Source: Zygnema cylindricum (taxonomy: Eukaryota > Streptophyta > Zygnematophyceae > Zygnematales > Zygnemataceae). From it: a stretch of DNA of 64,000 nt. The stretch is from assembly GCA_037447655.1 (NCBI GenBank), contig JBBHKE010001881.1:1-64000 (forward strand), in the 5' to 3' direction. Numbering within the stretch: the first letter of the stretch is position 1; every line of letters starts with the position of its first letter. The translations under genes were made by a program, and so were the position numbers. This document shows, piece after piece, positions 1 through 64,000 of this stretch. The notes under the pieces are model-generated. The model ran no database searches, had not been told where the DNA came from, and worked only from the letters and a program-made list of their open reading frames with translations.

Positions 1-985
1 TTAAAACAAGCAAATCATCAACATAAATTGCAATAAATATAAAACCTTCCTCATCTTCGAAAACATAGATTGAGTGATCTGAGCTGATCCGGATATATCC
101 CAGACCGGTAAGAAACTCATCAAGCTTCTTATTCCACTATCGAGGCGCCTGTTTCAAACCATAAAGAGATTTAATCAGCCGGCATACCTTACTCTCCTCT
201 CCTTCCTCCACAAACCCTTCGGGTTGTCGCATGAAGATCTCCTCTTCCAATTCTCCATGCAAAAAGGTTGTCTTGATGTCCATTTGGTGCACTTCCATAT
301 CTTTCGCTGCTACCAGGCTGAGAAGTATGCCGACGGAGGGAAATCTGACCACCGGGGCAAAGGTTTCCTCGTAGTCAATTCCCTCTTTTTGTGTAAATCC
401 CTTTGCCACTAATCGGGCCTTGTAGCGCTCGATTGTGTTATGTGGGTTCAGTTTTAATTTGAAAACCCACTTACAACCGATTGGTTTTCGGTTAGGTAGA
501 CAATCCACCCGCTCCCAAGTATCGACTGCCATAATTGAGGCTATCTCCTCATTGATGGCTGTCTTCCACCGGTTTCTTTCTGGACAAGTCATTGCCTCTC
601 CATAAGTTTGAGGTTCATCTTCATGAGATAGTTTAGTTACCTTGTTATTAACCTGTTTTTCTTGCAGTCTTTTGCTACTTCTCTTTCCCCCCTCAAAATC
701 AGAGGCCGGAATAGATGGTTCTCGTGGATTTTTTCGAACAAACTCGGCTTCTCCCCTATCCCTTGATTCTGAATCAATTTCCACCTCGTCTTCCGCTTCG
801 TGTAGAGTTGTCACTGGAGTTTCCACAGCCGAGTCCTTTTCGGTTTGATTTGTATCTGCAAGAATGTCATCTTCTCTAAAACCTGGATAGTTAGGGAGCT
901 CAAAGTCATCGAAATTTTCTGACTCAAATCTGATTTTTACTAACTTAATATATTTGAAGGGATCCACAGACTTTCCTTCATCCAT
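1..985 (-). pseudogene. copia A1 reverse transcriptase (broken)
   Basis: The conceptual protein reads leftward from 985. It begins with an acidic linker, then RT motifs such as GCKWVFKLK, RYKARLVAKGFTQKEG and the first catalytic Asp region QMDIKTTFLHGE. A TAG at 137-139 follows LKQAPR, where functional elements usually have Gln before Trp. The frame continues past it, and the YVDD catalytic box is encoded at 14-25. The same TAG is present in A2. A TAA near 1003 separates this part from the integrase part. It is certainly a copia RT by family knowledge and is inactive as it stands. Confidence 0.93.
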
Positions 986-1003
986 AACTACTAGATGCTT
1001 TAC

Positions 1004-1600
1004 TTAGATTATATCTTCTCTTTTTATATCATAAACTCTATATCTTTTAACATCCTCATCATATCCTAATAAGTATCCCGGTTTTCCTTTAGGACTAGCT
1101 TCCAATTCAACCGATTTGTATCTAGACTCAATACTTGACTGCCGAAAACCTTTAAGTGAGATAAGTATAGTTTCCGGCCTGTCCATCTCTCATAAGGTGT
1201 TTGATCTTTTATAGCTGAAGTAACAACTCTATTTTTGAGGTAATTAGCACAGTTCATTGCTTCTGCCCAAAACCTATTTCCTATCTTCTTATTTGACAAC
1301 ATACTTCTAGCACTATCACTTACTGTTCTATTTAACCTTCAAGCCACCCCATTCTGTTTCGAGTTTTCTGGAACTGTCTTTTGGTGTTGGACTCCATCTT
1401 CCCTCAGAAAATCCTCAAACTGGTTAGAGTATACTCTCCACCATTGTCACTCCTTATTCTCTTGATTAGAGTTTCATGAAGTTTTTCGCTCCATGCTTTA
1501 TATTGTCTAAAACAATCCTGAGCTTCGGACTTGTTTTTCAAAAAATACACTCGGGAATACCGAGACCAATCATCAGTGATAGTCATCATAAATCTCTTCC
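1004..1600 (-). pseudogene. copia A1 integrase core, C-terminal part (broken)
   Basis: Pieces of the integrase core lie in shifted frames. 1404-1600 encodes TITDDWSRYSRVYFL and RSDNGGEY (catalytic Asp residues). 1066-1302 encodes the helix after the catalytic Glu (FWAEAMNCANYLKNR). 1004-1186 encodes the tail with GKPGYLLGYDED. A TGA replaces the Glu codon of the expected VAERLNRT motif, so a catalytic residue is lost as well as the frame. A2 keeps this motif at 50040-50070. Confidence 0.88.
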
Positions 1601-1618
1601 CCCTCCGGTGAGGGCACT

Positions 1619-3031
1619 TTAGCCGGTCCCCAAATATCTGTGTGTACTAGATCTAGAGTTTTTTTCTCCCTTATAGGTGGCTGTTTTAGGAAAGGGTAAT
1701 CTGTGTGTTTTACCTTGAGCACATCCACTACAAACACTTATATTATCATTCTCACTAAACTTAATCCCTTCCACCACTCCCATCTTTTTCATCTCTCTTA
1801 ACTTGTCTAGTTTCACATGCCCAAGACTCTTATGCCACATCATAATATCATGAACACCAGCATAATAAAGTTTCTTCTTTTCACTACTTAAAACGAGCCC
1901 AAACATCCCATGGCTACCTTTCTCAGCAATGAAATAGACATCCTCCTCAAAACTAGCAGTAAAGACTCCTACCCTAGTGCTAGTAAAAAAACCCTTATCA
2001 TCTAATACGGATGTAGAGATGAGGTTTTTGTTCAACTCCAGAATAAACAATACATCGGAGAATGTTACTATGGATGTCTTTCCTTCTACTAACACTTTCA
2101 AATCTACCGATCCTACAAGAGTAGTGGTGACTATCCTCCCATTCCCGTACTCTATCTCTACGGTAGGAATATTTTTTATCTTAGTGAACAGGTGCCTATC
2201 CTTACACATGTGCATGGAGGCACTTAAATCTACAATCCAGCCTGCTTCACCTTTCAATCCACCGTAAGCACATTTCTGCCTTCGTGGTATTTCGACCTCG
2301 TTTTTCGCCTCCAACTCCTCATCCAAAAAGAGCTCATCGTCCTCGTCCTCGAATTCCGTCTCATGTACCTGTGTCACAAGGGCCTTTTTCTTTCCTCTCG
2401 AGATACCACCGGTCTGCCCCTCCTTTAACCGAAGCTCGGTTAGCTTAGTGCACTCTGCCATATAGTGCCCAGGTTTCTTACAAAAATGACATAAACCTTT
2501 GGGAGCCCTTGGTCCGAACTCGTCGGTCTGATTTTTCTGCTCCCTCCCCCCATAGTTTCTGACCGGTTTCCTGGAATCCTTGAGGCTATAATCGGTCGCA
2601 GTTGCCAAGACTTGGCCACTCTTTCCTCCCCTTCGGATCTCAATCGTATTCTCTCGAACGAGAATCATCGCTACCACTGAGTTCCATATCCACCTTAAGT
2701 CCGGCAAGTCCTGCACACGGTTGACTATGTTTTCGAACTCATCGGGTAACTTCATCAGTAAACACTTAACCTTTTCTTTTTCACTAAAATCTTTTCCCGC
2801 ACTCTCTAGCTCCATGAAGAGTGTAGCAAGCTCATTGAAAAAATCAAACATCCCTCCCCCTTTGTATACATACTCCTTAACTTTTTGATCAGCCAACTGT
2901 TGTTCCTGAATCGTACCACTTCGGTACATCTCTATGAAAGCCATCCAAAGATCATATGCCCTACCTACCTGCAAATGACGACATGCAAGTCCTTCAGTGA
3001 GATGGCGTAGGATGAAGTGCTTTGCCGCCAT
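1619..3031 (-). pseudogene. copia A1 gag C-half, zinc knuckle, protease, integrase HHCC (longest A1 frame)
   Basis: This 470-codon frame encodes, in order, a gag helical region (UBN2 type), a CCHC zinc knuckle (CHFCKKPGHYMAEC), an acidic stretch, the aspartic protease, and the integrase HHCC finger (WHKSLGHVKLDKL ... CSGCAQGKTHRL). At the protease active site the usual Asp-Ser-Gly reads Asp-Leu-Ser (IVDLSAS), whereas A2 has IVDSGAS, so the A1 protease is probably dead. The frame is lost near 1660 in an A-run before the integrase core. The ATG at 3031 is internal to gag; the N-terminus is in another frame (2965-3387). Confidence 0.93.
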
Positions 3032-3387
3032 ATTGTTGAAGTCCCAGGTTTCAGTATCATTCTCCTCGTTCCTCGATTAGATGACATGAATGCCGAACCA
3101 GTTGTTATTGTTGTGGTCGCCTCCTTCTCCTTTCCTTTGTCCACCACCTCTCCTTCTTTTGTTTCCTCCGTTGAAGGTGGATCTTCTTTCCTGGTGAATC
3201 TGCTTCCTCCAAACCCTGGAGGAATTCGAAGACTTGATAGACTTCCCAACCGTCCACTCACTATCCCCCAAAACCTTTTTTCGCATAGAGCTCCTATCAT
3301 CATACTTTCCCAGTATATGAAGCCAGTTCCATTAAAGATTGGTACCCTAGAGGGTGGGCCCATAACCTGAAACTCTGAGACCTCCAT
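2965..3387 (-). pseudogene. copia A1 gag N-terminus
   Basis: The frame opens inside the LTR end (MEVSEF) and continues as VPIFNGTGFIYWESMM, a typical copia gag start (a fold-and-Trp motif like FNGxNYxxW). A second ATG at 3361-3363 lies inside the primer binding site and may be the real start. The frame shifts near 3070, just before the part encoded by 1619-3031. The Pro/Lys-rich middle (KEDPPSTEETKEG) is low complexity. Confidence 0.85.
3353..3367 (-). promoter_or_regulatory. primer binding site of A1, half-tRNA(iMet) type
   Basis: Directly next to the LTR end, the plus strand reads GGTGGGCCCATAACC. From memory this equals the anticodon stem-loop of plant initiator tRNA-Met, not its 3' end. 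On the element strand it is GGTTATGGGCCCACC. Drosophila copia and yeast Ty5 are primed by an internally cut iMet tRNA in this way. The ATG inside the site pairs with the CAU anticodon and is in frame with gag. Confidence 0.8.
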
Positions 3388-4424
3388 AAGTCCTCAGACT
3401 GGACAGCTTCCAAGAAGCCTCTAAAACAACCCTGACCCCTTTGTGTTTCAGCAAAAATAACTGCCACCCTGGCAGACAAAAACTCTGACCAACTTCACCC
3501 CTATGAAGATAAGACTCCCTTGAGTCGATAGCAAAAAGAATCTCTGAATTTGCTCCCTTGAGCAGTAAGTTATGGAGGGTCAAAGTTGACCTTTTGTACT
3601 GAAGCTCTTTGGGAGAGAGGGTCCTATCTTCTAATTTTTCTAAGTCCTATCTCTTTGACACACTCTATCTGGTGATGTACAGAGCCAATCAGATTTCAGT
3701 TTCGTACACAAAAGTACAGTTGCTGGTGTACTTTCTGTACAGACACTGTACGACATGGCCTAAATGTTGACACGTGGTATGTCCGGATTCGCTCCCTTAA
3801 TCTTCGGAGATGCCGCGATCCAATGTCATTCCGCCACGTGTCATCCGATGTGGCGATGACCACAAACCGCCGAAATCCTCTTCCGCGATCTCGACGTAAA
3901 TTCTGGCCGTCCGATTAAATTCACATTTAATCGTAGCCGTAATAAATGCATGCGCGGTATTCGTTTCACTAAAGGAATAAATGCGCGGTATTGGTTTCGT
4001 ATTCGTACCGGAATCCGTACTTTTACATCTACTGGATCTATGTATCCCGTAAAACTATTTTAGTTAAATGAACTATGCTACGTAGAAGTGTTTAATTAAT
4101 TATCAAACCTAATAGTACGTAACACTGATTCTACACTTAACGGCCAAGGCTACCGACTACCGGTTGACTACCGGCCGGTAGGTACGAGGATCAAATCCTG
4201 TGGCCAGCACATTCCTTTTAGTAAATTAAACCCCTAACTAAAATATATATTCCCGTAAACCTCTGGATAGCCTAAGTAGCCATGGCTCTAGCTCCCTCTC
4301 CAATTTCTCAGTGACTGCGACAAGTTTGAGAGTTGGAGAGAGAAGTTAGAGGTAGACTGCCTCGGCTTCTTTCTTATTTCTATTCAGACCTAGAAATTAC
4401 TTTAAAAGACCATTAATTTCTACA
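3368..4424 (-). repeat. 5' LTR of copia A1 (family A)
   Basis: On the element strand the LTR begins TGTAGAAATTAATGG and ends CTCAGAGTTTCA (TG..CA). It is about 1057 bp, the same length class as the left LTR of A2 (1049 bp). It contains the GTAC-rich palindrome (about 3700-3760) and an antisense tRNA-like segment (4135-4210). It is homologous to the family B LTRs elsewhere in the window. Confidence 0.92.
4135..4210 (+). other. tRNA-like segment antisense in A1 LTR
   Basis: A D-arm-like stretch (AACGGCCAAGGC) is followed about 40 bp later by a B-box/T-arm-like stretch (GAGGATCAAATCCTG) and a GC-rich tail ending GGCCAGCAC. Corresponding segments occur in seven other LTRs of families A and B, always antisense to the element. 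It is not a full cloverleaf as read by eye. Confidence 0.5.
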
Positions 4425-4648
4425 CAAATGCTGTGGCCGGCTCATACCTTTTAGTTAAAAACCCCTAACTAATATATATTTCCCGTAAACCTCTGGATAG
4501 CCTATTTCGCCATGGCTCTAGCTCCCTCTCCAATTTCTCAGTGACTGCGACAAGTTTGAGAGTTGGAGAGAGAAGTTAGAGGTAGACTGCCTCGGCTTCT
4601 TTCTATTTAGAGCTAGAAAATACTTAAAATGGACCATTAATTTCTACA
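4425..4648 (-). repeat. extra LTR fragment beside A1
   Basis: These 224 bp repeat the outer end of the adjacent LTR (from CAAATxCTGTGGCC to TTTCTACA), head to tail with it. The junction falls on a shared CAAAT. It is either a partial tandem duplication of the LTR end or the remains of an older LTR hit by A1. Confidence 0.85.
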
Positions 4649-5022
4649 TATATCTATGTGTAACTGTCAGAAATCAAATGTTTATTTTTAGCTACAGATC
4701 TCATGTTGGTACGTTTTGTTACACAATATGTTTTTGTTCACATAAGTCAATCAATGCCCGTTACACGGACATGATTCGTGTCGTGTTTTGTTATGTTTGA
4801 TATATTCACATGTATTGTGTGTTGTTTTATCACGCTTTGTTGAGCCTTACCAAAGTATTATACAAATATACATTTATGTGTTCAATAAGCAATTGTACGA
4901 CATGCAATATGTGTAAAGAGTCTCTCTGCAACTTTTATTGGAACAACAACCATAGAGTGATGGTATAAGCATAGAAAACATACACACTTCCAAACAACAA
5001 GAATATTCCATTGAAGAAATAG
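4649..5022. other. AT-rich spacer, nothing recognised
   Basis: No reading frame, RNA gene or clear repeat end was seen. A phrase with 'cccgttacacg' near 4750 resembles text near 10340-10390, hinting at an old shared repeat. Confidence 0.5.
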
Positions 5023-5024
5023 TA

Positions 5025-5525
5025 CACCGCGAATCGTAATTAGAGTAAATTACTCTAATTCGGTCGCTCGAAATTTCGAGTATATCACATGAAATAGAGT
5101 AAATGATTCTAATTTTTTCATTATTATATTTAAGGTAAAGTTTAATTAGCGTTTTTAATTCTAATATATGTTCGCTTTAAATAGTGTGGAGTACGGACGA
5201 CCTCCAACCGTGCAAAATTGTACTTTATTAAGTAAAAAAGTACAAATAATGATTTAATACATGCCGTTATCATGTAACTACGTTTTAACAAACAACGTAG
5301 TGCAAACGTCATAGTGACGATAAACTATACGTTTTGCCAAATTCTGTACGAAAACCTTATTTACAATAGAGGATATTAGCGTGCCAAATTAGAGTACTTA
5401 AATAAATTAGAGTAAACTTCCTAGTTGAAAAAGCTCTATCATATATATTAGCGTTCATTACTCTTATTGTTTTTCTTAGTTTTTATACTCTAATTTTTTC
5501 ATTACTCTAATTACGATTCGCGGTG
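5025..5525. mobile_element. MITE, TA-flanked CACCG family (copy D1)
   Basis: The ends are a perfect inverted repeat, CACCGCGAATCGTAATTAGAG at the left and its complement at the right, flanked by TA on both sides (5023-5024, 5526-5527). The interior is AT-rich without coding potential. A TA target is typical of the Tc1/mariner group, but the CACCG terminus does not settle the superfamily. Confidence 0.85.
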
Positions 5526-5527
5526 TA

Positions 5528-5884
5528 GTGTTAGAACATAAGTGTGTTGAAGTATGTATACCTATGCAGTTTACTTTAAAACGTTAACAACCCAATTATG
5601 ATTAAACATAATTTTTTATATTAACTTTTTATAGCTCTAACAAAGTTAACGGATAAGTTTATTTCAAAACTTCTTTATTTCACTATTGTAAAAGAAATGT
5701 CAACTTTCACATTGTATTACCTTCTCCTGTTTATGGAAACATCTAAATACACCATGGATTTCTATTAGTGTTTAGACACAATGATTCAACGCCCCAATCT
5801 TTTTCCTATCTCGCTTGTTTTTTCTCCCCCGTCCCTCTCTCATGTTGTCTCTCCCCTCTCCCTCTCTCTCTCCCTCTTCATCTT
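5528..5884. other. AT-rich spacer ending in a CT-rich run
   Basis: No gene seen. 5818-5885 is a polypyrimidine run on the plus strand. It supplies the CTATC target duplication of the following solo LTR. Confidence 0.5.
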
Positions 5885-5889
5885 CTATC

Positions 5890-6957
5890 TGTTAAATTTG
5901 AGTATTTTCTAGGTCTGAATTTATTCTATGTGTTTGTCAGATGGTCTTGTCTAAGTCATCCATACTTGTCGTAGTCACTGGAAGACAGAGATAGCCATGG
6001 CTGCCCCATAGTCAAAAAGAAGAAACAGGCAAAAACAGGCAGGAAAACTGATAGGAGGCCAAAATGTTGCCATTAACCGGATTTGAACCAGGGTCTGTGG
6101 TTTGCTATGCAGACGTAAGCCTTATCCAATAAGGCGTTACCGAAACGATACACGTGACGGGTTTCATAAATATATAAATATTAACGCCACAGCTAATTAA
6201 CAGCAGACTAACCAAAATGAGCAATTCATGCATGTACGCGAATCTGAACCGTGTAAAATATGTTTTGATCGTACGGCCGCCATTGTAGCCGCCACGCGAA
6301 GTGAGCTTTTGGCGGCATTTGGAGATAGCGTCACGCGGTGCCACGTGGCCCCACATTATTTGATACCGGAGAAGATGGGAGGAGGAACCATGGCTTCCGA
6401 TATGACAGGTGTCACCTTGTAGACCTTGTCGTACAATGGTTGTACAATAAGTACATCGCCCATTGTACCTTCTTGTACTTTATATTGTTCCTATTGGACT
6501 AGGGTTTAATAGTAGGTAGTCGTGAGTAGGCAGACCGAGACTTAGTGATATTTAGGTACCTCTCTCTCTAAGAGAGCTTGTAACTATAAAGGTCATATTT
6601 GACCAGCCATAACTTAATGCTCGGGTGAGCAAATTCAGTGATTCTTTTTGCTGCGGACTCAGGGGAGTCTAAGCTACACAAGGGTGTAGTTGGTCAGAGG
6701 TTTTTACGTGTCAGGGTGGCACTTATTCAGTGGGAAAGTCAAAGTGGGGAATATTGTCCAAAACACATATTCAATCTTTGCATTCTGTGGTGGAACTGAG
6801 CACACAGGTCTTCTTTTCACAGGGGTGAAGGTGTATTGGAGTTCTAATTGTCAAGGGATCATTCATTTGGGTTTATATCAACTTGGAGTCGGCACTATCT
6901 AGATTAGCTTCTTTTGGATCTGCGAATTCTGTGGGCAAAGGAGCCCATAGAATTTCA
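5890..6957 (+). repeat. solo LTR, family B (copy B0)
   Basis: It starts TGTTAAATTTGAGTATTTTC and ends GAATTTCA. The 5-bp target duplication CTATC is perfect (5885-5889 and 6958-6962), and no internal region is attached, so this is a solo LTR left by LTR-LTR recombination. It is the most diverged B copy. On the minus strand at 6065-6142 it has the most canonical tRNA B-box of the series (GGTTCAAATCC). Confidence 0.9.
6065..6142 (-). other. tRNA-like segment antisense in solo LTR B0
   Basis: On the minus strand, TTGGATAAGGC (D-arm-like) is followed by GACCCTGGTTCAAATCCGG, a good match to a tRNA T-arm/B-box. A 7-bp acceptor stem is not evident, so it is called tRNA-like rather than a tRNA gene. 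Confidence 0.5.
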
Positions 6958-6990
6958 CTATCTCTCCTCCCTCCCTCTTTCTTGATGTCC

Positions 6991-7141
6991 GTTCATATAT
7001 TGTTGGTCCACATATTGTTGGTTCATATATTTCCGGTGCATATATTGTCGGTTCGTACTTTGGCGATTCATATCTTGTAGGTTCATATACTGTTGGTTCA
7101 CATATTGTCGGTTCGTACATTGTCGGATCACATATTGTGAG
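6991..7141. repeat. 15-bp minisatellite
   Basis: About ten imperfect units of the form GTTCATATATTGTTG in tandem. The frames through it on both strands are by-products of the 15-bp (5-codon) period and are not taken as genes. Confidence 0.9.
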
Positions 7142-8020
7142 TTATTTTTCAGCTCGAATATGCGTACTCACGTTTACACACTTTCCAACAACAACCATAG
7201 GGTGTTTGCGTTAGGGTCAGATACGCATCATAAACTCTTTAAAAGTGCAATAGTGAAGTAATGTAAGCTACTGACATCTACACATTTTGTGCCGCTTTCA
7301 TAAATCAACCCCAATTTAAAACAGAAAAAATGCAATGATATATTATTGCTACTTGTATATTTCACGACTTAGCAACGTACTTGCATGTAATGTGAATTGT
7401 AAATCAATAACAATAATAATATATCCCTCTACTAATAACCGTTTCTTACGAATTACAATATTTTGTAATCTTTCATTTGATATGTATTTTTAAGCATCAA
7501 TTGAGTCGTGATGGCACACGCGTACCTTTTCTTTTTTTGATCTTGTGATGTATGTTGAGGCATCAATTTTGCACCGACGACACATGGGAACATGGGTCGT
7601 GGTCGTAAGGGACATCTCGTTTTGGGTCGCGCGGACGTAGAGACACCGCCGCGCGCGCACACAGATATCGCCTATTTAAGGTTTTCAACACATCAGCCAA
7701 AGGTCTATAATTTTTAATCGAAAAAACCGATTTTTAATTTTGTATTTTTTCTCTTGACTGTAGTAATACACTTTTCATGGGAACAAAACCATAGGGTGAT
7801 ATGATCAGCTTAAAGTATTATTTTTTACGATACTGTCGGTGGTCGTTCGTAGATACTGGCTGGAGGCAACGTTGCATTACGCCATCGGTGCCGCGATCCG
7901 TATTGCGGACGGTCGCACGACAACGTTACATTGTGCCAAGTACGGCGGTATATACTGCTGACAGGTAGCGACGTAGAATCATAGATGTCCCGTGCGCATA
8001 TTACGCACAGTATAAACTAA
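7142..8020. other. spacer, nothing recognised
   Basis: No supportable gene. 7560-7680 is GC-rich relative to its surroundings. GTAC and CGTA words are frequent. Confidence 0.4.
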
Positions 8021-8024
8021 CGAA

Positions 8025-8800
8025 TACTACGTATGGTACGCATCAAACTATGTTGAAAATTCAATTAAATGTGTACCTTACTTCGTACCCGTTTATTTCT
8101 GGTACACTTATTTACATTACCCGTACATGTCCGTACTTTTTAAGGTTATTTAAGGGGATTCTTAGATTTTTGGGGTACATTTTTGTACATGCGTATGTTT
8201 CTGCATAACTACCCTCACACTTATCATAAATGTACATACGTTGTCCGTATTTTCCGTACTTTTACGGTTAATTATTTTAGGGTTTGTAGGTCATTCCCGT
8301 ACATTCCTGTTTAATGGTGTACATCTGCGTCACATTATTCGTACATTTTTGTACAGTGTCCGTAATTTGCGTACGTTTTAGGGTTATTTCTTTTAAGGTG
8401 TGAATGGTACATGTTCATACATTCTCGTGTATATCCGTACATCTGCGTTACATTTTTCGTACATTCTGGTACAATGTTTGTACATTACCGTACTTTTTAG
8501 GGTTATTAAAGTGGGGATTTTACTATTTTAGGATTTTTAGGCTAAATTGTTGTGCCCTGCTTTATGTTTCAGTACGGCTGCCTTAGATTTGTCCTTATAT
8601 TAGGTTTTTTTAGGGTACACTTTCCGTAAAGTTTTGCACATTTTTGTTAAGTTTTCGTACATATTAAGATATTTTTAAGATTTTCTAGGATTACGGTTCC
8701 ATGCGCTTTCGCAGATGCCTGTACATCGAAATCTACACGAAATTTACGAAAAGTATAAAATCGAGGAATACTACGTTACTTTCGTAAAAATGTTGAAATC
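8025..8800. repeat. dispersed GTAC/TTAGGG-rich repeat (copy E1)
   Basis: The segment is full of CGTACATTTT-like words and TTTTAGGGTTTTTAGGGT phrases. Both ends resemble 15354-16340: ACTACGTA..GCATCAA at the left, and a TACGAAA..GAAATCCGTAC block at the right. It is probably an unclassified transposon family. The TTAGGG words are scattered and not a telomere array. Confidence 0.6.
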
Positions 8801-8817
8801 CGTACATTTGGACATCA

Positions 8818-9345
8818 ACGCGTAGAATTACGCTAGCGGGGGGCAGCGTAGAATTACGTCACTGAGCGGCAGCGTAGAATTACGCCACCGAGCGACAACG
8901 TAAAATTATGCCACCGAGCGGCAGCATAGAATCACGCCACCGAGCGGCAGCGTAAAATTACGCCACCGAGCAGCAGCGTAGAATCACGCAACCCGGCGGC
9001 AACGTAAAATTACGCCACCGAGCGGCAGCGTAGAATTACGCCACCGAGCGGCAGCGTAAAATTACGCCACCGAGCGGCAGCGTAGAATCACGCCACCGAG
9101 CGGCAGCGTAGAATTACGCCACCGAGCGGCATCGTAGAATTACGCCACCGAGCGGCAGCGTAGAATCACGCCAGCGGCGGCAGCGCAGAATTATGCCACC
9201 CGGCGGCAGCGTATAATTATGTCGGCTAGTGGCAGCGTAGAATTACGCCAACAGGGAGGCGGCAGCGTAGAATTACGCCAGCCGGCAAGCGGCGGCGTAG
9301 AATATTGCCACGGTATGGCGGTCTGTACCGCGACGGGCGGTAGTG
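8818..9345. repeat. 26-bp minisatellite
   Basis: About 15-20 imperfect tandem units close to CAGCGTAGAATTACGCCACC plus GAGCGG. Variation is mainly T/C and A/G changes in the unit (AATTACG / AATCACG). It is GC-rich in an AT-rich setting. Further units continue in the duplicated piece at 9577-9780. Confidence 0.92.
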
Positions 9346-10045
9346 CTACATCGTGCCCGCGGTACGGCCCTGTGACAAAAAAATAATCAAGATAGACACG
9401 CCGCCTATATAATGGTTTCCCCGAAGGTGAACAACGTTCCTTTATTTATATACTGATGGAAGTTCACCCTAATACAATAAATTATAGACTACAATACTAT
9501 TATATAGCGTACTGTGTTTTTTGTTTTTATCGGCGATAAGGAATTGTTGGTCTCGGGAGCGATATCTTGGGACCTCAGCGTAGAATTACGCCACCGAGCG
9601 GCAGCGTAGAATTACGCCACCGAGCGGCAGCGTAGAATCACGCCAATGGCGGCAGCGCAGAATATGCCACTCGGCGGCAGCGTATAATTATATTGGCTGG
9701 TGGCAACGTAGAATTACGCCAACGGGCGGGCGGCAGCGTAGAATTACGCCAGCCGGCGGGCGGCAGCGTACAATATTGCCACGGTACGGCGGTCTGTACT
9801 GCAACGGGCGGCAGCGCTACATCGTGCCCGCGGTACGGCCGTGTGACAAAAAAAAAATCAAGACACACACGACGCCTATATAATAGTTTCCCCGAAGGTG
9901 AACAGCCTTCTTTTATTTATATACTGATGGAAGTTCACAATAATACAATAAATTATAGAGTACAATACTATTATATAGCGTACTATGTTTTTTGTTTTTA
10001 TCGGCGATAAGGAATTGTTGGTCTTGGGAGCGATATATTGGGTCC
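9118..10045. repeat. tandem duplication of about 460 bp (minisatellite end plus flank)
   Basis: 9118-9577 and 9588-10045 match in order: minisatellite units, a segment with TGCCCGCGGTACGGCC, poly-A, a GGTTTCCCCGAAGGTGAAC-like phrase, then GCGATAAGGAATTGTTGGTC. The copies differ by a few percent, so the duplication is not very recent. Confidence 0.85.
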
Positions 10046-10119
10046 TCTTATCGTTCGATTACGAATAACTATCGGTATCGATGTTATCGCGATAAATTTC
10101 TTGCCGATACACAACACTA

Positions 10120-10160
10120 CACCGCCTATCGTTATTAGTGTTAAAGAAAAATAAGTGTAA
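10120..10160. mobile_element. left end only of a CACCG-family MITE
   Basis: TA then CACCGCCTATCGTTATTAGTG matches the terminal repeat of the TA-flanked family, but no partner end was found downstream. Confidence 0.5.
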
Positions 10161-10420
10161 ATGCGAAATTAGAATTAATAATACTAATTTAGTTCAAGGT
10201 GACGTGGCTGATTTTGGTTCACTTCCTTAAATAACGTTGTTAACATTATTTTGTGATTTTTGGCTATTAAAAGTCGTGACAGAATTAGTGTTATTTATGC
10301 CAACTAGTAAATCACGCTCATTACACGTGCATGGAATGTTTCCTATTTTTCATGCCCGTTACACGAACCTGGATAGTGTTCCGTTTATCATGCCCGTTAC
10401 ATTTGGGACCGTGTCCTGTT
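10161..10420. other. spacer, nothing recognised
   Basis: AT-rich, no gene. It contains two related phrases with CATGCCCGTTACA (10347, 10390). Confidence 0.4.
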
Positions 10421-11592
10421 TGTTGATATTTGAGTATTTTCTAGGTTTGTATTATAACAGGAAAAAGGTAGAGGCGGTCTACCTCTAACTCCCTTCACCA
10501 AGCCCCCACACTTGTTGTAGTCACTAAAGGCTGGGTAGGGTGAAAGAGCCATGGCTGCCTAAAGCTTTCTAGCAAACAGGTAGCAGAAAATAGATGGGTT
10601 TACCAAAAGTATTGACGGACCCAAGAATTGATCGTGGTACCTGCCGTCCATCAATGTAGCCGTTAGCTTTGTCCGTTTAGTCTAGGACTAATGCTAGGAC
10701 ATATGTGGTTTGATAATTATATAAATATGTACGCGTAGACGAATTCATTTAACGGCGCAAATAAATTCTTAGTACATAGATACAGTTTAGAGTAGTACGG
10801 TTTACGGTACTTCACGAAACTAATACCGCGCATTTGTTTCGACAGCGAAACAAATACCGCGCACATATTTTCGACGAAGAGAATTGAATGTTGGATTTAA
10901 TCGACGACCGTAGTACGAGCCGAGATTCCGGAATGGCCGCCTTGGCGTTTTCTAACGCCGCCACTGCGGATGACACGTGGAAATGCGCTGGAGGATTGCG
11001 GAATCTCCGGAACGCAAGATCACCAATTTAATGTGACAGTTGTCACCTGTATGGTTATGTCATACAGTTGCCGTATAGAAAGTACTTCGGCGCCTGTACT
11101 TTTCTGTACGGTACAGTCCTGTGATTGGCGTCGTACTTCAGAAGAAGGGGTTTAGAGAGGGGTTTTAGGACTTAGAATATTTTTGGTAGGTAGTTGCCTC
11201 TCCCTGAGAGCACCTTGTATAAATGGCAAACTTTGGCCAGCCATAACAATCAACTCAGTTGACCAATTTCAGTGATTCTTGATGCTGCCGACTCAGGGGA
11301 GTCCACGCTACACAAGGGTGTAGTCGGCCAGAGTTTTTGCCTGCTTGGGTGGCTGCATTTCTAAGGGATATTCAAAGTGGGTGAAAGTGTCCAAATCTCA
11401 TATTCTAACTTTGCATTCTGTGGTGGAACTGACCACACAGAAAGTGTTATTTCACAAGGGTGAAGCTATATTGGGTATCTGATTGTAAAGGGGTCAGTCA
11501 TTTGGGTGTATATCAAGTTGGAGTCGGCACTATCTAGATTAGCTTCCTTTGGACCTACGAATTTTGTGTGGCAATGGAGCCATAAAATTTCA
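10421..11592 (+). repeat. solo LTR, family B (copy B1)
   Basis: It starts TGTTGATATTTGAGTATTTT and ends AAATTTCA. The flanking 5-mers CTGTT / TTGTT match at 4 of 5 bases. It carries the GTAC palindrome (about 11065-11115), a TATA-like TTGTATAAATGG near 11215 and the antisense tRNA-like segment. No internal element is attached. Confidence 0.87.
10612..10690 (-). other. tRNA-like segment antisense in solo LTR B1
   Basis: Minus strand: AACGGACAAAGC, then GGTACCACGATCAATTCTTGG. The position and order are the same as in the other LTRs, with a weaker B-box. Confidence 0.4.
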
Positions 11593-11745
11593 TTGTTTAA
11601 CGTCGAAGTACTATTGTACTATTTCAGAAGTCCGTACAAACATTTGTAGATGCGACCCAAAACAAAACGATTGACAAAAACCGGTTGACAAGATCGAGCA
11701 ACCAAGATCAATTTTGTAGCAGTGTTCTGTTTATCATGTCTGTTT
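11593..11745. other. short spacer between two solo LTRs
   Basis: A phrase with TTTGTAGATGCGACCCAAAAC is repeated at about 13010, so both LTRs appear to have landed in an older repeat. Confidence 0.45.
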
Positions 11746-11941
11746 ACACGTGTTGATATTTATGTTTTTTCTAGGTCTTTAATAGGATAGAAAAAGGCAG
11801 AGGCAGTCTGCCTCTAACTCCCCTCTCCAAGCCCCCACACTTGTTGTAGTCACTGAAGGCTGGATAGGGAGCTAGAGCCATGGCTGCCTAAGCTCTCTAG
11901 TGAAGATAGGAGGTAAATTAGGTAGACTTACCAAAATTTAT

Positions 11942-12024
11942 TTGACGGACCCAAGAATTGATCCTGGTACCTGCCATCCGTCAAATCATATTTAGTCGGA
12001 TGCTTTAACCGTTTAGTCTAGCGC
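11942..12024 (-). other. tRNA-like segment antisense in solo LTR B2
   Basis: Minus strand: AACGGTTAAAGC (D-arm-like) followed by GGTACCAGGATCAATTCTTGG (B-box-like) and GTCCGTC. The order matches the other LTR copies. Confidence 0.5.
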
Positions 12025-12412
12025 TAGTGTTAACATATATAAGGTTTGATAATTATTTAATTAGTTACACGTAGACTTGTTCATTTAACTGGAAATAAAT
12101 ACGTAGTGCATAGATACAGTTATAAATAGTACGGAGTACGGTTTAATGTATACGAAACGGATACCGTCATTTGTTTCGAACGCGAAACAAATACCGCGCA
12201 CATATTTATGACGGCTATGATCGAAAACTTGTTTTGATCGGACGGCCGGAAAAGGTTGTCGAGATCGCGGAAGAAGATTTCGGCGGTTTGCGGTCATCGC
12301 CACATAGGATGACACGTGGCAAAATGACATTGGATCGCGGCATCTCCGAGGATTACGTGAACGAATCTGGAGATGACATGTGTCGAGATTTTGGCCATGT
12401 CGTACAATGGCC

Positions 12413-12449
12413 GTACAGAAAGTACATCGGCACCTGTACTTTTCTGTAC
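12413..12449 (+). promoter_or_regulatory. GTAC palindrome in LTR B2
   Basis: The arms GTACAGAAAGTAC and GTACTTTTCTGTAC can pair with one bulged base. GTAC occurs five times within about 55 bp (from 12401). The palindrome lies about 110-140 bp upstream of the TATA-like sequence and recurs in other A and B LTRs. GTAC is the core site of plant SBP-domain factors; binding here is inference. Confidence 0.45.
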
Positions 12450-13430
12450 AACACAGTATTTTGATTGGTGCCGTACGTCAATAGATAAAGTCTTAGAGGA
12501 GAGATAGGACTTAGAAAATTTCGAATAGGTAGTCGCCTCTCCCAGAGAGCATCTTGTATAAATGGCTAACTTTGGGCAGCCATAACGATCAATTTACTTG
12601 ACCATTTTCAGTTATTCTTTTTGCTGCAGACTCAAGTAAGTCCAGGCTACACAGGGGTGTAGTCGGTCAGAGGTTTTGTCTGCCAGGGTGGCTACATTTC
12701 TAAGGGAAGGTCAAAGTGGGTGAATGTGTCCAAATCTCATATTCTAACTTTGCATTCTCTGGTGGAACTGACACACAGAAAGTGTTATTTCACAGGGGTG
12801 AATCTATATTGGGGTTCTGACTGTCAAGGGGTCAATCATTTGGGTTTATAACAAGTTTGGAGTTGGCACTATCTAGATTAGCTTCTTTGGATCTGCCTAC
12901 TCTGAGGGCCAATGGAGGTCTCAGAGTTTCAACACGCGCATGAACCGCGTCCCGTTTATCAGAACGTCTAAGTATTTTTTGTGCTATTCAAGACGTCCGT
13001 ACGTACATTTGTAGACGCGACCCAAAACAACACAACAATTGATAAAAATTCGCAATTGAAGGAAAATCGGACGGTCACGAACGAAAGATAGACGGCTGAA
13101 GACTCATTACTGCAGGTGTTAGTTTCATCTATATTCATTGACAGGTTCGGGCAGCCAAGATTTGACGGTTATAAACGATTGGCGATGGGGTTCTTTGAAA
13201 GTTACCCGTTCGTTGAGGTCGCCCAAGGGACAGAGTTACGCTTTTGCTGACGTCGGCCGAGGGACAAAGCTGCCAATTCATTGACGCTGGCCAATGGACA
13301 CATCGTTTACGGGTGCAGACGGACGGAAAGTGGGCCTATTTTTAGGTTTTCAAACGGACGACCAAAGGTGTATAATTTGAATAAAGATATTGATGGGTGG
13401 TGTAACACCTATTTGTACGTCATGATGGTT

Positions 13431-13647
13431 CACCGTGAATCGCTATTAGTGTAAATGTTTTTTTCGCCACTTAAAACATCATATCTCCGTATGCACTTGT
13501 TGGATTTTGAATTTGACGGTTGCGATTGAAAGGTGACATTCTCAACTTCCAATAGGCTGTTTCAGATTGAAAATCCAACAAGTGTGTATGGAGAAAAGAT
13601 GTTTTAAGTGGCAAAGAAATCATTGGCGCTAATAGCGATTCACGGTG
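13431..13647. mobile_element. MITE, CACCG family (copy D4)
   Basis: Inverted ends CACCGTGAATCGCTATTAG and GCTAATAGCGATTCACGGTG. A second inner inverted pair (CACTTAAAACATC / GATGTTTTAAGTG) makes almost the whole element palindromic. The flanks are TT rather than TA. Confidence 0.8.
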
Positions 13648-14338
13648 TTATTCATATCATCATATTTAATCATGGTTAGAGCCGCTTTTTATTTTGGCCA
13701 CATTTTCTTCGATCCAAGTATGAGTTTTGGAATTTCCTTTTCAACTCCTTCCATGTGACTTGGATAAAAAAAAACCAAAAATTCCACATGCTATCAAGGC
13801 ATGGAGTACATAATACAACAAAATTGGAGCGAACTGCTTTTGTTGTGAAAAAATTTCGGGTGCCACGTGGCAAAGTGTCGCAATTTGACGAGTTTCGAAG
13901 GAAAATTTATGGCTCACAGACGACTCGCATCCGCTTATTCAGGAGACGACCCCAGGTTCACTGTTTGTCATTTTCTATTTTCTTTTTGTATTTTTCAGTA
14001 GCCTCAAGGTTCACCAAGATCCTAGAGAAAAAATGAATTTCGGGGGAGCACATGGCGATAAAACGTTTGTCCTAGTTGTTTGGAAAAAAGAAAGAAAATC
14101 TTTCGAGCTTAAAACAACAGTTCACACGGAAAATCTGCTGACATATTTTCTTTCGTGTGAATGATCGTTCGTACATAAGAGTTGTCATATTGTGCGAATG
14201 TAATTATAGCATGGAACTGCTGAAATTTACGAATAAATGTACGGAAGACGGTATCTTATCCCAAACAATTGTCCTGGGTGTCCCGCCGGCTTTTTTTCCT
14301 TTTAGCATAGATGTCCTATGCGCATAAAACACACGAAG
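13648..14338. other. no gene seen
   Basis: There is a local inverted repeat around 13740-13790 (CCATGTGACTTGG region) and AT-rich text. Short frames on both strands have no recognisable protein motifs. Confidence 0.4.
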
Positions 14339-14341
14339 TAA

Positions 14342-15127
14342 AGGTACTTTCGCATGTAACCGAAACTTAGTATTGTTACTTTGTTTTTTAGCGAAGATTC
14401 TTCGTACAACTTTCAGAGCATTCGGATGTAAACGCAAATAACTTGTCACTTAAAAAAGTGACTTACATAGACATGTACGAAACATTGTGACCGATGAAGT
14501 GGTACACAAAATGAGGCGAAAACTTCCACTCGGCTTCAATTTGAGGCGTTTCTCCGCACGTTGTACAATTTTTGTGACTTCATAATGTCCGTACACCACA
14601 TTGTCGACGTGTCGAAACCCTAAAATACCTTTCGCTGTCGCACAAAAATGCGGTTTCATTTTTCGTCTTCCCACTTGCCGACAGGTGGCCAATGTTTTGA
14701 ATACGCCGTATGTGTGAAGAAACGTGTGTTTGAGAGAGACGCTGTACGGAATAATGCACGGAAAACAATACGCACATGCTGGAAACGTGTAGTGTGTGTT
14801 TTTTTTTGGTACTCCGCGCACAAAAATTGTAAAAAACTTCAGACACGTGCGTTAACGTCTGCCTATTCGCTCACCTTATTGGACTTTATTTCAAATCACC
14901 TCGCGAGGTGATTTGATGTAAAGTATGAACATGTGTTGAATGGACGCAAAAGTGGATCGAAATGCGCTAGACGACAAACTACTGTACGTATAAAGTTTCA
15001 AGGTAACGCTACTTGTACAACAGTAATTTCTATTTTTTGGTACGACAACGGATTTTTTCGTTTTTTTCTAAGTTATGGAGGAAAACGACAAAAAATAGCT
15101 GTAACTTTAGCACATGCGAAAGTACCC
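14342..15127. mobile_element. Harbinger-like non-autonomous element (H1)
   Basis: The ends AGGTACTTTCGCATGT and ACATGCGAAAGTACCC are inverted repeats, flanked by TAA (14339-14341, 15128-15130). A 3-bp TAA/TTA target and a G-rich terminus suit PIF/Harbinger. No transposase frame; the short frames inside are not taken as genes. Confidence 0.7.
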
Positions 15128-15134
15128 TAAACTA

Positions 15135-15351
15135 CACCTTGAACCGCTATTAGGGTTAGTAGTTTTTTCGCCACTAAAAACATTTTTTCTCCGTACACAC
15201 TTGTCCAATTTTCAGTTTGAGACCGCCAATCGGAAGCTGAGAAACTTACCTTTCAATATTCAGCGTCACATCAATAATCCAACAAGTGTGCCTGGGGTTA
15301 AGATATTTTTAGCGGCAAAAAAAACATTGACCCTAATAGCGATTCGCGGTG
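15135..15351. mobile_element. MITE, CACCG family (copy D3)
   Basis: TA-flanked (15133-15134, 15352-15353), with ends CACCTTGAACCGCTATTAGGG and CCTAATAGCGATTCGCGGTG. It sits 5 bp beyond the H1 target duplication. Confidence 0.82.
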
Positions 15352-15353
15352 TA

Positions 15354-16340
15354 GCGATTACTACGTACAGTGCGCATCAATCGATTTTGAAATATATAAA
15401 ATTCGTACCTTTTTTCGCATTGGTACAGTTACCGTACACTAACGTACATCGTCCGTATATGATAGTACAATTAAGGGTTATTTAAGGGTTTTAGGGGATT
15501 TTAGGATTTTTAGGGTACATTTTCGTACATTCTATATTTTTAATCACAGTTGTTTTAATTTTTTTTGTACATTAACGTACATTGTCTGTCTTTTCTCGTA
15601 CCTTGTTCTCACTGTTTGAAATAGCGAGCAGCGAATTACGATTATTTATTTTCATAGTTCAAAAGTAGGTGAAAGTAGGCCCATTCAATATGCCTATTGT
15701 ATGCAAAACATACAATATGACCTTAAGACCCATATTGTATTCGGACCTATTCGGACCAATTAAAACATTCGAACCAAAAATTGGACCAATTAAAACATTC
15801 GAACCAAAATTTGTTATTTACACCGTCAGATTCAGACGATCGGACGGTCGTTGATCAAAGTAGCGATCTAAAAAGATCACATGAAAAGCCCATAGCACAA
15901 CTTACGATAAAGGCGCCGACCAAAGGCCTACCATAAAAACGCCTACTTTTGAACTATGTTTATTTTAGATTTTTTACAGTAGGCTGCGGTACATTTCCGT
16001 TTTATTAAAGACAACTGCGTTACATTTTTCATACATTTATCGACATTTTCGTATATTTCGGTTCATTTTAGAGTTTTTTTCCTACGGGGATTTTAGGGTT
16101 TTTAGGGTTCATTCTTGCACGTCCCTGTATAATTCAAGACATCTGTCTTGGATTTTTCGTACTGTTATCGTATGTCTTCCGCACCTTTTTTAATATTTTT
16201 GAAGGATTTTCTAGGGTCACGCTTTTCGTACATTTTTGTCCATCCCATACAGTAAAAATTACGAAATTTGTGAAAAATACGAAACAAGCGAATGCTACAT
16301 AGTTTTCGGGAAAATGTCGAAATCCGTACGAATTGGACAA
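15354..16340. repeat. dispersed GTAC/TTAGGG-rich repeat (copy E2), split by a MITE
   Basis: It resembles 8025-8800 at both ends and in its TTTTAGGGTTTTTAGGG phrases. The hAT-type MITE at 15653-15958 is inserted in it, so E2 is older than that MITE. Confidence 0.55.
15653..15958. mobile_element. hAT-type MITE (copy M1)
   Basis: The ends CATAGTTCAAAAGTAGG and CCTACTTTTGAACTATG are perfect inverted repeats, with a perfect 8-bp target duplication TTTATTTT (15645-15652, 15959-15966). The interior shares CAATATGxxTATTGTATG and GATCACATGAAAAGCCCATA with copies M2 and M3. There is no coding capacity. Confidence 0.93.
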
Positions 16341-16352
16341 TTACGCCTTTTA

Positions 16353-17390
16353 GGGTGCGTCTCCATGTGCTTAAGTAAAGGTTTCCTTCTGTCGTTTTCC
16401 TGTAAAACTTTGAGCCGTACCGCGTAAGTATCAACCGTACAAAAAAATAGAAAAAATGAGAAGTACATTTTGCGTCATCGTTGAATTTAGGATGTACTAC
16501 ATGTTGTAATCTTGTGTTCTTCGACTCACGACCACGCCAAAAAACGTCATCTTCAAACTTTTCTTTAAAACAAAGGGAAGATGTGTTTTAAAACAAAGTA
16601 TTTTTGAAAAACAAATAGGAACACGTATTTGCACGTGTATTTTTTTTTACACAAATTTCAAATGAATTCAAGCGACAGCGAAAGGTACAATATTCCTCAT
16701 ATTTTGTCCGTTTGCGTTCATCAAAGTACACAATTTGTTTTATTTTGTCGCGTTTCGTTCAGTACGGATTTTTCCATTCCAGGGGTCTGAAAATTCCGAT
16801 GCCATTTGACGAAATCTTGAGAAATCTCTGAGGGTGCCCCACCAAGTCGCACACGCCGACTCTCTCACGCAGCCTCACATTCTCTCCTTTAAACTGCATC
16901 ATTGATAAGATTGTGAGGGAGAAAGATAAGATTGTGAGGGAGGAAAAAAAGATTGTGAGGTATTGATGCTAGAGTGGAATTAGAGAGGGAGTTGCTTCCT
17001 TTGCATCTTACCTCATTATGCAGCCTGCAGAGGAGGTAGAACAAGGATTCAAAGCGCGTATAATTTGCCAAAGCGGCAACCATGAAAGGTCGCGGAAACA
17101 ACACTTCTTCAGCCATGGACATCCTCCATGGCAAAGTGTTGGAAGGCTGAACGTCTACAAATGTCACGTAAGGTTATGCGACGTTCACAGCGATTTTTCA
17201 CAATTTGGTGCGTCATCACAGATTGTATGTTGTCGACAGCCGTCACGGCCATTGTCTACGTATACAATCGTCACGCCCTTAAGTGACAACTTCGTTTGGT
17301 ACACAAGGGACACCCGAAATCCGAGTCCGCCGAATTTGGGCTAAAAAACAAAGTAAATTATCTAAGTTTCAAGTACATGGAGACGCACCC
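16353..17390. mobile_element. Harbinger-like non-autonomous element (H2)
   Basis: The ends GGGTGCGTCTCCATGT and ACATGGAGACGCACCC are perfect 16-bp inverted repeats with a TTA target duplication (16350-16352, 17391-17393). Inside, 16899-16962 has three tandem units around AAGATTGTGAGGGAG. No transposase seen. H3 at 43886-44666 is a relative. Confidence 0.85.
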
Positions 17391-17393
17391 TTA

Positions 17394-18744
17394 GTAGTTA
17401 GTACTGATGAGTTTAAACGTAATTACAAAAAACTTGTACCGTTTAAACTCCAAATTTACGATTCAACCACTTGTTTAATCGTTTGGACGAGTATTAAAGC
17501 CATCAATAGCTGCTGTGGAAGCAAAGCTCCGTACAATAGTCAAAATGTACACATTCACAAGTTTTTTCCAAAAAAACACTAAAAACAAGATGTTTTGACT
17601 ATTTTTCGAGACAAACAAAAAATGAGGCTACTTCCGACCCCGAAGTTCATACATGTCTCATTCGTATGGATGGATTTTGACTTTTTTACGAAAATTCGTT
17701 ATCTTTTATAGTTTTTGAGCTTTTTGTAAAATTCGTATACTTTTCGCGTTCGGATAAAATATATGGAAAATTTCAAAAACAGGGTTGAAAGTACACCGTG
17801 AATTGCTATTAGAGTTAAGAAACAGTTAGTGTTACTAACTCTATTTTGGGCTCAAGGGCCTAACGGCAACAAAATTGACACTAATTTATACACCTAACAC
17901 TAATGTATAAACCGTACTAATTTGGATATACATTCCCATATCGTAGCCGCGATAACTTGTGTTCATATATTCAACGCTCTTTCATTTGAGAACAGGTTCT
18001 TGCGATTTTTCTCGTCGTTATGACTGGGAATCAAATCTGAGTGCGATTTTTCGTGGTGACGCACTAAATTTTCCGGGTCGATGCCTTTATGTGACGCTTA
18101 TTGACACTTGTTCTGTACGTCTGTACGAAATAACGAGCAATAATGAGCAGTTTTAGTACGGACTGACACATTTCGTACATAACAATATTTAAAAATAGTC
18201 AAATTAAAGTAATTAACGCTAATTAAACAGTACCCATGTTAACGTAAAAGAAAATTGAGTTAAGTTTGATTAAGTCGTAAATTAAAGGTTTTTCTATTTT
18301 TTATTTATAAAATATGAAGTCAAAGTCAGTCAACGCATTTCATAAACTTTTGAATTTTGTTCTGTGCACATATTCATTATTTTTGGGGCGTTTCATGCTT
18401 GCCTTTTATGAGAGATCTAGGCCCAAATTAGATGAGTAAGATGAACTCCAAATCGACCTCGATTCACGTTTTAGACGGGTTTCCGATATAACACCACCCA
18501 AATAGAGACATCGGGTGTAAATCGGATGGTATACCATACACAACACTTTTTAGTTTTTTTTTCTAATAACAAAAAACGAGTGATTGTGAATATTAAATTT
18601 CACGTGTTCGATAATTGTACATGTTACCTGACAAAAGAAAAGAGAGGGGGGGAGAGAGAAAATACAAGTATGTGAAGAGTAAAATTTTTGGAGCCCTGTG
18701 AAATTTTAGATTTTTGAGCAAGATCGAAGTTAAGATTTGGACTC
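17394..18744. other. no gene seen; one orphan MITE end
   Basis: At 17794 TACACCGTGAATTGCTATTAG matches the CACCG family left end, but no right end is present. The rest is AT-rich. Confidence 0.4.
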
Positions 18745-18746
18745 TA

Positions 18747-19241
18747 CACCGCGAATCGTAATTAGAGTAAAGAAATAATTAGAGTAAAAAAACGAAAAAA
18801 AATAATTAGAGTTATGAACTCTTATTTGGGTGATAAATTGTTTTCAAAAAAAAAAATTACTCTAATTTGGGTGTAAATTTGGGCGCTGAATATATCTACT
18901 GTAAAATAGGTACAATTACAGAATTTGACAAAGCGTACAGTTTCACGTCATTATGACGTTTGCACTACGTGGTTTGTTAAAACGTAGTTACAAGATAACA
19001 ACCTGTATTAAATCATTATTTGTACTTTTTTACTTAATAAAGTACAATTTTGCACGGTCAGACACCGACCGTACGCCACACTATTTAAAATGGCACTGTA
19101 TTAGAGTTATTAACGCTCATTCGGAAAGTACCTTAAATACTGTAAAGAATAACATAGAATTATGTACTCTATTTATGGTGATAGAGTCAAAATTTGGGGT
19201 GACGGAATTAGCGTACATAACTCTAATTACAATTCGCGGTG
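18747..19241. mobile_element. MITE, CACCG family (copy D2)
   Basis: TA-flanked (18745-18746, 19242-19243), with ends CACCGCGAATCGTAATTAGAG and CTCTAATTACAATTCGCGGTG. Its interior resembles D1: both contain a CGTTTTGxCAAA..GTAC-type segment and AGTACAATTTTGCACGGT-like text. Confidence 0.85.
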
Positions 19242-19243
19242 TA

Positions 19244-20560
19244 GTGGTCATTTGAAAAACCAAATGCCTGACCAAAATCCTAGTTTTATAGCTTTCAACC
19301 TTTCGGACCTTTGGACCACCTTTTTTTACTGAAAGTTCAATGCTCATATTCGTGGTTCTCTGACTTGGTACCGAAAAAAAATCTTAAAATACAATTCGAA
19401 CGGTATATGACAATTGCATGTTACACATGTTTGCAGCACAAACAAAAACAACCAAAAATCTTTATCGCGTTTGAAAAAAAAAGCAAAGAGCAAAATATAT
19501 ATATTTTTTCTTGTCATGGTAACATGCCCAAATGCCGTTCTTTGAGAAGCTCTTCAGAAGTATGAGAAGAAGTTTTATTAAGAAAGCAAAATGGTAAACC
19601 ATGACAAACCTTTTTTTTCAACAAAACAAAACCAATCGATCTTATAAAAACGCCATCTAATCTTTTTAAGTGACAAATAGAGGCAAACAGATTATCCATC
19701 TTATGACACCCCTATGAACATAAATACTTTGATGTTTTGGAAACTTTGTTTTTGAAGGTTTACATGGATACAACCTCGAGCCCAATTCTATAGCGGTAAT
19801 TATATAGAACGAATACTTTATGCAATACAATGTTACGTTAACAATTATAATGCAAACAAAAACTAAAACAACCAAAAACTACAACAACAAAATACTACAA
19901 AAAAAAAACTAAAGCAAAACTAAAACGAAGCCTGAATAATGCTACCTATACACACTTAAAAAAAAAAAAACATCTTTGTTTGGGAAGACCAATTTTGTTG
20001 GACTCTCAATCCCAAAAATGTTTTACATACTTTGACCTAAAAAACCACCCCATTTTACAACTCCTTTAGGAACCCAATTTCGTAAAACACTTGCCTGAAA
20101 AAAAAAGATTTACCAGCCAAAGTCAATCTCACGGAAAAATTTCACAAAAAAAAAAAACCACAGACTCCATCTACTTTTTAAGTAAATAAATAAAATTTAG
20201 CTTCTCCCCATTAAGCTCAAAACTGGTTACTAAGGAGAAGTGAAAACTGAACTGAAATTCAAAGGAAACAACGGAAAGTTTCTTATATCACAACTATTAA
20301 TTTTCATTTTTTCACTCGGATTTGGGAATTATGTTCCTTTCCTCCAAAAAAGTCATTAATTGCTGGTGGGAACGAATTCCTGTAAGATCTTTCCACAACG
20401 ATTTCCTGCAATATTGAAAAAAAAAAAACAAAAAACAAAATTACTATGGTCAAATTGACAAATCGAATATCACAAAAAAAAGTCAAATTGCAAGAAAAGA
20501 AGGTGACAAAAACTTAAAACATGGAGAAATGTTTGAATACCACATTCAACTTATGCGTAT
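19244..20560. other. A-rich intergenic DNA, no gene seen
   Basis: Long A-runs (for example 19900-19970, 20100-20160) and no protein motif in any frame. Confidence 0.4.
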
Positions 20561-20589
20561 GGCATCGGTAAAACCGATAACATGGGCGA

Positions 20590-20965
20590 GGGGGCGGGAG
20601 GGAGAGGTAGAGAGAGGGAGGGATCCAATGTGCCGATGCAATTGTTCCAACCGATGTATATGAAATTTCCAATTTTTTGGTTTTTTCCCGATACTCTGAT
20701 GCCGATGCAATCTGATAGGACAATCATGTCATAAATGTTGTTGATGTATCGGTTATTTCAATACGATTTTGATTCGCCGTTACAGACTTATTTCCAGGGT
20801 TGGGAGAGAGGGAAGGGAGGGACGGAGGGAGGGAGCAAGGGAGAGAGAGTTGGACGGGAGAGCGGGAGGGAGGGAGAGAGGGTTGGACGGGAGGAAAAGA
20901 GGGAGAAGAGGGGAAAGCTGGTTACTCTTTCCCTCCATATCTCTCCCTCTCTCCCCCTCCTCCCT
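20590..20965. repeat. GA-rich then CT-rich low-complexity tracts
   Basis: GGGAGGGAGAG-type runs on the plus strand at 20590-20625 and 20800-20910 turn to CCTCTCCCTC runs at 20930-20965. The three overlapping Gly/Arg/Glu-rich frames here are by-products. Confidence 0.85.
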
Positions 20966-21394
20966 CCTCTAGTTTCCTCGTCCTTCTCAAATTAAGGGCT
21001 TCAAGCTTTCAGATTTAGGGTTTCATGTTTTTCGCTATCCATACGCATCGGGATGATTTCCCAGCGTACATCAAACCCTAAGCCCCTTCAAAAAAAAACA
21101 AAAACTGGCTTCATATCGTCACATCGGAATCAGATCGGAAGCTAATATGTATCGGATGGCAACATCGGGTTAATCGAGAACCGAATTAATCAGGTATCAA
21201 TGGGATGCGGTACACATCTCTCCTGAATGCCTAATGCTATGAGCTGGTATCACCTATGTGCATCATTATCGGCACATTTGCTACAGGAAAATGGAATATT
21301 ATCGCATCGAGTACAAGCCATTACGTGGTTGGCCGCATCGGGTACGCGATTAATTGGGTATCAGATTATTCGAGTACCGGATTATTCGGACACC

Positions 21395-22358
21395 GGATGA
21401 GGAGGAAGAAGGGGAAGAGGATGAGATATTTTGGAGCCTCTCCATATTGGTAGTATGGAGAAGAGTGAAAAGCACAAAGATATTCCACGAAGGCAACAGT
21501 GTGCTTTTGGAGGTATAAGGGAAGTAAAGAGAGAGGAGGTACTTGAGGAGGTTAGACTTGATGAGGATGTGATGGAGGGTAGAAAGCATGACTTAGAAAT
21601 GAGAAAGTTAGATCTAGGATCCAAAATTGAAAAAGGGAAAAACAAAATTAATGAGGATAATTTCATAGATATTTCAGAAACTGAAAACTGGTCGAAAGGG
21701 AGACTTCAACGGATTCCGAGGAAAGGGGAGGAGTAAATCTAAAGGGGGCTCCAAAGGATAGGGGAGAAAAAGAATATTTAATGAAAGGTTTAGGGGAGGA
21801 GATATATTCTTTGGGAATCAATATAGAAAGTGATAGTGGAAAGAATTCCATGGGAGAGAGTGAGGAAAGTTCAGAAAATGGGGTGAGTATCATGGAGAAA
21901 AACATGAGTACGGAAGACGTAGATCTTATGAGGAATTTAGTGGGGACACTTGTTGTTTGGGAAATCTTAAGGGGTAATGGGTTTGACATCACTAATGGGA
22001 GTGATGCCATTTATGAAAATGTGCCTGTAAAAGGGTTAGCATCTGGGTATGTGTTGCAGATTGGAGATGGGGCTGGCTGTTTGAACTACAAGAGAGAAAT
22101 CAAACTTTGTGTGGATGGAAAAGGGATGAGGTGGATAAAATCGTTGCTCGGATTTATCAATAGTGGGATGCTAAATAAAATTTGTGATCATCAAGATAGA
22201 ATGTTTCATTTAGCTCGTCTAAAAGACCTTTTAAAATATGAGAGTGTTATCTTAAAATTTTATGAAAAGAAAAAGAAAAATAAAAGAAAAAGGGGAGGGA
22301 GTGTTTGTTTATTTATGTGTGGGAGTCGAAAGGAAAATAGACTAGAAAATAAGGGGAG
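21395..22358 (+). pseudogene. copia 3'-end remnant (gag scrap, RNase H scrap, PPT)
   Basis: 21431-21736 encodes IPRRQQCAFGGI, matching IPRRQKCAYGGL between the zinc knuckle and protease of A1. 21781-22358 encodes SGYVLQIGDGAGC and WIKSLLG..ICDHQ, shrunken counterparts of SRYVLYVGDGACC and WVKSLLG..FCDNQ in the A2 RNase H. RT and integrase are absent. It ends in a purine tract (AAAATAAGGGGAG, about 22345-22358) directly before LTR B3, as a PPT should. It may be an internally deleted family B element. The 203-codon frame is open, but no function is claimed. Confidence 0.75.
22345..22358 (+). promoter_or_regulatory. polypurine tract before LTR B3
   Basis: The purine run AAAATAAGGGGAG touches the LTR start TGTTGATATTTG, the position used to prime plus-strand DNA in LTR elements. 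Confidence 0.75.
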
Positions 22359-23596
22359 TGTTGATATTTGTGTATTTTCTAGATCTTTATAAAGGATGTC
22401 AAAAGGCAGAGGCAGTCTGCCTCTAACTCCCTTCTCTATGCCCCCACACTTGTTGTAGTCACTGAAGGCTAGATAGGGAGTTAGAACCATGGCTGCCTAG
22501 GCCTTCTAGAGAGACAGGAGTTGAAATTGGTAGATTTACCAAAATGGGATTTGACAGACCGAGAATTCGATCCGGGCACCTGCCGTCTGTCAAACCTCGA
22601 ATAGCCGGTAGCTTTATCCTATAGTCTAGGAGTAATGTGTGTACGATAAAGATATAAACATTACCAAGTAGTATGTTTCATCTAACAAAATACGGAACAG
22701 AATATACATGGAAAAGAATTAGACCGCACGTAATTCGGACCGCACGGAACTAACAAAATTTCATTTCGACGGTCCAGATGGAATACTTCATCTGAATCGA
22801 CGGCCGTGGTGCGAGCCGGGATTCCGGAGTGGGCGATGTGGCGTTTTTGGGCACCGCCAACTCGGATGACACGTGGCAATTTCCTACAGGATTGCGAGAT
22901 TTCCGGAACACGAGATGACAAATCCGGATGTGAAAAATATCACAGTATGACGCTGTCCTATATTGGTCATACAGAAAGTACTCCGGCACCTGTACTTTCT
23001 TGTACGGTATAGATATGATTGGTCCGTACTTCAACTGGTTCCATGTTGACGCGGATTTCAACGGTCAACGCGGAACGACGACCGTTGAAATTCAACGGTC
23101 AACAAAAATTTGTTCGGCGAGTCAAAATGACACGCGGCATCATCGTATAGAATGCCCAGAGAAGAAAAATGACAAAACCGATACGACTTATTCGCCACGT
23201 GGCAGACCAAGAGCGGTGTCGAATAATTCCGTGCATAAAGTACGGCGACTACCGTACTTTGAATGTACATTGTGTAATGTGCTGCAGTTTTATTGGTCTA
23301 GAGGGGTTGTGAGTAGGTTTAATGGCTTAGAATATTTTTGGTAGGTAGCCGCCTCTCCTAGAGAGCATCTTGTATCAAAGGTAAATTTTGGTCAGCCATA
23401 ACTATCAATTTACTTGACCATTTTCAGTGATTCTTTTTGCTGCGGACTCAAGGGAGTCTAGGCTACACAGGGATGTAGTCGGTCAGAGTGTTTGCCTGCC
23501 AGGGTAGCTGCATTTCTAAGGGAAAGTCAAAGTGGAGAATGTTATCCAAAACTCATATTCTAACTTTGCATTCTGTGGTGGAACTGAGTACAAAGT
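22359..23596 (+). repeat. 3' LTR, family B, truncated (copy B3)
   Basis: It begins TGTTGATATTTGTG after a PPT, so it is a real 3' LTR. It lacks the last part seen in B1/B2 and stops after GGTGGAACTGAGTACAAAG, where LTR B4 begins with TGTT. In B2 the native text at this place is GAAAGTGTTATTTC, so the junction lies on shared GTGTT. Confidence 0.88.
22552..22631 (-). other. tRNA-like segment antisense in LTR B3
   Basis: Minus strand: ATAGGATAAAGCTACCGGC, then GCCCGGATCGAATTCTCGG (B-box-like GGATCGAATTC). Confidence 0.45.
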
Positions 23597-24734
23597 GTTG
23601 ATATTTGTGTTTTTTCTAGGTCTGTAATAGGATAAAAAAAGGCACTTTTTGTAGTCACTGAAGGCTGGATAGGGAGCTAGAGCCATGGCTGCCTAAAGTC
23701 TCTAGTGAAGACAGGAGGTAAATTAGGTAGACTTACCAAAAGTTATTTGACGGACCCAGGAATTGATCCTGGTACCTGCCGTCCATCAATCACATATAGT
23801 CGGACGCTTTAACCGTTTAGTCCAGCGCTAGTGTTAAGATATATAGGGTTTGATAATTATTTATTTAGTTACACGTAGACTTATTCATTTAACTGGAAAT
23901 AAATACGTAGTGCATAGATACAGTTATAAATAGTACGGAGTACGGTTTAATGTATATGAAACGGATACCGGCATTTGTTTCGAACGCGAAACAAATACGC
24001 GCACATATTTATGACGGCTACGATCGAAAACTTGTTTTGATCGGACGGCCGGAAAAGGTTGTCGAGATCGCGGAAGAAGATTTCGGCGGTTTGCGGTCAT
24101 CGCCACATAGGATGACACGTGGCAAAATGACATTGGATCGCGGCATCTCCGAGGATTACGTGAACGAATCTGGAGATGACATGTGTCGACATTTTGGCCA
24201 TGTCGTACAATGGCCGTACAGAAAGTACATCGGCACCTGTACTTTTCTGTACGACACAGTATTTTGATTGGTGCCGTACGTCAATAGATAAAGTCTTAGA
24301 GGAGAGATAGGACTTAGAAAATTTCGAATAGGTAGTCGCCTCTCCCAGAGAGCATCTTGTATAAATGGCTAACTTTGGGCAGCCATAACGATCAATTTAC
24401 TTGACCATTTTCAGTTATTCTTTTTGCTGCAGACTCAAGTAAGTCCAGGCTACACAGGGGTGTAGTCGGTCAGAGGTTTTGTCTGCCAGGGTGGCTACAT
24501 TTCTAAGGGAAGGTCAAAGTGGGTGAATGTGTCCAAATCTCATATTCTAACTTTGCATTCTCTGGTGGAACTGACACACAGAAAGTGTTATTTCACAGGG
24601 GTGAATCTATATTGGGGTTCTGACTGTCAAGGGGTCAATCATTTGGGTTTATAACAAGTTTGGAGTTGGCACTATCTAGATTAGCTTCTTTGGATCTGCC
24701 TACTCTGAGGGCCAATGGAGGTCTCAGAGTTTCA
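23597..24734 (+). repeat. LTR, family B (copy B4), left edge of duplicated copy 2
   Basis: It corresponds to B2 at offset 11803, with the same right end (TTTCA then ACACG) but no ACACG on its left. The first 430 bp are more diverged from B2 and lack 43 bp near 23644. It therefore did not insert here independently; it came with the duplication. Confidence 0.88.
23747..23827 (-). other. tRNA-like segment antisense in LTR B4
   Basis: Minus strand: AACGGTTAAAGC followed by GGTACCAGGATCAATTCCTGG, whose CAGGA/TCCTG arms pair as in a tRNA T-arm. Confidence 0.5.
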
Positions 24735-25233
24735 ACACGCGCATGAACCGCGTCCCGTTTATCAGAACGTCTAAGTATTTTTTGTGCTATTCAAGACGTC
24801 CGTACGTACATTTGTAGACGCGACCCAAAACAACACAACAATTGATAAAAATTCGCAATTGAAGGAAAATCGGACGGTCACGAACGAAAGATAGACGGCT
24901 GAAGACTCATTACTGCAGGTGTTAGTTTCATCTATATTCATTGACAGGTTCGGGCAGCCAAGATTTGACGGTTATAAACGATTGGCGATGGGGTTCTTTG
25001 AAAGTTACCCGTTCGTTGAGGTCGCCCAAGGGACAGAGTTACGCTTTTGCTGACGTCGGCCGAGGGACAAAGCTGCCAATTCATTGACGCTGGCCAATGG
25101 ACACATCGTTTACGGGTGCAGACGGACGGAAAGTGGGCCTATTTTTAGGTTTTCAAACGGACGACCAAAGGTGTATAATTTGAATAAAGATATTGATGGG
25201 TGGTGTAACACCTATTTGTACGTCATGATGGTT

Positions 25234-25450
25234 CACCGTGAATCGCTATTAGTGTAAATGTTTTTTTCGCCACTTAAAACATCATATCTCCGTATGCACT
25301 TGTTGGATTTTGAATTTGACGGTTGCGATTGAAAGGTGACATTCTCAACTTCCAATAGGCTGTTTCAGATTGAAAATCCAACAAGTGTGTATGGAGAAAA
25401 GATGTTTTAAGTGGCAAAGAAATCATTGGCGCTAATAGCGATTCACGGTG
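25234..25450. mobile_element. MITE, CACCG family (D4, second copy)
   Basis: Same element as 13431-13647, carried by the block duplication. Confidence 0.8.
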
Positions 25451-26144
25451 TTATTCATATCATCATATTTAATCATGGTTAGAGCCGCTTTTTATTTTGG
25501 CCACATTTTCTTCGATCCAAGTATGAGTTTTGGAATTTCCTTTTCAACTCCTTCCATGTGACTTGGATAAAAAAAAACCAAAAATTCCACATGCTATCAA
25601 GGCATGGAGTACATAATACAACAAAATTGGAGCGAACTGCTTTTGTTGTGAAAAAATTTCGGGTGCCACGTGGCAAAGTGTCGCAATTTGACGAGTTTCG
25701 AAGGAAAATTTATGGCTCACAGACGACTCGCATCCGCTTATTCAGGAGACGACCCCAGGTTCACTGTTTGTCATTTTCTATTTTCTTTTTGTATTTTTCA
25801 GTAGCCTCAAGGTTCACCAAGATCCTAGAGAAAAAATGAATTTCGGGGGAGCACATGGCGATAAAACGTTTGTCCTAGTTGTTTGGAAAAAAGAAAGAAA
25901 ATCTTTCGAGCTTAAAACAACAGTTCACACGGAAAATCTGCTGACATATTTTCTTTCGTGTGAATGATCGTTCGTACATAAGAGTTGTCATATTGTGCGA
26001 ATGTAATTATAGCATGGAACTGCTGAAATTTACGAATAAATGTACGGAAGACGGTATCTTATCCCAAACAATTGTCCTGGGTGTCCCGCCGGCTTTTTTT
26101 CCTTTTAGCATAGATGTCCTATGCGCATAAAACACACGAAGTAA

Positions 26145-26930
26145 AGGTACTTTCGCATGTAACCGAAACTTAGTATTGTTACTTTGTTTTTTAGCGAAGA
26201 TTCTTCGTACAACTTTCAGAGCATTCGGATGTAAACGCAAATAACTTGTCACTTAAAAAAGTGACTTACATAGACATGTACGAAACATTGTGACCGATGA
26301 AGTGGTACACAAAATGAGGCGAAAACTTCCACTCGGCTTCAATTTGAGGCGTTTCTCCGCACGTTGTACAATTTTTGTGACTTCATAATGTCCGTACACC
26401 ACATTGTCGACGTGTCGAAACCCTAAAATACCTTTCGCTGTCGCACAAAAATGCGGTTTCATTTTTCGTCTTCCCACTTGCCGACAGGTGGCCAATGTTT
26501 TGAATACGCCGTATGTGTGAAGAAACGTGTGTTTGAGAGAGACGCTGTACGGAATAATGCACGGAAAACAATACGCACATGCTGGAAACGTGTAGTGTGT
26601 GTTTTTTTTTGGTACTCCGCGCACAAAAATTGTAAAAAACTTCAGACACGTGCGTTAACGTCTGCCTATTCGCTCACCTTATTGGACTTTATTTCAAATC
26701 ACCTCGCGAGGTGATTTGATGTAAAGTATGAACATGTGTTGAATGGACGCAAAAGTGGATCGAAATGCGCTAGACGACAAACTACTGTACGTATAAAGTT
26801 TCAAGGTAACGCTACTTGTACAACAGTAATTTCTATTTTTTGGTACGACAACGGATTTTTTCGTTTTTTTCTAAGTTATGGAGGAAAACGACAAAAAATA
26901 GCTGTAACTTTAGCACATGCGAAAGTACCC
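26145..26930. mobile_element. Harbinger-like element (H1, second copy)
   Basis: Same element as 14342-15127, with TAA flanks, carried by the block duplication. Confidence 0.7.
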
Positions 26931-26937
26931 TAAACTA

Positions 26938-27154
26938 CACCTTGAACCGCTATTAGGGTTAGTAGTTTTTTCGCCACTAAAAACATTTTTTCTCCGTACA
27001 CACTTGTCCAATTTTCAGTTTGAGACCGCCAATCGGAAGCTGAGAAACTTACCTTTCAATATTCAGCGTCACATCAATAATCCAACAAGTGTGCCTGGGG
27101 TTAAGATATTTTTAGCGGCAAAAAAAACATTGACCCTAATAGCGATTCGCGGTG
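26938..27154. mobile_element. MITE, CACCG family (D3, second copy)
   Basis: Same element as 15135-15351, carried by the block duplication. Confidence 0.8.
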
Positions 27155-27455
27155 TAGCGATTACTACGTACAGTGCGCATCAATCGATTTTGAAATATAT
27201 AAAATTCGTACCTTTTTTCGCATTGGTACAGTTACCGTACACTAACGTACATCGTCCGTATATGATAGTACAATTAAGGGTTATTTAAGGGTTTTAGGGG
27301 ATTTTAGGATTTTTAGGGTACATTTTCGTACATTCTATATTTTTAATCACAGTTGTTTTAATTTTTTTTGTACATTAACGTACATTGTCTGTCTTTTCTC
27401 GTACCTTGTTCTCACTGTTTGAAATAGCGAGCAGCGAATTACGATTATTTATTTT

Positions 27456-27761
27456 CATAGTTCAAAAGTAGGTGAAAGTAGGCCCATTCAATATGCCTAT
27501 TGTATGCAAAACATACAATATGACCTTAAGACCCATATTGTATTCGGACCTATTCGGACCAATTAAAACATTCGAACCAAAAATTGGACCAATTAAAACA
27601 TTCGAACCAAAATTTGTTATTTACACCGTCAGATTCAGACGATCGGACGGTCGTTGATCAAAGTAGCGATCTAAAAAGATCACATGAAAAGCCCATAGCA
27701 CAACTTACGATAAAGGCGCCGACCAAAGGCCTACCATAAAAACGCCTACTTTTGAACTATG
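27456..27761. mobile_element. hAT-type MITE (M1, second copy)
   Basis: Same element and TTTATTTT target duplication as 15653-15958. It arrived by block duplication, not by a new insertion. Confidence 0.92.
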
Positions 27762-28155
27762 TTTATTTTAGATTTTTTACAGTAGGCTGCGGTACATTTC
27801 CGTTTTATTAAAGACAACTGCGTTACATTTTTCATACATTTATCGACATTTTCGTATATTTCGGTTCATTTTAGAGTTTTTTTCCTACGGGGATTTTAGG
27901 GTTTTTAGGGTTCATTCTTGCACGTCCCTGTATAATTCAAGACATCTGTCTTGGATTTTTCGTACTGTTATCGTATGTCTTCCGCACCTTTTTTAATATT
28001 TTTGAAGGATTTTCTAGGGTCACGCTTTTCGTACATTTTTGTCCATCCCATACAGTAAAAATTACGAAATTTGTGAAAAATACGAAACAAGCGAATGCTA
28101 CATAGTTTTCGGGAAAATGTCGAAATCCGTACGAATTGGACAATTACGCCTTTTA

Positions 28156-29193
28156 GGGTGCGTCTCCATGTGCTTAAGTAAAGGTTTCCTTCTGTCGTTT
28201 TCCTGTAAAACTTTGAGCCGTACCGCGTAAGTATCAACCGTACAAAAAAATAGAAAAAATGAGAAGTACATTTTGCGTCATCGTTGAATTTAGGATGTAC
28301 TACATGTTGTAATCTTGTGTTCTTCGACTCACGACCACGCCAAAAAACGTCATCTTCAAACTTTTCTTTAAAACAAAGGGAAGATGTGTTTTAAAACAAA
28401 GTATTTTTGAAAAACAAATAGGAACACGTATTTGCACGTGTATTTTTTTTTACACAAATTTCAAATGAATTCAAGCGACAGCGAAAGGTACAATATTCCT
28501 CATATTTTGTCCGTTTGCGTTCATCAAAGTACACAATTTGTTTTATTTTGTCGCGTTTCGTTCAGTACGGATTTTTCCATTCCAGGGGTCTGAAAATTCC
28601 GATGCCATTTGACGAAATCTTGAGAAATCTCTGAGGGTGCCCCACCAAGTCGCACACGCCGACTCTCTCACGCAGCCTCACATTCTCTCCTTTAAACTGC
28701 ATCATTGATAAGATTGTGAGGGAGAAAGATAAGATTGTGAGGGAGGAAAAAAAGATTGTGAGGTATTGATGCTAGAGTGGAATTAGAGAGGGAGTTGCTT
28801 CCTTTGCATCTTACCTCATTATGCAGCCTGCAGAGGAGGTAGAACAAGGATTCAAAGCGCGTATAATTTGCCAAAGCGGCAACCATGAAAGGTCGCGGAA
28901 ACAACACTTCTTCAGCCATGGACATCCTCCATGGCAAAGTGTTGGAAGGCTGAACGTCTACAAATGTCACGTAAGGTTATGCGACGTTCACAGCGATTTT
29001 TCACAATTTGGTGCGTCATCACAGATTGTATGTTGTCGACAGCCGTCACGGCCATTGTCTACGTATACAATCGTCACGCCCTTAAGTGACAACTTCGTTT
29101 GGTACACAAGGGACACCCGAAATCCGAGTCCGCCGAATTTGGGCTAAAAAACAAAGTAAATTATCTAAGTTTCAAGTACATGGAGACGCACCC
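28156..29193. mobile_element. Harbinger-like element (H2, second copy)
   Basis: Same element and TTA target duplication as 16353-17390. Confidence 0.85.
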
Positions 29194-30549
29194 TTAGTAG
29201 TTAGTACTGATGAGTTTAAACGTAATTACAAAAAACTTGTACCGTTTAAACTCCAAATTTACGATTCAACCACTTGTTTAATCGTTTGGACGAGTATTAA
29301 AGCCATCAATAGCTGCTGTGGAAGCAAAGCTCCGTACAATAGTCAAAATGTACACATTCACAAGTTTTTTCCAAAAAAACACTAAAAACAAGATGTTTTG
29401 ACTATTTTTCGAGACAAACAAAAAATGAGGCTACTTCCGACCCCGAAGTTCATACATGTCTCATTCGTATGGATGGATTTTGACTTTTTTACGAAAATTC
29501 GTTATCTTTTATAGTTTTTGAGCTTTTTGTAAAATTCGTATACTTTTCGCGTTCGGATAAAATATATGGAAAATTTCAAAAACAGGGTTGAAAGTACACC
29601 GTGAATTGCTATTAGAGTTAAGAAACAGTTAGTGTTACTAACTCTATTTTGGGCTCAAGGGCCTAACGGCAACAAAATTGACACTAATTTATACACCTAA
29701 CACTAATGTATAAACCGTACTAATTTGGATATACATTCCCATATCGTAGCCGCGATAACTTGTGTTCATATATTCAACGCTCTTTCATTTGAGAACAGGT
29801 TCTTGCGATTTTTCTCGTCGTTATGACTGGGAATCAAATCTGAGTGCGATTTTTCGTGGTGACGCACTAAATTTTCCGGGTCGATGCCTTTATGTGACGC
29901 TTATTGACACTTGTTCTGTACGTCTGTACGAAATAACGAGCAATAATGAGCAGTTTTAGTACGGACTGACACATTTCGTACATAACAATATTTAAAAATA
30001 GTCAAATTAAAGTAATTAACGCTAATTAAACAGTACCCATGTTAACGTAAAAGAAAATTGAGTTAAGTTTGATTAAGTCGTAAATTAAAGGTTTTTCTAT
30101 TTTTTATTTATAAAATATGAAGTCAAAGTCAGTCAACGCATTTCATAAACTTTTGAATTTTGTTCTGTGCACATATTCATTATTTTTGGGGCGTTTCATG
30201 CTTGCCTTTTATGAGAGATCTAGGCCCAAATTAGATGAGTAAGATGAACTCCAAATCGACCTCGATTCACGTTTTAGACGGGTTTCCGATATAACACCAC
30301 CCAAATAGAGACATCGGGTGTAAATCGGATGGTATACCATACACAACACTTTTTAGTTTTTTTTTCTAATAACAAAAAACGAGTGATTGTGAATATTAAA
30401 TTTCACGTGTTCGATAATTGTACATGTTACCTGACAAAAGAAAAGAGAGGGGGGGAGAGAGAAAATACAAGTATGTGAAGAGTAAAATTTTTGGAGCCCT
30501 GTGAAATTTTAGATTTTTGAGCAAGATCGAAGTTAAGATTTGGACTCTA

Positions 30550-31044
30550 CACCGCGAATCGTAATTAGAGTAAAGAAATAATTAGAGTAAAAAAACGAAA
30601 AAAAATAATTAGAGTTATGAACTCTTATTTGGGTGATAAATTGTTTTCAAAAAAAAAAATTACTCTAATTTGGGTGTAAATTTGGGCGCTGAATATATCT
30701 ACTGTAAAATAGGTACAATTACAGAATTTGACAAAGCGTACAGTTTCACGTCATTATGACGTTTGCACTACGTGGTTTGTTAAAACGTAGTTACAAGATA
30801 ACAACCTGTATTAAATCATTATTTGTACTTTTTTACTTAATAAAGTACAATTTTGCACGGTCAGACACCGACCGTACGCCACACTATTTAAAATGGCACT
30901 GTATTAGAGTTATTAACGCTCATTCGGAAAGTACCTTAAATACTGTAAAGAATAACATAGAATTATGTACTCTATTTATGGTGATAGAGTCAAAATTTGG
31001 GGTGACGGAATTAGCGTACATAACTCTAATTACAATTCGCGGTG
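30550..31044. mobile_element. MITE, CACCG family (D2, second copy)
   Basis: Same element as 18747-19241. Confidence 0.85.
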
Positions 31045-33197
31045 TAGTGGTCATTTGAAAAACCAAATGCCTGACCAAAATCCTAGTTTTATAGCTTTCA
31101 ACCTTTCGGACCTTTGGACCACCTTTTTTTACTGAAAGTTCAATGCTCATATTCGTGGTTCTCTGACTTGGTACCGAAAAAAAATCTTAAAATACAATTC
31201 GAACGGTATATGACAATTGCATGTTACACATGTTTGCAGCACAAACAAAAACAACCAAAAATCTTTATCGCGTTTGAAAAAAAAAGCAAAGAGCAAAATA
31301 TATATATTTTTTCTTGTCATGGTAACATGCCCAAATGCCGTTCTTTGAGAAGCTCTTCAGAAGTATGAGAAGAAGTTTTATTAAGGGTTCAAAATGGTAA
31401 ACCATGACAAACCTTTTTTTTCAACAAAACAAAACCAATCGATCTTATAAAAACGCCATCTAATCTTTTTAAGTGACAAATAGAGGCAAACAGATTATCC
31501 ATCTTATGACACCCCTATGAACATAAATACTTTGATGTTTTGGAAACTTTGTTTTTGAAGGTTTACATGGATACAACCTCGAGCCCAATTCTATAGCGGT
31601 AATTATATAGAACGAATACTTTATGCAATACAATGTTACGTTAACAATTATAATGCAAACAAAAACTAAAACAACCAAAAACTACAACAACAAAATACTA
31701 CAAAAAAAAAACTAAAGCAAAACTAAAACGAAGCCTGAATAATGCTACCTATACACACTTAAAAAAAAAAAAACATCTTTGTTTGGGAAGACCAATTTTG
31801 TTGGACTCTCAATCCCAAAAATGTTTTACATACTTTGACCTAAAAAACCACCCCATTTTACAACTCCTTTAGGAACCCAATTTCGTAAAACACTTGCCTG
31901 AAAAAAAAAGATTTACCAGCCAAAGTCAATCTCACGGAAAAATTTCACAAAAAAAAAAAACCACAGACTCCATCTACTTTTTAAGTAAATAAATAAAATT
32001 TAGCTTCTCCCCATTAAGCTCAAAACTGGTTACTAAGGAGAAGTGAAAACTGAACTGAAATTCAAAGGAAACAACGGAAAGTTTCTTATATCACAACTAT
32101 TAATTTTCATTTTTTCACTCGGATTTGGGAATTATGTTCCTTTCCTCCAAAAAAGTCATTAATTGCTGGTGGGAACGAATTCCTGTAAGATCTTTCCACA
32201 ACGATTTCCTGCAATATTGAAAAAAAAAAAACAAAAAACAAAATTACTATGGTCAAATTGACAAATCGAATATCACAAAAAAAAGTCAAATTGCAAGAAA
32301 AGAAGGTGACAAAAACTTAAAACATGGAGAAATGTTTGAATACCACATTCAACTTATGCGTATGGCATCGGTAAAACCGATAACATGGGCGAGGGGGCGG
32401 GAGGGAGAGGTAGAGAGAGGGAGGGATCCAATGTGCCGATGCAATTGTTCCAACCGATGTATATGAAATTTCCAATTTTTTGGTTTTTTCCCGATACTCT
32501 GATGCCGATGCAATCTGATAGGACAATCATGTCATAAATGTTGTTGATGTATCGGTTATTTCAATACGATTTTGATTCGCCGTTACAGACTTATTTCCAG
32601 GGTTGGGAGAGAGGGAAGGGAGGGACGGAGGGAGGGAGCAAGGGAGAGAGAGTTGGACGGGAGAGCGGGAGGGAGGGAGAGAGGGTTGGACGGGAGGAAA
32701 AGAGGGAGAAGAGGGGAAAGCTGGTTACTCTTTCCCTCCATATCTCTCCCTCTCTCCCCCTCCTCCCTCCTCTAGTTTCCTCGTCCTTCTCAAATTAAGG
32801 GCTTCAAGCTTTCAGATTTAGGGTTTCATGTTTTTCGCTATCCATACGCATCGGGATGATTTCCCAGCGTACATCAAACCCTAAGCCCCTTCAAAAAAAA
32901 ACAAAAACTGGCTTCATATCGTCACATCGGAATCAGATCGGAAGCTAATATGTATCGGATGGCAACATCGGGTTAATCGAGAACCGAATTAATCAGGTAT
33001 CAATGGGATGCGGTACACATCTCTCCTGAATGCCTAATGCTATGAGCTGGTATCACCTATGTGCATCATTATCGGCACATTTGCTACAGGAAAATGGAAT
33101 ATTATCGCATCGAGTACAAGCCATTACGTGGTTGGCCGCATCGGGTACGCGATTAATTGGGTATCAGATTATTCGAGTACCGGATTATTCGGACACC

Positions 33198-34960
33198 CGA
33201 TCAATCGAGCATCGGTGCGATGCGATACACATCCCTACAGAAAGGCTAGCATGCCTACAAACAACAACCTAAGGAGACAATTACTTATCACTATGCACTT
33301 TCAAGAGGGAGAGGGAGAGAAGAGGAGGGGGAGGGGGAAGGGGAGGGGTAGGGAGAGAGGAGAGAGAGGAGAGCGGGAGAGAGTTTTTAGTTCCCTTAAA
33401 AACTCAATACGAATAATAAATAATAACAATTAACTCAATACGAACAATTCCTTGACAGTATCACAGATCGCCATGAAAATCTTATGATTAAAAGATTTAG
33501 AGAACTATTGGTATTACAAAAGATTCGACTCAATAATACTAAATTAAGGTTGGGCGAGATGGCAACATGCTGTCTACAGTATAATTAATTAGTGTTAAGA
33601 ATACTTTTTTGTGATGTAAATCCTTAAATCGTGCCGATATTCAATACGTATTTTTCTGGGGGTCTCAATAACCGTTACACCATCGCAATGTATCGATCAA
33701 CTGATAACTGCAATCTATCAAACGACCAATTATATCGAAAGACTGATATCACGAAATTCACTATTGTAGCTTGTACAAATAAAAGGGTGGCCAGGAAAAG
33801 CTTAAAAATGGCAGCCAGCCTGACAAATGACATTTATGAGCTGTCCATTTATCATTTAATTTAGAAAGGCAGCGAGGAGAGAAGGTGAAGAAGGAAAAGA
33901 GAAGAGGAAAGTAGAGCAAAGGAGAGGAGGAGAGGAGGAGATTGTGTCTGATTCTGTGATTCACAGATGATGTAGTTCAAGGGAAGGTAGGAATTTTATA
34001 ACCCTAAAATCCTTAACGAGTGCATTAGATACCCTTAGAACAGTAGGATGTCTCCCCTTAGTCTAAACTCGCCCATTGACGATGTACAAAAAAAAACGAA
34101 TTTCTGAAATTCAAAGAATCATACATAATCCTACAGGCTAACCTGAAATCCTAGAAAGTGTGCTTGATACCTTCAGAACCGTTGGATGTCTCCCGTCTGA
34201 ACTAATTTGTTCATTGATGATGTACAAAAATCATTGAAAATTGCACAATTCAAGTATTTGCTCAATCTTACTGTACTCAGTTTTCTGCGGTACTAAGGTT
34301 TTTTCCCCTAAATTCCGTTGTACACGTGAAAATTGTAAAACATCTTTAGGAAAAGAACATCGGTCGATTATCGGCAATTATTGTGATAATTGCCAAAACC
34401 GATAATATCGATTTTCCAACATCCCGATACCACAACATACCAACATCGGAACATATCGTCCTCAATTTTTATCAATATAAACCACCACTAAAAACCCTAA
34501 AATAACCATAAAACCCTAAGAACTATTTTGAAAAAAATACCTTTTTTCGTCATAAAGAAGCTGAGAAGCCGCAAAGCTGGTGAGAATTGTGAGGCCGATC
34601 ATCTCCAATCCTCCATGCCCTGAAATGCCCACTTAAAAATAACGATTTTGATTTCTATCCGATAAAGTTCATTTGTTATGACAAAGTGTTCCGTGAAAAT
34701 CCAATTTAAGATTTTGGTTGGGATTCCATCCCCTAGAAACTGGTTACTTATTAAGGTTGACTTTATCATATGACCTTATAATGGAATATCGTGTAGATTT
34801 TTCATCATGATATACAGTCTTTAGTTCTCAACAGACCACAAGTTCACATATAAGAACAAGAGACGTTGAATTATTGATATAGTTTTTTTTTTAAACCTTC
34901 ACAGGAATAGGTCGAATTTAAAGGGTTTCCATGTCTATTTTGCTTTTGATCTTTTACTTT
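33198..34960. other. intergenic, no gene seen
   Basis: GA-rich tracts at 33303-33385 and 33875-33945. A repeated phrase GTTGGATGTCTCCC occurs at 34045 and 34183, within two roughly similar 120-bp segments. 34360-34460 has TATCGG/CCGATA inverted text. No convincing frame. Confidence 0.45.
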
Positions 34961-34974
34961 CAAATTCTTCATTT

Positions 34975-35176
34975 TCATTTCTGTTCATGTCAGGTTCTTT
35001 TCAGCTTCTTTACTATCAAATTCTGTACTGTCAAATTCTTCACAGTTAAATCCTTTACCCTCAAGTTCTTCACTGTCAAATCATTTACTGTCAGGTTACT
35101 ATCAAGTTCTTTACTGTCAAAATCTTTACCGTCAAATTCTTTACTGTCAAGTTCTTTACTGTCAAATTCTTTACTT
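34975..35176. repeat. 15-bp tandem repeat, possibly the end of the LysM gene
   Basis: About 13 imperfect units like TTTACTGTCAAATTC. On the minus strand the period reads as five-residue units (SKEFD, SKELD, then LTVKN) and stops at TGA near 34995. A polypyrimidine run (CCCTTTTTTTTGTC, minus strand) and an AG precede it, so it could be a last exon. The reading phase I infer from exon 3 does not fit cleanly. Confidence 0.55.
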
Positions 35177-35378
35177 GGATCAACAGAGACAAAAAAAGGG
35201 ATAAGATAAGTGACTTATTGCCTAAACATCAACAGAAGTGATAATGCCCTTTTGCCGGGTAAAATACAAAAATAATCAAAGTAAAGGGTAAATGGACAAA
35301 CAAAAGGAAAGTAATAAAATCAACAAAAAATAAATACAGGAAAAGTAAAAAAATGAATGAAAAAAAAAGTAAACTGAC

Positions 35379-35472
35379 ATCCTGAGGTGATTGTGGCAGC
35401 AGCCCCAGCTCCTACAGCGGCCACTGCGGGGGTGACAGCTGGCACTTTTACGTTCTCCCTCTTTTTCTTCAC
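35379..35472 (-). CDS. LysM gene, probable exon 3
   Basis: Minus strand: an acceptor ending TTTTGAACAG at 35473 is followed by an open stretch, VKKKRENVKVPAV then an Ala/Gly-rich AVAAVGAGAAATI. The phase (0) agrees with the end of exon 2. A possible donor GTCAGT follows at 35378, leaving phase 1. The Ala-rich part could be a weak membrane segment. Moderate support, since only phase and splice-site quality speak for it. Confidence 0.45.
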
Positions 35473-35505
35473 CTGTTCAAAACAAAAAGGAACAGTACAC
35501 ATCAA

Positions 35506-35665
35506 AACTCCTCTCCCTTTCCCTCTCCCTCCTTTCCTTCTCCCTATCCCTCCTCTCCCTCTCCTTCTCCCTTTCCCTCTTGCTCCATCTCTCCCTCCCT
35601 TTCCCCTCTCTCCCTCTCCCTCTCCCTCTCCCTCTCCTCTCCCTCTTGCTCCATCTCCCGCTCAA
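35506..35665. repeat. CT-rich low-complexity tract in intron 2
   Basis: A run of CCCTCTCC-type units on the plus strand, lying inside the inferred second intron of the LysM gene. Confidence 0.8.
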
Positions 35666-36192
35666 AAAGCAACTCAATATATGTTTATCGATAAATTCTG
35701 CGTCAAATCCTAACCATCCTTGTAATAAAGTTAAAATGAAACAACTAAGGAAGAAACTACACTGCCCACCGCTATTATCATAACAGAATAATTAACTAAT
35801 GTAAAAGGGTTTCCTAAGGTTTCCTCAGGGTTTCTGGAGGGTTTTTAACACTAATCTAGGGTAGAGTGACATCGTCCATTTTAGTCCACTCTCTTAGCTA
35901 GTGTGATTAACACTATTATGATTTTGGGGTAAACAAAACCGAATGCGACTGAAATAATGTTATCGACATTTATTATAACGAGTAGTGTATTTTCACCAAA
36001 AAGAGAAATAAACTTTGGTTAGTTATAAAAAATCTTACGAGGAAAGGGGACAATGGAAAACCTGAAAAAGGATAAAGATGGCTGAATGACTGTTAATGGG
36101 GAGAAAACAAGTCTGTAGGGGAAAACAGGGTTCTTCAAGTAAGCAAAGCGAAAAATAACAAAAAATAACAAAAGGGAGACAGGAAATCTGAC

Positions 36193-37860
36193 CTGTAAAA
36201 TTTCCTCCCCGCCTTCTCCTTGGAGTATCTCAGACTCGTCCATATCACTTACTGACCCTAACTGCTTTTCCAACGCAGTAGTTTTCTCTAAAACCTCTGT
36301 CGCAAAAATCGAAGACTCCGGTGATAATGAAGTTTCTCCTGCCACTTCATTCAAAAAATCAACCATTGGACGGTTTTCCTCTACACTACGATAAGAAAAA
36401 ATGGGAGAGTCGAATCTTAAACCGGCTTTGGGAGGTTTTAGGACCGCACTTTCGAAAGTTGGTAAAGAAACCAACTCTCTCGCAGAATCTGATTCGCTTT
36501 TGAAAAGAACTTCAATAGGAACTTCACTGACTTCCTGTTCTATGTAACTATCGGCCGTTGTTTCTTCGACAGCAAAAACTATTTCTGGTGTTACTGGAGT
36601 TTCTGGTTCCTTTTCGGTTTCTGTTACTTTTCCGTTATCAGGAACAGCGAGTCCCGCGGCTTTTAAAAGCAAATCCCAAGGACGAGTTGGTCCGGGAAAA
36701 AGGGGCGTAGCAAATAAAGCTGGATAATATGAAAAAGAAGATTTTGATTCCTCAATTTCGGGAGTTTGAGGCAAACTCGCTGTTGCATTCCAGTCAGCTT
36801 CAATTTTTTCTAAGGCAGAAGCGTCTTTCAAATTCGCGGAAAATCCTGGGGTGGCCAATTGAGTTGAATAATATGACAACTTAGGATTGTTCACCCCTAT
36901 TTCTGGTGTTTGAGAGGCAGGAGATTTCTTCTCCTCTTCTGTACTTCCTGTTTCTGACAAATTTAAATCCACAGAAAAATCTGGTGTGGCGAATTGAGAC
37001 GAATAATATGATAATTTAGGATTGTTTACCCCTATTTCTGGAGTTTGAAGGACAGGAGATGTATTCTCATCTTTTGTACTTTCTGCTTTGGGTGTCGAAA
37101 ATTGAGAAGACACTGGTTCCGACAAATCTTTCGTCCCTACAGAAAAACCGGGAGTAGGAAACTGAGACGAATAATAAGATAAAGAAGAGCCTGATTCTGG
37201 AAATTTTGAGTCATCAACCTCCTTCTCCTCTTTTTTCTCCGGTGATTCTGGCGCTGGAAATGTTGGGATACCGACTGATGATTTGACTTCCTCCTCCCTT
37301 CCTTCCGGATACACAATTCTGACTGTGAGATCAGGAAAAGAGGTAGTGGTGGGTGCGACTGCATTTTCTTTTAACTCCTCAGTCAATGCCCCCTCTGAAT
37401 TCAAAGTGGGAGAAACACCTCCCCCCGGTGGAGGTTTTTTAAGAGGATCTTTTGTCTCTTTCCGTACCTTATCCATATCTCTCTTCAACAATCCCAGAAG
37501 ACCGATAAGAATAAAAGAGATACCGAGAAGGAGAACTTGAAGCCCTCCTTTACTCCAAGGCCCACTCTTAGGTGGCCCCATAGGGGGAGGAGAAGAACTT
37601 CCCATACTAGAGACTAACTGAATATTGGTATTTGGTGTTATCGCGTTTCGTGCGATAATTCTCCCCTCTAAACCTTTTGGAGTGTCGCCCTTCCACACGT
37701 TTTTTGGAATCTTTAAATACTTTCCGGCAACAATTGTATTCACGTCTGTAATTTCGTTTGTTTTTATCCACTCTCCAACATTGCTGTTGAATTTTTCCGC
37801 AATTTCGCTCAAAGTGTCTTTTGATTTCACTTCCAAAACCATATCCGAGGATTCGAGAGA
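36193..37860 (-). CDS. LysM-domain membrane protein, exon 2 (main exon)
   Basis: This 556-codon exon is open throughout. Its start is set by a strong acceptor (polypyrimidine then TGTCTGTCAG at 37861-37870) and its end by a donor after ATTTTACAG (GT at 36191-36192). Both are phase 0, as is the exon 1 donor. Residues 9-52 form one LysM module (KSKDTLSEIAEKFN ... NTIVAGKYLKIP). A Pro-rich stretch and one hydrophobic helix follow (about 106-125, LQVLLLGISFILIGLLGLL). Then comes a long acidic Ser/Thr/Pro-rich tail holding about four copies of SYYSxQFATPxF. LysM modules bind N-acetylglucosamine glycans such as peptidoglycan or chitin. The tail is not recognised. An unspliced frame would add 13 upstream residues that are probably intron. 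Confidence 0.82.
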
Positions 37861-39363
37861 CTGACAGACAGGAAAAAAGTCAAGAGAGGAAGAAATCAAT
37901 AGAAGAAAAAGTCAACGGAGGAAAAGACCACAGACGAAAAAGCCAAAAACACATTTTTTCCTGCATTTTTCAAGAGAATTTGAGAAACTCGAAAAAACAA
38001 AAACACAAAAAAATCGACAGCGAAAAATACCAAAAAAATCAACAGAGTCAGAAGTCAAGAATACATTTCAGTCCGGCAGTTGTTCAGGAGTTTTATCGAA
38101 AATCTGAAAGCCAACATCAGAATCACAAACGTGATTCACAATCAAAAGTTTCTTCCATTTTTTCAGTTTCCCTTTATCATTAACAAAAGTAGGAATTCTT
38201 GAATAAAATAGACAACCAAACAAAACAACATACACATCTGTGATAAACTGAACTGTGAAAGACGAAGTTTAAAAAAAAAACAAGCAATTGGAGACATGAT
38301 ACAAACATTTCAATAACACAGAAGAAAAACCCAAAAAAGTGACCTCAGGAATATGCAGTCTCATTGAAGAAGGAAATTCATGGATCAAAAAAGACCATTT
38401 CCAAAAACAGCTTTTAGAAACGGCAAAAAAAAAAACCTTTAATTATTTGCCACCAATAAGGCACACAAGGTTTTTTTGACAATACCGAAGCTTCAACCCC
38501 TTTCTCAGCCTGTCTTGTTGACAGAAAAAAAGTTAAGCCAGATGAGGTAATTCTGCAATGAAATGCACAGATTACTACAACAACACCTAAAACTCACACT
38601 TATGGAAGAAAAAGATTTGAAATGAAGAACAAGATAGTGTAAATCCAACATTCCGACAGTTAGTAAAGAAGTCAAATTTCTATATACGCATGTGAACTCC
38701 TGCCTAGAATGAACTTGAAACCGGACAAAAAATTTAACAACAGTGAAACAGAGAAACAGAGAAAACTTGCAATAACAGGCATTCGGACAAGAGCTTTCAG
38801 TTTACCACTGATAATCATCCATCCTTTTTGTGGTTTTATTTTATTGGAAACTTATAAGGAAATCATTGCAATAAATCAAGATTTCGGGAACATGGTGACA
38901 ACAAAGCGTCCAAAAGTGTACATATACAACTCAAATGCTCAAACAATTAGACTTGTGTTGACTTCAATTTTGTCAATTACTTAGATTTCTTTATTATGTC
39001 CACACCTCTCAGTGATTAAACTAGTGAAAGTTTCTTTTTACTGCTTATTTGGACTCAAACATACAACTAAACGCTTGTATGGCTACATTTTGATTCAGTT
39101 TAACGACCTTGGGAGAAGAAGCGAAAGAGAGGGAGGAGGAGGAGAGGGCTAAATATAGACCACATTGATCAATTATATCCTATTCAAAGCTTTCAATGTT
39201 GTCAAGCACAAGTAGATTTCAAAACTGACATTTCCTTGCTTCAAAAAACAGGAGATATACAAAGATAAGGAGAGAGAGAGAGAGGAAGAGAGAGAGAAAG
39301 AGAGTGAGAGAGATTCTCTGACAAAAGCTTCAAGGGCATTAATTGGAAAAATAAAGAGCTTAC
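37861..39363 (-). other. intron 1 of the LysM gene
   Basis: Donor GCG|GTAAGC at 39363 and acceptor TGTCAG| at 37861, both phase 0. 1503 bp, A/T-rich, no other gene seen. Inferred from splice signals and matching phase. Confidence 0.65.
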
Positions 39364-39690
39364 CGCCGTAGGTCCTGCATTCCTTATAATTAATCTTGAG
39401 CGTTTCCCAAAAGAGGGGAGAGAGAGGAAGAAAGTGCTTTTCAATGGTACATTGCTACTTCTCTTTAAAGGAAGTGTCGAAAACCTGCCTCCTCTGGAAG
39501 GTATAAACACTCTGATTTTTTTTCGAAACTGTAAACATTTTGTACGACAATTAAGAGATTGTGTATCACAATTTGGTAATTGGAGAGTAGAAAGTTTTCC
39601 TACAAACGACGGAGAAGATCGGTATTTGGTCAAGGATACGGATTGGGAGGGACTACCAGGAATGAGAAGGGAGGGATGAAGAGTTGCCAT
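39364..39690 (-). CDS. LysM gene, exon 1: plastid-transit-like N-terminus
   Basis: It starts MATLHPSLLIPGSPSQS and runs 109 codons rich in Ser, Arg and Lys with few acidic residues, the usual make-up of a chloroplast transit peptide. The donor after RNAGPTA is GCG|GTAAGC (phase 0), which fits exon 2. An ATG four codons upstream (39702) is also possible; MAT is preferred because of the transit-like start. Together with the LysM and membrane helix of exon 2 this suggests a plastid envelope or inner-membrane protein facing glycan. Many streptophyte algae and mosses keep plastid peptidoglycan, so that ligand is plausible but unproven. Confidence 0.68.
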
Positions 39691-39702
39691 TCTTGATTGC
39701 AT

Positions 39703-40965
39703 TTTCTTACAAACAAAAGAATTCGACTATGAGACCTATTATATGTTTAATCTTTCTTAAAAAACAAAAAAAAAAGACAATTGAATCTAGCAAAAAGCTG
39801 AATTTCAATTGGATTTGTCGACTAGTAAGGGCCTTGCTAATAACAGGTAAGAACGTCTTATCTTCCAGTAATTATCTCTGTTTCCTCTCCCATTCCTCAA
39901 TTTCGTTTCTACTTTTCCACTGTCTTGCTTTTGTCACCTCTACCACCAACCTTAATTCTTCCTCCTTTTCTAATTCTTTGTGTTCCTCTCCACTTCTCTC
40001 TATTCAATAGCTCTATAATTCGTTCCTCTTTGCGTCTTCTTTTCTAAACTCCTCCAAAAAGTCAGTTTCAAGACTAACAAGCAAAAATTGCCAGTAGATA
40101 CTGACATGTAACACTGCTAAAAAAAATTGCAGAAAAACTTTCATAAATCATTACATTTCACAGAGTTTCATTAACTTTCATGCAGGAAATTGGAGTCCCA
40201 GTACTGTAGCTTGCAGCTAATAGGCTGCCAGAGTGCCAGCCCAGTGTTGATGGAAAAAAAGTACGTCTCCAGCAAACACAAATGTGATCAAAAACAATAC
40301 GCCAGTTCGTTCTCGAATCAGTACTTCACACATGTATAGCCGCAAACGAAATAAATTAGCAAGTACTAATTCTTGTTATTGATCGGAACTTGCTGCAAGC
40401 AAATCACTTTCAGTTTTCATTGTATCTCGCTGGAAAGTAGGGTCAGTGACAAGGCGTCACAAATAGGATCGAAAAAACATTCGCCAGAAATTTCGAGAAT
40501 GGGTATACGTCAGTACGTCCAGCGTCAAAAAACCAGAGTTGCGTGATACTTATTACGGACCAGCATCTTTACTTGCTGTAGGAAATTGATGTCCCGCGCG
40601 TGACAATTTGTCGCATCATCCAAAGGAGATAGGATTTCCGACTTGCCTGTTTGGATGATCCACAATTTCAAATAGAACAACCGTTGCCAACTTTCTCAAA
40701 ATCTCATATTTGCAAGTTGGACACGGGTGACAGGGTGAGCCAGTTCCGTCGTGAACTGTGCATCGTATCGATTCCAATATATCGTGAGCCAGTATGAATC
40801 CTTTATCAAATCGCTCCGCATTTTTCGTACATTGCACGATATTCACTGCCTTCAATGCCCGCTACGCCGTACATACATATAGCACATTCGTACAAGTATT
40901 ATGTACTGCAGGTCTATCCGCAAAAATAGTAAAATACGAACGGATAAACGCTGAGCGACACGTAA
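39703..40965. other. upstream of LysM gene, no second gene seen
   Basis: This should include the LysM promoter; no TATA or other site is called. 39870-40010 is CT-rich. Short frames here show no family motifs. Confidence 0.4.
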
Positions 40966-40973
40966 AATCGAAC

Positions 40974-41481
40974 CATAGTTCAAAAGTAGGCGTTTTTATG
41001 GTAGGCCTTTGGTAGGCGCACAAAACTTGGCACAAAATTCGCGTAGAGTAGGCATACTGTATGTGTGTGCGTTTGTGCACACTCTTGTACGAACGTACGA
41101 ATCTGACGTATGATCATAGTACAGCGCACGCCGCCGGACGAATTTTTTTAGCGAACTGACACGGCGTAGGATGAGTTGTGTTATGGGCTTTTCATGTGAT
41201 CTTCTTAAATCACTACTTTGATCAGCGACCGTCCGATCGTCCAAATCTGACAATTTAAATAAAAAATACCTCAAAACTCACATAATTTTTTTTGTTTGTC
41301 CAAATGTTTTTCAAAAGTTAGACATGACGTTTAATTCTCTATCGATCGATGTGCAACTCAACCCTGTTACTATTTTTTTTCATTTTGCGATCTATACAAT
41401 ATGGGTCTTAAGGTCATATTGTATGTTTTATATACAATAGGCATATTGTATGGGCCTACTTTCACCTACTTTTGAACTATG
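40974..41481. mobile_element. hAT-type MITE (copy M2)
   Basis: The ends CATAGTTCAAAAGTAGG and CCTACTTTTGAACTATG carry a perfect 8-bp target duplication AATCGAAC (40966-40973, 41482-41489). It is longer than M1 (508 against 306 bp); the terminal 200 bp are shared, including GATCACATGAAAAGCCCATA on the opposite strand. Confidence 0.94.
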
Positions 41482-41489
41482 AATCGAAC

Positions 41490-42990
41490 CAATGAAAAAT
41501 GCGAACAGTCATTAGGCAGTACAAAACCGTCACAGTATTGACACGTGACATACTTTTGGATCCGGTTTCTGGTTGGTAAGGGATAAAAGGAGAAAAGTAA
41601 AAAACCGCTTTCAGATTGATCGCAGCCTCCAAAGTAAATGGATGGCTAAGACTTTCGCCTCGGCTTCCATCAAGGCACATTTTGTTGTTCATAGCCCTTT
41701 TCAGCCATGAATGTACCCTCGGAAGCACCACAGACTACCCCAAAACAACCTCCTTTGATTCCACTCAGAATTCTACAAAATAACCAAACCAAGCTAAAAC
41801 TACTCAACCAGATATTTCCTAGTCCACTAAGTATTCCCACCAAATTTCATATAATAATAACAAACCGAATAATCACAACACTCAGTCAAAGTTGCAGAAA
41901 AACAGCCTGCCAGAACTTTGATAAATATGACCAACTTCACAATGAAGCCCCAAGCAAATCAGACACACAATAGGTCCGCAAATTTGCCACAATATTGCCA
42001 ATACAAAGAGGAACACACATGCAAAATATCAGATAATTCTGCCTATAAAACTGAGAGCAATTCTCAGATGAAATTCCCAAAAAGGAGCAGAAACAGTTTC
42101 TGTCCAAAAAGTTCCTTAACCTGACTAAGTCCTACAAATATACACTGGAGCTTACTACTGTATGTACGGAGGCATACCAGCCGTACGTAATAAATCAACT
42201 ACCTGTATTAATGTGAGTATATCCGAATACTTCAAGATATGTCGGAATGAATAAATCTACACTAATAATTAATGCAAGTAGGACAAAAACATTGTTGTAA
42301 CTATTTACAAACCTTACGAATTTTGTCAAATGAATCTGGACCGTCTATGATAAATAACATGTGATGGACGCGATTTCGCGTCCCTCACCAAATTGACCAA
42401 ACTGACGGCGCTGCTGTCCGTAGCTCCGGTGGAGTCCAATCCATCACATGTTGACCCCCGCATTATGTTTCGTACGGCCAACATACAATGACAACACAGT
42501 CGATATTTCTCTTCCAAAATGACGGCCGACTCCGTCCGCCTTCCACGTATTCTTTCATCACCGAAGATGAACCTCCACGTGTAAATCCGGTCCCCAAAAA
42601 TGAAACTGTACTTTTCCATCGGGAAAACCAATCTTGACTTCCTCACGGAGTGACACGTGTATGTGAAGTGTAGCGCCGTCCATTTCCCTTTACGCAAACC
42701 GTTCTTTTCGTCTATGTTTATTCTCATCACTTGAAGTCCAATTCCGTACGTTCCAATACACTTAGTACATAGTACACAAGCTGCTATGACTGCGATGTGA
42801 CCAGCGCAGCATGGCAGCAGAATATTTTTTTCATACACGCTGCTATGGCTGCGGTGTGATAAGCGCAGCATGGCAGCATAGCAATGTGATATAGAGAGGA
42901 CTAAAGGTTTCCAAAAACCAACACATTTCATCAGGGGGCATACAACACGATGAAGTGATTGTAGGCACAATAGGATGACACGCTTCATGT
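41490..42990. other. intergenic with a dispersed repeat (F1)
   Basis: 41900-42300 resembles the right end of the window (63700-64000): both contain CACTAAGTCCTAC or ACTAAGTCCTAC, TGTACGGAGGCATxCCAGCC and TGTGAGTATA phrases in the same order. 42780-42895 contains two related units of about 56 bp built around CGCAGCATGGCAGCA. A 224-codon minus-strand frame over 42326-43000 runs through this repeat and has no recognisable motif, so it is not called a gene. Confidence 0.5.
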
Positions 42991-43446
42991 CATAGTTCAA
43001 AAGTAGGCGTTTCTATTGTAGGCCTTTTGTAGGCGCCTTTATCTTAAGTCGTGTTATGGGCTTTTCATGTGATCTTCTTAGATCGTTACTTTGATCAGCG
43101 ACCATCCGATCGTCCAAAATCTGACAATAGTCTTATCGTAAGTTGTGTTATGGGCTTTTCATGTGATCTTCTTAGATCGCTACTTTAATCAACGACGGTC
43201 TGATGGTCCGAATCTGACGGTTTAAATAAAAAATACCTCAAAACTCACAGAAAAACATTTTTTTGTTCGAATGTTTTTCAAAATTTAGACATGACGTTTA
43301 ATTCCTTATTGATCGATGTGCAACTCAACCCTGCTACTTTTTTTTCATTTTGCGACCGATACAATATGGGTCTTAAGGTCATATTATATGTTTTGCTTAC
43401 AATCGGCATATTGTTTGGGCGTACTTTCACCTACTTTTGAACTATG
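42991..43446. mobile_element. hAT-type MITE (copy M3)
   Basis: Same terminal repeats as M1/M2. The target duplication CTTCATGT / CTTCAAGT agrees at 7 of 8 bases, so it is an older insertion. An internal segment (GTGTTATGGGCTTTTCATGTG) is repeated twice about 100 bp apart. Confidence 0.93.
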
Positions 43447-43885
43447 CTTCAAGTGTTCGACCACAGCCTGCCGCGTGGCCTAACGTAACGACAAGAGAAA
43501 AACTACAAGAAGAATAAAACAATCTGGGATGACTTTTTTGTAACGCTTTATTGCGCGCCTGAAAAGTTTTCTTTGATAAACTCACAGATTTGGACGAATC
43601 GCTTACATTTGCCGGATCGTAAAAGATTTCATCAATTTTTTAAGGGCCTCTATTGTGGATATTTTAGTTTTATCCATCTCCGTAAATTACACGCGAAATA
43701 AAATAGATGGCCGTCCCGATTTTCTGCAGCTATCCCAATCATTGAGCTTTCGCAGGTCCAAATTTGCGGTTAATCGCATTTTGACTTAAGACTTTGGAGC
43801 GAAAGGTGCCCTCTTGGACCTAAGCCATTACCCTAAAAGCCAAACCTGCCGTGCGCAGAATACAACTAAAATGTAAAATGAATGA
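43447..43885. other. no gene seen
   Basis: AT-rich intergenic DNA. Confidence 0.35.
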
Positions 43886-44666
43886 GGGTATGTCCCCATG
43901 TTCTTGTAACTTAGCGAACTTACTTTGTATTTTAGCGCGGATCCGCCGGACCCGGTTTTCAAGTGTCCCTATGTTTGTAAGGACGAAATCGTAACTTACG
44001 CTTGCGGCGATTGTATACGTCGACAATACCTGTGACGGCTGTTAACGTCTACAATCTGTGGTCGCACGATATTTTTTGGAACTACTTGTGACGTCGGATG
44101 TCTTACTGTGACATTGTAGACGTACCGCCTTCCAGCTTGTGCCGTTTCACGGTTGAAGACGAGTCGCTTTGCCTTTGCGTCTCCTATCCGGTCGACGTGA
44201 AATGGCATCGGAATTTGAAGACCCATGCAAAAAATAAATCCGTATTGGGCGAAAACGGACAAAACCAAACAAATTGTGTACTCCTCTTCGACTTATTCGA
44301 ACGCAAACGGACAAAACATAGCGAATTCTGTACTTTTCTTTGTCCTTGGAAATCGTATGAAAAGTTTCGAAAAAATTACGGCACGTGCGAATATATGTTC
44401 GTATTTGTTTATCGAAAATACCTAGTTTTAAAACACATCGCGCATGTGTTTTAAACGTAAGGTTGAAGATGACGTTTTTTGTTGTGGAAGTGGGTTGAAA
44501 AACACAAGATGACAAATTTTCATACATACTAAATTCGAGGATGACCTAAATTGTACTCTACAAATTTGCGATTCCTTCGTACGGTTGCAACTTAAGCATT
44601 ACGGCGCTAAGTTTTACAAGAAAACGACAGAAAAAAACCCTTACTTATGCACACGGGGACATACCC
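43886..44666. mobile_element. Harbinger-like non-autonomous element (H3)
   Basis: The ends GGGTATGTCCCCATGT and ACACGGGGACATACCC are imperfect inverted repeats. Subterminal text (CTGTCGTTTTCTTGTAAAAC) is shared with H2. The flanks TGA/TGG agree at 2 of 3 bases. No transposase seen. Confidence 0.68.
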
Positions 44667-44717
44667 TGGGTATCTTACGGCATTTATAAGATTTGAACCA
44701 GCATCATAGGTTAACTA

Positions 44718-44893
44718 CACCGTGAATCGTTATTAGTGCTAATGTTTTTTTTGCCACATAAAACATTTTTTCTCTGTACACGCTTATCGGATTTCAAATC
44801 TGAGGGTTGCGATTGAAAGTTAACATTCTCAGCTTCCGATTGGCGGTGTCAAATTGAGAATCTAACAATTGTGTATGGAGAAAAGATGTCGGT
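44718..44893. mobile_element. MITE, CACCG family, right end lost (D6)
   Basis: Left end CACCGTGAATCGTTATTAGTG after TA. It matches D4 through GTGTATGGAGAAAAGATG and then breaks off. Confidence 0.7.
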
Positions 44894-45095
44894 GTTGGTT
44901 CAGTACAATACTGTACATTGTCGAAGATTTTACCCTCGTTGATTCGTAAACGTATTTGGGCCAATTCGATACGGTTTGTTCAAAAACTGTACGATTCACC
45001 CTGAAATTAAAACAAATTTCTTGATGTGATTACCCTGTCAGCCAAATTTCTTAGAAAATTGAACCATGGGTGAACGCAATAATCAATGGTGGCTA

Positions 45096-45312
45096 CACCG
45101 TGACTCGCTATTAGTGTTAATACTTTTTTTGCCACTTAAAACATTTTTTTCCGTACACACTTGTCTGGTTTTCAGTTTGAGACCGCTAATCGGAAGTTGG
45201 GAATCTTAAATTTCAATCGCAACCGTCACCTCCACATTCTGACATCTGTCTACGGAGAAAATATGTTTTAAGTGGAGAAAAAAAACATTAACACTAGTAG
45301 CGATTCACGGTG
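45096..45312. mobile_element. MITE, CACCG family (D7)
   Basis: TA-flanked (45094-45095, 45313-45314), with ends CACCGTGACTCGCTATTAGTG and CACTAGTAGCGATTCACGGTG. Confidence 0.82.
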
Positions 45313-45413
45313 TACAATAAAGTTACAGTAGGCGTTTTTTCAAACCCTGACGACCACATTTTTATTCCGTACTTGAAAATGAACATTCTTTTGTGTATTT
45401 TACTATAGTATTC

Positions 45414-45964
45414 CGACAATCGCTATTAGCGTAGAAGTTTCTTTAGCGTACATGAAAAATTACCGTGGGTTACGCTAATTAAGAATTTGAAAATTTTGAA
45501 AAAAAACATACATTATAATTGTTTAATAATTCTAATTTGGGTCTTTGAAAAAAATAAATGTCGGTCGCAAACATGCTTACACTAATATAGGTATTTGTAC
45601 AATTTTTGACTCACAAATCGTACGTTGACACAGTCGAAACGTGGTTGCTGGACGAATATGTGCGAACGTGATATTTGTTAGCTCGATTATATCCCTTTTT
45701 TAGAGCGCACATTCTCATGCGTCCGCGGTTAGTAAAACTCATTAATTCTATTTTCTCATTTAAAAAGGTACAATTTTGTACGGTCTGACATTGTCCGTAC
45801 ACAACACTAATTAAATGATAACGTACTTCCGTTTTGTACGGTACTAAAAAATTAACCCTAAATAGAGTAAAGAAAAAAATAGAATGAACTACGCTAATGG
45901 AGAATAAAAAAACAAAAAAGCGGGACGGAATTAGCGTACACTACGCTAATAGCGATTGGCGGTG
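45414..45964. mobile_element. MITE, CACCG family (D8)
   Basis: Right end CTAATAGCGATTGGCGGTG then TA. The left end is worn (ACAATCGCTATTAGCGTA). The interior contains a GTACAATTTTGTACGGTCTGACA segment like D2. Confidence 0.65.
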
Positions 45965-46137
45965 TACTTTTTATAAAACGAACTATAATTGAGAATAAAT
46001 ATTGAACACGACCAATACGACAATAGACAATCTATTTTTCGTCCGCCAAATGTGACTTTTGTACGGTGATGCCTCGTATATTGCGGTCCAAACTCCAAAA
46101 CTCGTTTGTATCGAGTAGCGATAGATATTTTAAAATA

Positions 46138-46174
46138 CAGCGTGAATCGCTAACACTAATAGCGATACATGGTG
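46138..46174. mobile_element. 37-bp minimal CACCG-type inverted repeat (D9)
   Basis: Almost only the two terminal repeats remain: CAGCGTGAATCGCTAACA joined to CTAATAGCGATACATGGTG, flanked by TA. Confidence 0.6.
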
Positions 46175-46176
46175 TA

Positions 46177-46383
46177 CACCGCGAATCGCTATTAGGGCTA
46201 ATCACGCTAATTCGACGCCCCTAAATTTTACCCAAATTCTTAAATAGAGTGACTAAAAAAACCCTAAAAAACAAACTAGAGTGACTGGTTTCCTTGAAAA
46301 TCCCCAAATTTCCAATTAGCGTTAACCACACTAATTGTTTTTTAACACTAAATATTTGTTAACGCTAATAGCGATTTATGGTG
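46177..46383. mobile_element. MITE, CACCG family (D10)
   Basis: Begins CACCGCGAATCGCTATTAGGG directly after the TA that closes D9. It ends CTAATAGCGATTTATGGTG then TA. Confidence 0.78.
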
Positions 46384-46385
46384 TA

Positions 46386-46682
46386 GTATTAATGTCGTTA
46401 CTTGTTAGTAGGTGGTCGATACAAAATCGAGCCTGTATTGTGTATTGTCAAGTAGTGTTGTGTATCGACAAAAAAATTATCGCGATAACACCGATACCGA
46501 TATTTCTCGGTTATCGAACAGTCAGGGGTCTGATATCGCCCCGAGACCAACAAATTCGTTATTGGGGATAAGTGGAAAAAATATAGTACGCTTTATAATA
46601 GTCTTTTATGACATATTGTATATACTTTTTACTGTATATAGCATAGCATGCCACGTGTAACAATTTGTTCCGTACTGTGTAA
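46386..46682. repeat. dispersed repeat, inverted copy of the 9950-10117 text
   Basis: Reading backwards it shares ACACAACACTA, TTATCGCGATAA, CCGATA and GACCAACAA..CGTTAT with 9990-10117. No coding capacity. Confidence 0.55.
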
Positions 46683-47018
46683 TGAAACTCTGAGACCTCC
46701 ATAAGTCCTCAGAGTGGACAGCTTCCAACAAGCCTCTAGGATAATCCTGACCCCTTTGTGTTTAAGCAAAAATAACTGCCAACCTGGCAGACAAAAACTC
46801 TGACCAACTTCACCCCTATGAAGACAAGACTCCCCTGAGTCGATAGCAAAAAGAATCTCTGAATTTGCTCCCCTGAGCAGTAAGTTATGGAGGGTCAAAG
46901 TTGACCTTTTGAACAGAAGCTCTCTGGGAGAGGGGGTCCTATCTTCTAATTTTTCTAAGTCCTATCTCTCTCACAGACTCTATCTATTGATGTACGGAAC
47001 CAATCAGAATTGAGTTCC

Positions 47019-47055
47019 GTACGTAAAAGTACAGGTGCCGGTGTACTTTATGTAC
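47019..47055 (-). promoter_or_regulatory. GTAC palindrome in A2 LTR
   Basis: GTACGTAAAAGTAC and GTACTTTATGTAC face each other around GGTGCCGGT, with further GTAC words on either side (46992, 47063). Same place and layout as in family B LTRs. Confidence 0.45.
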
Positions 47056-47446
47056 GGACATTGTACGACATGGCCAAAATGTCGACACATGTCAAATCCG
47101 GATTCGGTGCCATAATCTCCGGAGATTCCACAATCCAACGGAATTTCGCCACGCGTCATCCGATGTGGCGATGGCCACAAACCGCCGAAATCTTCCTCCG
47201 CGATCTCGGCGCTAATCCCGGCTGTCCGATTAAATTCGGCTTTAATCGTAGCCGTAATAAATACATGTGCGGTATTTATTTCTTTTACGAAACAAATGCG
47301 CGGTACTGATTTTTGTCCGTACCGTAAGTCGTACATTATATATTACTGGATCTATGTATCCCGTAATTCATTTCAGTTAAATGGTTTATCGCTTGTATAC
47401 ATATGTAAATAATTATCAAACTATATGCTAGGTAACACTACCGCTA

Positions 47447-47523
47447 GATTAAACGGCTAAGGCTACCGGCTATTTCGTGTCTGCCGGCCGGCAGGTACAA
47501 GGATCAAATCCTGCCGCCGGCAC
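47447..47523 (+). other. tRNA-like segment antisense in A2 left LTR
   Basis: AACGGCTAAGGC then CAAGGATCAAATCCTG and GCCGGCAC. Same order as in the other LTRs. Confidence 0.5.
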
Positions 47524-47731
47524 ATACATTTTAATCAAATAAATAAACCCTAATATAAAATTCCCGTAAACCTCAGGATAGCCAAGGTAGCCATGGCTCT
47601 AGCTTCCTCTCCAATTTCTCAGTGACTGCGACAAGTTTGAGAGTTGGAGAGAGAAGTTAGAGATAGACTGCCTCGACTTCTATATTTCTTTTCACACCTA
47701 GAAAATACTAATTAAACCATTAGTTTCTACA

Positions 47732-47744
47732 CTCCCCTTTTTTT
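47732..47744 (-). promoter_or_regulatory. polypurine tract of A2
   Basis: Element strand AAAAAAAGGGGAG immediately before the 3' LTR. Confidence 0.85.
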
Positions 47745-48188
47745 CTAGTCAATCTTTAATTTCAGACCACACTTCTCCCTGCAAAAAATTAGCTTAGGGG
47801 AACGCACAGGTTTGGTCATCATATCTGCTACCATCTCACTATCTGGTCTATACTCTAAACTGATTATTTTGTTTTCTACTTTCTCTCTAACAAAGCTGAG
47901 TCTGATGTCCATGTGTTTGGCTTTAAAATGGTGTTTAGGATTGGCAGAAATAGCGATTGCTGCCTGATTATCACAAAATATTTTCTGCACACCACTCTTA
48001 AGGTGACGAAGCTCACCAAGCAAAGACTTGACCCACATCAATTCTTTTACAACAGAGCAAGAGGCCATATACTCAGCCTCCATGGTGGATTGAGCAATAA
48101 CTTTTTGTTGTTTGCTACTCCAACAGCAAGCCCCATCACCCACATATAATACATATCTAGAAGTGCATCTCCTCATAGGAGCATCACC
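47745..48188 (-). pseudogene. copia A2 RNase H
   Basis: It encodes SRYVLYVGDGACC, STMEAEYMA (catalytic Glu region), VKELMWVKSLLG, IFCDNQAAI (catalytic Asp) and KHMDIRLSF, the usual copia RNase H tail. A TAG at about 48187 breaks the first catalytic Asp motif (SDAS then stop, where Trp is usual). Confidence 0.92.
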
Positions 48189-48584
48189 CTAACTGGCATC
48201 ACTCCAAGTAGTGATGTCAGTATTCTCCCCACCCAAATGCAACCATAGATCCCTAGTTCCTATCAAATATCTAAGGACTCTCTTAGCTGCCTCCCTATCC
48301 CTCTTAGTGGGAGCATTTAGACATCTACTCAGCACTCCTACAGCTGCAGCTAAATCCGGCCGGGTACAATTCATAAAATAGATTAGACTTCCCACTACTT
48401 GCCTGTAAGGAATAGTCTGCATGAACTTTTGTTCTTCAGGAGATAATTTCTCATCTAAGACTATGACTCCTTCTTCCTCACTCCCCTCACTTCCCTTCTT
48501 CAACTCCATTGGAGTTGTACAACTATTAGCTTTATCCATTTGAATTTTTTCAAGCATGTTCCCTATTGCTTCCTTTTGAGTCAA
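48189..48584 (-). pseudogene. copia A2 RT C-terminal part and start of RNase H
   Basis: It encodes IPYRQVVGSLIYFMNCTRPDLAA and GVLSRCLNAPTKRDREAAKRV-type motifs (connection region of copia RT), then the first RNase H strand TTWSDAS. A continuous frame, 131 codons. Confidence 0.92.
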
Positions 48585-48889
48585 TCTTATAATTTTTCTT
48601 TTTCGGTCTCTCTATACTTGAATTCTCAAAATATATTTTGCTTCCCCCATATCCTTCATTTCAAATCTCCCCTTAAGATCGGTTTTTAGTTTATTTATTT
48701 TTTCCATTGATTTACTTAAAACAAGCAAATCATCAACATAAATTGCAATAAATATAAAACCTTCCTCATCTTCGAAAACATAGATTGAGTGATCTGAGCT
48801 GATCTGGATATATCCCAGACTAGTAAGAAACTCATCAAGCTTCTTATTCCACTATCGAGGCGCCTGTTTCAAACTATAAAGAGATTTAA
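48585..48889 (-). pseudogene. copia A2 RT catalytic middle (no long open frame)
   Basis: The YVDD box is encoded at about 48729-48740. TAG at 48852-48854 after KQAPR is at the same place as in A1 (137-139). A further stop lies near 48612. Confidence 0.8.
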
Positions 48890-49699
48890 TCAACCGGCAT
48901 ACCTTACTCTCCTCTCCTTCCTCCACAAACCTTTCGGGTTGTCGCATGAAGATCTCCTCTTCCAATTCTCCATGAAAAAGGTTGTTTTGATGTCCATCTG
49001 GTGCACTTCCATGTCTTCCGCTGCTGCTAGGCTGAGAAGTATGCGGACGGAGGGAAATCTGACCACCGGGGCAAAGGTTTCCTCGTAGTCAATTCCCTCC
49101 TTTTGTGTAAATCCCTTTGCCACTAGTCGGGCCTTGTAGCGCTCGATTGTGTAATCTGGGTTCAATTTTAATTTGAAAACCCACTTACAACCGATTGGTT
49201 TTCGGTTAGGTGGACAATCCACCTGCTCCCAAGCATCGGCTGCCATAATTGAGGCCATCTCCTCATTGATGGCTATCTTCCACCGATTTTTTTCTGGACA
49301 AGTCATCGCCTCTCCATAAGTTTGAGGTTCATCTTGATGAGATAGTTTAGTTACCTTGTTATTAATCTGTTTTTCTTGCAGTCTTTTGCTACTTCTCCTT
49401 CCCCCCTTCAAATCAGAGGCCGAAATAGATGGTTCTCGTGGATTCTTTCCAACAAACTCGGCTTCTCCCCTATCCTTTGATTCTGAATCAATTTCCACCA
49501 CGTCTTCCGCTTCGGGTAGAGTTGTCACTGGAGTTTCCACAGCCAAGTCCTTTTCAGTCTGATTTGTACCTGCAAGAATGTCATCTTCTCTAAAACCTGG
49601 ATAGTTAGGAAGCCCAATGTCATCGGAATTTTCTGACTCAAATCTGATTTTTAATGACTTTGCATATTTGAAGGGATCCACAGACTTTCTTTCATCCAT
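48890..49699 (-). pseudogene. copia A2 RT N-terminal part
   Basis: 269 codons. Acidic linker, QTYGEAMTCPEKNRWK, GCKWVFKLK, RYKARLVAKGFTQKEG and QMDIKTTF. A one-base loss after this (compared with A1) shifts the frame before HGELEEEIFM. Confidence 0.92.
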
Positions 49700-49756
49700 A
49701 ACTACTAGATGTTTTACAAAGATTATATCTTCCGTTTTTAGATCATAAACTCTATA

Positions 49757-50330
49757 TCATTTAACATCCTCATCATATCCTAATAAGTATCCCGATTTTC
49801 GTTTAGGATCTAGCTTACAATTAGAATGATCTGTATCTAGACTAAATACTTGACTGTCAAAAACCTTTAAGTGAGATATGTCTGGTTTCCGGCTTGTCCA
49901 TCTCTCATAAGGTGTTTGATCTTTTATAGCTGAAGTAAGAACTCTATTTTTGAGGTAATTAGCATAGTTCATTGCTTCTGCCCAAAACCTTTTTCCTATC
50001 TTCTTATCTGACAACATACTTCTAGCACTATCACTTAGTGTTCTATTTAACCTTTCAGCTACCCCATTCTGTTCCGGGTTTTTGTGGAACTGTCTTTTGG
50101 TGTTGGACCCCATCTTCCCTCAGAAAATCCTCAAACTGGTTAGAAGTATACTCTCCACCATTGTCACTCCTTATTCTCTTGATTGGAGTTTCATGGAGTT
50201 TTTGGCTCCATGCTTTATATTGTCTAAAACAATCCTGAGCGTCGGACTTGTTTTTCAAAAAATACACTCGGGAATACCGAGACCAATCATCAGTGATAGT
50301 CATCATAAATCTCTTCCCCCCCCGGTGAGG
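49757..50330 (-). pseudogene. copia A2 integrase core
   Basis: TITDDWSRYSRVYFL and RSDNGGEYTSNQFEDFL (catalytic Asp) are in one frame (50055-50330). QNGVAERLNRTLSDSARSML (catalytic Glu) and the tail are in another (49757-50113). The catalytic triad is present, unlike in A1. Confidence 0.9.
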
Positions 50331-50415
50331 GTACTCTAGCCGGTCCCCAAATATCTGTGTGTACTTGATCTAGAATTTATTCTCCTTTATAGGTGGCTGT
50401 TTTAGAAAAGGGTAA

Positions 50416-50973
50416 TCAGAGTGTTTTACCTTGAGCACACCCACTCTTATCACTTATATTATCACTCTCACTAAACTTAATCCCTTCCACCACTCCCATC
50501 TTTTTCATCTCTCTTAACTTGTCTAGATTCACATGCCCAAGCCTCTTATGCCACATCATAATATCATGAACACCAACATAATAAAGTTTTTTCGTTTCAT
50601 TACTTAAGATCAGCCTAAACATCCCATGGTTACCTTTCTCAGCAATGAAATAGACATCCTCCTCAAAACTAGCAGTAAAGACTCCTTCCCTAGTGCTAGT
50701 AAAAAAACCCTTATCATCTAATACAAATGTTGAGATGAGGTTTTTGTTCAGCTCCAAAATAAACAATACATCGGAGAATGTTACTATGGATGTCTTTCCT
50801 CTTACTAACACTTTCAAATCTACCAATCCTACAAGAGTAGTGGTGACTATCCTCCCATCCCCGTACTCTATCTCTACGGTGGGAATATTTCTTATCATAG
50901 TGAACAGGTGCCTATCCTTACACATGTGCATGGAGGCACCTGAATCTACAATCCAACCTGCTTCACCTTTCAA
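50416..50973 (-). pseudogene. copia A2 protease and integrase zinc finger
   Basis: The protease active site is intact (GWIVDSGASMHMCKD). The HHCC finger (MMWHKRLGHVNLDKLR) follows, but the last cysteines are disturbed (SDKSGCAQG where A1 has SVCSGCAQG). Confidence 0.92.
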
Positions 50974-51305
50974 TCCACCGTAAACACATTTCTGCCTTTG
51001 TGGAATTTCGACCTGTTTTTCGCCTCCAACTCCTCATCTAAAAGGAGCTCATCGTCCTCGTCCTCGGATTCCGCCTCATGTACCTGTGTCACAAGGGCCT
51101 TTTTCTTTCCTCTCGGGGTACCACCGGTCTGCCCCTCCTTTAACCGAAGCTCGATTAGCTTAGTGCACTCTGCCATATAGTGCCCAGGTTTCTTACAAAA
51201 ATGACATAAACCTTTGGGAGCCCTTGGTCGAACTCGTCGGTCTGATTTTTCTGCTCCCTCCCCCCATAGTTTCCGACCGGTTTGCGGGAATCCTTGTTCC
51301 TCCAA
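50974..51305 (-). pseudogene. copia A2 gag C-terminus with CCHC knuckle
   Basis: RAPKGLCHFCKKPGHYMAEC zinc knuckle, then an acidic stretch. A base loss before PRRQ-type text (compared with A1) shifts the frame. Confidence 0.9.
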
Positions 51306-52081
51306 TCGGTCGCAATTGCCTAGGCTTGGCCACTCTTTCCTCCCCTTCGGATCTCAATAGTATTCTCCCGAACGAGAATCATCCCTACCACTGAGTTCCA
51401 TATCCACCTTGAGTCCGGCAAGTCCTGCACATGGTTGACTATGTTCTCGAACTCATCGGGTAACTTCATCAGTAAACAGTAAACCTTTTTTTTTCACTAA
51501 AATCTTTTCCAGCACTCTCTAGCTCGATGAAGAGTGTAGCTAGCTCATTGCAAAAATCCAACATGTTCCCCCCTTTGTATACATACTCCTTAACTTTATG
51601 ATCAGCCAACTGTTGTTGCTGAATCGTACTACTTCGGTACATCTCTATGAGAGCCATCCAAAGATTGGATGCCCTTTCTGCCTGCAAACGAGGACATGCA
51701 AGTCCTTGAGTGAGATGGCGTAGGATGAAGTGCTTTGCCGCCATATTGTTGAAGTCTCAGGTTTCAATATCATTCTCCTCGTTCCTCGAAATAGGTGAGA
51801 TGAATGCCGAACCAATTGCTGTTGGTGTGGTCGCCTCCTTCTCCTTTCCTTTGTCCACCACCTCTCCTTCCTTTGTTTCCTCTGTTGAAGGTGGATCCTC
51901 TTTCCTAGTGAATCTGCTTCCTCCAAACCCTGGAGGAATTCTAAGACATGATGGACGCCCCAACCGTCCACTCATTATCCCCCAAAACCTTTTTTGGCAT
52001 AGAGCTCCTATCATCATACTTTCCCAGTATATGAAGCCAGTTCCATTAAAGATTGGTACCCCAGAGGGTGGGCCCATAACG
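51306..52081 (-). pseudogene. copia A2 gag N- and middle part
   Basis: 51757-52101 encodes the N-terminus (VPIFNGTGFIYWESMM) and ends at a TGA where A1 has Trp. 51469-51744 encodes MAAKHFILRHL and KVKEYVYKGG. The frame then shifts in a poly-T (poly-A on the element strand) near 51485. Confidence 0.88.
52067..52081 (-). promoter_or_regulatory. primer binding site of A2, half-tRNA(iMet) type
   Basis: 14 of 15 bases match the A1 site (GGTGGGCCCATAAC then G on the plus strand). It contains the same in-frame ATG. Confidence 0.78.
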
Positions 52082-52830
52082 TGAAACTCTGAGACCTCCA
52101 TAAGTCCTCAAAGTGGACAGCTTCCAAGAAGCCTCTATGATAACCCTGGCCCCTTTGTGTTTCAGCCAAAAACAACTGCCACCTTGGCAGACAATAACTC
52201 TGACCAATTTGACCACTGTAAAAGCAAGACTCCCATGAGTCGAGAGCAAAAAGAATCTCTTAATTTGCTCCCGTGAGTAGTAAATTATGGAGGGTCAAAG
52301 TTGACCTTTTGTACAGAAGCTCTTTGGGACAGAGGGTCTTATCTCCTAATTCTTCTAAGTCTTATCTCTCTCACAGACTCTATCTACTGATGTATGGAAC
52401 CAATGTGATTACAATTTCGTACACAAAAGTACAGCTGCCGGTGTACTTTATGTACGGACACTAAACGACATGGCCTAAATGTCGACACGTGGTATGTCCG
52501 GATTCATATCAAACCATATAGTACGTAACACTAGTTAAAGACTTAACGGTTAAGGCTACCGGCTACTTGCTATCTGCCGTCCGGTAGGTACCAGGATCAA
52601 ATCCTGTGGCCGGCACATACCTTTTAGTAATTTAACCCCTAACTAATATATATTCCCCGTAAACCTCTGGATAGCCTAGGTAGCCATGGCTCTAGCTCCC
52701 TCTCCAATTTCTCAGTGACTGCGACAAGTTTGAGAGTTGGAGAGAGAAGTTAGAGGTAGACTGCCTCGGCTTCTTTCTATATTTCTATTTAGACCTCGAA
52801 AATACTTTAAATGGACCATTAATTTCTACA
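52082..52830 (-). repeat. 5' LTR of copia A2 with internal deletion
   Basis: Ends as in the left LTR, but only 749 bp. About 300 bp are missing at about 52505 (from GTCCGGATTC straight to ATATCAAACCATATAGT). The GTAC region (52418-52460) and the tRNA-like segment (52541-52616) remain. Confidence 0.9.
52541..52616 (+). other. tRNA-like segment antisense in A2 right LTR
   Basis: AACGGTTAAGGC, then GGTACCAGGATCAAATCCTG (pairing CAGGA/TCCTG arms) and GGCCGGCAC. The best-preserved copy of family A. Confidence 0.55.
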
Positions 52831-52848
52831 CATCTTACCCAAACATAC

Positions 52849-53170
52849 GGTCTCAAAATTACATTTGAACAGGCAGCTCAATACGTTGTAGAATACGAGA
52901 TGACGAATTGTTGGTGGGAGGCCCACTATCGACCAAAAGCCCCTCAGAGAGAACCTAACCCTTTCAATTCACCAAATCCTCGTAACTTGGGGCCAAATAA
53001 TCGGCCACCAAGGGTCCCAGCTATGGGAACCCCACCAAATCAACCATCCAATCGGATTTGTTTCTGATGTGGCAAGATCGGGCATGATGCTCGGATGTGC
53101 CCGGATAAATCTGCGACCTGTACACCTGCAAACAGACTTGCCACTTTGTGTATCGTTGTCACATGAAAAA
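52849..53170 (+). pseudogene. gypsy gag C-terminus with zinc knuckle
   Basis: It encodes FEQAAQYVVEYEMTNCWW, an Asn/Pro-rich linker and a CCHC knuckle with a TGA at its third position (CF-stop-CGKIGHDARMC). Arg (CGA) is common there, so this fits a C-to-T change. The frame is lost before the pol part. Confidence 0.8.
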
Positions 53171-53276
53171 CCCTTAATTTTCAAATCAAAATCAGATTCG
53201 AAATGGTGGCATACCTGTTAGATCTGCCAAAATAGTCCAACTAGATAAAGAGTCAGAATAAAACTCTCCACCTAAA

Positions 53277-55127
53277 GTGTCTTGGAGAGAAAAAGAGAGA
53301 GAGGAAATGCAAACTCAAATGGCCGCTATGATCAAAGACCAGTTTGCAGCCCTTATGGCTCAAATGAAATCGCCTACTCACGTAACTGGTATGGCTCGTA
53401 CAGGTGTCCACCTTCCCACGCTAGTAGGTCGAGTTTTACGAGATTCAACCATTCAAAAGCGGGCAACCACGTTTGACAAGAGGACAGTTGATCACAATCG
53501 CGAGGGTAAACAGTCTAGCACATGTCTACCATTATCATTTTCCAAAGAAAGCGCAACCAATTTGCCCGAAACAGCTTCCACCATCACGGCGGAAGCACTC
53601 ACTATTTTTGACCTCTCCATTGAAGACTGCCATAAGGTTAAGGAAAGATTATGCATTTTGTCTACTATGATTTCCGATTCACCCAACCTTAAATCTACGG
53701 TGACATCCATTCCATTTGCAACATTACAGGCTTTACAAATGAACCGTTATCTTGATGCTCTTAGGCCTATCTCTACGGACGAGCGCAGTTCACTTGACCC
53801 ACATATCAGTTTTTTAGATAATGGGATGGGTGCATTTTCAGTCAATGGTGTCATACCGTCATTACCACTTATGGACACCGGTGCAAAACCAGTTATTTTT
53901 GGATCATCTTTTGCACTGAAACTAGGTCTGACAGTTGATAAACTTCATTCCACTTCCACACGTTTACTCACCTCAGTGGGAACAACCGAACCAGTTTTGG
54001 GCATTACGAAGGATTCCCTCTGTTTTAGGTTTCAAAATGGTATAGAATCTGATTTTGCGGAAGTTCGTGTACACGCATTGGTCACCAAATGTAGTGATTA
54101 CGAGTTTTTAGTAGGGCAAGATGTGATTTTCAGAGTAGGAGGCGGCGTTGATATGTACGATCAGACTTTTTCCTACCGTCCTACCAATTATCCGGAAAAG
54201 AAAATTTGTCTCCCTCTAATTTCAGCACGCCAATCCATGCCCATTATGGCTCACGTAGCCCAATCTGTCCCTGCTTATTCCGGTAATTCGGTGGGATTTG
54301 AAAATTTTCATTCTCTTTCCGCAGAGGAAATTATGCCCGACAGTCCTTCTTTGCCTGAACTTTTCGATAATCCAGGTTTTATTATCGATTCTCACGAGTT
54401 CGATCACATCTACAAACACACACTTCAGATTCCTTTATCGCGGGTTCCACCCCTGCCTCTTATTTCTATAGATCTTTCCGGATTTTTTCCCATTAATTGG
54501 AAACCAATTCAGGTAAAACCTCATCAAGATGGTCTAGTCATTTTAGACCTATTCGCAGGCATATGTACCTCTCTACTCTCATGCCTTCGCAACGAATTAC
54601 CTATCAAGCACTACTACTCAGTTGACACTGACCCTTTAGCTCGGAAAGCCCAAACACATCACTGTAATCTTTTACACGGACAATATCCACATCTTTTCCC
54701 TAAATCGGCATTTGCTCACATGCATACAACACTACCTCAAGATATTTGTTTGATAGGAAACCAACACCTTCTTGATGTGGAACCAATTGATCTTCTCTTT
54801 GCTGGTTGGGAGTGTCAGGGAATGTCACGAGCAAGCAAAAGTTTCGGCTTAGCTGATCCCCGCACCAAATTAATCTTTGAATTACTTCGTATCATGCATT
54901 TTTTGCAATCTTTTGATCGCCGATTGGGATATATTCTGGAAAACGTGGCAGCCTTTAACGATCCTCGACCTACAGTGTTAGCTGATTACAAGCGCATAGA
55001 AGAATTAATTGGTCCTCCTCTTATCATTGATGCCGCTCGTCACGGGTCGTTAGCTCATCGGGTTCGATCTAAATGGACCAACTTGATTATTATTGGACGC
55101 CATAAAAAAGGAAATCTTTCTGTCTAA
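53277..55127 (+). pseudogene. gypsy pol: protease plus N-terminal two-thirds of a DNMT3-like methyltransferase
   Basis: 616 codons; the opening codon is GTG after a stop, so the true start is upstream or at Met-11. Residues 1-30 are a charged helix. About 186-285 is a retropepsin-like protease with active site LMDTGA (199-203) and FLVGQDVI (277-284). About 418-616 is a cytosine-5 methyltransferase: motif I DLFAGICTSLL (424-434, AdoMet binding), acidic VDTDP (449-453), motif IV DLLFAGWECQ with the catalytic Cys at 513, motif VI ENVAAF (555-560), and motif VIII-like HRVRSKWTNL (594-603). The spacing and AHRVR..W.NL resemble DNMT3/DRM more than DNMT1. In motif IV the usual Pro before Cys is Glu. 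A TAA (55125-55127) ends the frame in mid-domain. Confidence 0.9.
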
Positions 55128-55763
55128 CCTCCTTTTACAGATATTCAGACTTCACTTCTTCCTTTTCACAAAGTCCAAACCTGTTTGCAGCTTGATCACC
55201 CACCGAATTACAACATTAACGTCTCAAGCCAACCACTCAAAGTTCTCCCCACTCTAGTTTCTTATCTAGACTCTCACGCTTTCTCTGGTGATGGGCCCGG
55301 CCTGCTCAAAAATGGCCTAGATGAACCTACAGCCACAGAACGGGAACACCTTATGCATTTCCTTCCCAACACTACGGCTGCCCATGGTCTCACAGAAAGA
55401 CAGCGCTGCATCCTTTTAGGTCGTGTCATGGACCCTCAATCCCTCTCATTTGTCTTAGGCCTCGGATTTGCACCAGGTCGTTACGCACAAACCCATCCGT
55501 CTCAACCAGTTGGGGGGGGGAATGCATCATCAATTACTAAACACATACCTACACGATCTCCGGTCACCCTTAGGGGGACACCTTCTCAATTTTCCCTCTT
55601 TCCATCCCTTATAAAACCTTCTCCAAATGTCACAATCTACGATTTCTTGAACCCTAGCCACATGTCATGGTCTATTCCGGCATATACTGTTGCCCAATCT
55701 GCTCCCTCTAGTCCTATGTCAACACCTCCTCACTTGACTGCACCCTTTCCTACTCCCAGCTAG
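55128..55763 (+). pseudogene. gypsy pol: C-terminal part of the methyltransferase and linker
   Basis: It is in the same frame as the upstream part, across the single TAA. It encodes VLPTLVSYLDSHAF, then DEPTATEREHLMHF (motif IX region) and LTERQRCILLGRVMD (motif X region), which complete the methyltransferase fold. A Pro/Ser-rich linker follows. TAG at 55761-55763 ends it, but the same frame continues into the RT region. Total methyltransferase length is about 270-290 residues, normal for an isolated DNMT3-type catalytic domain; no PWWP, ADD or UBA domain is seen. Confidence 0.88.
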
Positions 55764-56290
55764 CACCATTGGACAAACTGCTTACAAGAAACACCGGTTG
55801 GTTACTCATTAGGTCAGTCACTTATCGCGGATGAACAACTAGCTTTTGCACAAGCCATGGAAGCAATGACGATTAAAGGTTTGGAATCTCCTAAATGGAA
55901 ATTTGGCTCTAATCTCTCTCAATCTGAACATGATCTACTGAACGAAGTGATTCTCCGGAATATCGACGGTTTTGCTTTCTCTATGAATGATCTTGGTCGC
56001 CATACCACCTATAAAATGTCTATAGATTTGGAAGATGATCGTCCCATTTTTAAGCCGAAACACCGCTTATCTGAAACGGAATGGGAATTAGTGGACCAAC
56101 GCTGTGCTGAATTAGAGGAAGCTGGCCTCATTTATCAGTCAAATTCTACTTTTGCCACACCCACTGTCATGCCCAAAAAAAAGATGCCGAAGGAAACTTT
56201 ACTGATCGCAGGATGTGCGGCGATTACCGTGAACTCAATGCTAAACGATACAAGATCGACATCGAATGCCATTGGCCGAATAACTATTTG
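55764..56290 (+). pseudogene. gypsy pol: RT N-terminal part
   Basis: In frame with the methyltransferase up to an A-run (56174-56182). It encodes FKPKHRLSETEWELVDQRC, ELEEAGLIYQSNSTFATP and VMPKK, the usual start of gypsy RT. After the A-run the frame shifts by one; the next frame reads MCGDYRELNAKRYKI. Another shift comes near 56285. Confidence 0.9.
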
Positions 56291-57276
56291 ATCATGTAGG
56301 AGGCGCTAAATATTTCAGTATTCTGGATTTACGACAAGGATTTAACCAGATTGAAATAGAGGAGAAGGATAGGCATAAAATTGCCTTTTGGGGTAGTGAT
56401 GGTCGTTGGGAGTGGTCTGTCATGCCTTTTGGACTTAAAAATGCCCCCGCAGTTTTTCAAAAAGTAATGAATTTAGTTTTAGATGGTTGCAAGTTTGCAC
56501 GATGTTATATCGATGATTTGATTATCGCCTCCTCCACAATCGAAGATCACGCAGCTCATATTGAATGGGTTCTAACTGAACTGAAAAAGGTCGGATTAAA
56601 ATGTCATCCAACTAAATGTACTTTCGGGTCCGTGGGTGTGCCTTACCTTGGACATTTCATTTCCTCTGAGGGAATCACACCACTTGAAGCAAAAACCGAG
56701 GCTATCAGCAAACTGCCAACCCCTGTTGATCTCACGAGTCTTCGAGCCTTCCTAGGATTAGCTAATTATTATCGCAGATTTGTCCCTAGTTTCAGCATTA
56801 TCGCTTCACCATTGAACGATTTGCTCAAGAAAGAAGTTCCTTTCGTTTGGGGACCTGATCAGATTTTGGCTTTTCAGAAGTTGAAAGATGCCCTCTCTAG
56901 TGCTCCAATCCTCCGAACTCCTAATCACAAATTACCTATATGCCTACAAACAGATTTCGGAAAGCCTGGCATTTTCTGCCATCTTAATAAGTTGAAAGAT
57001 GCCCTCTTTAGTGCTCCAATCCTCCAACCTCCTAATCACAAATTACCTATCTGCCTACAAACAGACTTCGGAAAGCCTGGCATTGCGGCCATCTTAACTC
57101 AGTGTGAACTAACAGGAGAAGAATACGTGGTCGCTTACGCAAGCAAGAGTAATAATCATGCGGAGTCAAATTACACTAGTTATGAAGGAGAATGTCTAGC
57201 TGCAGTTTGGGGTATTTTACACTTTCGTCACTACCTTTACGGAAAACCGTTTACCCTGGCTGATGACGAACAATAA
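56287..57276 (+). pseudogene. gypsy pol: RT catalytic core, connection and RNase H
   Basis: It encodes FSILDLRQGFNQIEI (first catalytic Asp), MPFGLKNAPAVFQ, the catalytic box CYIDDLIIAS, and YLGHFISSEGI. The RNase H start follows: LQTDFGKPGI with its Asp and YEGECLAAVWGI with its Glu. A 111-bp in-frame repeat (from 56881 and from 56992) doubles 37 residues including the LQTDFGKPGI segment. The frame ends at TAA before the rest of RNase H. Confidence 0.92.
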
Positions 57277-57520
57277 ATTGTCAGGAAAATTAGCGCGATA
57301 GGCATTAATTTTACAAGAACATGATGTGGAAATAATTCACTGTCCAGGATTACTTAGATTAAATGTAGACAGCATTTCCCGAAATCCTTTGCCAAGGACC
57401 ACAGAGTATGGAGTTCGGCACGATTTTGATGACGACTTAGCTACTATGTCACCAGGGTTTTATATCACACATTCGTTAGCCTCGCTGCCCCACCCTCGTT
57501 CTGTCCGCTCCAGCCGAAGT
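57277..57520 (+). pseudogene. gypsy pol: RNase H end
   Basis: It encodes LILQEHDVEIIHCPGLLRLNV and SISRNPLPR, the counterpart of the usual PGKxNxxADxLSR end of RNase H. A stop near 57300 and a frame change separate it from the preceding part. Confidence 0.82.
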
Positions 57521-58190
57521 CCTCACAGATCAATGGACTGAATTTCGTGGAGAATTCCAAGAAATGCTAGATGACGCTCTCATAGACCATCATTGAACAA
57601 GCCGAGATCATCCACAGGCTGATGGATTGGCGGAACGTGCAGTTCAGACCTTCAAGCGGGCATTACGCAAGCATTGCTTGGAGAAACATATAACTGTGTG
57701 GGACGAGTCACTTGGCTATATTGCCATGGGGTAGCGAATGTCGGTACAGGCAAGTCTTGCTAATTTCAGTCCGTACTATGTCTCATTTGGGCGTCAACCC
57801 TTGCTGGGTAGGAATATCCAGAAAGCCGCAAGCTTTCCTCTCCCCTTACTGTCTGACAGGGTTTTTTTGGAAGAACTCACCAACCGCGCGCTGCTTTTCG
57901 CCCGAGAGATGCTTATGGCTTTTAACAACCTGCAGATCGCGCAGCACATAGATACTTTGCGCTTCGCCACAACACTCAGCGGCAGCTACTGGCCCCAGGA
58001 GAAGCCTTATCGAGTGGGATATTATTACTACTTACGGCGCCAATCCTTCGATACCTTAGACACAGATGTTGCACCTCATATTATCCAAATTATCCAAATA
58101 GACACGAATGGCATGCTATGACTTCAAGGAGCAGATACGCAAACCTTTCGGGAGCATTCGAATAACTGTGCTCCATGTTATTTACCAAAT
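57521..58190 (+). pseudogene. gypsy pol: integrase, N-terminally deleted
   Basis: It starts inside the core at LTDQWTEFRGEFQ (second catalytic Asp region) and continues with HPQADGLAERAVQTFKRAL (catalytic Glu). It ends with a C-terminal domain of RVGYYYYLRRQS and NNCAPCYLPNL. The HHCC finger and first catalytic Asp are absent, so a deletion joins RNase H to mid-core near 57510. Several stops are present. Confidence 0.87.
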
Positions 58191-58202
58191 CTCTCCCAGG
58201 AC

Positions 58203-58418
58203 ATGGACCCTATGCGTATGCCTATCACTAAGGCTACAGAATGCACACTTTGGAACCGAGCCGACGGAGAAACGTCAATGCTTCTATGCGACCATTGCAA
58301 CCAGGGATTTCACATGGAGTGTTTGGTTCCGCCGTTAACAGCGGTTCCGAAAGGTCATTGGTTTTGTCACGATTGCCAGATTTTACCAGTTGTATTGGCC
58401 AGCTCTTCGGCAAGCTAA
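58203..58418 (+). pseudogene. gypsy pol: PHD finger at the C-terminus
   Basis: A 71-codon frame encodes SMLLCDHCNQGFHMECL and GHWFCHDC, the core of a PHD zinc finger (Cys4-His-Cys3). The expected second zinc ligand is Trp (ECTLW instead of Cys-x-x-Cys), one base from a Cys codon, so the fold may be damaged. PHD fingers bind histone H3 tails. Its place directly after the integrase suggests target-site choice, as chromodomains do in chromoviruses. A stop follows, then the PPT, so it is the end of the polyprotein. Confidence 0.87.
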
Positions 58419-58424
58419 CGAGCT

Positions 58425-58439
58425 CGGGGGGGGAATAAA
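58425..58439 (+). promoter_or_regulatory. polypurine tract of the gypsy element
   Basis: GGGGGGGGAATAAA runs into the LTR start TGAGCC at 58441. Confidence 0.75.
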
Positions 58440-58440
58440 C

Positions 58441-59463
58441 TGAGCCTCCTAGCTTCCTCTCTCACCCTACCTTAATTCTTCTTATGATATGTTTATTTCC
58501 TGCTTGCTGCTTGTCCATAATTAATCTCACTTGTTTCTGAGATTTTAATGACTTTCTCACTTATTTTGTTATCATTTATCTTTCAGCTGGTTGTGTTGCA
58601 TGTTTATCATAATCTTTGTCACATGCACGACAGCTGTCATGCCGCATCACGGCGGCGCATCAAATTATATTTATTTACATGGTAATGGTCCTTAATATAA
58701 AGGACACCACACTAATTTACTCATGGGGATATTTCGGTGGCGACAGGACCGTACAGATTTTATTCCGATGCCATGAAACCCGCGGACGTTTCAGATTATG
58801 TCCGCGAAGTCGTCAGTCGCCGTAATTTATGCGAACCAATGTGGTTTGCTGTCCGAGAATTTGGCGAACTGACATACTTCGTCGGCAGGATTTCCGCGAC
58901 CAAGTTTGAATCGATGTACGGACGGACGCGAACCAAAACATCAACTCCAAATAATGTTGACGCCAGCGTGGATTCGAATGTTAATCTACGGCCACGAGGG
59001 ATGTAGACAAATGGACGATCCGGATGCGAACTGCACCCGTCGACGGTGATAGGTCCATTTTAAGTCGTGGACCCTTGGAGGTCGCACGCATTTACATGTA
59101 GCATAGGAAGGGTTTTTATCTGTAGGCTGTAGATTTTGTAACGTAAGGTAGACAATTCTGGTCACCTATTGGCTAGAATCCAAACTAGGCGCAGACAACT
59201 ACATAGAACGCATGTATTTGCAATAAGTTAGGCGCTCAGCTGTAGACTCCATACTTAGCAAATTTTAGGAGAATTCTGTGCTCACAATTTCAAGAGCACA
59301 GGAATTCTCATTTTGGAAGATTTGACCTAAACTTTGAGTATTTTTCTTGTGAAATTGTCATGATAGTTTTAGTGGCTATTTTTCTGGTCATTAAGCGTTT
59401 TACTGCCTAGCTCTTACTTTCTTTCTCTGTAAACCTGCCCTACAAATTAATCTACGCGGCTCA
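58441..59463 (+). repeat. 3' LTR of the gypsy element (right end inferred)
   Basis: It begins TGAGCCTCC after the PPT. The first matching end is CGCGGCTCA at 59463, giving a 6-bp inverted repeat TGAGCC/GGCTCA and a length of about 1.02 kb. No 5' LTR is in the window to confirm it. It contains an 89-codon frame (58737-59006). Confidence 0.6.
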
Positions 59464-59886
59464 CGCTGAGGCCTAACCGGTTTCCCTTCACTTCTTCTCG
59501 CGTCCTATCAAGTGGATTTCTGCTCGGCCTTCTTTCTCAGGGTGTTGCTGAACCTTGGATTGTGATTGGACCGTTTTGGGTTTGCTTGTGTGGTTTACTG
59601 CGTGATAGTGGATTAGGGTTGGCTTTCCTCGCATGTTTTGGGTGTGACTAAATCTGGTTATCTCAGATTTGCTCGCAGTTTGCTTCATTTTCAGTTTGTG
59701 TGTTGTGATATTGAGTTGAATCTGTATTTTTTGAACTCCTGTAAGGAATATAAACTGACCACGAAGCCTAGTGGCTATCCGTTGGCTTTTCTGAGATTTT
59801 AATGACTTTCTCACTTATTTCGTTATCATTTATCTTTAAGCTGGTTGTGTTGCATGTTTATCATAATCTTTGTCACATGCACGACA
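58537..59886. repeat. 97-bp direct repeat, one copy in the LTR and one beyond it
   Basis: 58537-58630 and 59789-59886 both read TCTGAGATTTTAATGACTTT to TTGTCACATGCACGACA with two or three differences, 1252 bp apart. The outer copy is probably a scrap of another LTR of the same family. Confidence 0.85.
58737..59006 (+). CDS. small unrecognised ORF inside the gypsy LTR
   Basis: 89 codons, including MWFAVREFGELTYFVGRI and SATKFESMYGRTRTK. It is not recognised. It lies wholly inside the inferred LTR, so it may be a leader or early gag-like frame or chance. There is no sign of splicing. Confidence 0.25.
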   Translation: MATGPYRFYSDAMKPADVSDYVREVVSRRNLCEPMWFAVREFGELTYFVGRISATKFESMYGRTRTKTSTPNNVDASVDSNVNLRPRGM

Positions 59887-61340
59887 TTAGCGAAAGGCTC
59901 TAAACCAAAATTAGAGTGATCAACACTAATTTTTTCTTTACATTATGTTATAAAATGCTAATAACGATTCACGGTGTGGTTCATAATAAAAAGAAAATGA
60001 GGAAAAATATGTAAAAAAACAAAACGACAACAAAATCAATAAAAACAACAAACTCATTGACATAAAAAAATAGCATGATGATAACACTAATTCTAAATAA
60101 CAATAGAATTGAATTAATAACAACAATAGAGTTTAATAATAATAATACTAATAATAATTATAAAATTAAATTAAATTTACTTGATTATTTTCCAATACTT
60201 TGTACAACTCCACCACTCTCGGATGCCCTTGAAACCGCCTCTATGGCTTTGATTTTTGTATGGAGGGCCTCCAATCCTCCCCACCATCCCTCCCCTCCTT
60301 TCCCCCTAAAGAGGGAAAACTTCCCTTTTAGGTGTAAATTTGACTACCAAATGAACACCCTTCCACAAAAGTACAATCATAGAAACCAAGCTTCACAAAA
60401 TCTCACAAAAAACAAACTAATGTACAATATTTCCCAAAGGCCAAATGCCAAATTTTTGATTCTCTAGAGAGTTAGCTATTGAGTATTGTTGCACGGACAT
60501 TGTAAGAAAAATGCAAAAATTGTAGAGAATGATGAAGGAGAGGAAATAATTTGTTGTTTTGGACCTTTTGAGTTTTGGCTTTTTTGGGTTTCTTCGTTTT
60601 CGTCGATCAATTGGGTTCTTCAAATTGTTAGCGGTTTTGGTGATTTTTTTCGGTTTTGAAATGTCTATTAAAGAATGCCGGACGTTTGTGGTGGCCACGT
60701 GGCACGAAAGATTAATATGGCTTTCCTTGTGGAAAATAAAATATGATGATGATAAAGGTAATGATAAAATTAATGAATTTGGGAATCTTTCCCATATTAC
60801 AAAACGGTAAAATTGGAAAACCCTATTCGGAATACCACACATTTCTAACAATTGTCATTCATAATCAGTAGTTTGGGCTTGAGATTCAATCAAATTAAAG
60901 CTTTTTGGGAAGTTGTGGTTTAGAAACACTATCTCGTTTAATGTGAATCATTTGAACTTGCTCTCAAAAACCTAGAGCAAGTCAAAAGTAAGCCATATTT
61001 GTTGTTCCATTGATGGCAAATTTCTTGGGGTGTGGACCTACGAAACCAAATAGGAGCCTTCATCTCCACACAAAAAATCAAACCCTTTTAAATTGGAGAC
61101 CAACCTCAATATATTTGTACAGTATAATCACTGCAACAGCATCGCTAAATATATGAGAAAGGTCATCAAGGAGAACAACATCATAAGCCTTCAAGTGAGA
61201 ATATGAGAGACCAAAATCTTGTCGCCAACAAAATTTCATTACAGAGGAAAAACATGAATATATGTCAATCACAAAACAAACGTAACGGAATAGCGGGGGA
61301 TCTGTACGACAAAATAAACCAAACAACTGTACGAAACGAA
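59887..61340. other. intergenic, no gene seen
   Basis: 59950-59976 has a right-hand CACCG-family MITE end (GCTAATAACGATTCACGGTG). The rest is AT-rich. Frames at 60075-60851 have no recognisable motif. Confidence 0.4.
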
Positions 61341-61490
61341 CCGTACGATTATCGCCGATAGTTATCAGTAGCGGTGTTATCGCAATGAAAAACCGATATT
61401 ATCGGTTTTTTATCGGCGATAACACCGGTTTCCAATATGTCGATTATCGACGAGCCAAAAAAAGGTACATATCGATTATCGGCAAAATCT
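61341..61490. repeat. TATCGG/CCGATA inverted-repeat cluster
   Basis: The text is built of GATTATCGCCGATA, AACCGATATTATCGGTT and TATCGGCGATAACACCGG, and would fold on itself. Similar words occur at 10060-10110, 34360-34450 and 46470-46520. An unclassified old transposon is likely. Confidence 0.55.
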
Positions 61491-62246
61491 TGTGGATATA
61501 CAATACTAAATTAATTTCACAAAAATCTCGACGTCTACAACTGTTGTTGTTTTGTTGGCGTCACCCAATCGTCGGAAGTTTTGTAATCGTTTTCATCCGT
61601 CGTAAAGTTGTACCTACATCTACAACCGTCACATGTCAAAATTCCGATTTCATTTTCGCATATTGTGACGCTCTTCAAAGTAGTACGAAGAATCTTCACT
61701 ACAGTCCAAAATACTTTATCAAAGTACAATATCGACTACATGGGGACACTCCTTTAAAAAACTGTTTTTTTCTCGAACGTTTATCTTCTGGTTTCCCCCA
61801 CCATGCCAATAAAAATCTGAGTGACGCATGGTGCACACTCGTTGAGTGTGAATTAACTCGTGTTTATAGCAGCGAATTGGACGGTTGTGGACCATGCCGT
61901 GTTGCTTTTGTTTTTAAGTGCATCTAAACCGTAGATTATATCACGATTCTCACAGGGCCTTTGCACAAACATTGACCGTTGTCCTCATCCACTAAGAAAT
62001 CGCTCCATCCCACCTTATAACCGCCAACCGTCCTCGAGGTGAAGATAACCATTTACAAGACTTGGTATTCGTTACACGTGGATGAGATAGATAAGTGCCA
62101 CGTCGGACTATCCAATGACTTTTTTACATGTTGAAGAGGCCATGTGCTTTCCCAAAGGGTGAACACTAAAAACAAAAACAAAAAAAAAGAAACCCAACAA
62201 AAAATCTTCGCGGGAAGATGTCTTGTCAAGCTCCTCTTGCCACCCC
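61491..62246. other. intergenic; scraps of a Harbinger-like relative
   Basis: 61690-61760 (ACTACATGGGGACACTCC) resembles the subterminal text of H2/H3 (TACATGGAGACGCACCC). The 180-codon frame across 61385-61927 overlaps this repeat and is not called a gene. Confidence 0.4.
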
Positions 62247-62841
62247 TGTTAGATTTGTGTGTCCATTTTATATTAAATACCAGAAGTCAATGTTGTGTGA
62301 GAGAGAATTAAAGTCGTGGGTATAGACACAGTTCAAGTAGAGTTAAATAAACGTAAAGTTAAATATACGTAGACGTCAAACATAATTTGCGTAGATATCA
62401 AGTTTGATCAAACCTAGTTGTTAACTTTTTGTGTACAGCAAGTCAAGCCGCCGCATATTATGAGTGTACGTCAAATAAAATATTGCCGACGTTTAGTACT
62501 TGGATACCGTTGATTAAGTTTACATAAGTCATAAGTTAAAAATTTGATTTCTTTACGTGACACAGAAAGAGCGTAGTACCTACGTCACCTACATTTATAA
62601 AATGTACTCAAGCTTACATTGAAAATTAATCAATCAATCAACTGAACGATTCTCTCCAATTCATTCTCTCCAATTTCTTATAATTGCTTTCTTGGCACTA
62701 AGTGCTTATTTTGTCGTGTAATTGATCTATCTTCTTTCTTGTTCAGTAATTAAGCTTGTCTTCTCATATAGAGAGTTGTTTTCTTCAGCTTCTTATCTTG
62801 TAATTGATCAATCCTATGGCCACTTTTTCTGAATCTCAACA
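62247..62841 (+). repeat. 5' LTR of a third copia family (C)
   Basis: It starts TGTTAGATTTGTGTG and ends TCTGAATCTCAACA (TGTT..AACA), 595 bp, followed at once by a primer site. Unrelated by eye to families A and B. Confidence 0.8.
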
Positions 62842-62853
62842 TGGTATCAAAGC
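62842..62853 (+). promoter_or_regulatory. primer binding site of copia C, 3'-end tRNA(iMet) type
   Basis: TGGTATCAAAGC differs at one base from the common plant site TGGTATCAGAGC, complementary to the 3' end of initiator tRNA-Met. Contrast with the half-tRNA site of family A. Confidence 0.82.
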
Positions 62854-62865
62854 TTAATGTAAAAT

Positions 62866-63532
62866 TAGAGACATCTATAAATTTAATGGAAGTAATTATT
62901 TACTGTGGAAAGCTAAGATGACCTAAATTCTAAAATTTAAGAATTGCTGGGGTATTGTAGCACGCACTTAACATAAACCTACTAAAGCCCTAGCGGCACT
63001 GAAGATAAACCTACCTACTGAAGCCCTTGCAACAGTAGGATATGATAGAAGGGAAGAAGAGGCAACGACATTAATTTTTCTAGCAGTGGAAGAAAGTCAG
63101 CTTTTACACATTGCTGAATTTGATAAACCTAAGGCTATCTGGGATAAACTAAGGACTGTACACGAGCGTACTAATCCGTCCAATATTATGCAATAAAAGA
63201 ACAAATTGTTGGACTTTAGTATGGAGAATGGAGACACTAAAGAAACCTATATTAATAGATTGAAAGAGCTTAAGTTACAGTTAGCCGTAGTCGGCACAAA
63301 ACTGAATGATGATGACTTGATACTCATACTGTTTAGGTCATTGCCATCACAATATGTTATGATGATAATCGCTTTGAAAAGTCAACTTACTAGAGACTTT
63401 GATGCAGTATCTCAGCATTATATCCAAAAAGAAGTTGAAATTAAAAAAAAGGAGGAAAAAAAGTCAAATGTAGCTCTTTATGCCAAAGGAAAACAATCAG
63501 TTAAACGTACTGAGTTAGTAATGTTGTTCTGA
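62866..63532 (+). pseudogene. copia C gag fragment
   Basis: One frame encodes FNGSNYLLWKAKM, KNCWGIV, then ATTLIFLAVEESQLLHI, AKxIWDKL-type text (PKAIWDKLRTVHE) and the open part 63206-63532 with YINRLKELKLQL, a UBN2-type gag. Three TAA codons interrupt it, each where Gln is plausible. The text then leaves gag near 63535 without a zinc knuckle, so the element is truncated. Confidence 0.87.
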
Positions 63533-63599
63533 GATAACTGCTGGCACTGAAGATGAAGAAGATGCAGCAGTAGTCATCGTATAACAAATCAAAAGAGGA

Positions 63600-64000
63600 A
63601 GCTTCCACAAATACCGATGGCTGAACAGCAACTTTGACAGACTATAACTTTCAGAAAAATGCCCCAATGGTCCTGAAAATTTACCACAATTTAGATAACA
63701 TACAAAGAAACACACACAAAATATTTCAATGAATTCCGCTTACAGATCTGTTAGATATGCAGAAATGAAATTACATAAAACTGAGTGTACAGTTATCATA
63801 TCATTTGTTCCTAATGAATCAAATTCACTAAGTCCTACTTCTATACACTGAAACTACACTAAGCTGTACGGAGGCATTCCAGCCGTACATCTAACATTCT
63901 AACACAACAAATACTGTGAGTATACCTGTGTACTGAAGGTATGTCATAAACCACATTCTCAACACTAAACAACTAATTCACTACATACAAAATTATGTTC
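63600..64000. repeat. dispersed repeat (F2), related to 41900-42300
   Basis: It shares CACTAAGTCCTAC, GTACGGAGGCATTCCAGCCGTAC and TGTGAGTATA phrases in order with 41900-42300. Its end lies beyond the window. Confidence 0.6.

What the first reader, a model, noticed from the sequence alone, without database searches (positions are those of the whole stretch)
53277..55763. Cytosine-5 DNA methyltransferase fused in frame inside a Ty3/gypsy pol polyprotein
Seen: one frame runs from a retropepsin (LMDTGA) through methyltransferase motifs I (DLFAGI), IV (ECQ), VI (ENV), VIII, IX and X into the RT N-terminus, broken only by TAA 55125 and TAG 55761. Known: capture of DNMTs by retrotransposons has been reported, as I recall, for dinoflagellates and a charophyte alga. 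Inference: the enzyme was made as part of pol and may have methylated the element's own DNA, for silence or for shielding from host defence. The position between protease and RT and the DNMT3-like character deserve comparison with those cases.
Basis: partly seen in the sequence, partly recalled or inferred. Interest (0 to 1): 0.92.

Follow-up and report, generated by a model that had tools for sequence, protein, structure and literature searches.

The report
DNA methyltransferase inside a plant-lineage retrotransposon
A jumping element in a plant-lineage genome carries, in the middle of its own replication protein, an enzyme of the kind cells use to silence jumping elements; the copy in this window is broken, but it belongs to a large family with recent insertions and an unusual way of being joined into the chromosome.

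Summary
Window 53262-56291 is one frame with protease, a C5-methyltransferase domain (Pfam PF00145, E 7e-6) and the RT start, broken at TAA 55125 and TAG 55761. The window copy is a fossil: its 5' end is gone, part of the integrase is deleted, and it carries private motif damage. It is one of a large family: 61 of 62 PF00145 matches examined in the same genome (of 123 scored) are copies of two related families, and one uninterrupted 2395-codon frame runs Gag knuckle-protease-methyltransferase-RT-RNase H-integrase-PHD finger. The domain is DNMT3-type (profile E 7e-19 against DNMT3A) and mostly under purifying selection. This is the KnitGypsy-Dnmt3 kind (de Mendoza 2018), in a streptophyte I could not name. 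What the parts I read of that paper do not describe: a C-terminal PHD finger; a primer site complementary to the element's own repeat; and A-coding-B-A-B repeats with TG...CA ends, 4-bp target duplications (5 of 6) and a palindrome GACAGCTGTC at B|A. I infer that a DDE integrase opens a circular cDNA at this palindrome. Self-methylation of the cDNA remains untested.

The parts
52833..53300 (+). Remnant of Gag (matches residues 376-530 of the L009 frame); CCHC zinc knuckle at 53059-53100 with a stop inside it
   Evidence: tblastn with L009 Gag, 60-65% identity, E 4e-50; knuckle read by eye; the 5' side is cut off at 52832 by a copia LTR
53811..54230 (+). Retropepsin-like protease (LMDTGA 53868-53885)
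   Evidence: Asp_protease_2 E 0.0025, below cut-off; matched in 13 of 13 family-1 loci
54432..55124 (+). DNMT3-type C5 methyltransferase, motifs I to VIII
   Evidence: PF00145 E 6e-7 on the piece 54513-55124; PDB best match DNMT3A E 3e-6 on 54450-55124; alignment A1
55128..55763 (+). Methyltransferase target-recognition part and motifs IX/X (about 55386-55459, by eye), then linker; follows TAA 55125
   Evidence: tblastn 45-80% identity in 13 of 13 family-1 loci
55764..57276 (+). Reverse transcriptase and RNase H; broken by a frameshift near 56284 and a tandem duplication of about 110 bp at 56878-57097
   Evidence: RVT_1 E 3e-26, RT_RNaseH_2 E 3e-36; duplication
57519..57734 (+). Remnant of the integrase core (second half, by eye); about 600 bp are missing between RNase H and PHD compared with L009
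   Evidence: Read directly; spacing of tblastn hits
58122..58418 (+). PHD finger at the C-terminal end of pol (finger 58248-58376); second zinc Cys replaced by Trp in this copy
   Evidence: PF00628 E 2.4e-10; the nearest relative L027 has Cys
58426..58433 (+). Polypurine tract (run of G)
   Evidence: Run of 7 or more G at the same place in the 10 further loci
58434..58632 (+). Repeat B1
   Evidence: 99 bp of it (58534-58632) recurs as B2 at 98%; 200-bp B in L027
58629..58638 (.). Palindrome GACAGCTGTC at the B1|A2 border
   Evidence: Same site 180-237 bp after the polypurine tract in 9 of 20 further loci, of both families
58635..59787 (+). Repeat A2
   Evidence: By alignment with other copies; no A1 in the rest of the window
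59788..59886 (+). Repeat B2 (start trimmed); 3' end of the element, ...GACA
   Evidence: 98% to B1; junction compared with L027
46683..52832 (-). Ty1/copia element that abuts the truncated 5' side (context, not part of the element)
   Evidence: LTR pairs; RVT_2 E 3e-29, Pol_BBD E 3e-20

Best explanation
The window holds a dead copy of a Ty3/gypsy retrotransposon family that long ago captured a DNMT3-type cytosine-5 methyltransferase and has kept it in pol between protease and RT, with a PHD finger behind the integrase. Inferred life cycle: (1) RNA starts inside repeat A, and a stretch at its start pairs with the site just behind A1, so the RNA primes its own reverse transcription. (2) RT makes a linear cDNA whose long terminal repeat is B-gc-A, from the polypurine tract to the primer site. 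(3) Its ends are joined into a two-repeat circle; this makes the A|B junction. (4) The DDE integrase cuts the circle at the palindrome GACA^GC^TGTC inside one repeat and inserts it with 4-bp target duplications, giving A-coding-B-A-B. (5) The methyltransferase, made with RT, acts on the new double-stranded cDNA or circle, to mark it as host-like or shield it; the PHD finger steers insertion by reading a histone tail. Shown by sequence: family, domains, selection, repeats, ends, target duplications, palindrome, complementarity. Inferred: steps 1 to 4 as a pathway. Conjecture: step 5.
For: Family: 61 of 62 examined PF00145 matches are retro copies in two families (the 59 best-scoring of the 123 scored and three more with long frames or stops read, so not a random sample). 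Order: protease-MTase-RT in 13 of 13 family-1 loci; one uninterrupted 2395-codon frame with all domains, L009 (its knuckle and protease are below Pfam's cut-offs, E 0.009 and 0.012); family 2 has MTase-RT-RNase H-integrase-PHD in one frame in L012 and L013. DNMT3 class: profile E 7e-19 DNMT3A, then 7e-8 bacterial HaeIII, 4e-7 HhaI, 1e-6 DRM2, 5e-6 DNMT2, 0.1 DNMT1; canonical, not DRM, motif order; the 50 Foldseek rows shown (of 99 with E <= 0.001) are all DNMT3 structures, though the model is poor (pLDDT 51). Selection: median dN/dS 0.107 (6 pairs, dS 0.2-0.5) and 0.088 (4 pairs, dS 0.5-1) in the MTase; catalytic Cys, ENV Glu and motif-VIII Arg invariant in 14 aligned sequences. Vertical descent: MTase and RT trees of 15 copies share 7 of 12 splits, several with weak RT support, and no well-supported conflict between subfamilies. 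Ends: TGTC...GACA with 4-bp target duplications in 5 of 6 A-coding-B-A-B copies. Palindrome in 9 of 20 loci and the window. The A2|B2 junction joins the end that borders the primer site to the end that borders the polypurine tract, and no two copies of one subfamily share it (11 rows). Self-complementarity of 15-22 nt in 9 of 10 copies, against at most 14 in shuffles, with different sequences in different subfamilies. Recent activity: A1 = A2 over 931 bp in L009.
Against: No circle, RNA or methylation was observed; steps 1 to 5 are read from sequence. The two A-coding-B copies (L017, L018) and one of six A-coding-B-A-B copies (L011) have no 4-bp duplication. The palindrome is absent from 11 of 20 loci as held, some because the layout or the held DNA lacks A2. 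L024 (family 2) shows no primer complementarity (9 of 10 nt), though its A1 border is uncertain; in L018 and L019 the paired site lies 9 and 15 nt behind the A1 border. PHD match in family 2 is below Pfam's cut-off (21.5 and 17.5 against 24 bits). Family 1 has Glu in place of the Pro of motif IV, which is near-universal (recalled). dN/dS of the methyltransferase is higher in other bins: 0.276 (17 pairs, dS 0.05-0.2), 0.307 (2 pairs below 0.05), 0.423 (1 pair, dS 1-2), 0.337 (6 pairs, dS 2-9), and single pairs reach 0.63-0.67; 174 of 210 pairs are saturated. CpG is only mildly low in family 1 (observed/expected 0.79-0.94) and lower in the copia element without a methyltransferase (0.48), so base composition gives no sign of self-methylation.
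Confidence: 0.6

Rival explanations
1. An ordinary LTR retrotransposon with a normal linear integration; the A-coding-B-A-B pattern comes from later rearrangement of normal A-B long terminal repeats (loss of B from the left repeat and a duplication of B on the right).
For: TG...CA ends and 4-bp duplications are ordinary gypsy features. L017 and L018 have another repeat layout.
Against: The same layout, with the same borders next to the polypurine tract and the primer site, is found in 6 copies of three subfamilies with both ends read, and the right half of it in 4 more loci and the window; none of the six has B behind A1. Chance rearrangement would not repeat this in two families about 40% identical in the methyltransferase.
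Confidence: 0.12
2. DIRS-like integration: the circle is inserted by a tyrosine recombinase supplied in trans by true DIRS elements.
For: The repeat layout is that of DIRS-type elements, as PMC5890265 says of KnitGypsy-Dnmt3; DIRS1-like elements are thought to use circles (PMC3266345 passages).
Against: The DIRS model makes no target duplication (PMC3266345 passages); here 5 of 6 copies have 4-bp duplications. The element encodes its own integrase (rve E 2e-11, H2C2 E 4e-15 in L009), and the Pfam scan of the three long frames lists no tyrosine recombinase.
Confidence: 0.06
3. The methyltransferase no longer methylates DNA: it is kept as an RNA- or DNA-binding, DNMT3L-like or RNA-methylating part of pol.
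For: Family 1 has Glu-Cys-Gln in motif IV in 24 of 25 copies examined. The K. nitens enzyme showed no activity in yeast, judged inconclusive by its authors (PMC5890265 section 10).
Against: Catalytic Cys, ENV Glu and motif-VIII Arg are invariant across both families in alignment A1, which a purely structural role would not need; family 2 keeps Pro-Cys-Gln in 35 of 36 copies examined (in L074 it was not read).
Confidence: 0.2
4. The methyltransferase serves silencing: the element methylates its own new copies, lowers its activity and so spares its host.
For: Raised for such elements in PMC5890265 (Discussion). Copies of KnitGypsy-Dnmt3 carry CHG and CHH methylation (section 9).
Against: Recent insertions with identical A repeats (L009) show that the family moves; host enzymes such as the chromomethylase could methylate copies anyway.
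Confidence: 0.2

Closest known systems
KnitGypsy-Dnmt3 of Klebsormidium nitens (de Mendoza et al. 2018, PMC5890265; sections 9-11 read, passages of others)
   Same: DNMT3-type methyltransferase without rearrangement in the pol of a Gypsy LTR element, intronless, under purifying selection (Ka/Ks < 0.2 there), DIRS-like layout of repeats with Gypsy domains.
   Different: PHD finger, 4-bp target duplications, palindrome, internal primer complementarity and Glu in motif IV are not mentioned in the parts I read ('PHD' and 'target site': 0 occurrences in the main text). Figure 4 and the supplement could not be seen, so the domain order there could not be compared. No K. nitens sequence was at hand, so relatedness is untested.
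SymbioDIRS-Dnmt3 (PMC5890265, passages)
   Same: DNMT3 in pol; A-coding-B-A-B repeats.
   Different: Tyrosine recombinase there, DDE integrase here.
DIRS1-like elements with an MT domain (PMC3266345, passages)
   Same: Retroelements with a methyltransferase in pol and a proposed circular intermediate.
   Different: MT behind RNase H, an adenine-type enzyme according to PMC5890265; tyrosine recombinase; no target duplication in the model.
Tf1/sushi self-priming Ty3/gypsy elements (recalled)
   Same: Primer site complementary to the element's own RNA.
   Different: Longer complementarity here (15-22 nt) and a different repeat layout; lineage not tested by a tree.
Chromoviruses (PMC2864245, PMC3605345: search listing and start of abstract only)
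   Same: Chromatin-reader domain at the C-terminal end of pol.
   Different: PHD finger instead of a chromodomain.

Membership tests
Ty3/gypsy LTR retrotransposons | Order protease-RT-RNase H-integrase(DDE) | tested here: met
   L009 in full; L012 and L013 from methyltransferase on; window lacks part of the integrase
Ty3/gypsy LTR retrotransposons | TG...CA ends and short target duplications | tested here: met
   TGTC...GACA, 4-bp duplication in 5 of 6 A-coding-B-A-B copies; 0 of 2 A-coding-B copies
Ty3/gypsy LTR retrotransposons | Same LTR directly at both ends | tested here: not met
   A-coding-B-A-B in 6 copies with both ends read
DNMT3 class of C5 methyltransferases | Best match to DNMT3 among solved C5 methyltransferases | tested here: met
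   Profile 7e-19 DNMT3A; next HaeIII 7e-8, DRM2 1e-6, DNMT2 5e-6
DNMT3 class of C5 methyltransferases | Motif order I-IV-VI-VIII-IX-X, not rearranged | tested here: met
   Alignment A1; motifs IX/X by eye
DNMT3 class of C5 methyltransferases | Tree placement among DNMT3, DRM, CMT, MET1 | not tested
KnitGypsy-Dnmt3-like elements | DNMT3 in gypsy pol with DIRS-like repeats and purifying selection | tested here: met
KnitGypsy-Dnmt3-like elements | Common descent with the K. nitens element | not testable with these tools
   No K. nitens sequence available
DIRS order | Tyrosine recombinase, no target duplication | tested here: not met
   DDE integrase and no tyrosine recombinase in the frames scanned, 4-bp duplications in 5 of 6
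Self-priming elements | Primer site complementary to the element's own RNA start | tested here: inconclusive
   Complementarity to mid-A in 9 of 10 copies; RNA start not known

The most novel reading that the evidence does not exclude
A DDE integrase that uses as its substrate not the ends of linear cDNA but a palindromic site inside the terminal repeat of a circular cDNA: the old circle-junction model, abandoned for retroviruses (recalled), realised in a DNMT3-carrying gypsy lineage. Circular double-stranded cDNA would then be the common feature of these elements and of DIRS elements, both of which have captured DNA methyltransferases, and protection or marking of that circle would be what the methyltransferase is for. 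(Ngaro and Viper, in the DIRS order without the MT domain according to PMC3266345, and the SymbioLINE elements of PMC5890265 are counter-examples to a strict rule.)
Probability: 0.35. Interest if true: 0.82.

Novelty: new variant of a known kind. Interest (0 to 1): 0.62.

Why it matters
It adds a large, recently active set of DNMT3-carrying gypsy elements in a streptophyte genome to the one such charophyte case I found in print. It supplies an internal comparison (two families, one with Glu and one with Pro in the catalytic motif) and a concrete, testable idea of why such elements keep a methyltransferase. The repeat borders, target duplications and palindrome also make a long-discarded idea, integration from circles, testable in a natural element.

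Tried and rejected
Chance reading of motifs: rejected by the Pfam and PDB scores. DRM-like or DNMT1-like origin: rejected by motif order and scores. Bacterial-type Dcm: TIGR00675 matches at 4e-11 and 2e-14 but far below its cut-off of 100.65. Host gene overrun by a retrotransposon: rejected, since 13 of 13 family-1 loci have the same order. Simple insertion of the copia element into the gypsy copy: not supported, because the five bases next to the copia ends do not match and neither L009 Gag nor three A repeats find anything significant on its far side (window 1-46682; best Gag match E 7); how the 5' part was lost is open. Structure models: two runs, mean pLDDT 51 and 50; only the first was searched, as weak support. 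Viral-contig scan with the methyltransferase: nothing. Rfam and tRNA scans of the window: nothing. The PF00145 list does not hold the window's own copy, so it is incomplete. Host name: not found. Assembly size 352.8 Mb in 2689 contigs fits none of the sizes I read exactly (Zygnema cf. cylindricum 359.8 Mb in 3587 scaffolds, PMC11096116); an exon of a chromomethylase (L007; PDB 4fsx, 1.7e-28 against about 1e-12 for DNMT1; that 4fsx is maize ZMET2 is recalled) points to a streptophyte, since chromomethylases are plant-specific and first appear in charophytes (PMC6453930 passages). A first pair of trees with 18 rows shared only 5 of 15 splits and gave a false L027+L028 pair from frame-damaged RT rows; repeated without L019, L021, L027, L028.

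Papers: PMC5890265 sections 9, 10, 11 and passages; PMC6338049 section 0 part 1 of 4 and passages; PMC9033089, PMC12344493, PMC6453930, PMC10407611, PMC11096116, PMC3266345 passages; all others search listing and start of abstract only. Among the rows listed by searches (20, 20, 12, 20, 20, 20 and 15 rows) I saw no title or abstract start other than PMC5890265 that reports DNMT-carrying gypsy elements in streptophytes; PMC12344493 mentions the known cases (and calls the LTR ones Copia). In one search none of the 20 listed papers holds 'PHD finger'. These searches cover open-licence PMC papers only.
Full report
OBSERVATION. From 53262 to 56291 one frame is open except for TAA 55125-55127 and TAG 55761-55763. 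Pfam finds DNA_methylase above its cut-off in it (E 7.1e-6; 6.1e-7 for the domain alone), and the best solved relatives of the piece 54450-55124 are DNMT3A chains (E 3e-6). RT and RNase H follow. Two things are not in the finding: a PHD finger at 58122-58418 (E 2.4e-10), and a repeat structure at 58434-59886.

STATE OF THIS COPY. It is a fossil. A copia element on the minus strand ends at 52832 and the gypsy copy starts there, at about residue 376 of Gag as counted in L009; the rest of gag, the leader and repeat A1 are not in the window. The zinc knuckle holds a stop, the RT region has a frameshift and a tandem duplication of about 110 bp, about 600 bp between RNase H and the PHD finger are missing compared with L009, the residue after DLFAGI is Cys where 12 of 13 family-1 relatives have Gly (L022 is frame-shifted there), and one zinc Cys of the PHD finger is Trp. 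Against its nearest fetched relatives its methyltransferase evolves with little constraint (dN/dS 0.068/0.102 to L020 and 0.051/0.113 to L027).

FAMILY. The window lies in an unnamed 352.8-Mb assembly. A search for PF00145 gave 123 scored matches out of 782 candidates, a lower bound; the window's own copy is not among them. I read 62 of the 123, namely the 59 best-scoring and three further ones: 20 as 10-kb loci, picked in part for long open frames, 40 as short pieces, and L007 and L008. 61 of 62 are retrotransposon copies, 25 of family 1 (window-like) and 36 of family 2 (about 40% identical in the methyltransferase); one, L007, is an exon of a host chromomethylase. Some pairs (for example L078 and L079) may be two haplotypes of one insertion. 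In 13 of 13 family-1 loci the order is protease, methyltransferase, RT, RNase H; a PHD finger was found in 10 of these 13 and in 4 of 7 family-2 loci; RT was found in 5 of the 7 family-2 loci. L009 holds a single 2395-codon frame with zinc knuckle, protease (both below Pfam's cut-offs), methyltransferase, RT, RNase H, H2C2 and core integrase, and PHD finger; L012 and L013 hold methyltransferase to PHD in one frame each, the PHD below the cut-off. In L013 a weak protease match lies in the frame one stop codon upstream (E 2e-4, below cut-off).

THE ENZYME. A profile of 14 domains matches DNMT3A at 7e-19, then bacterial HaeIII at 7e-8 and HhaI at 4e-7, DRM2 at 1e-6, DNMT2 at 5e-6 and DNMT1 at 0.1. 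Motifs stand in canonical order, not the DRM order. The motif-IV Cys, the ENV Glu and the motif-VIII Arg are invariant in that alignment. Motif IV reads Glu-Cys-Gln in 24 of 25 family-1 copies and Pro-Cys-Gln in 35 of 36 family-2 copies; in L090 and L074 it was not read. Median dN/dS is 0.107 for 6 pairs with dS 0.2-0.5 and 0.088 for 4 pairs with dS 0.5-1; 19 younger pairs have medians of 0.28-0.31, 7 pairs above dS 1 have 0.21-0.42, and 174 of 210 pairs are saturated. The RT region gives 0.029 (2 pairs, dS 0.5-1) and 0.036 (4 pairs, dS 1-2), but 0.93 (8 pairs, dS 0.2-0.5), a bin that I think is disturbed by frame-damaged rows. Trees of methyltransferase and RT from 15 copies share 7 of 12 splits and disagree with good support only inside a group of near-identical copies. 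I infer that the enzyme has been inherited with the element since before the two families split. Structure models are poor (pLDDT 51 and 50); Foldseek on the first shows only DNMT3 structures among its 50 rows.

REPEATS AND ENDS. Six copies with both ends read have the layout A1-coding-polypurine tract-B1-gc-A2-B2. They start with TGTCATGCCG and end with ATGCACGACA. Five of the six are flanked by 4-bp target duplications (TTGG, AAGG, CCCT, CCCC, GTGG); L011, whose A repeats are only 80% alike, is not. L017 and L018 are A-coding-B without a duplication; I cannot explain them well. B1 starts at the polypurine tract. At B1|A2 stands GACAGCTGTC, a perfect palindrome, 180-237 bp behind the tract, in 9 of 20 fetched loci, of both families, and in the window; 11 of 20 do not show it in the DNA held. 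At A2|B2 the A end, which in A1 borders the primer site, is joined to the B end, which in B1 borders the polypurine tract. No two copies of one subfamily share this junction: it differs by extra tract bases or by trimming, L010 has a shortened A2, and in the window about 98 bases of B are gone (11 rows); older copies may also have mutated there. That is what joining the two ends of a linear cDNA into a circle would leave.

PRIMING. In 9 of 10 copies bases at or within 15 nt of the A1 border are complementary over 15-22 nt to a stretch at about half of A, against at most 14 nt in 20 shuffles each; the paired sequences differ between subfamilies while staying complementary. L024 fails. I read this as self-priming; the RNA start is unknown.

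MODEL. RT copies such an RNA into a linear cDNA with terminal repeats B-gc-A. End joining gives a circle with an A|B junction. Cutting behind CA on both strands of the palindrome in one repeat, a stagger of two bases, and strand transfer give exactly A-coding-B-gc-A-B with TG...CA ends and short target duplications. The layout alone would also suit a tyrosine recombinase, but the target duplications and the DDE integrase speak against that. The A repeats of L009 are identical over 931 bp, so the cycle ran recently.

WHAT THE ENZYME MAY DO. No methylation data were at hand. CpG observed/expected is 0.79-0.94 in 12 family-1 copies, 0.62-0.72 in 6 family-2 copies, 0.78 in the window copy and 0.48 in the nearby copia, which says nothing for self-methylation. 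Purifying selection and the invariant catalytic residues favour an enzyme at work. The likeliest substrate is the element's own cDNA or circle, as de Mendoza et al. proposed for DIRS elements (PMC5890265 Discussion).

COMPARISON. The kind is known: KnitGypsy-Dnmt3, a DNMT3 in the pol of a Gypsy element with DIRS-like repeats (PMC5890265 section 9). PMC6338049 states that transposon-encoded methylases are absent from land plants; whether this host is an alga or a land plant I could not settle, so no claim is made against that statement. New against what I read: the PHD finger, the target duplications, the palindrome, the primer complementarity, the Glu in motif IV, and the number and recent age of copies in this genome.

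Noticed in passing
window 11838-21398 and 23643-33201: A 9.56-kb direct duplication, 99.7% identical; it may be biological or an assembly effect.
   Followed up: no
window 1-4651 and 46683-52832, minus strand: Two related Ty1/copia copies (93% over 3.8 kb), with diverged relatives of their LTR elsewhere in the window.
   Followed up: partly
window 36019-37911, minus strand: A 630-aa open frame with a LysM domain (E 3e-6), probably a host gene.
   Followed up: partly
window 13431-13647, 15132-15354, 44715-45314: Self-complementary units of about 220 bp that recur in both orientations, MITE-like.
   Followed up: no
L007 1498-1797: Exon of a host chromomethylase; marks the host as a streptophyte.
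   Followed up: partly
L017, L018: Copies with A-coding-B only, correct ends but no target duplication.
   Followed up: partly
L053, L056, L078/L079: Family-2 methyltransferases only 65-73% identical to L013: family 2 is diverse.
   Followed up: no
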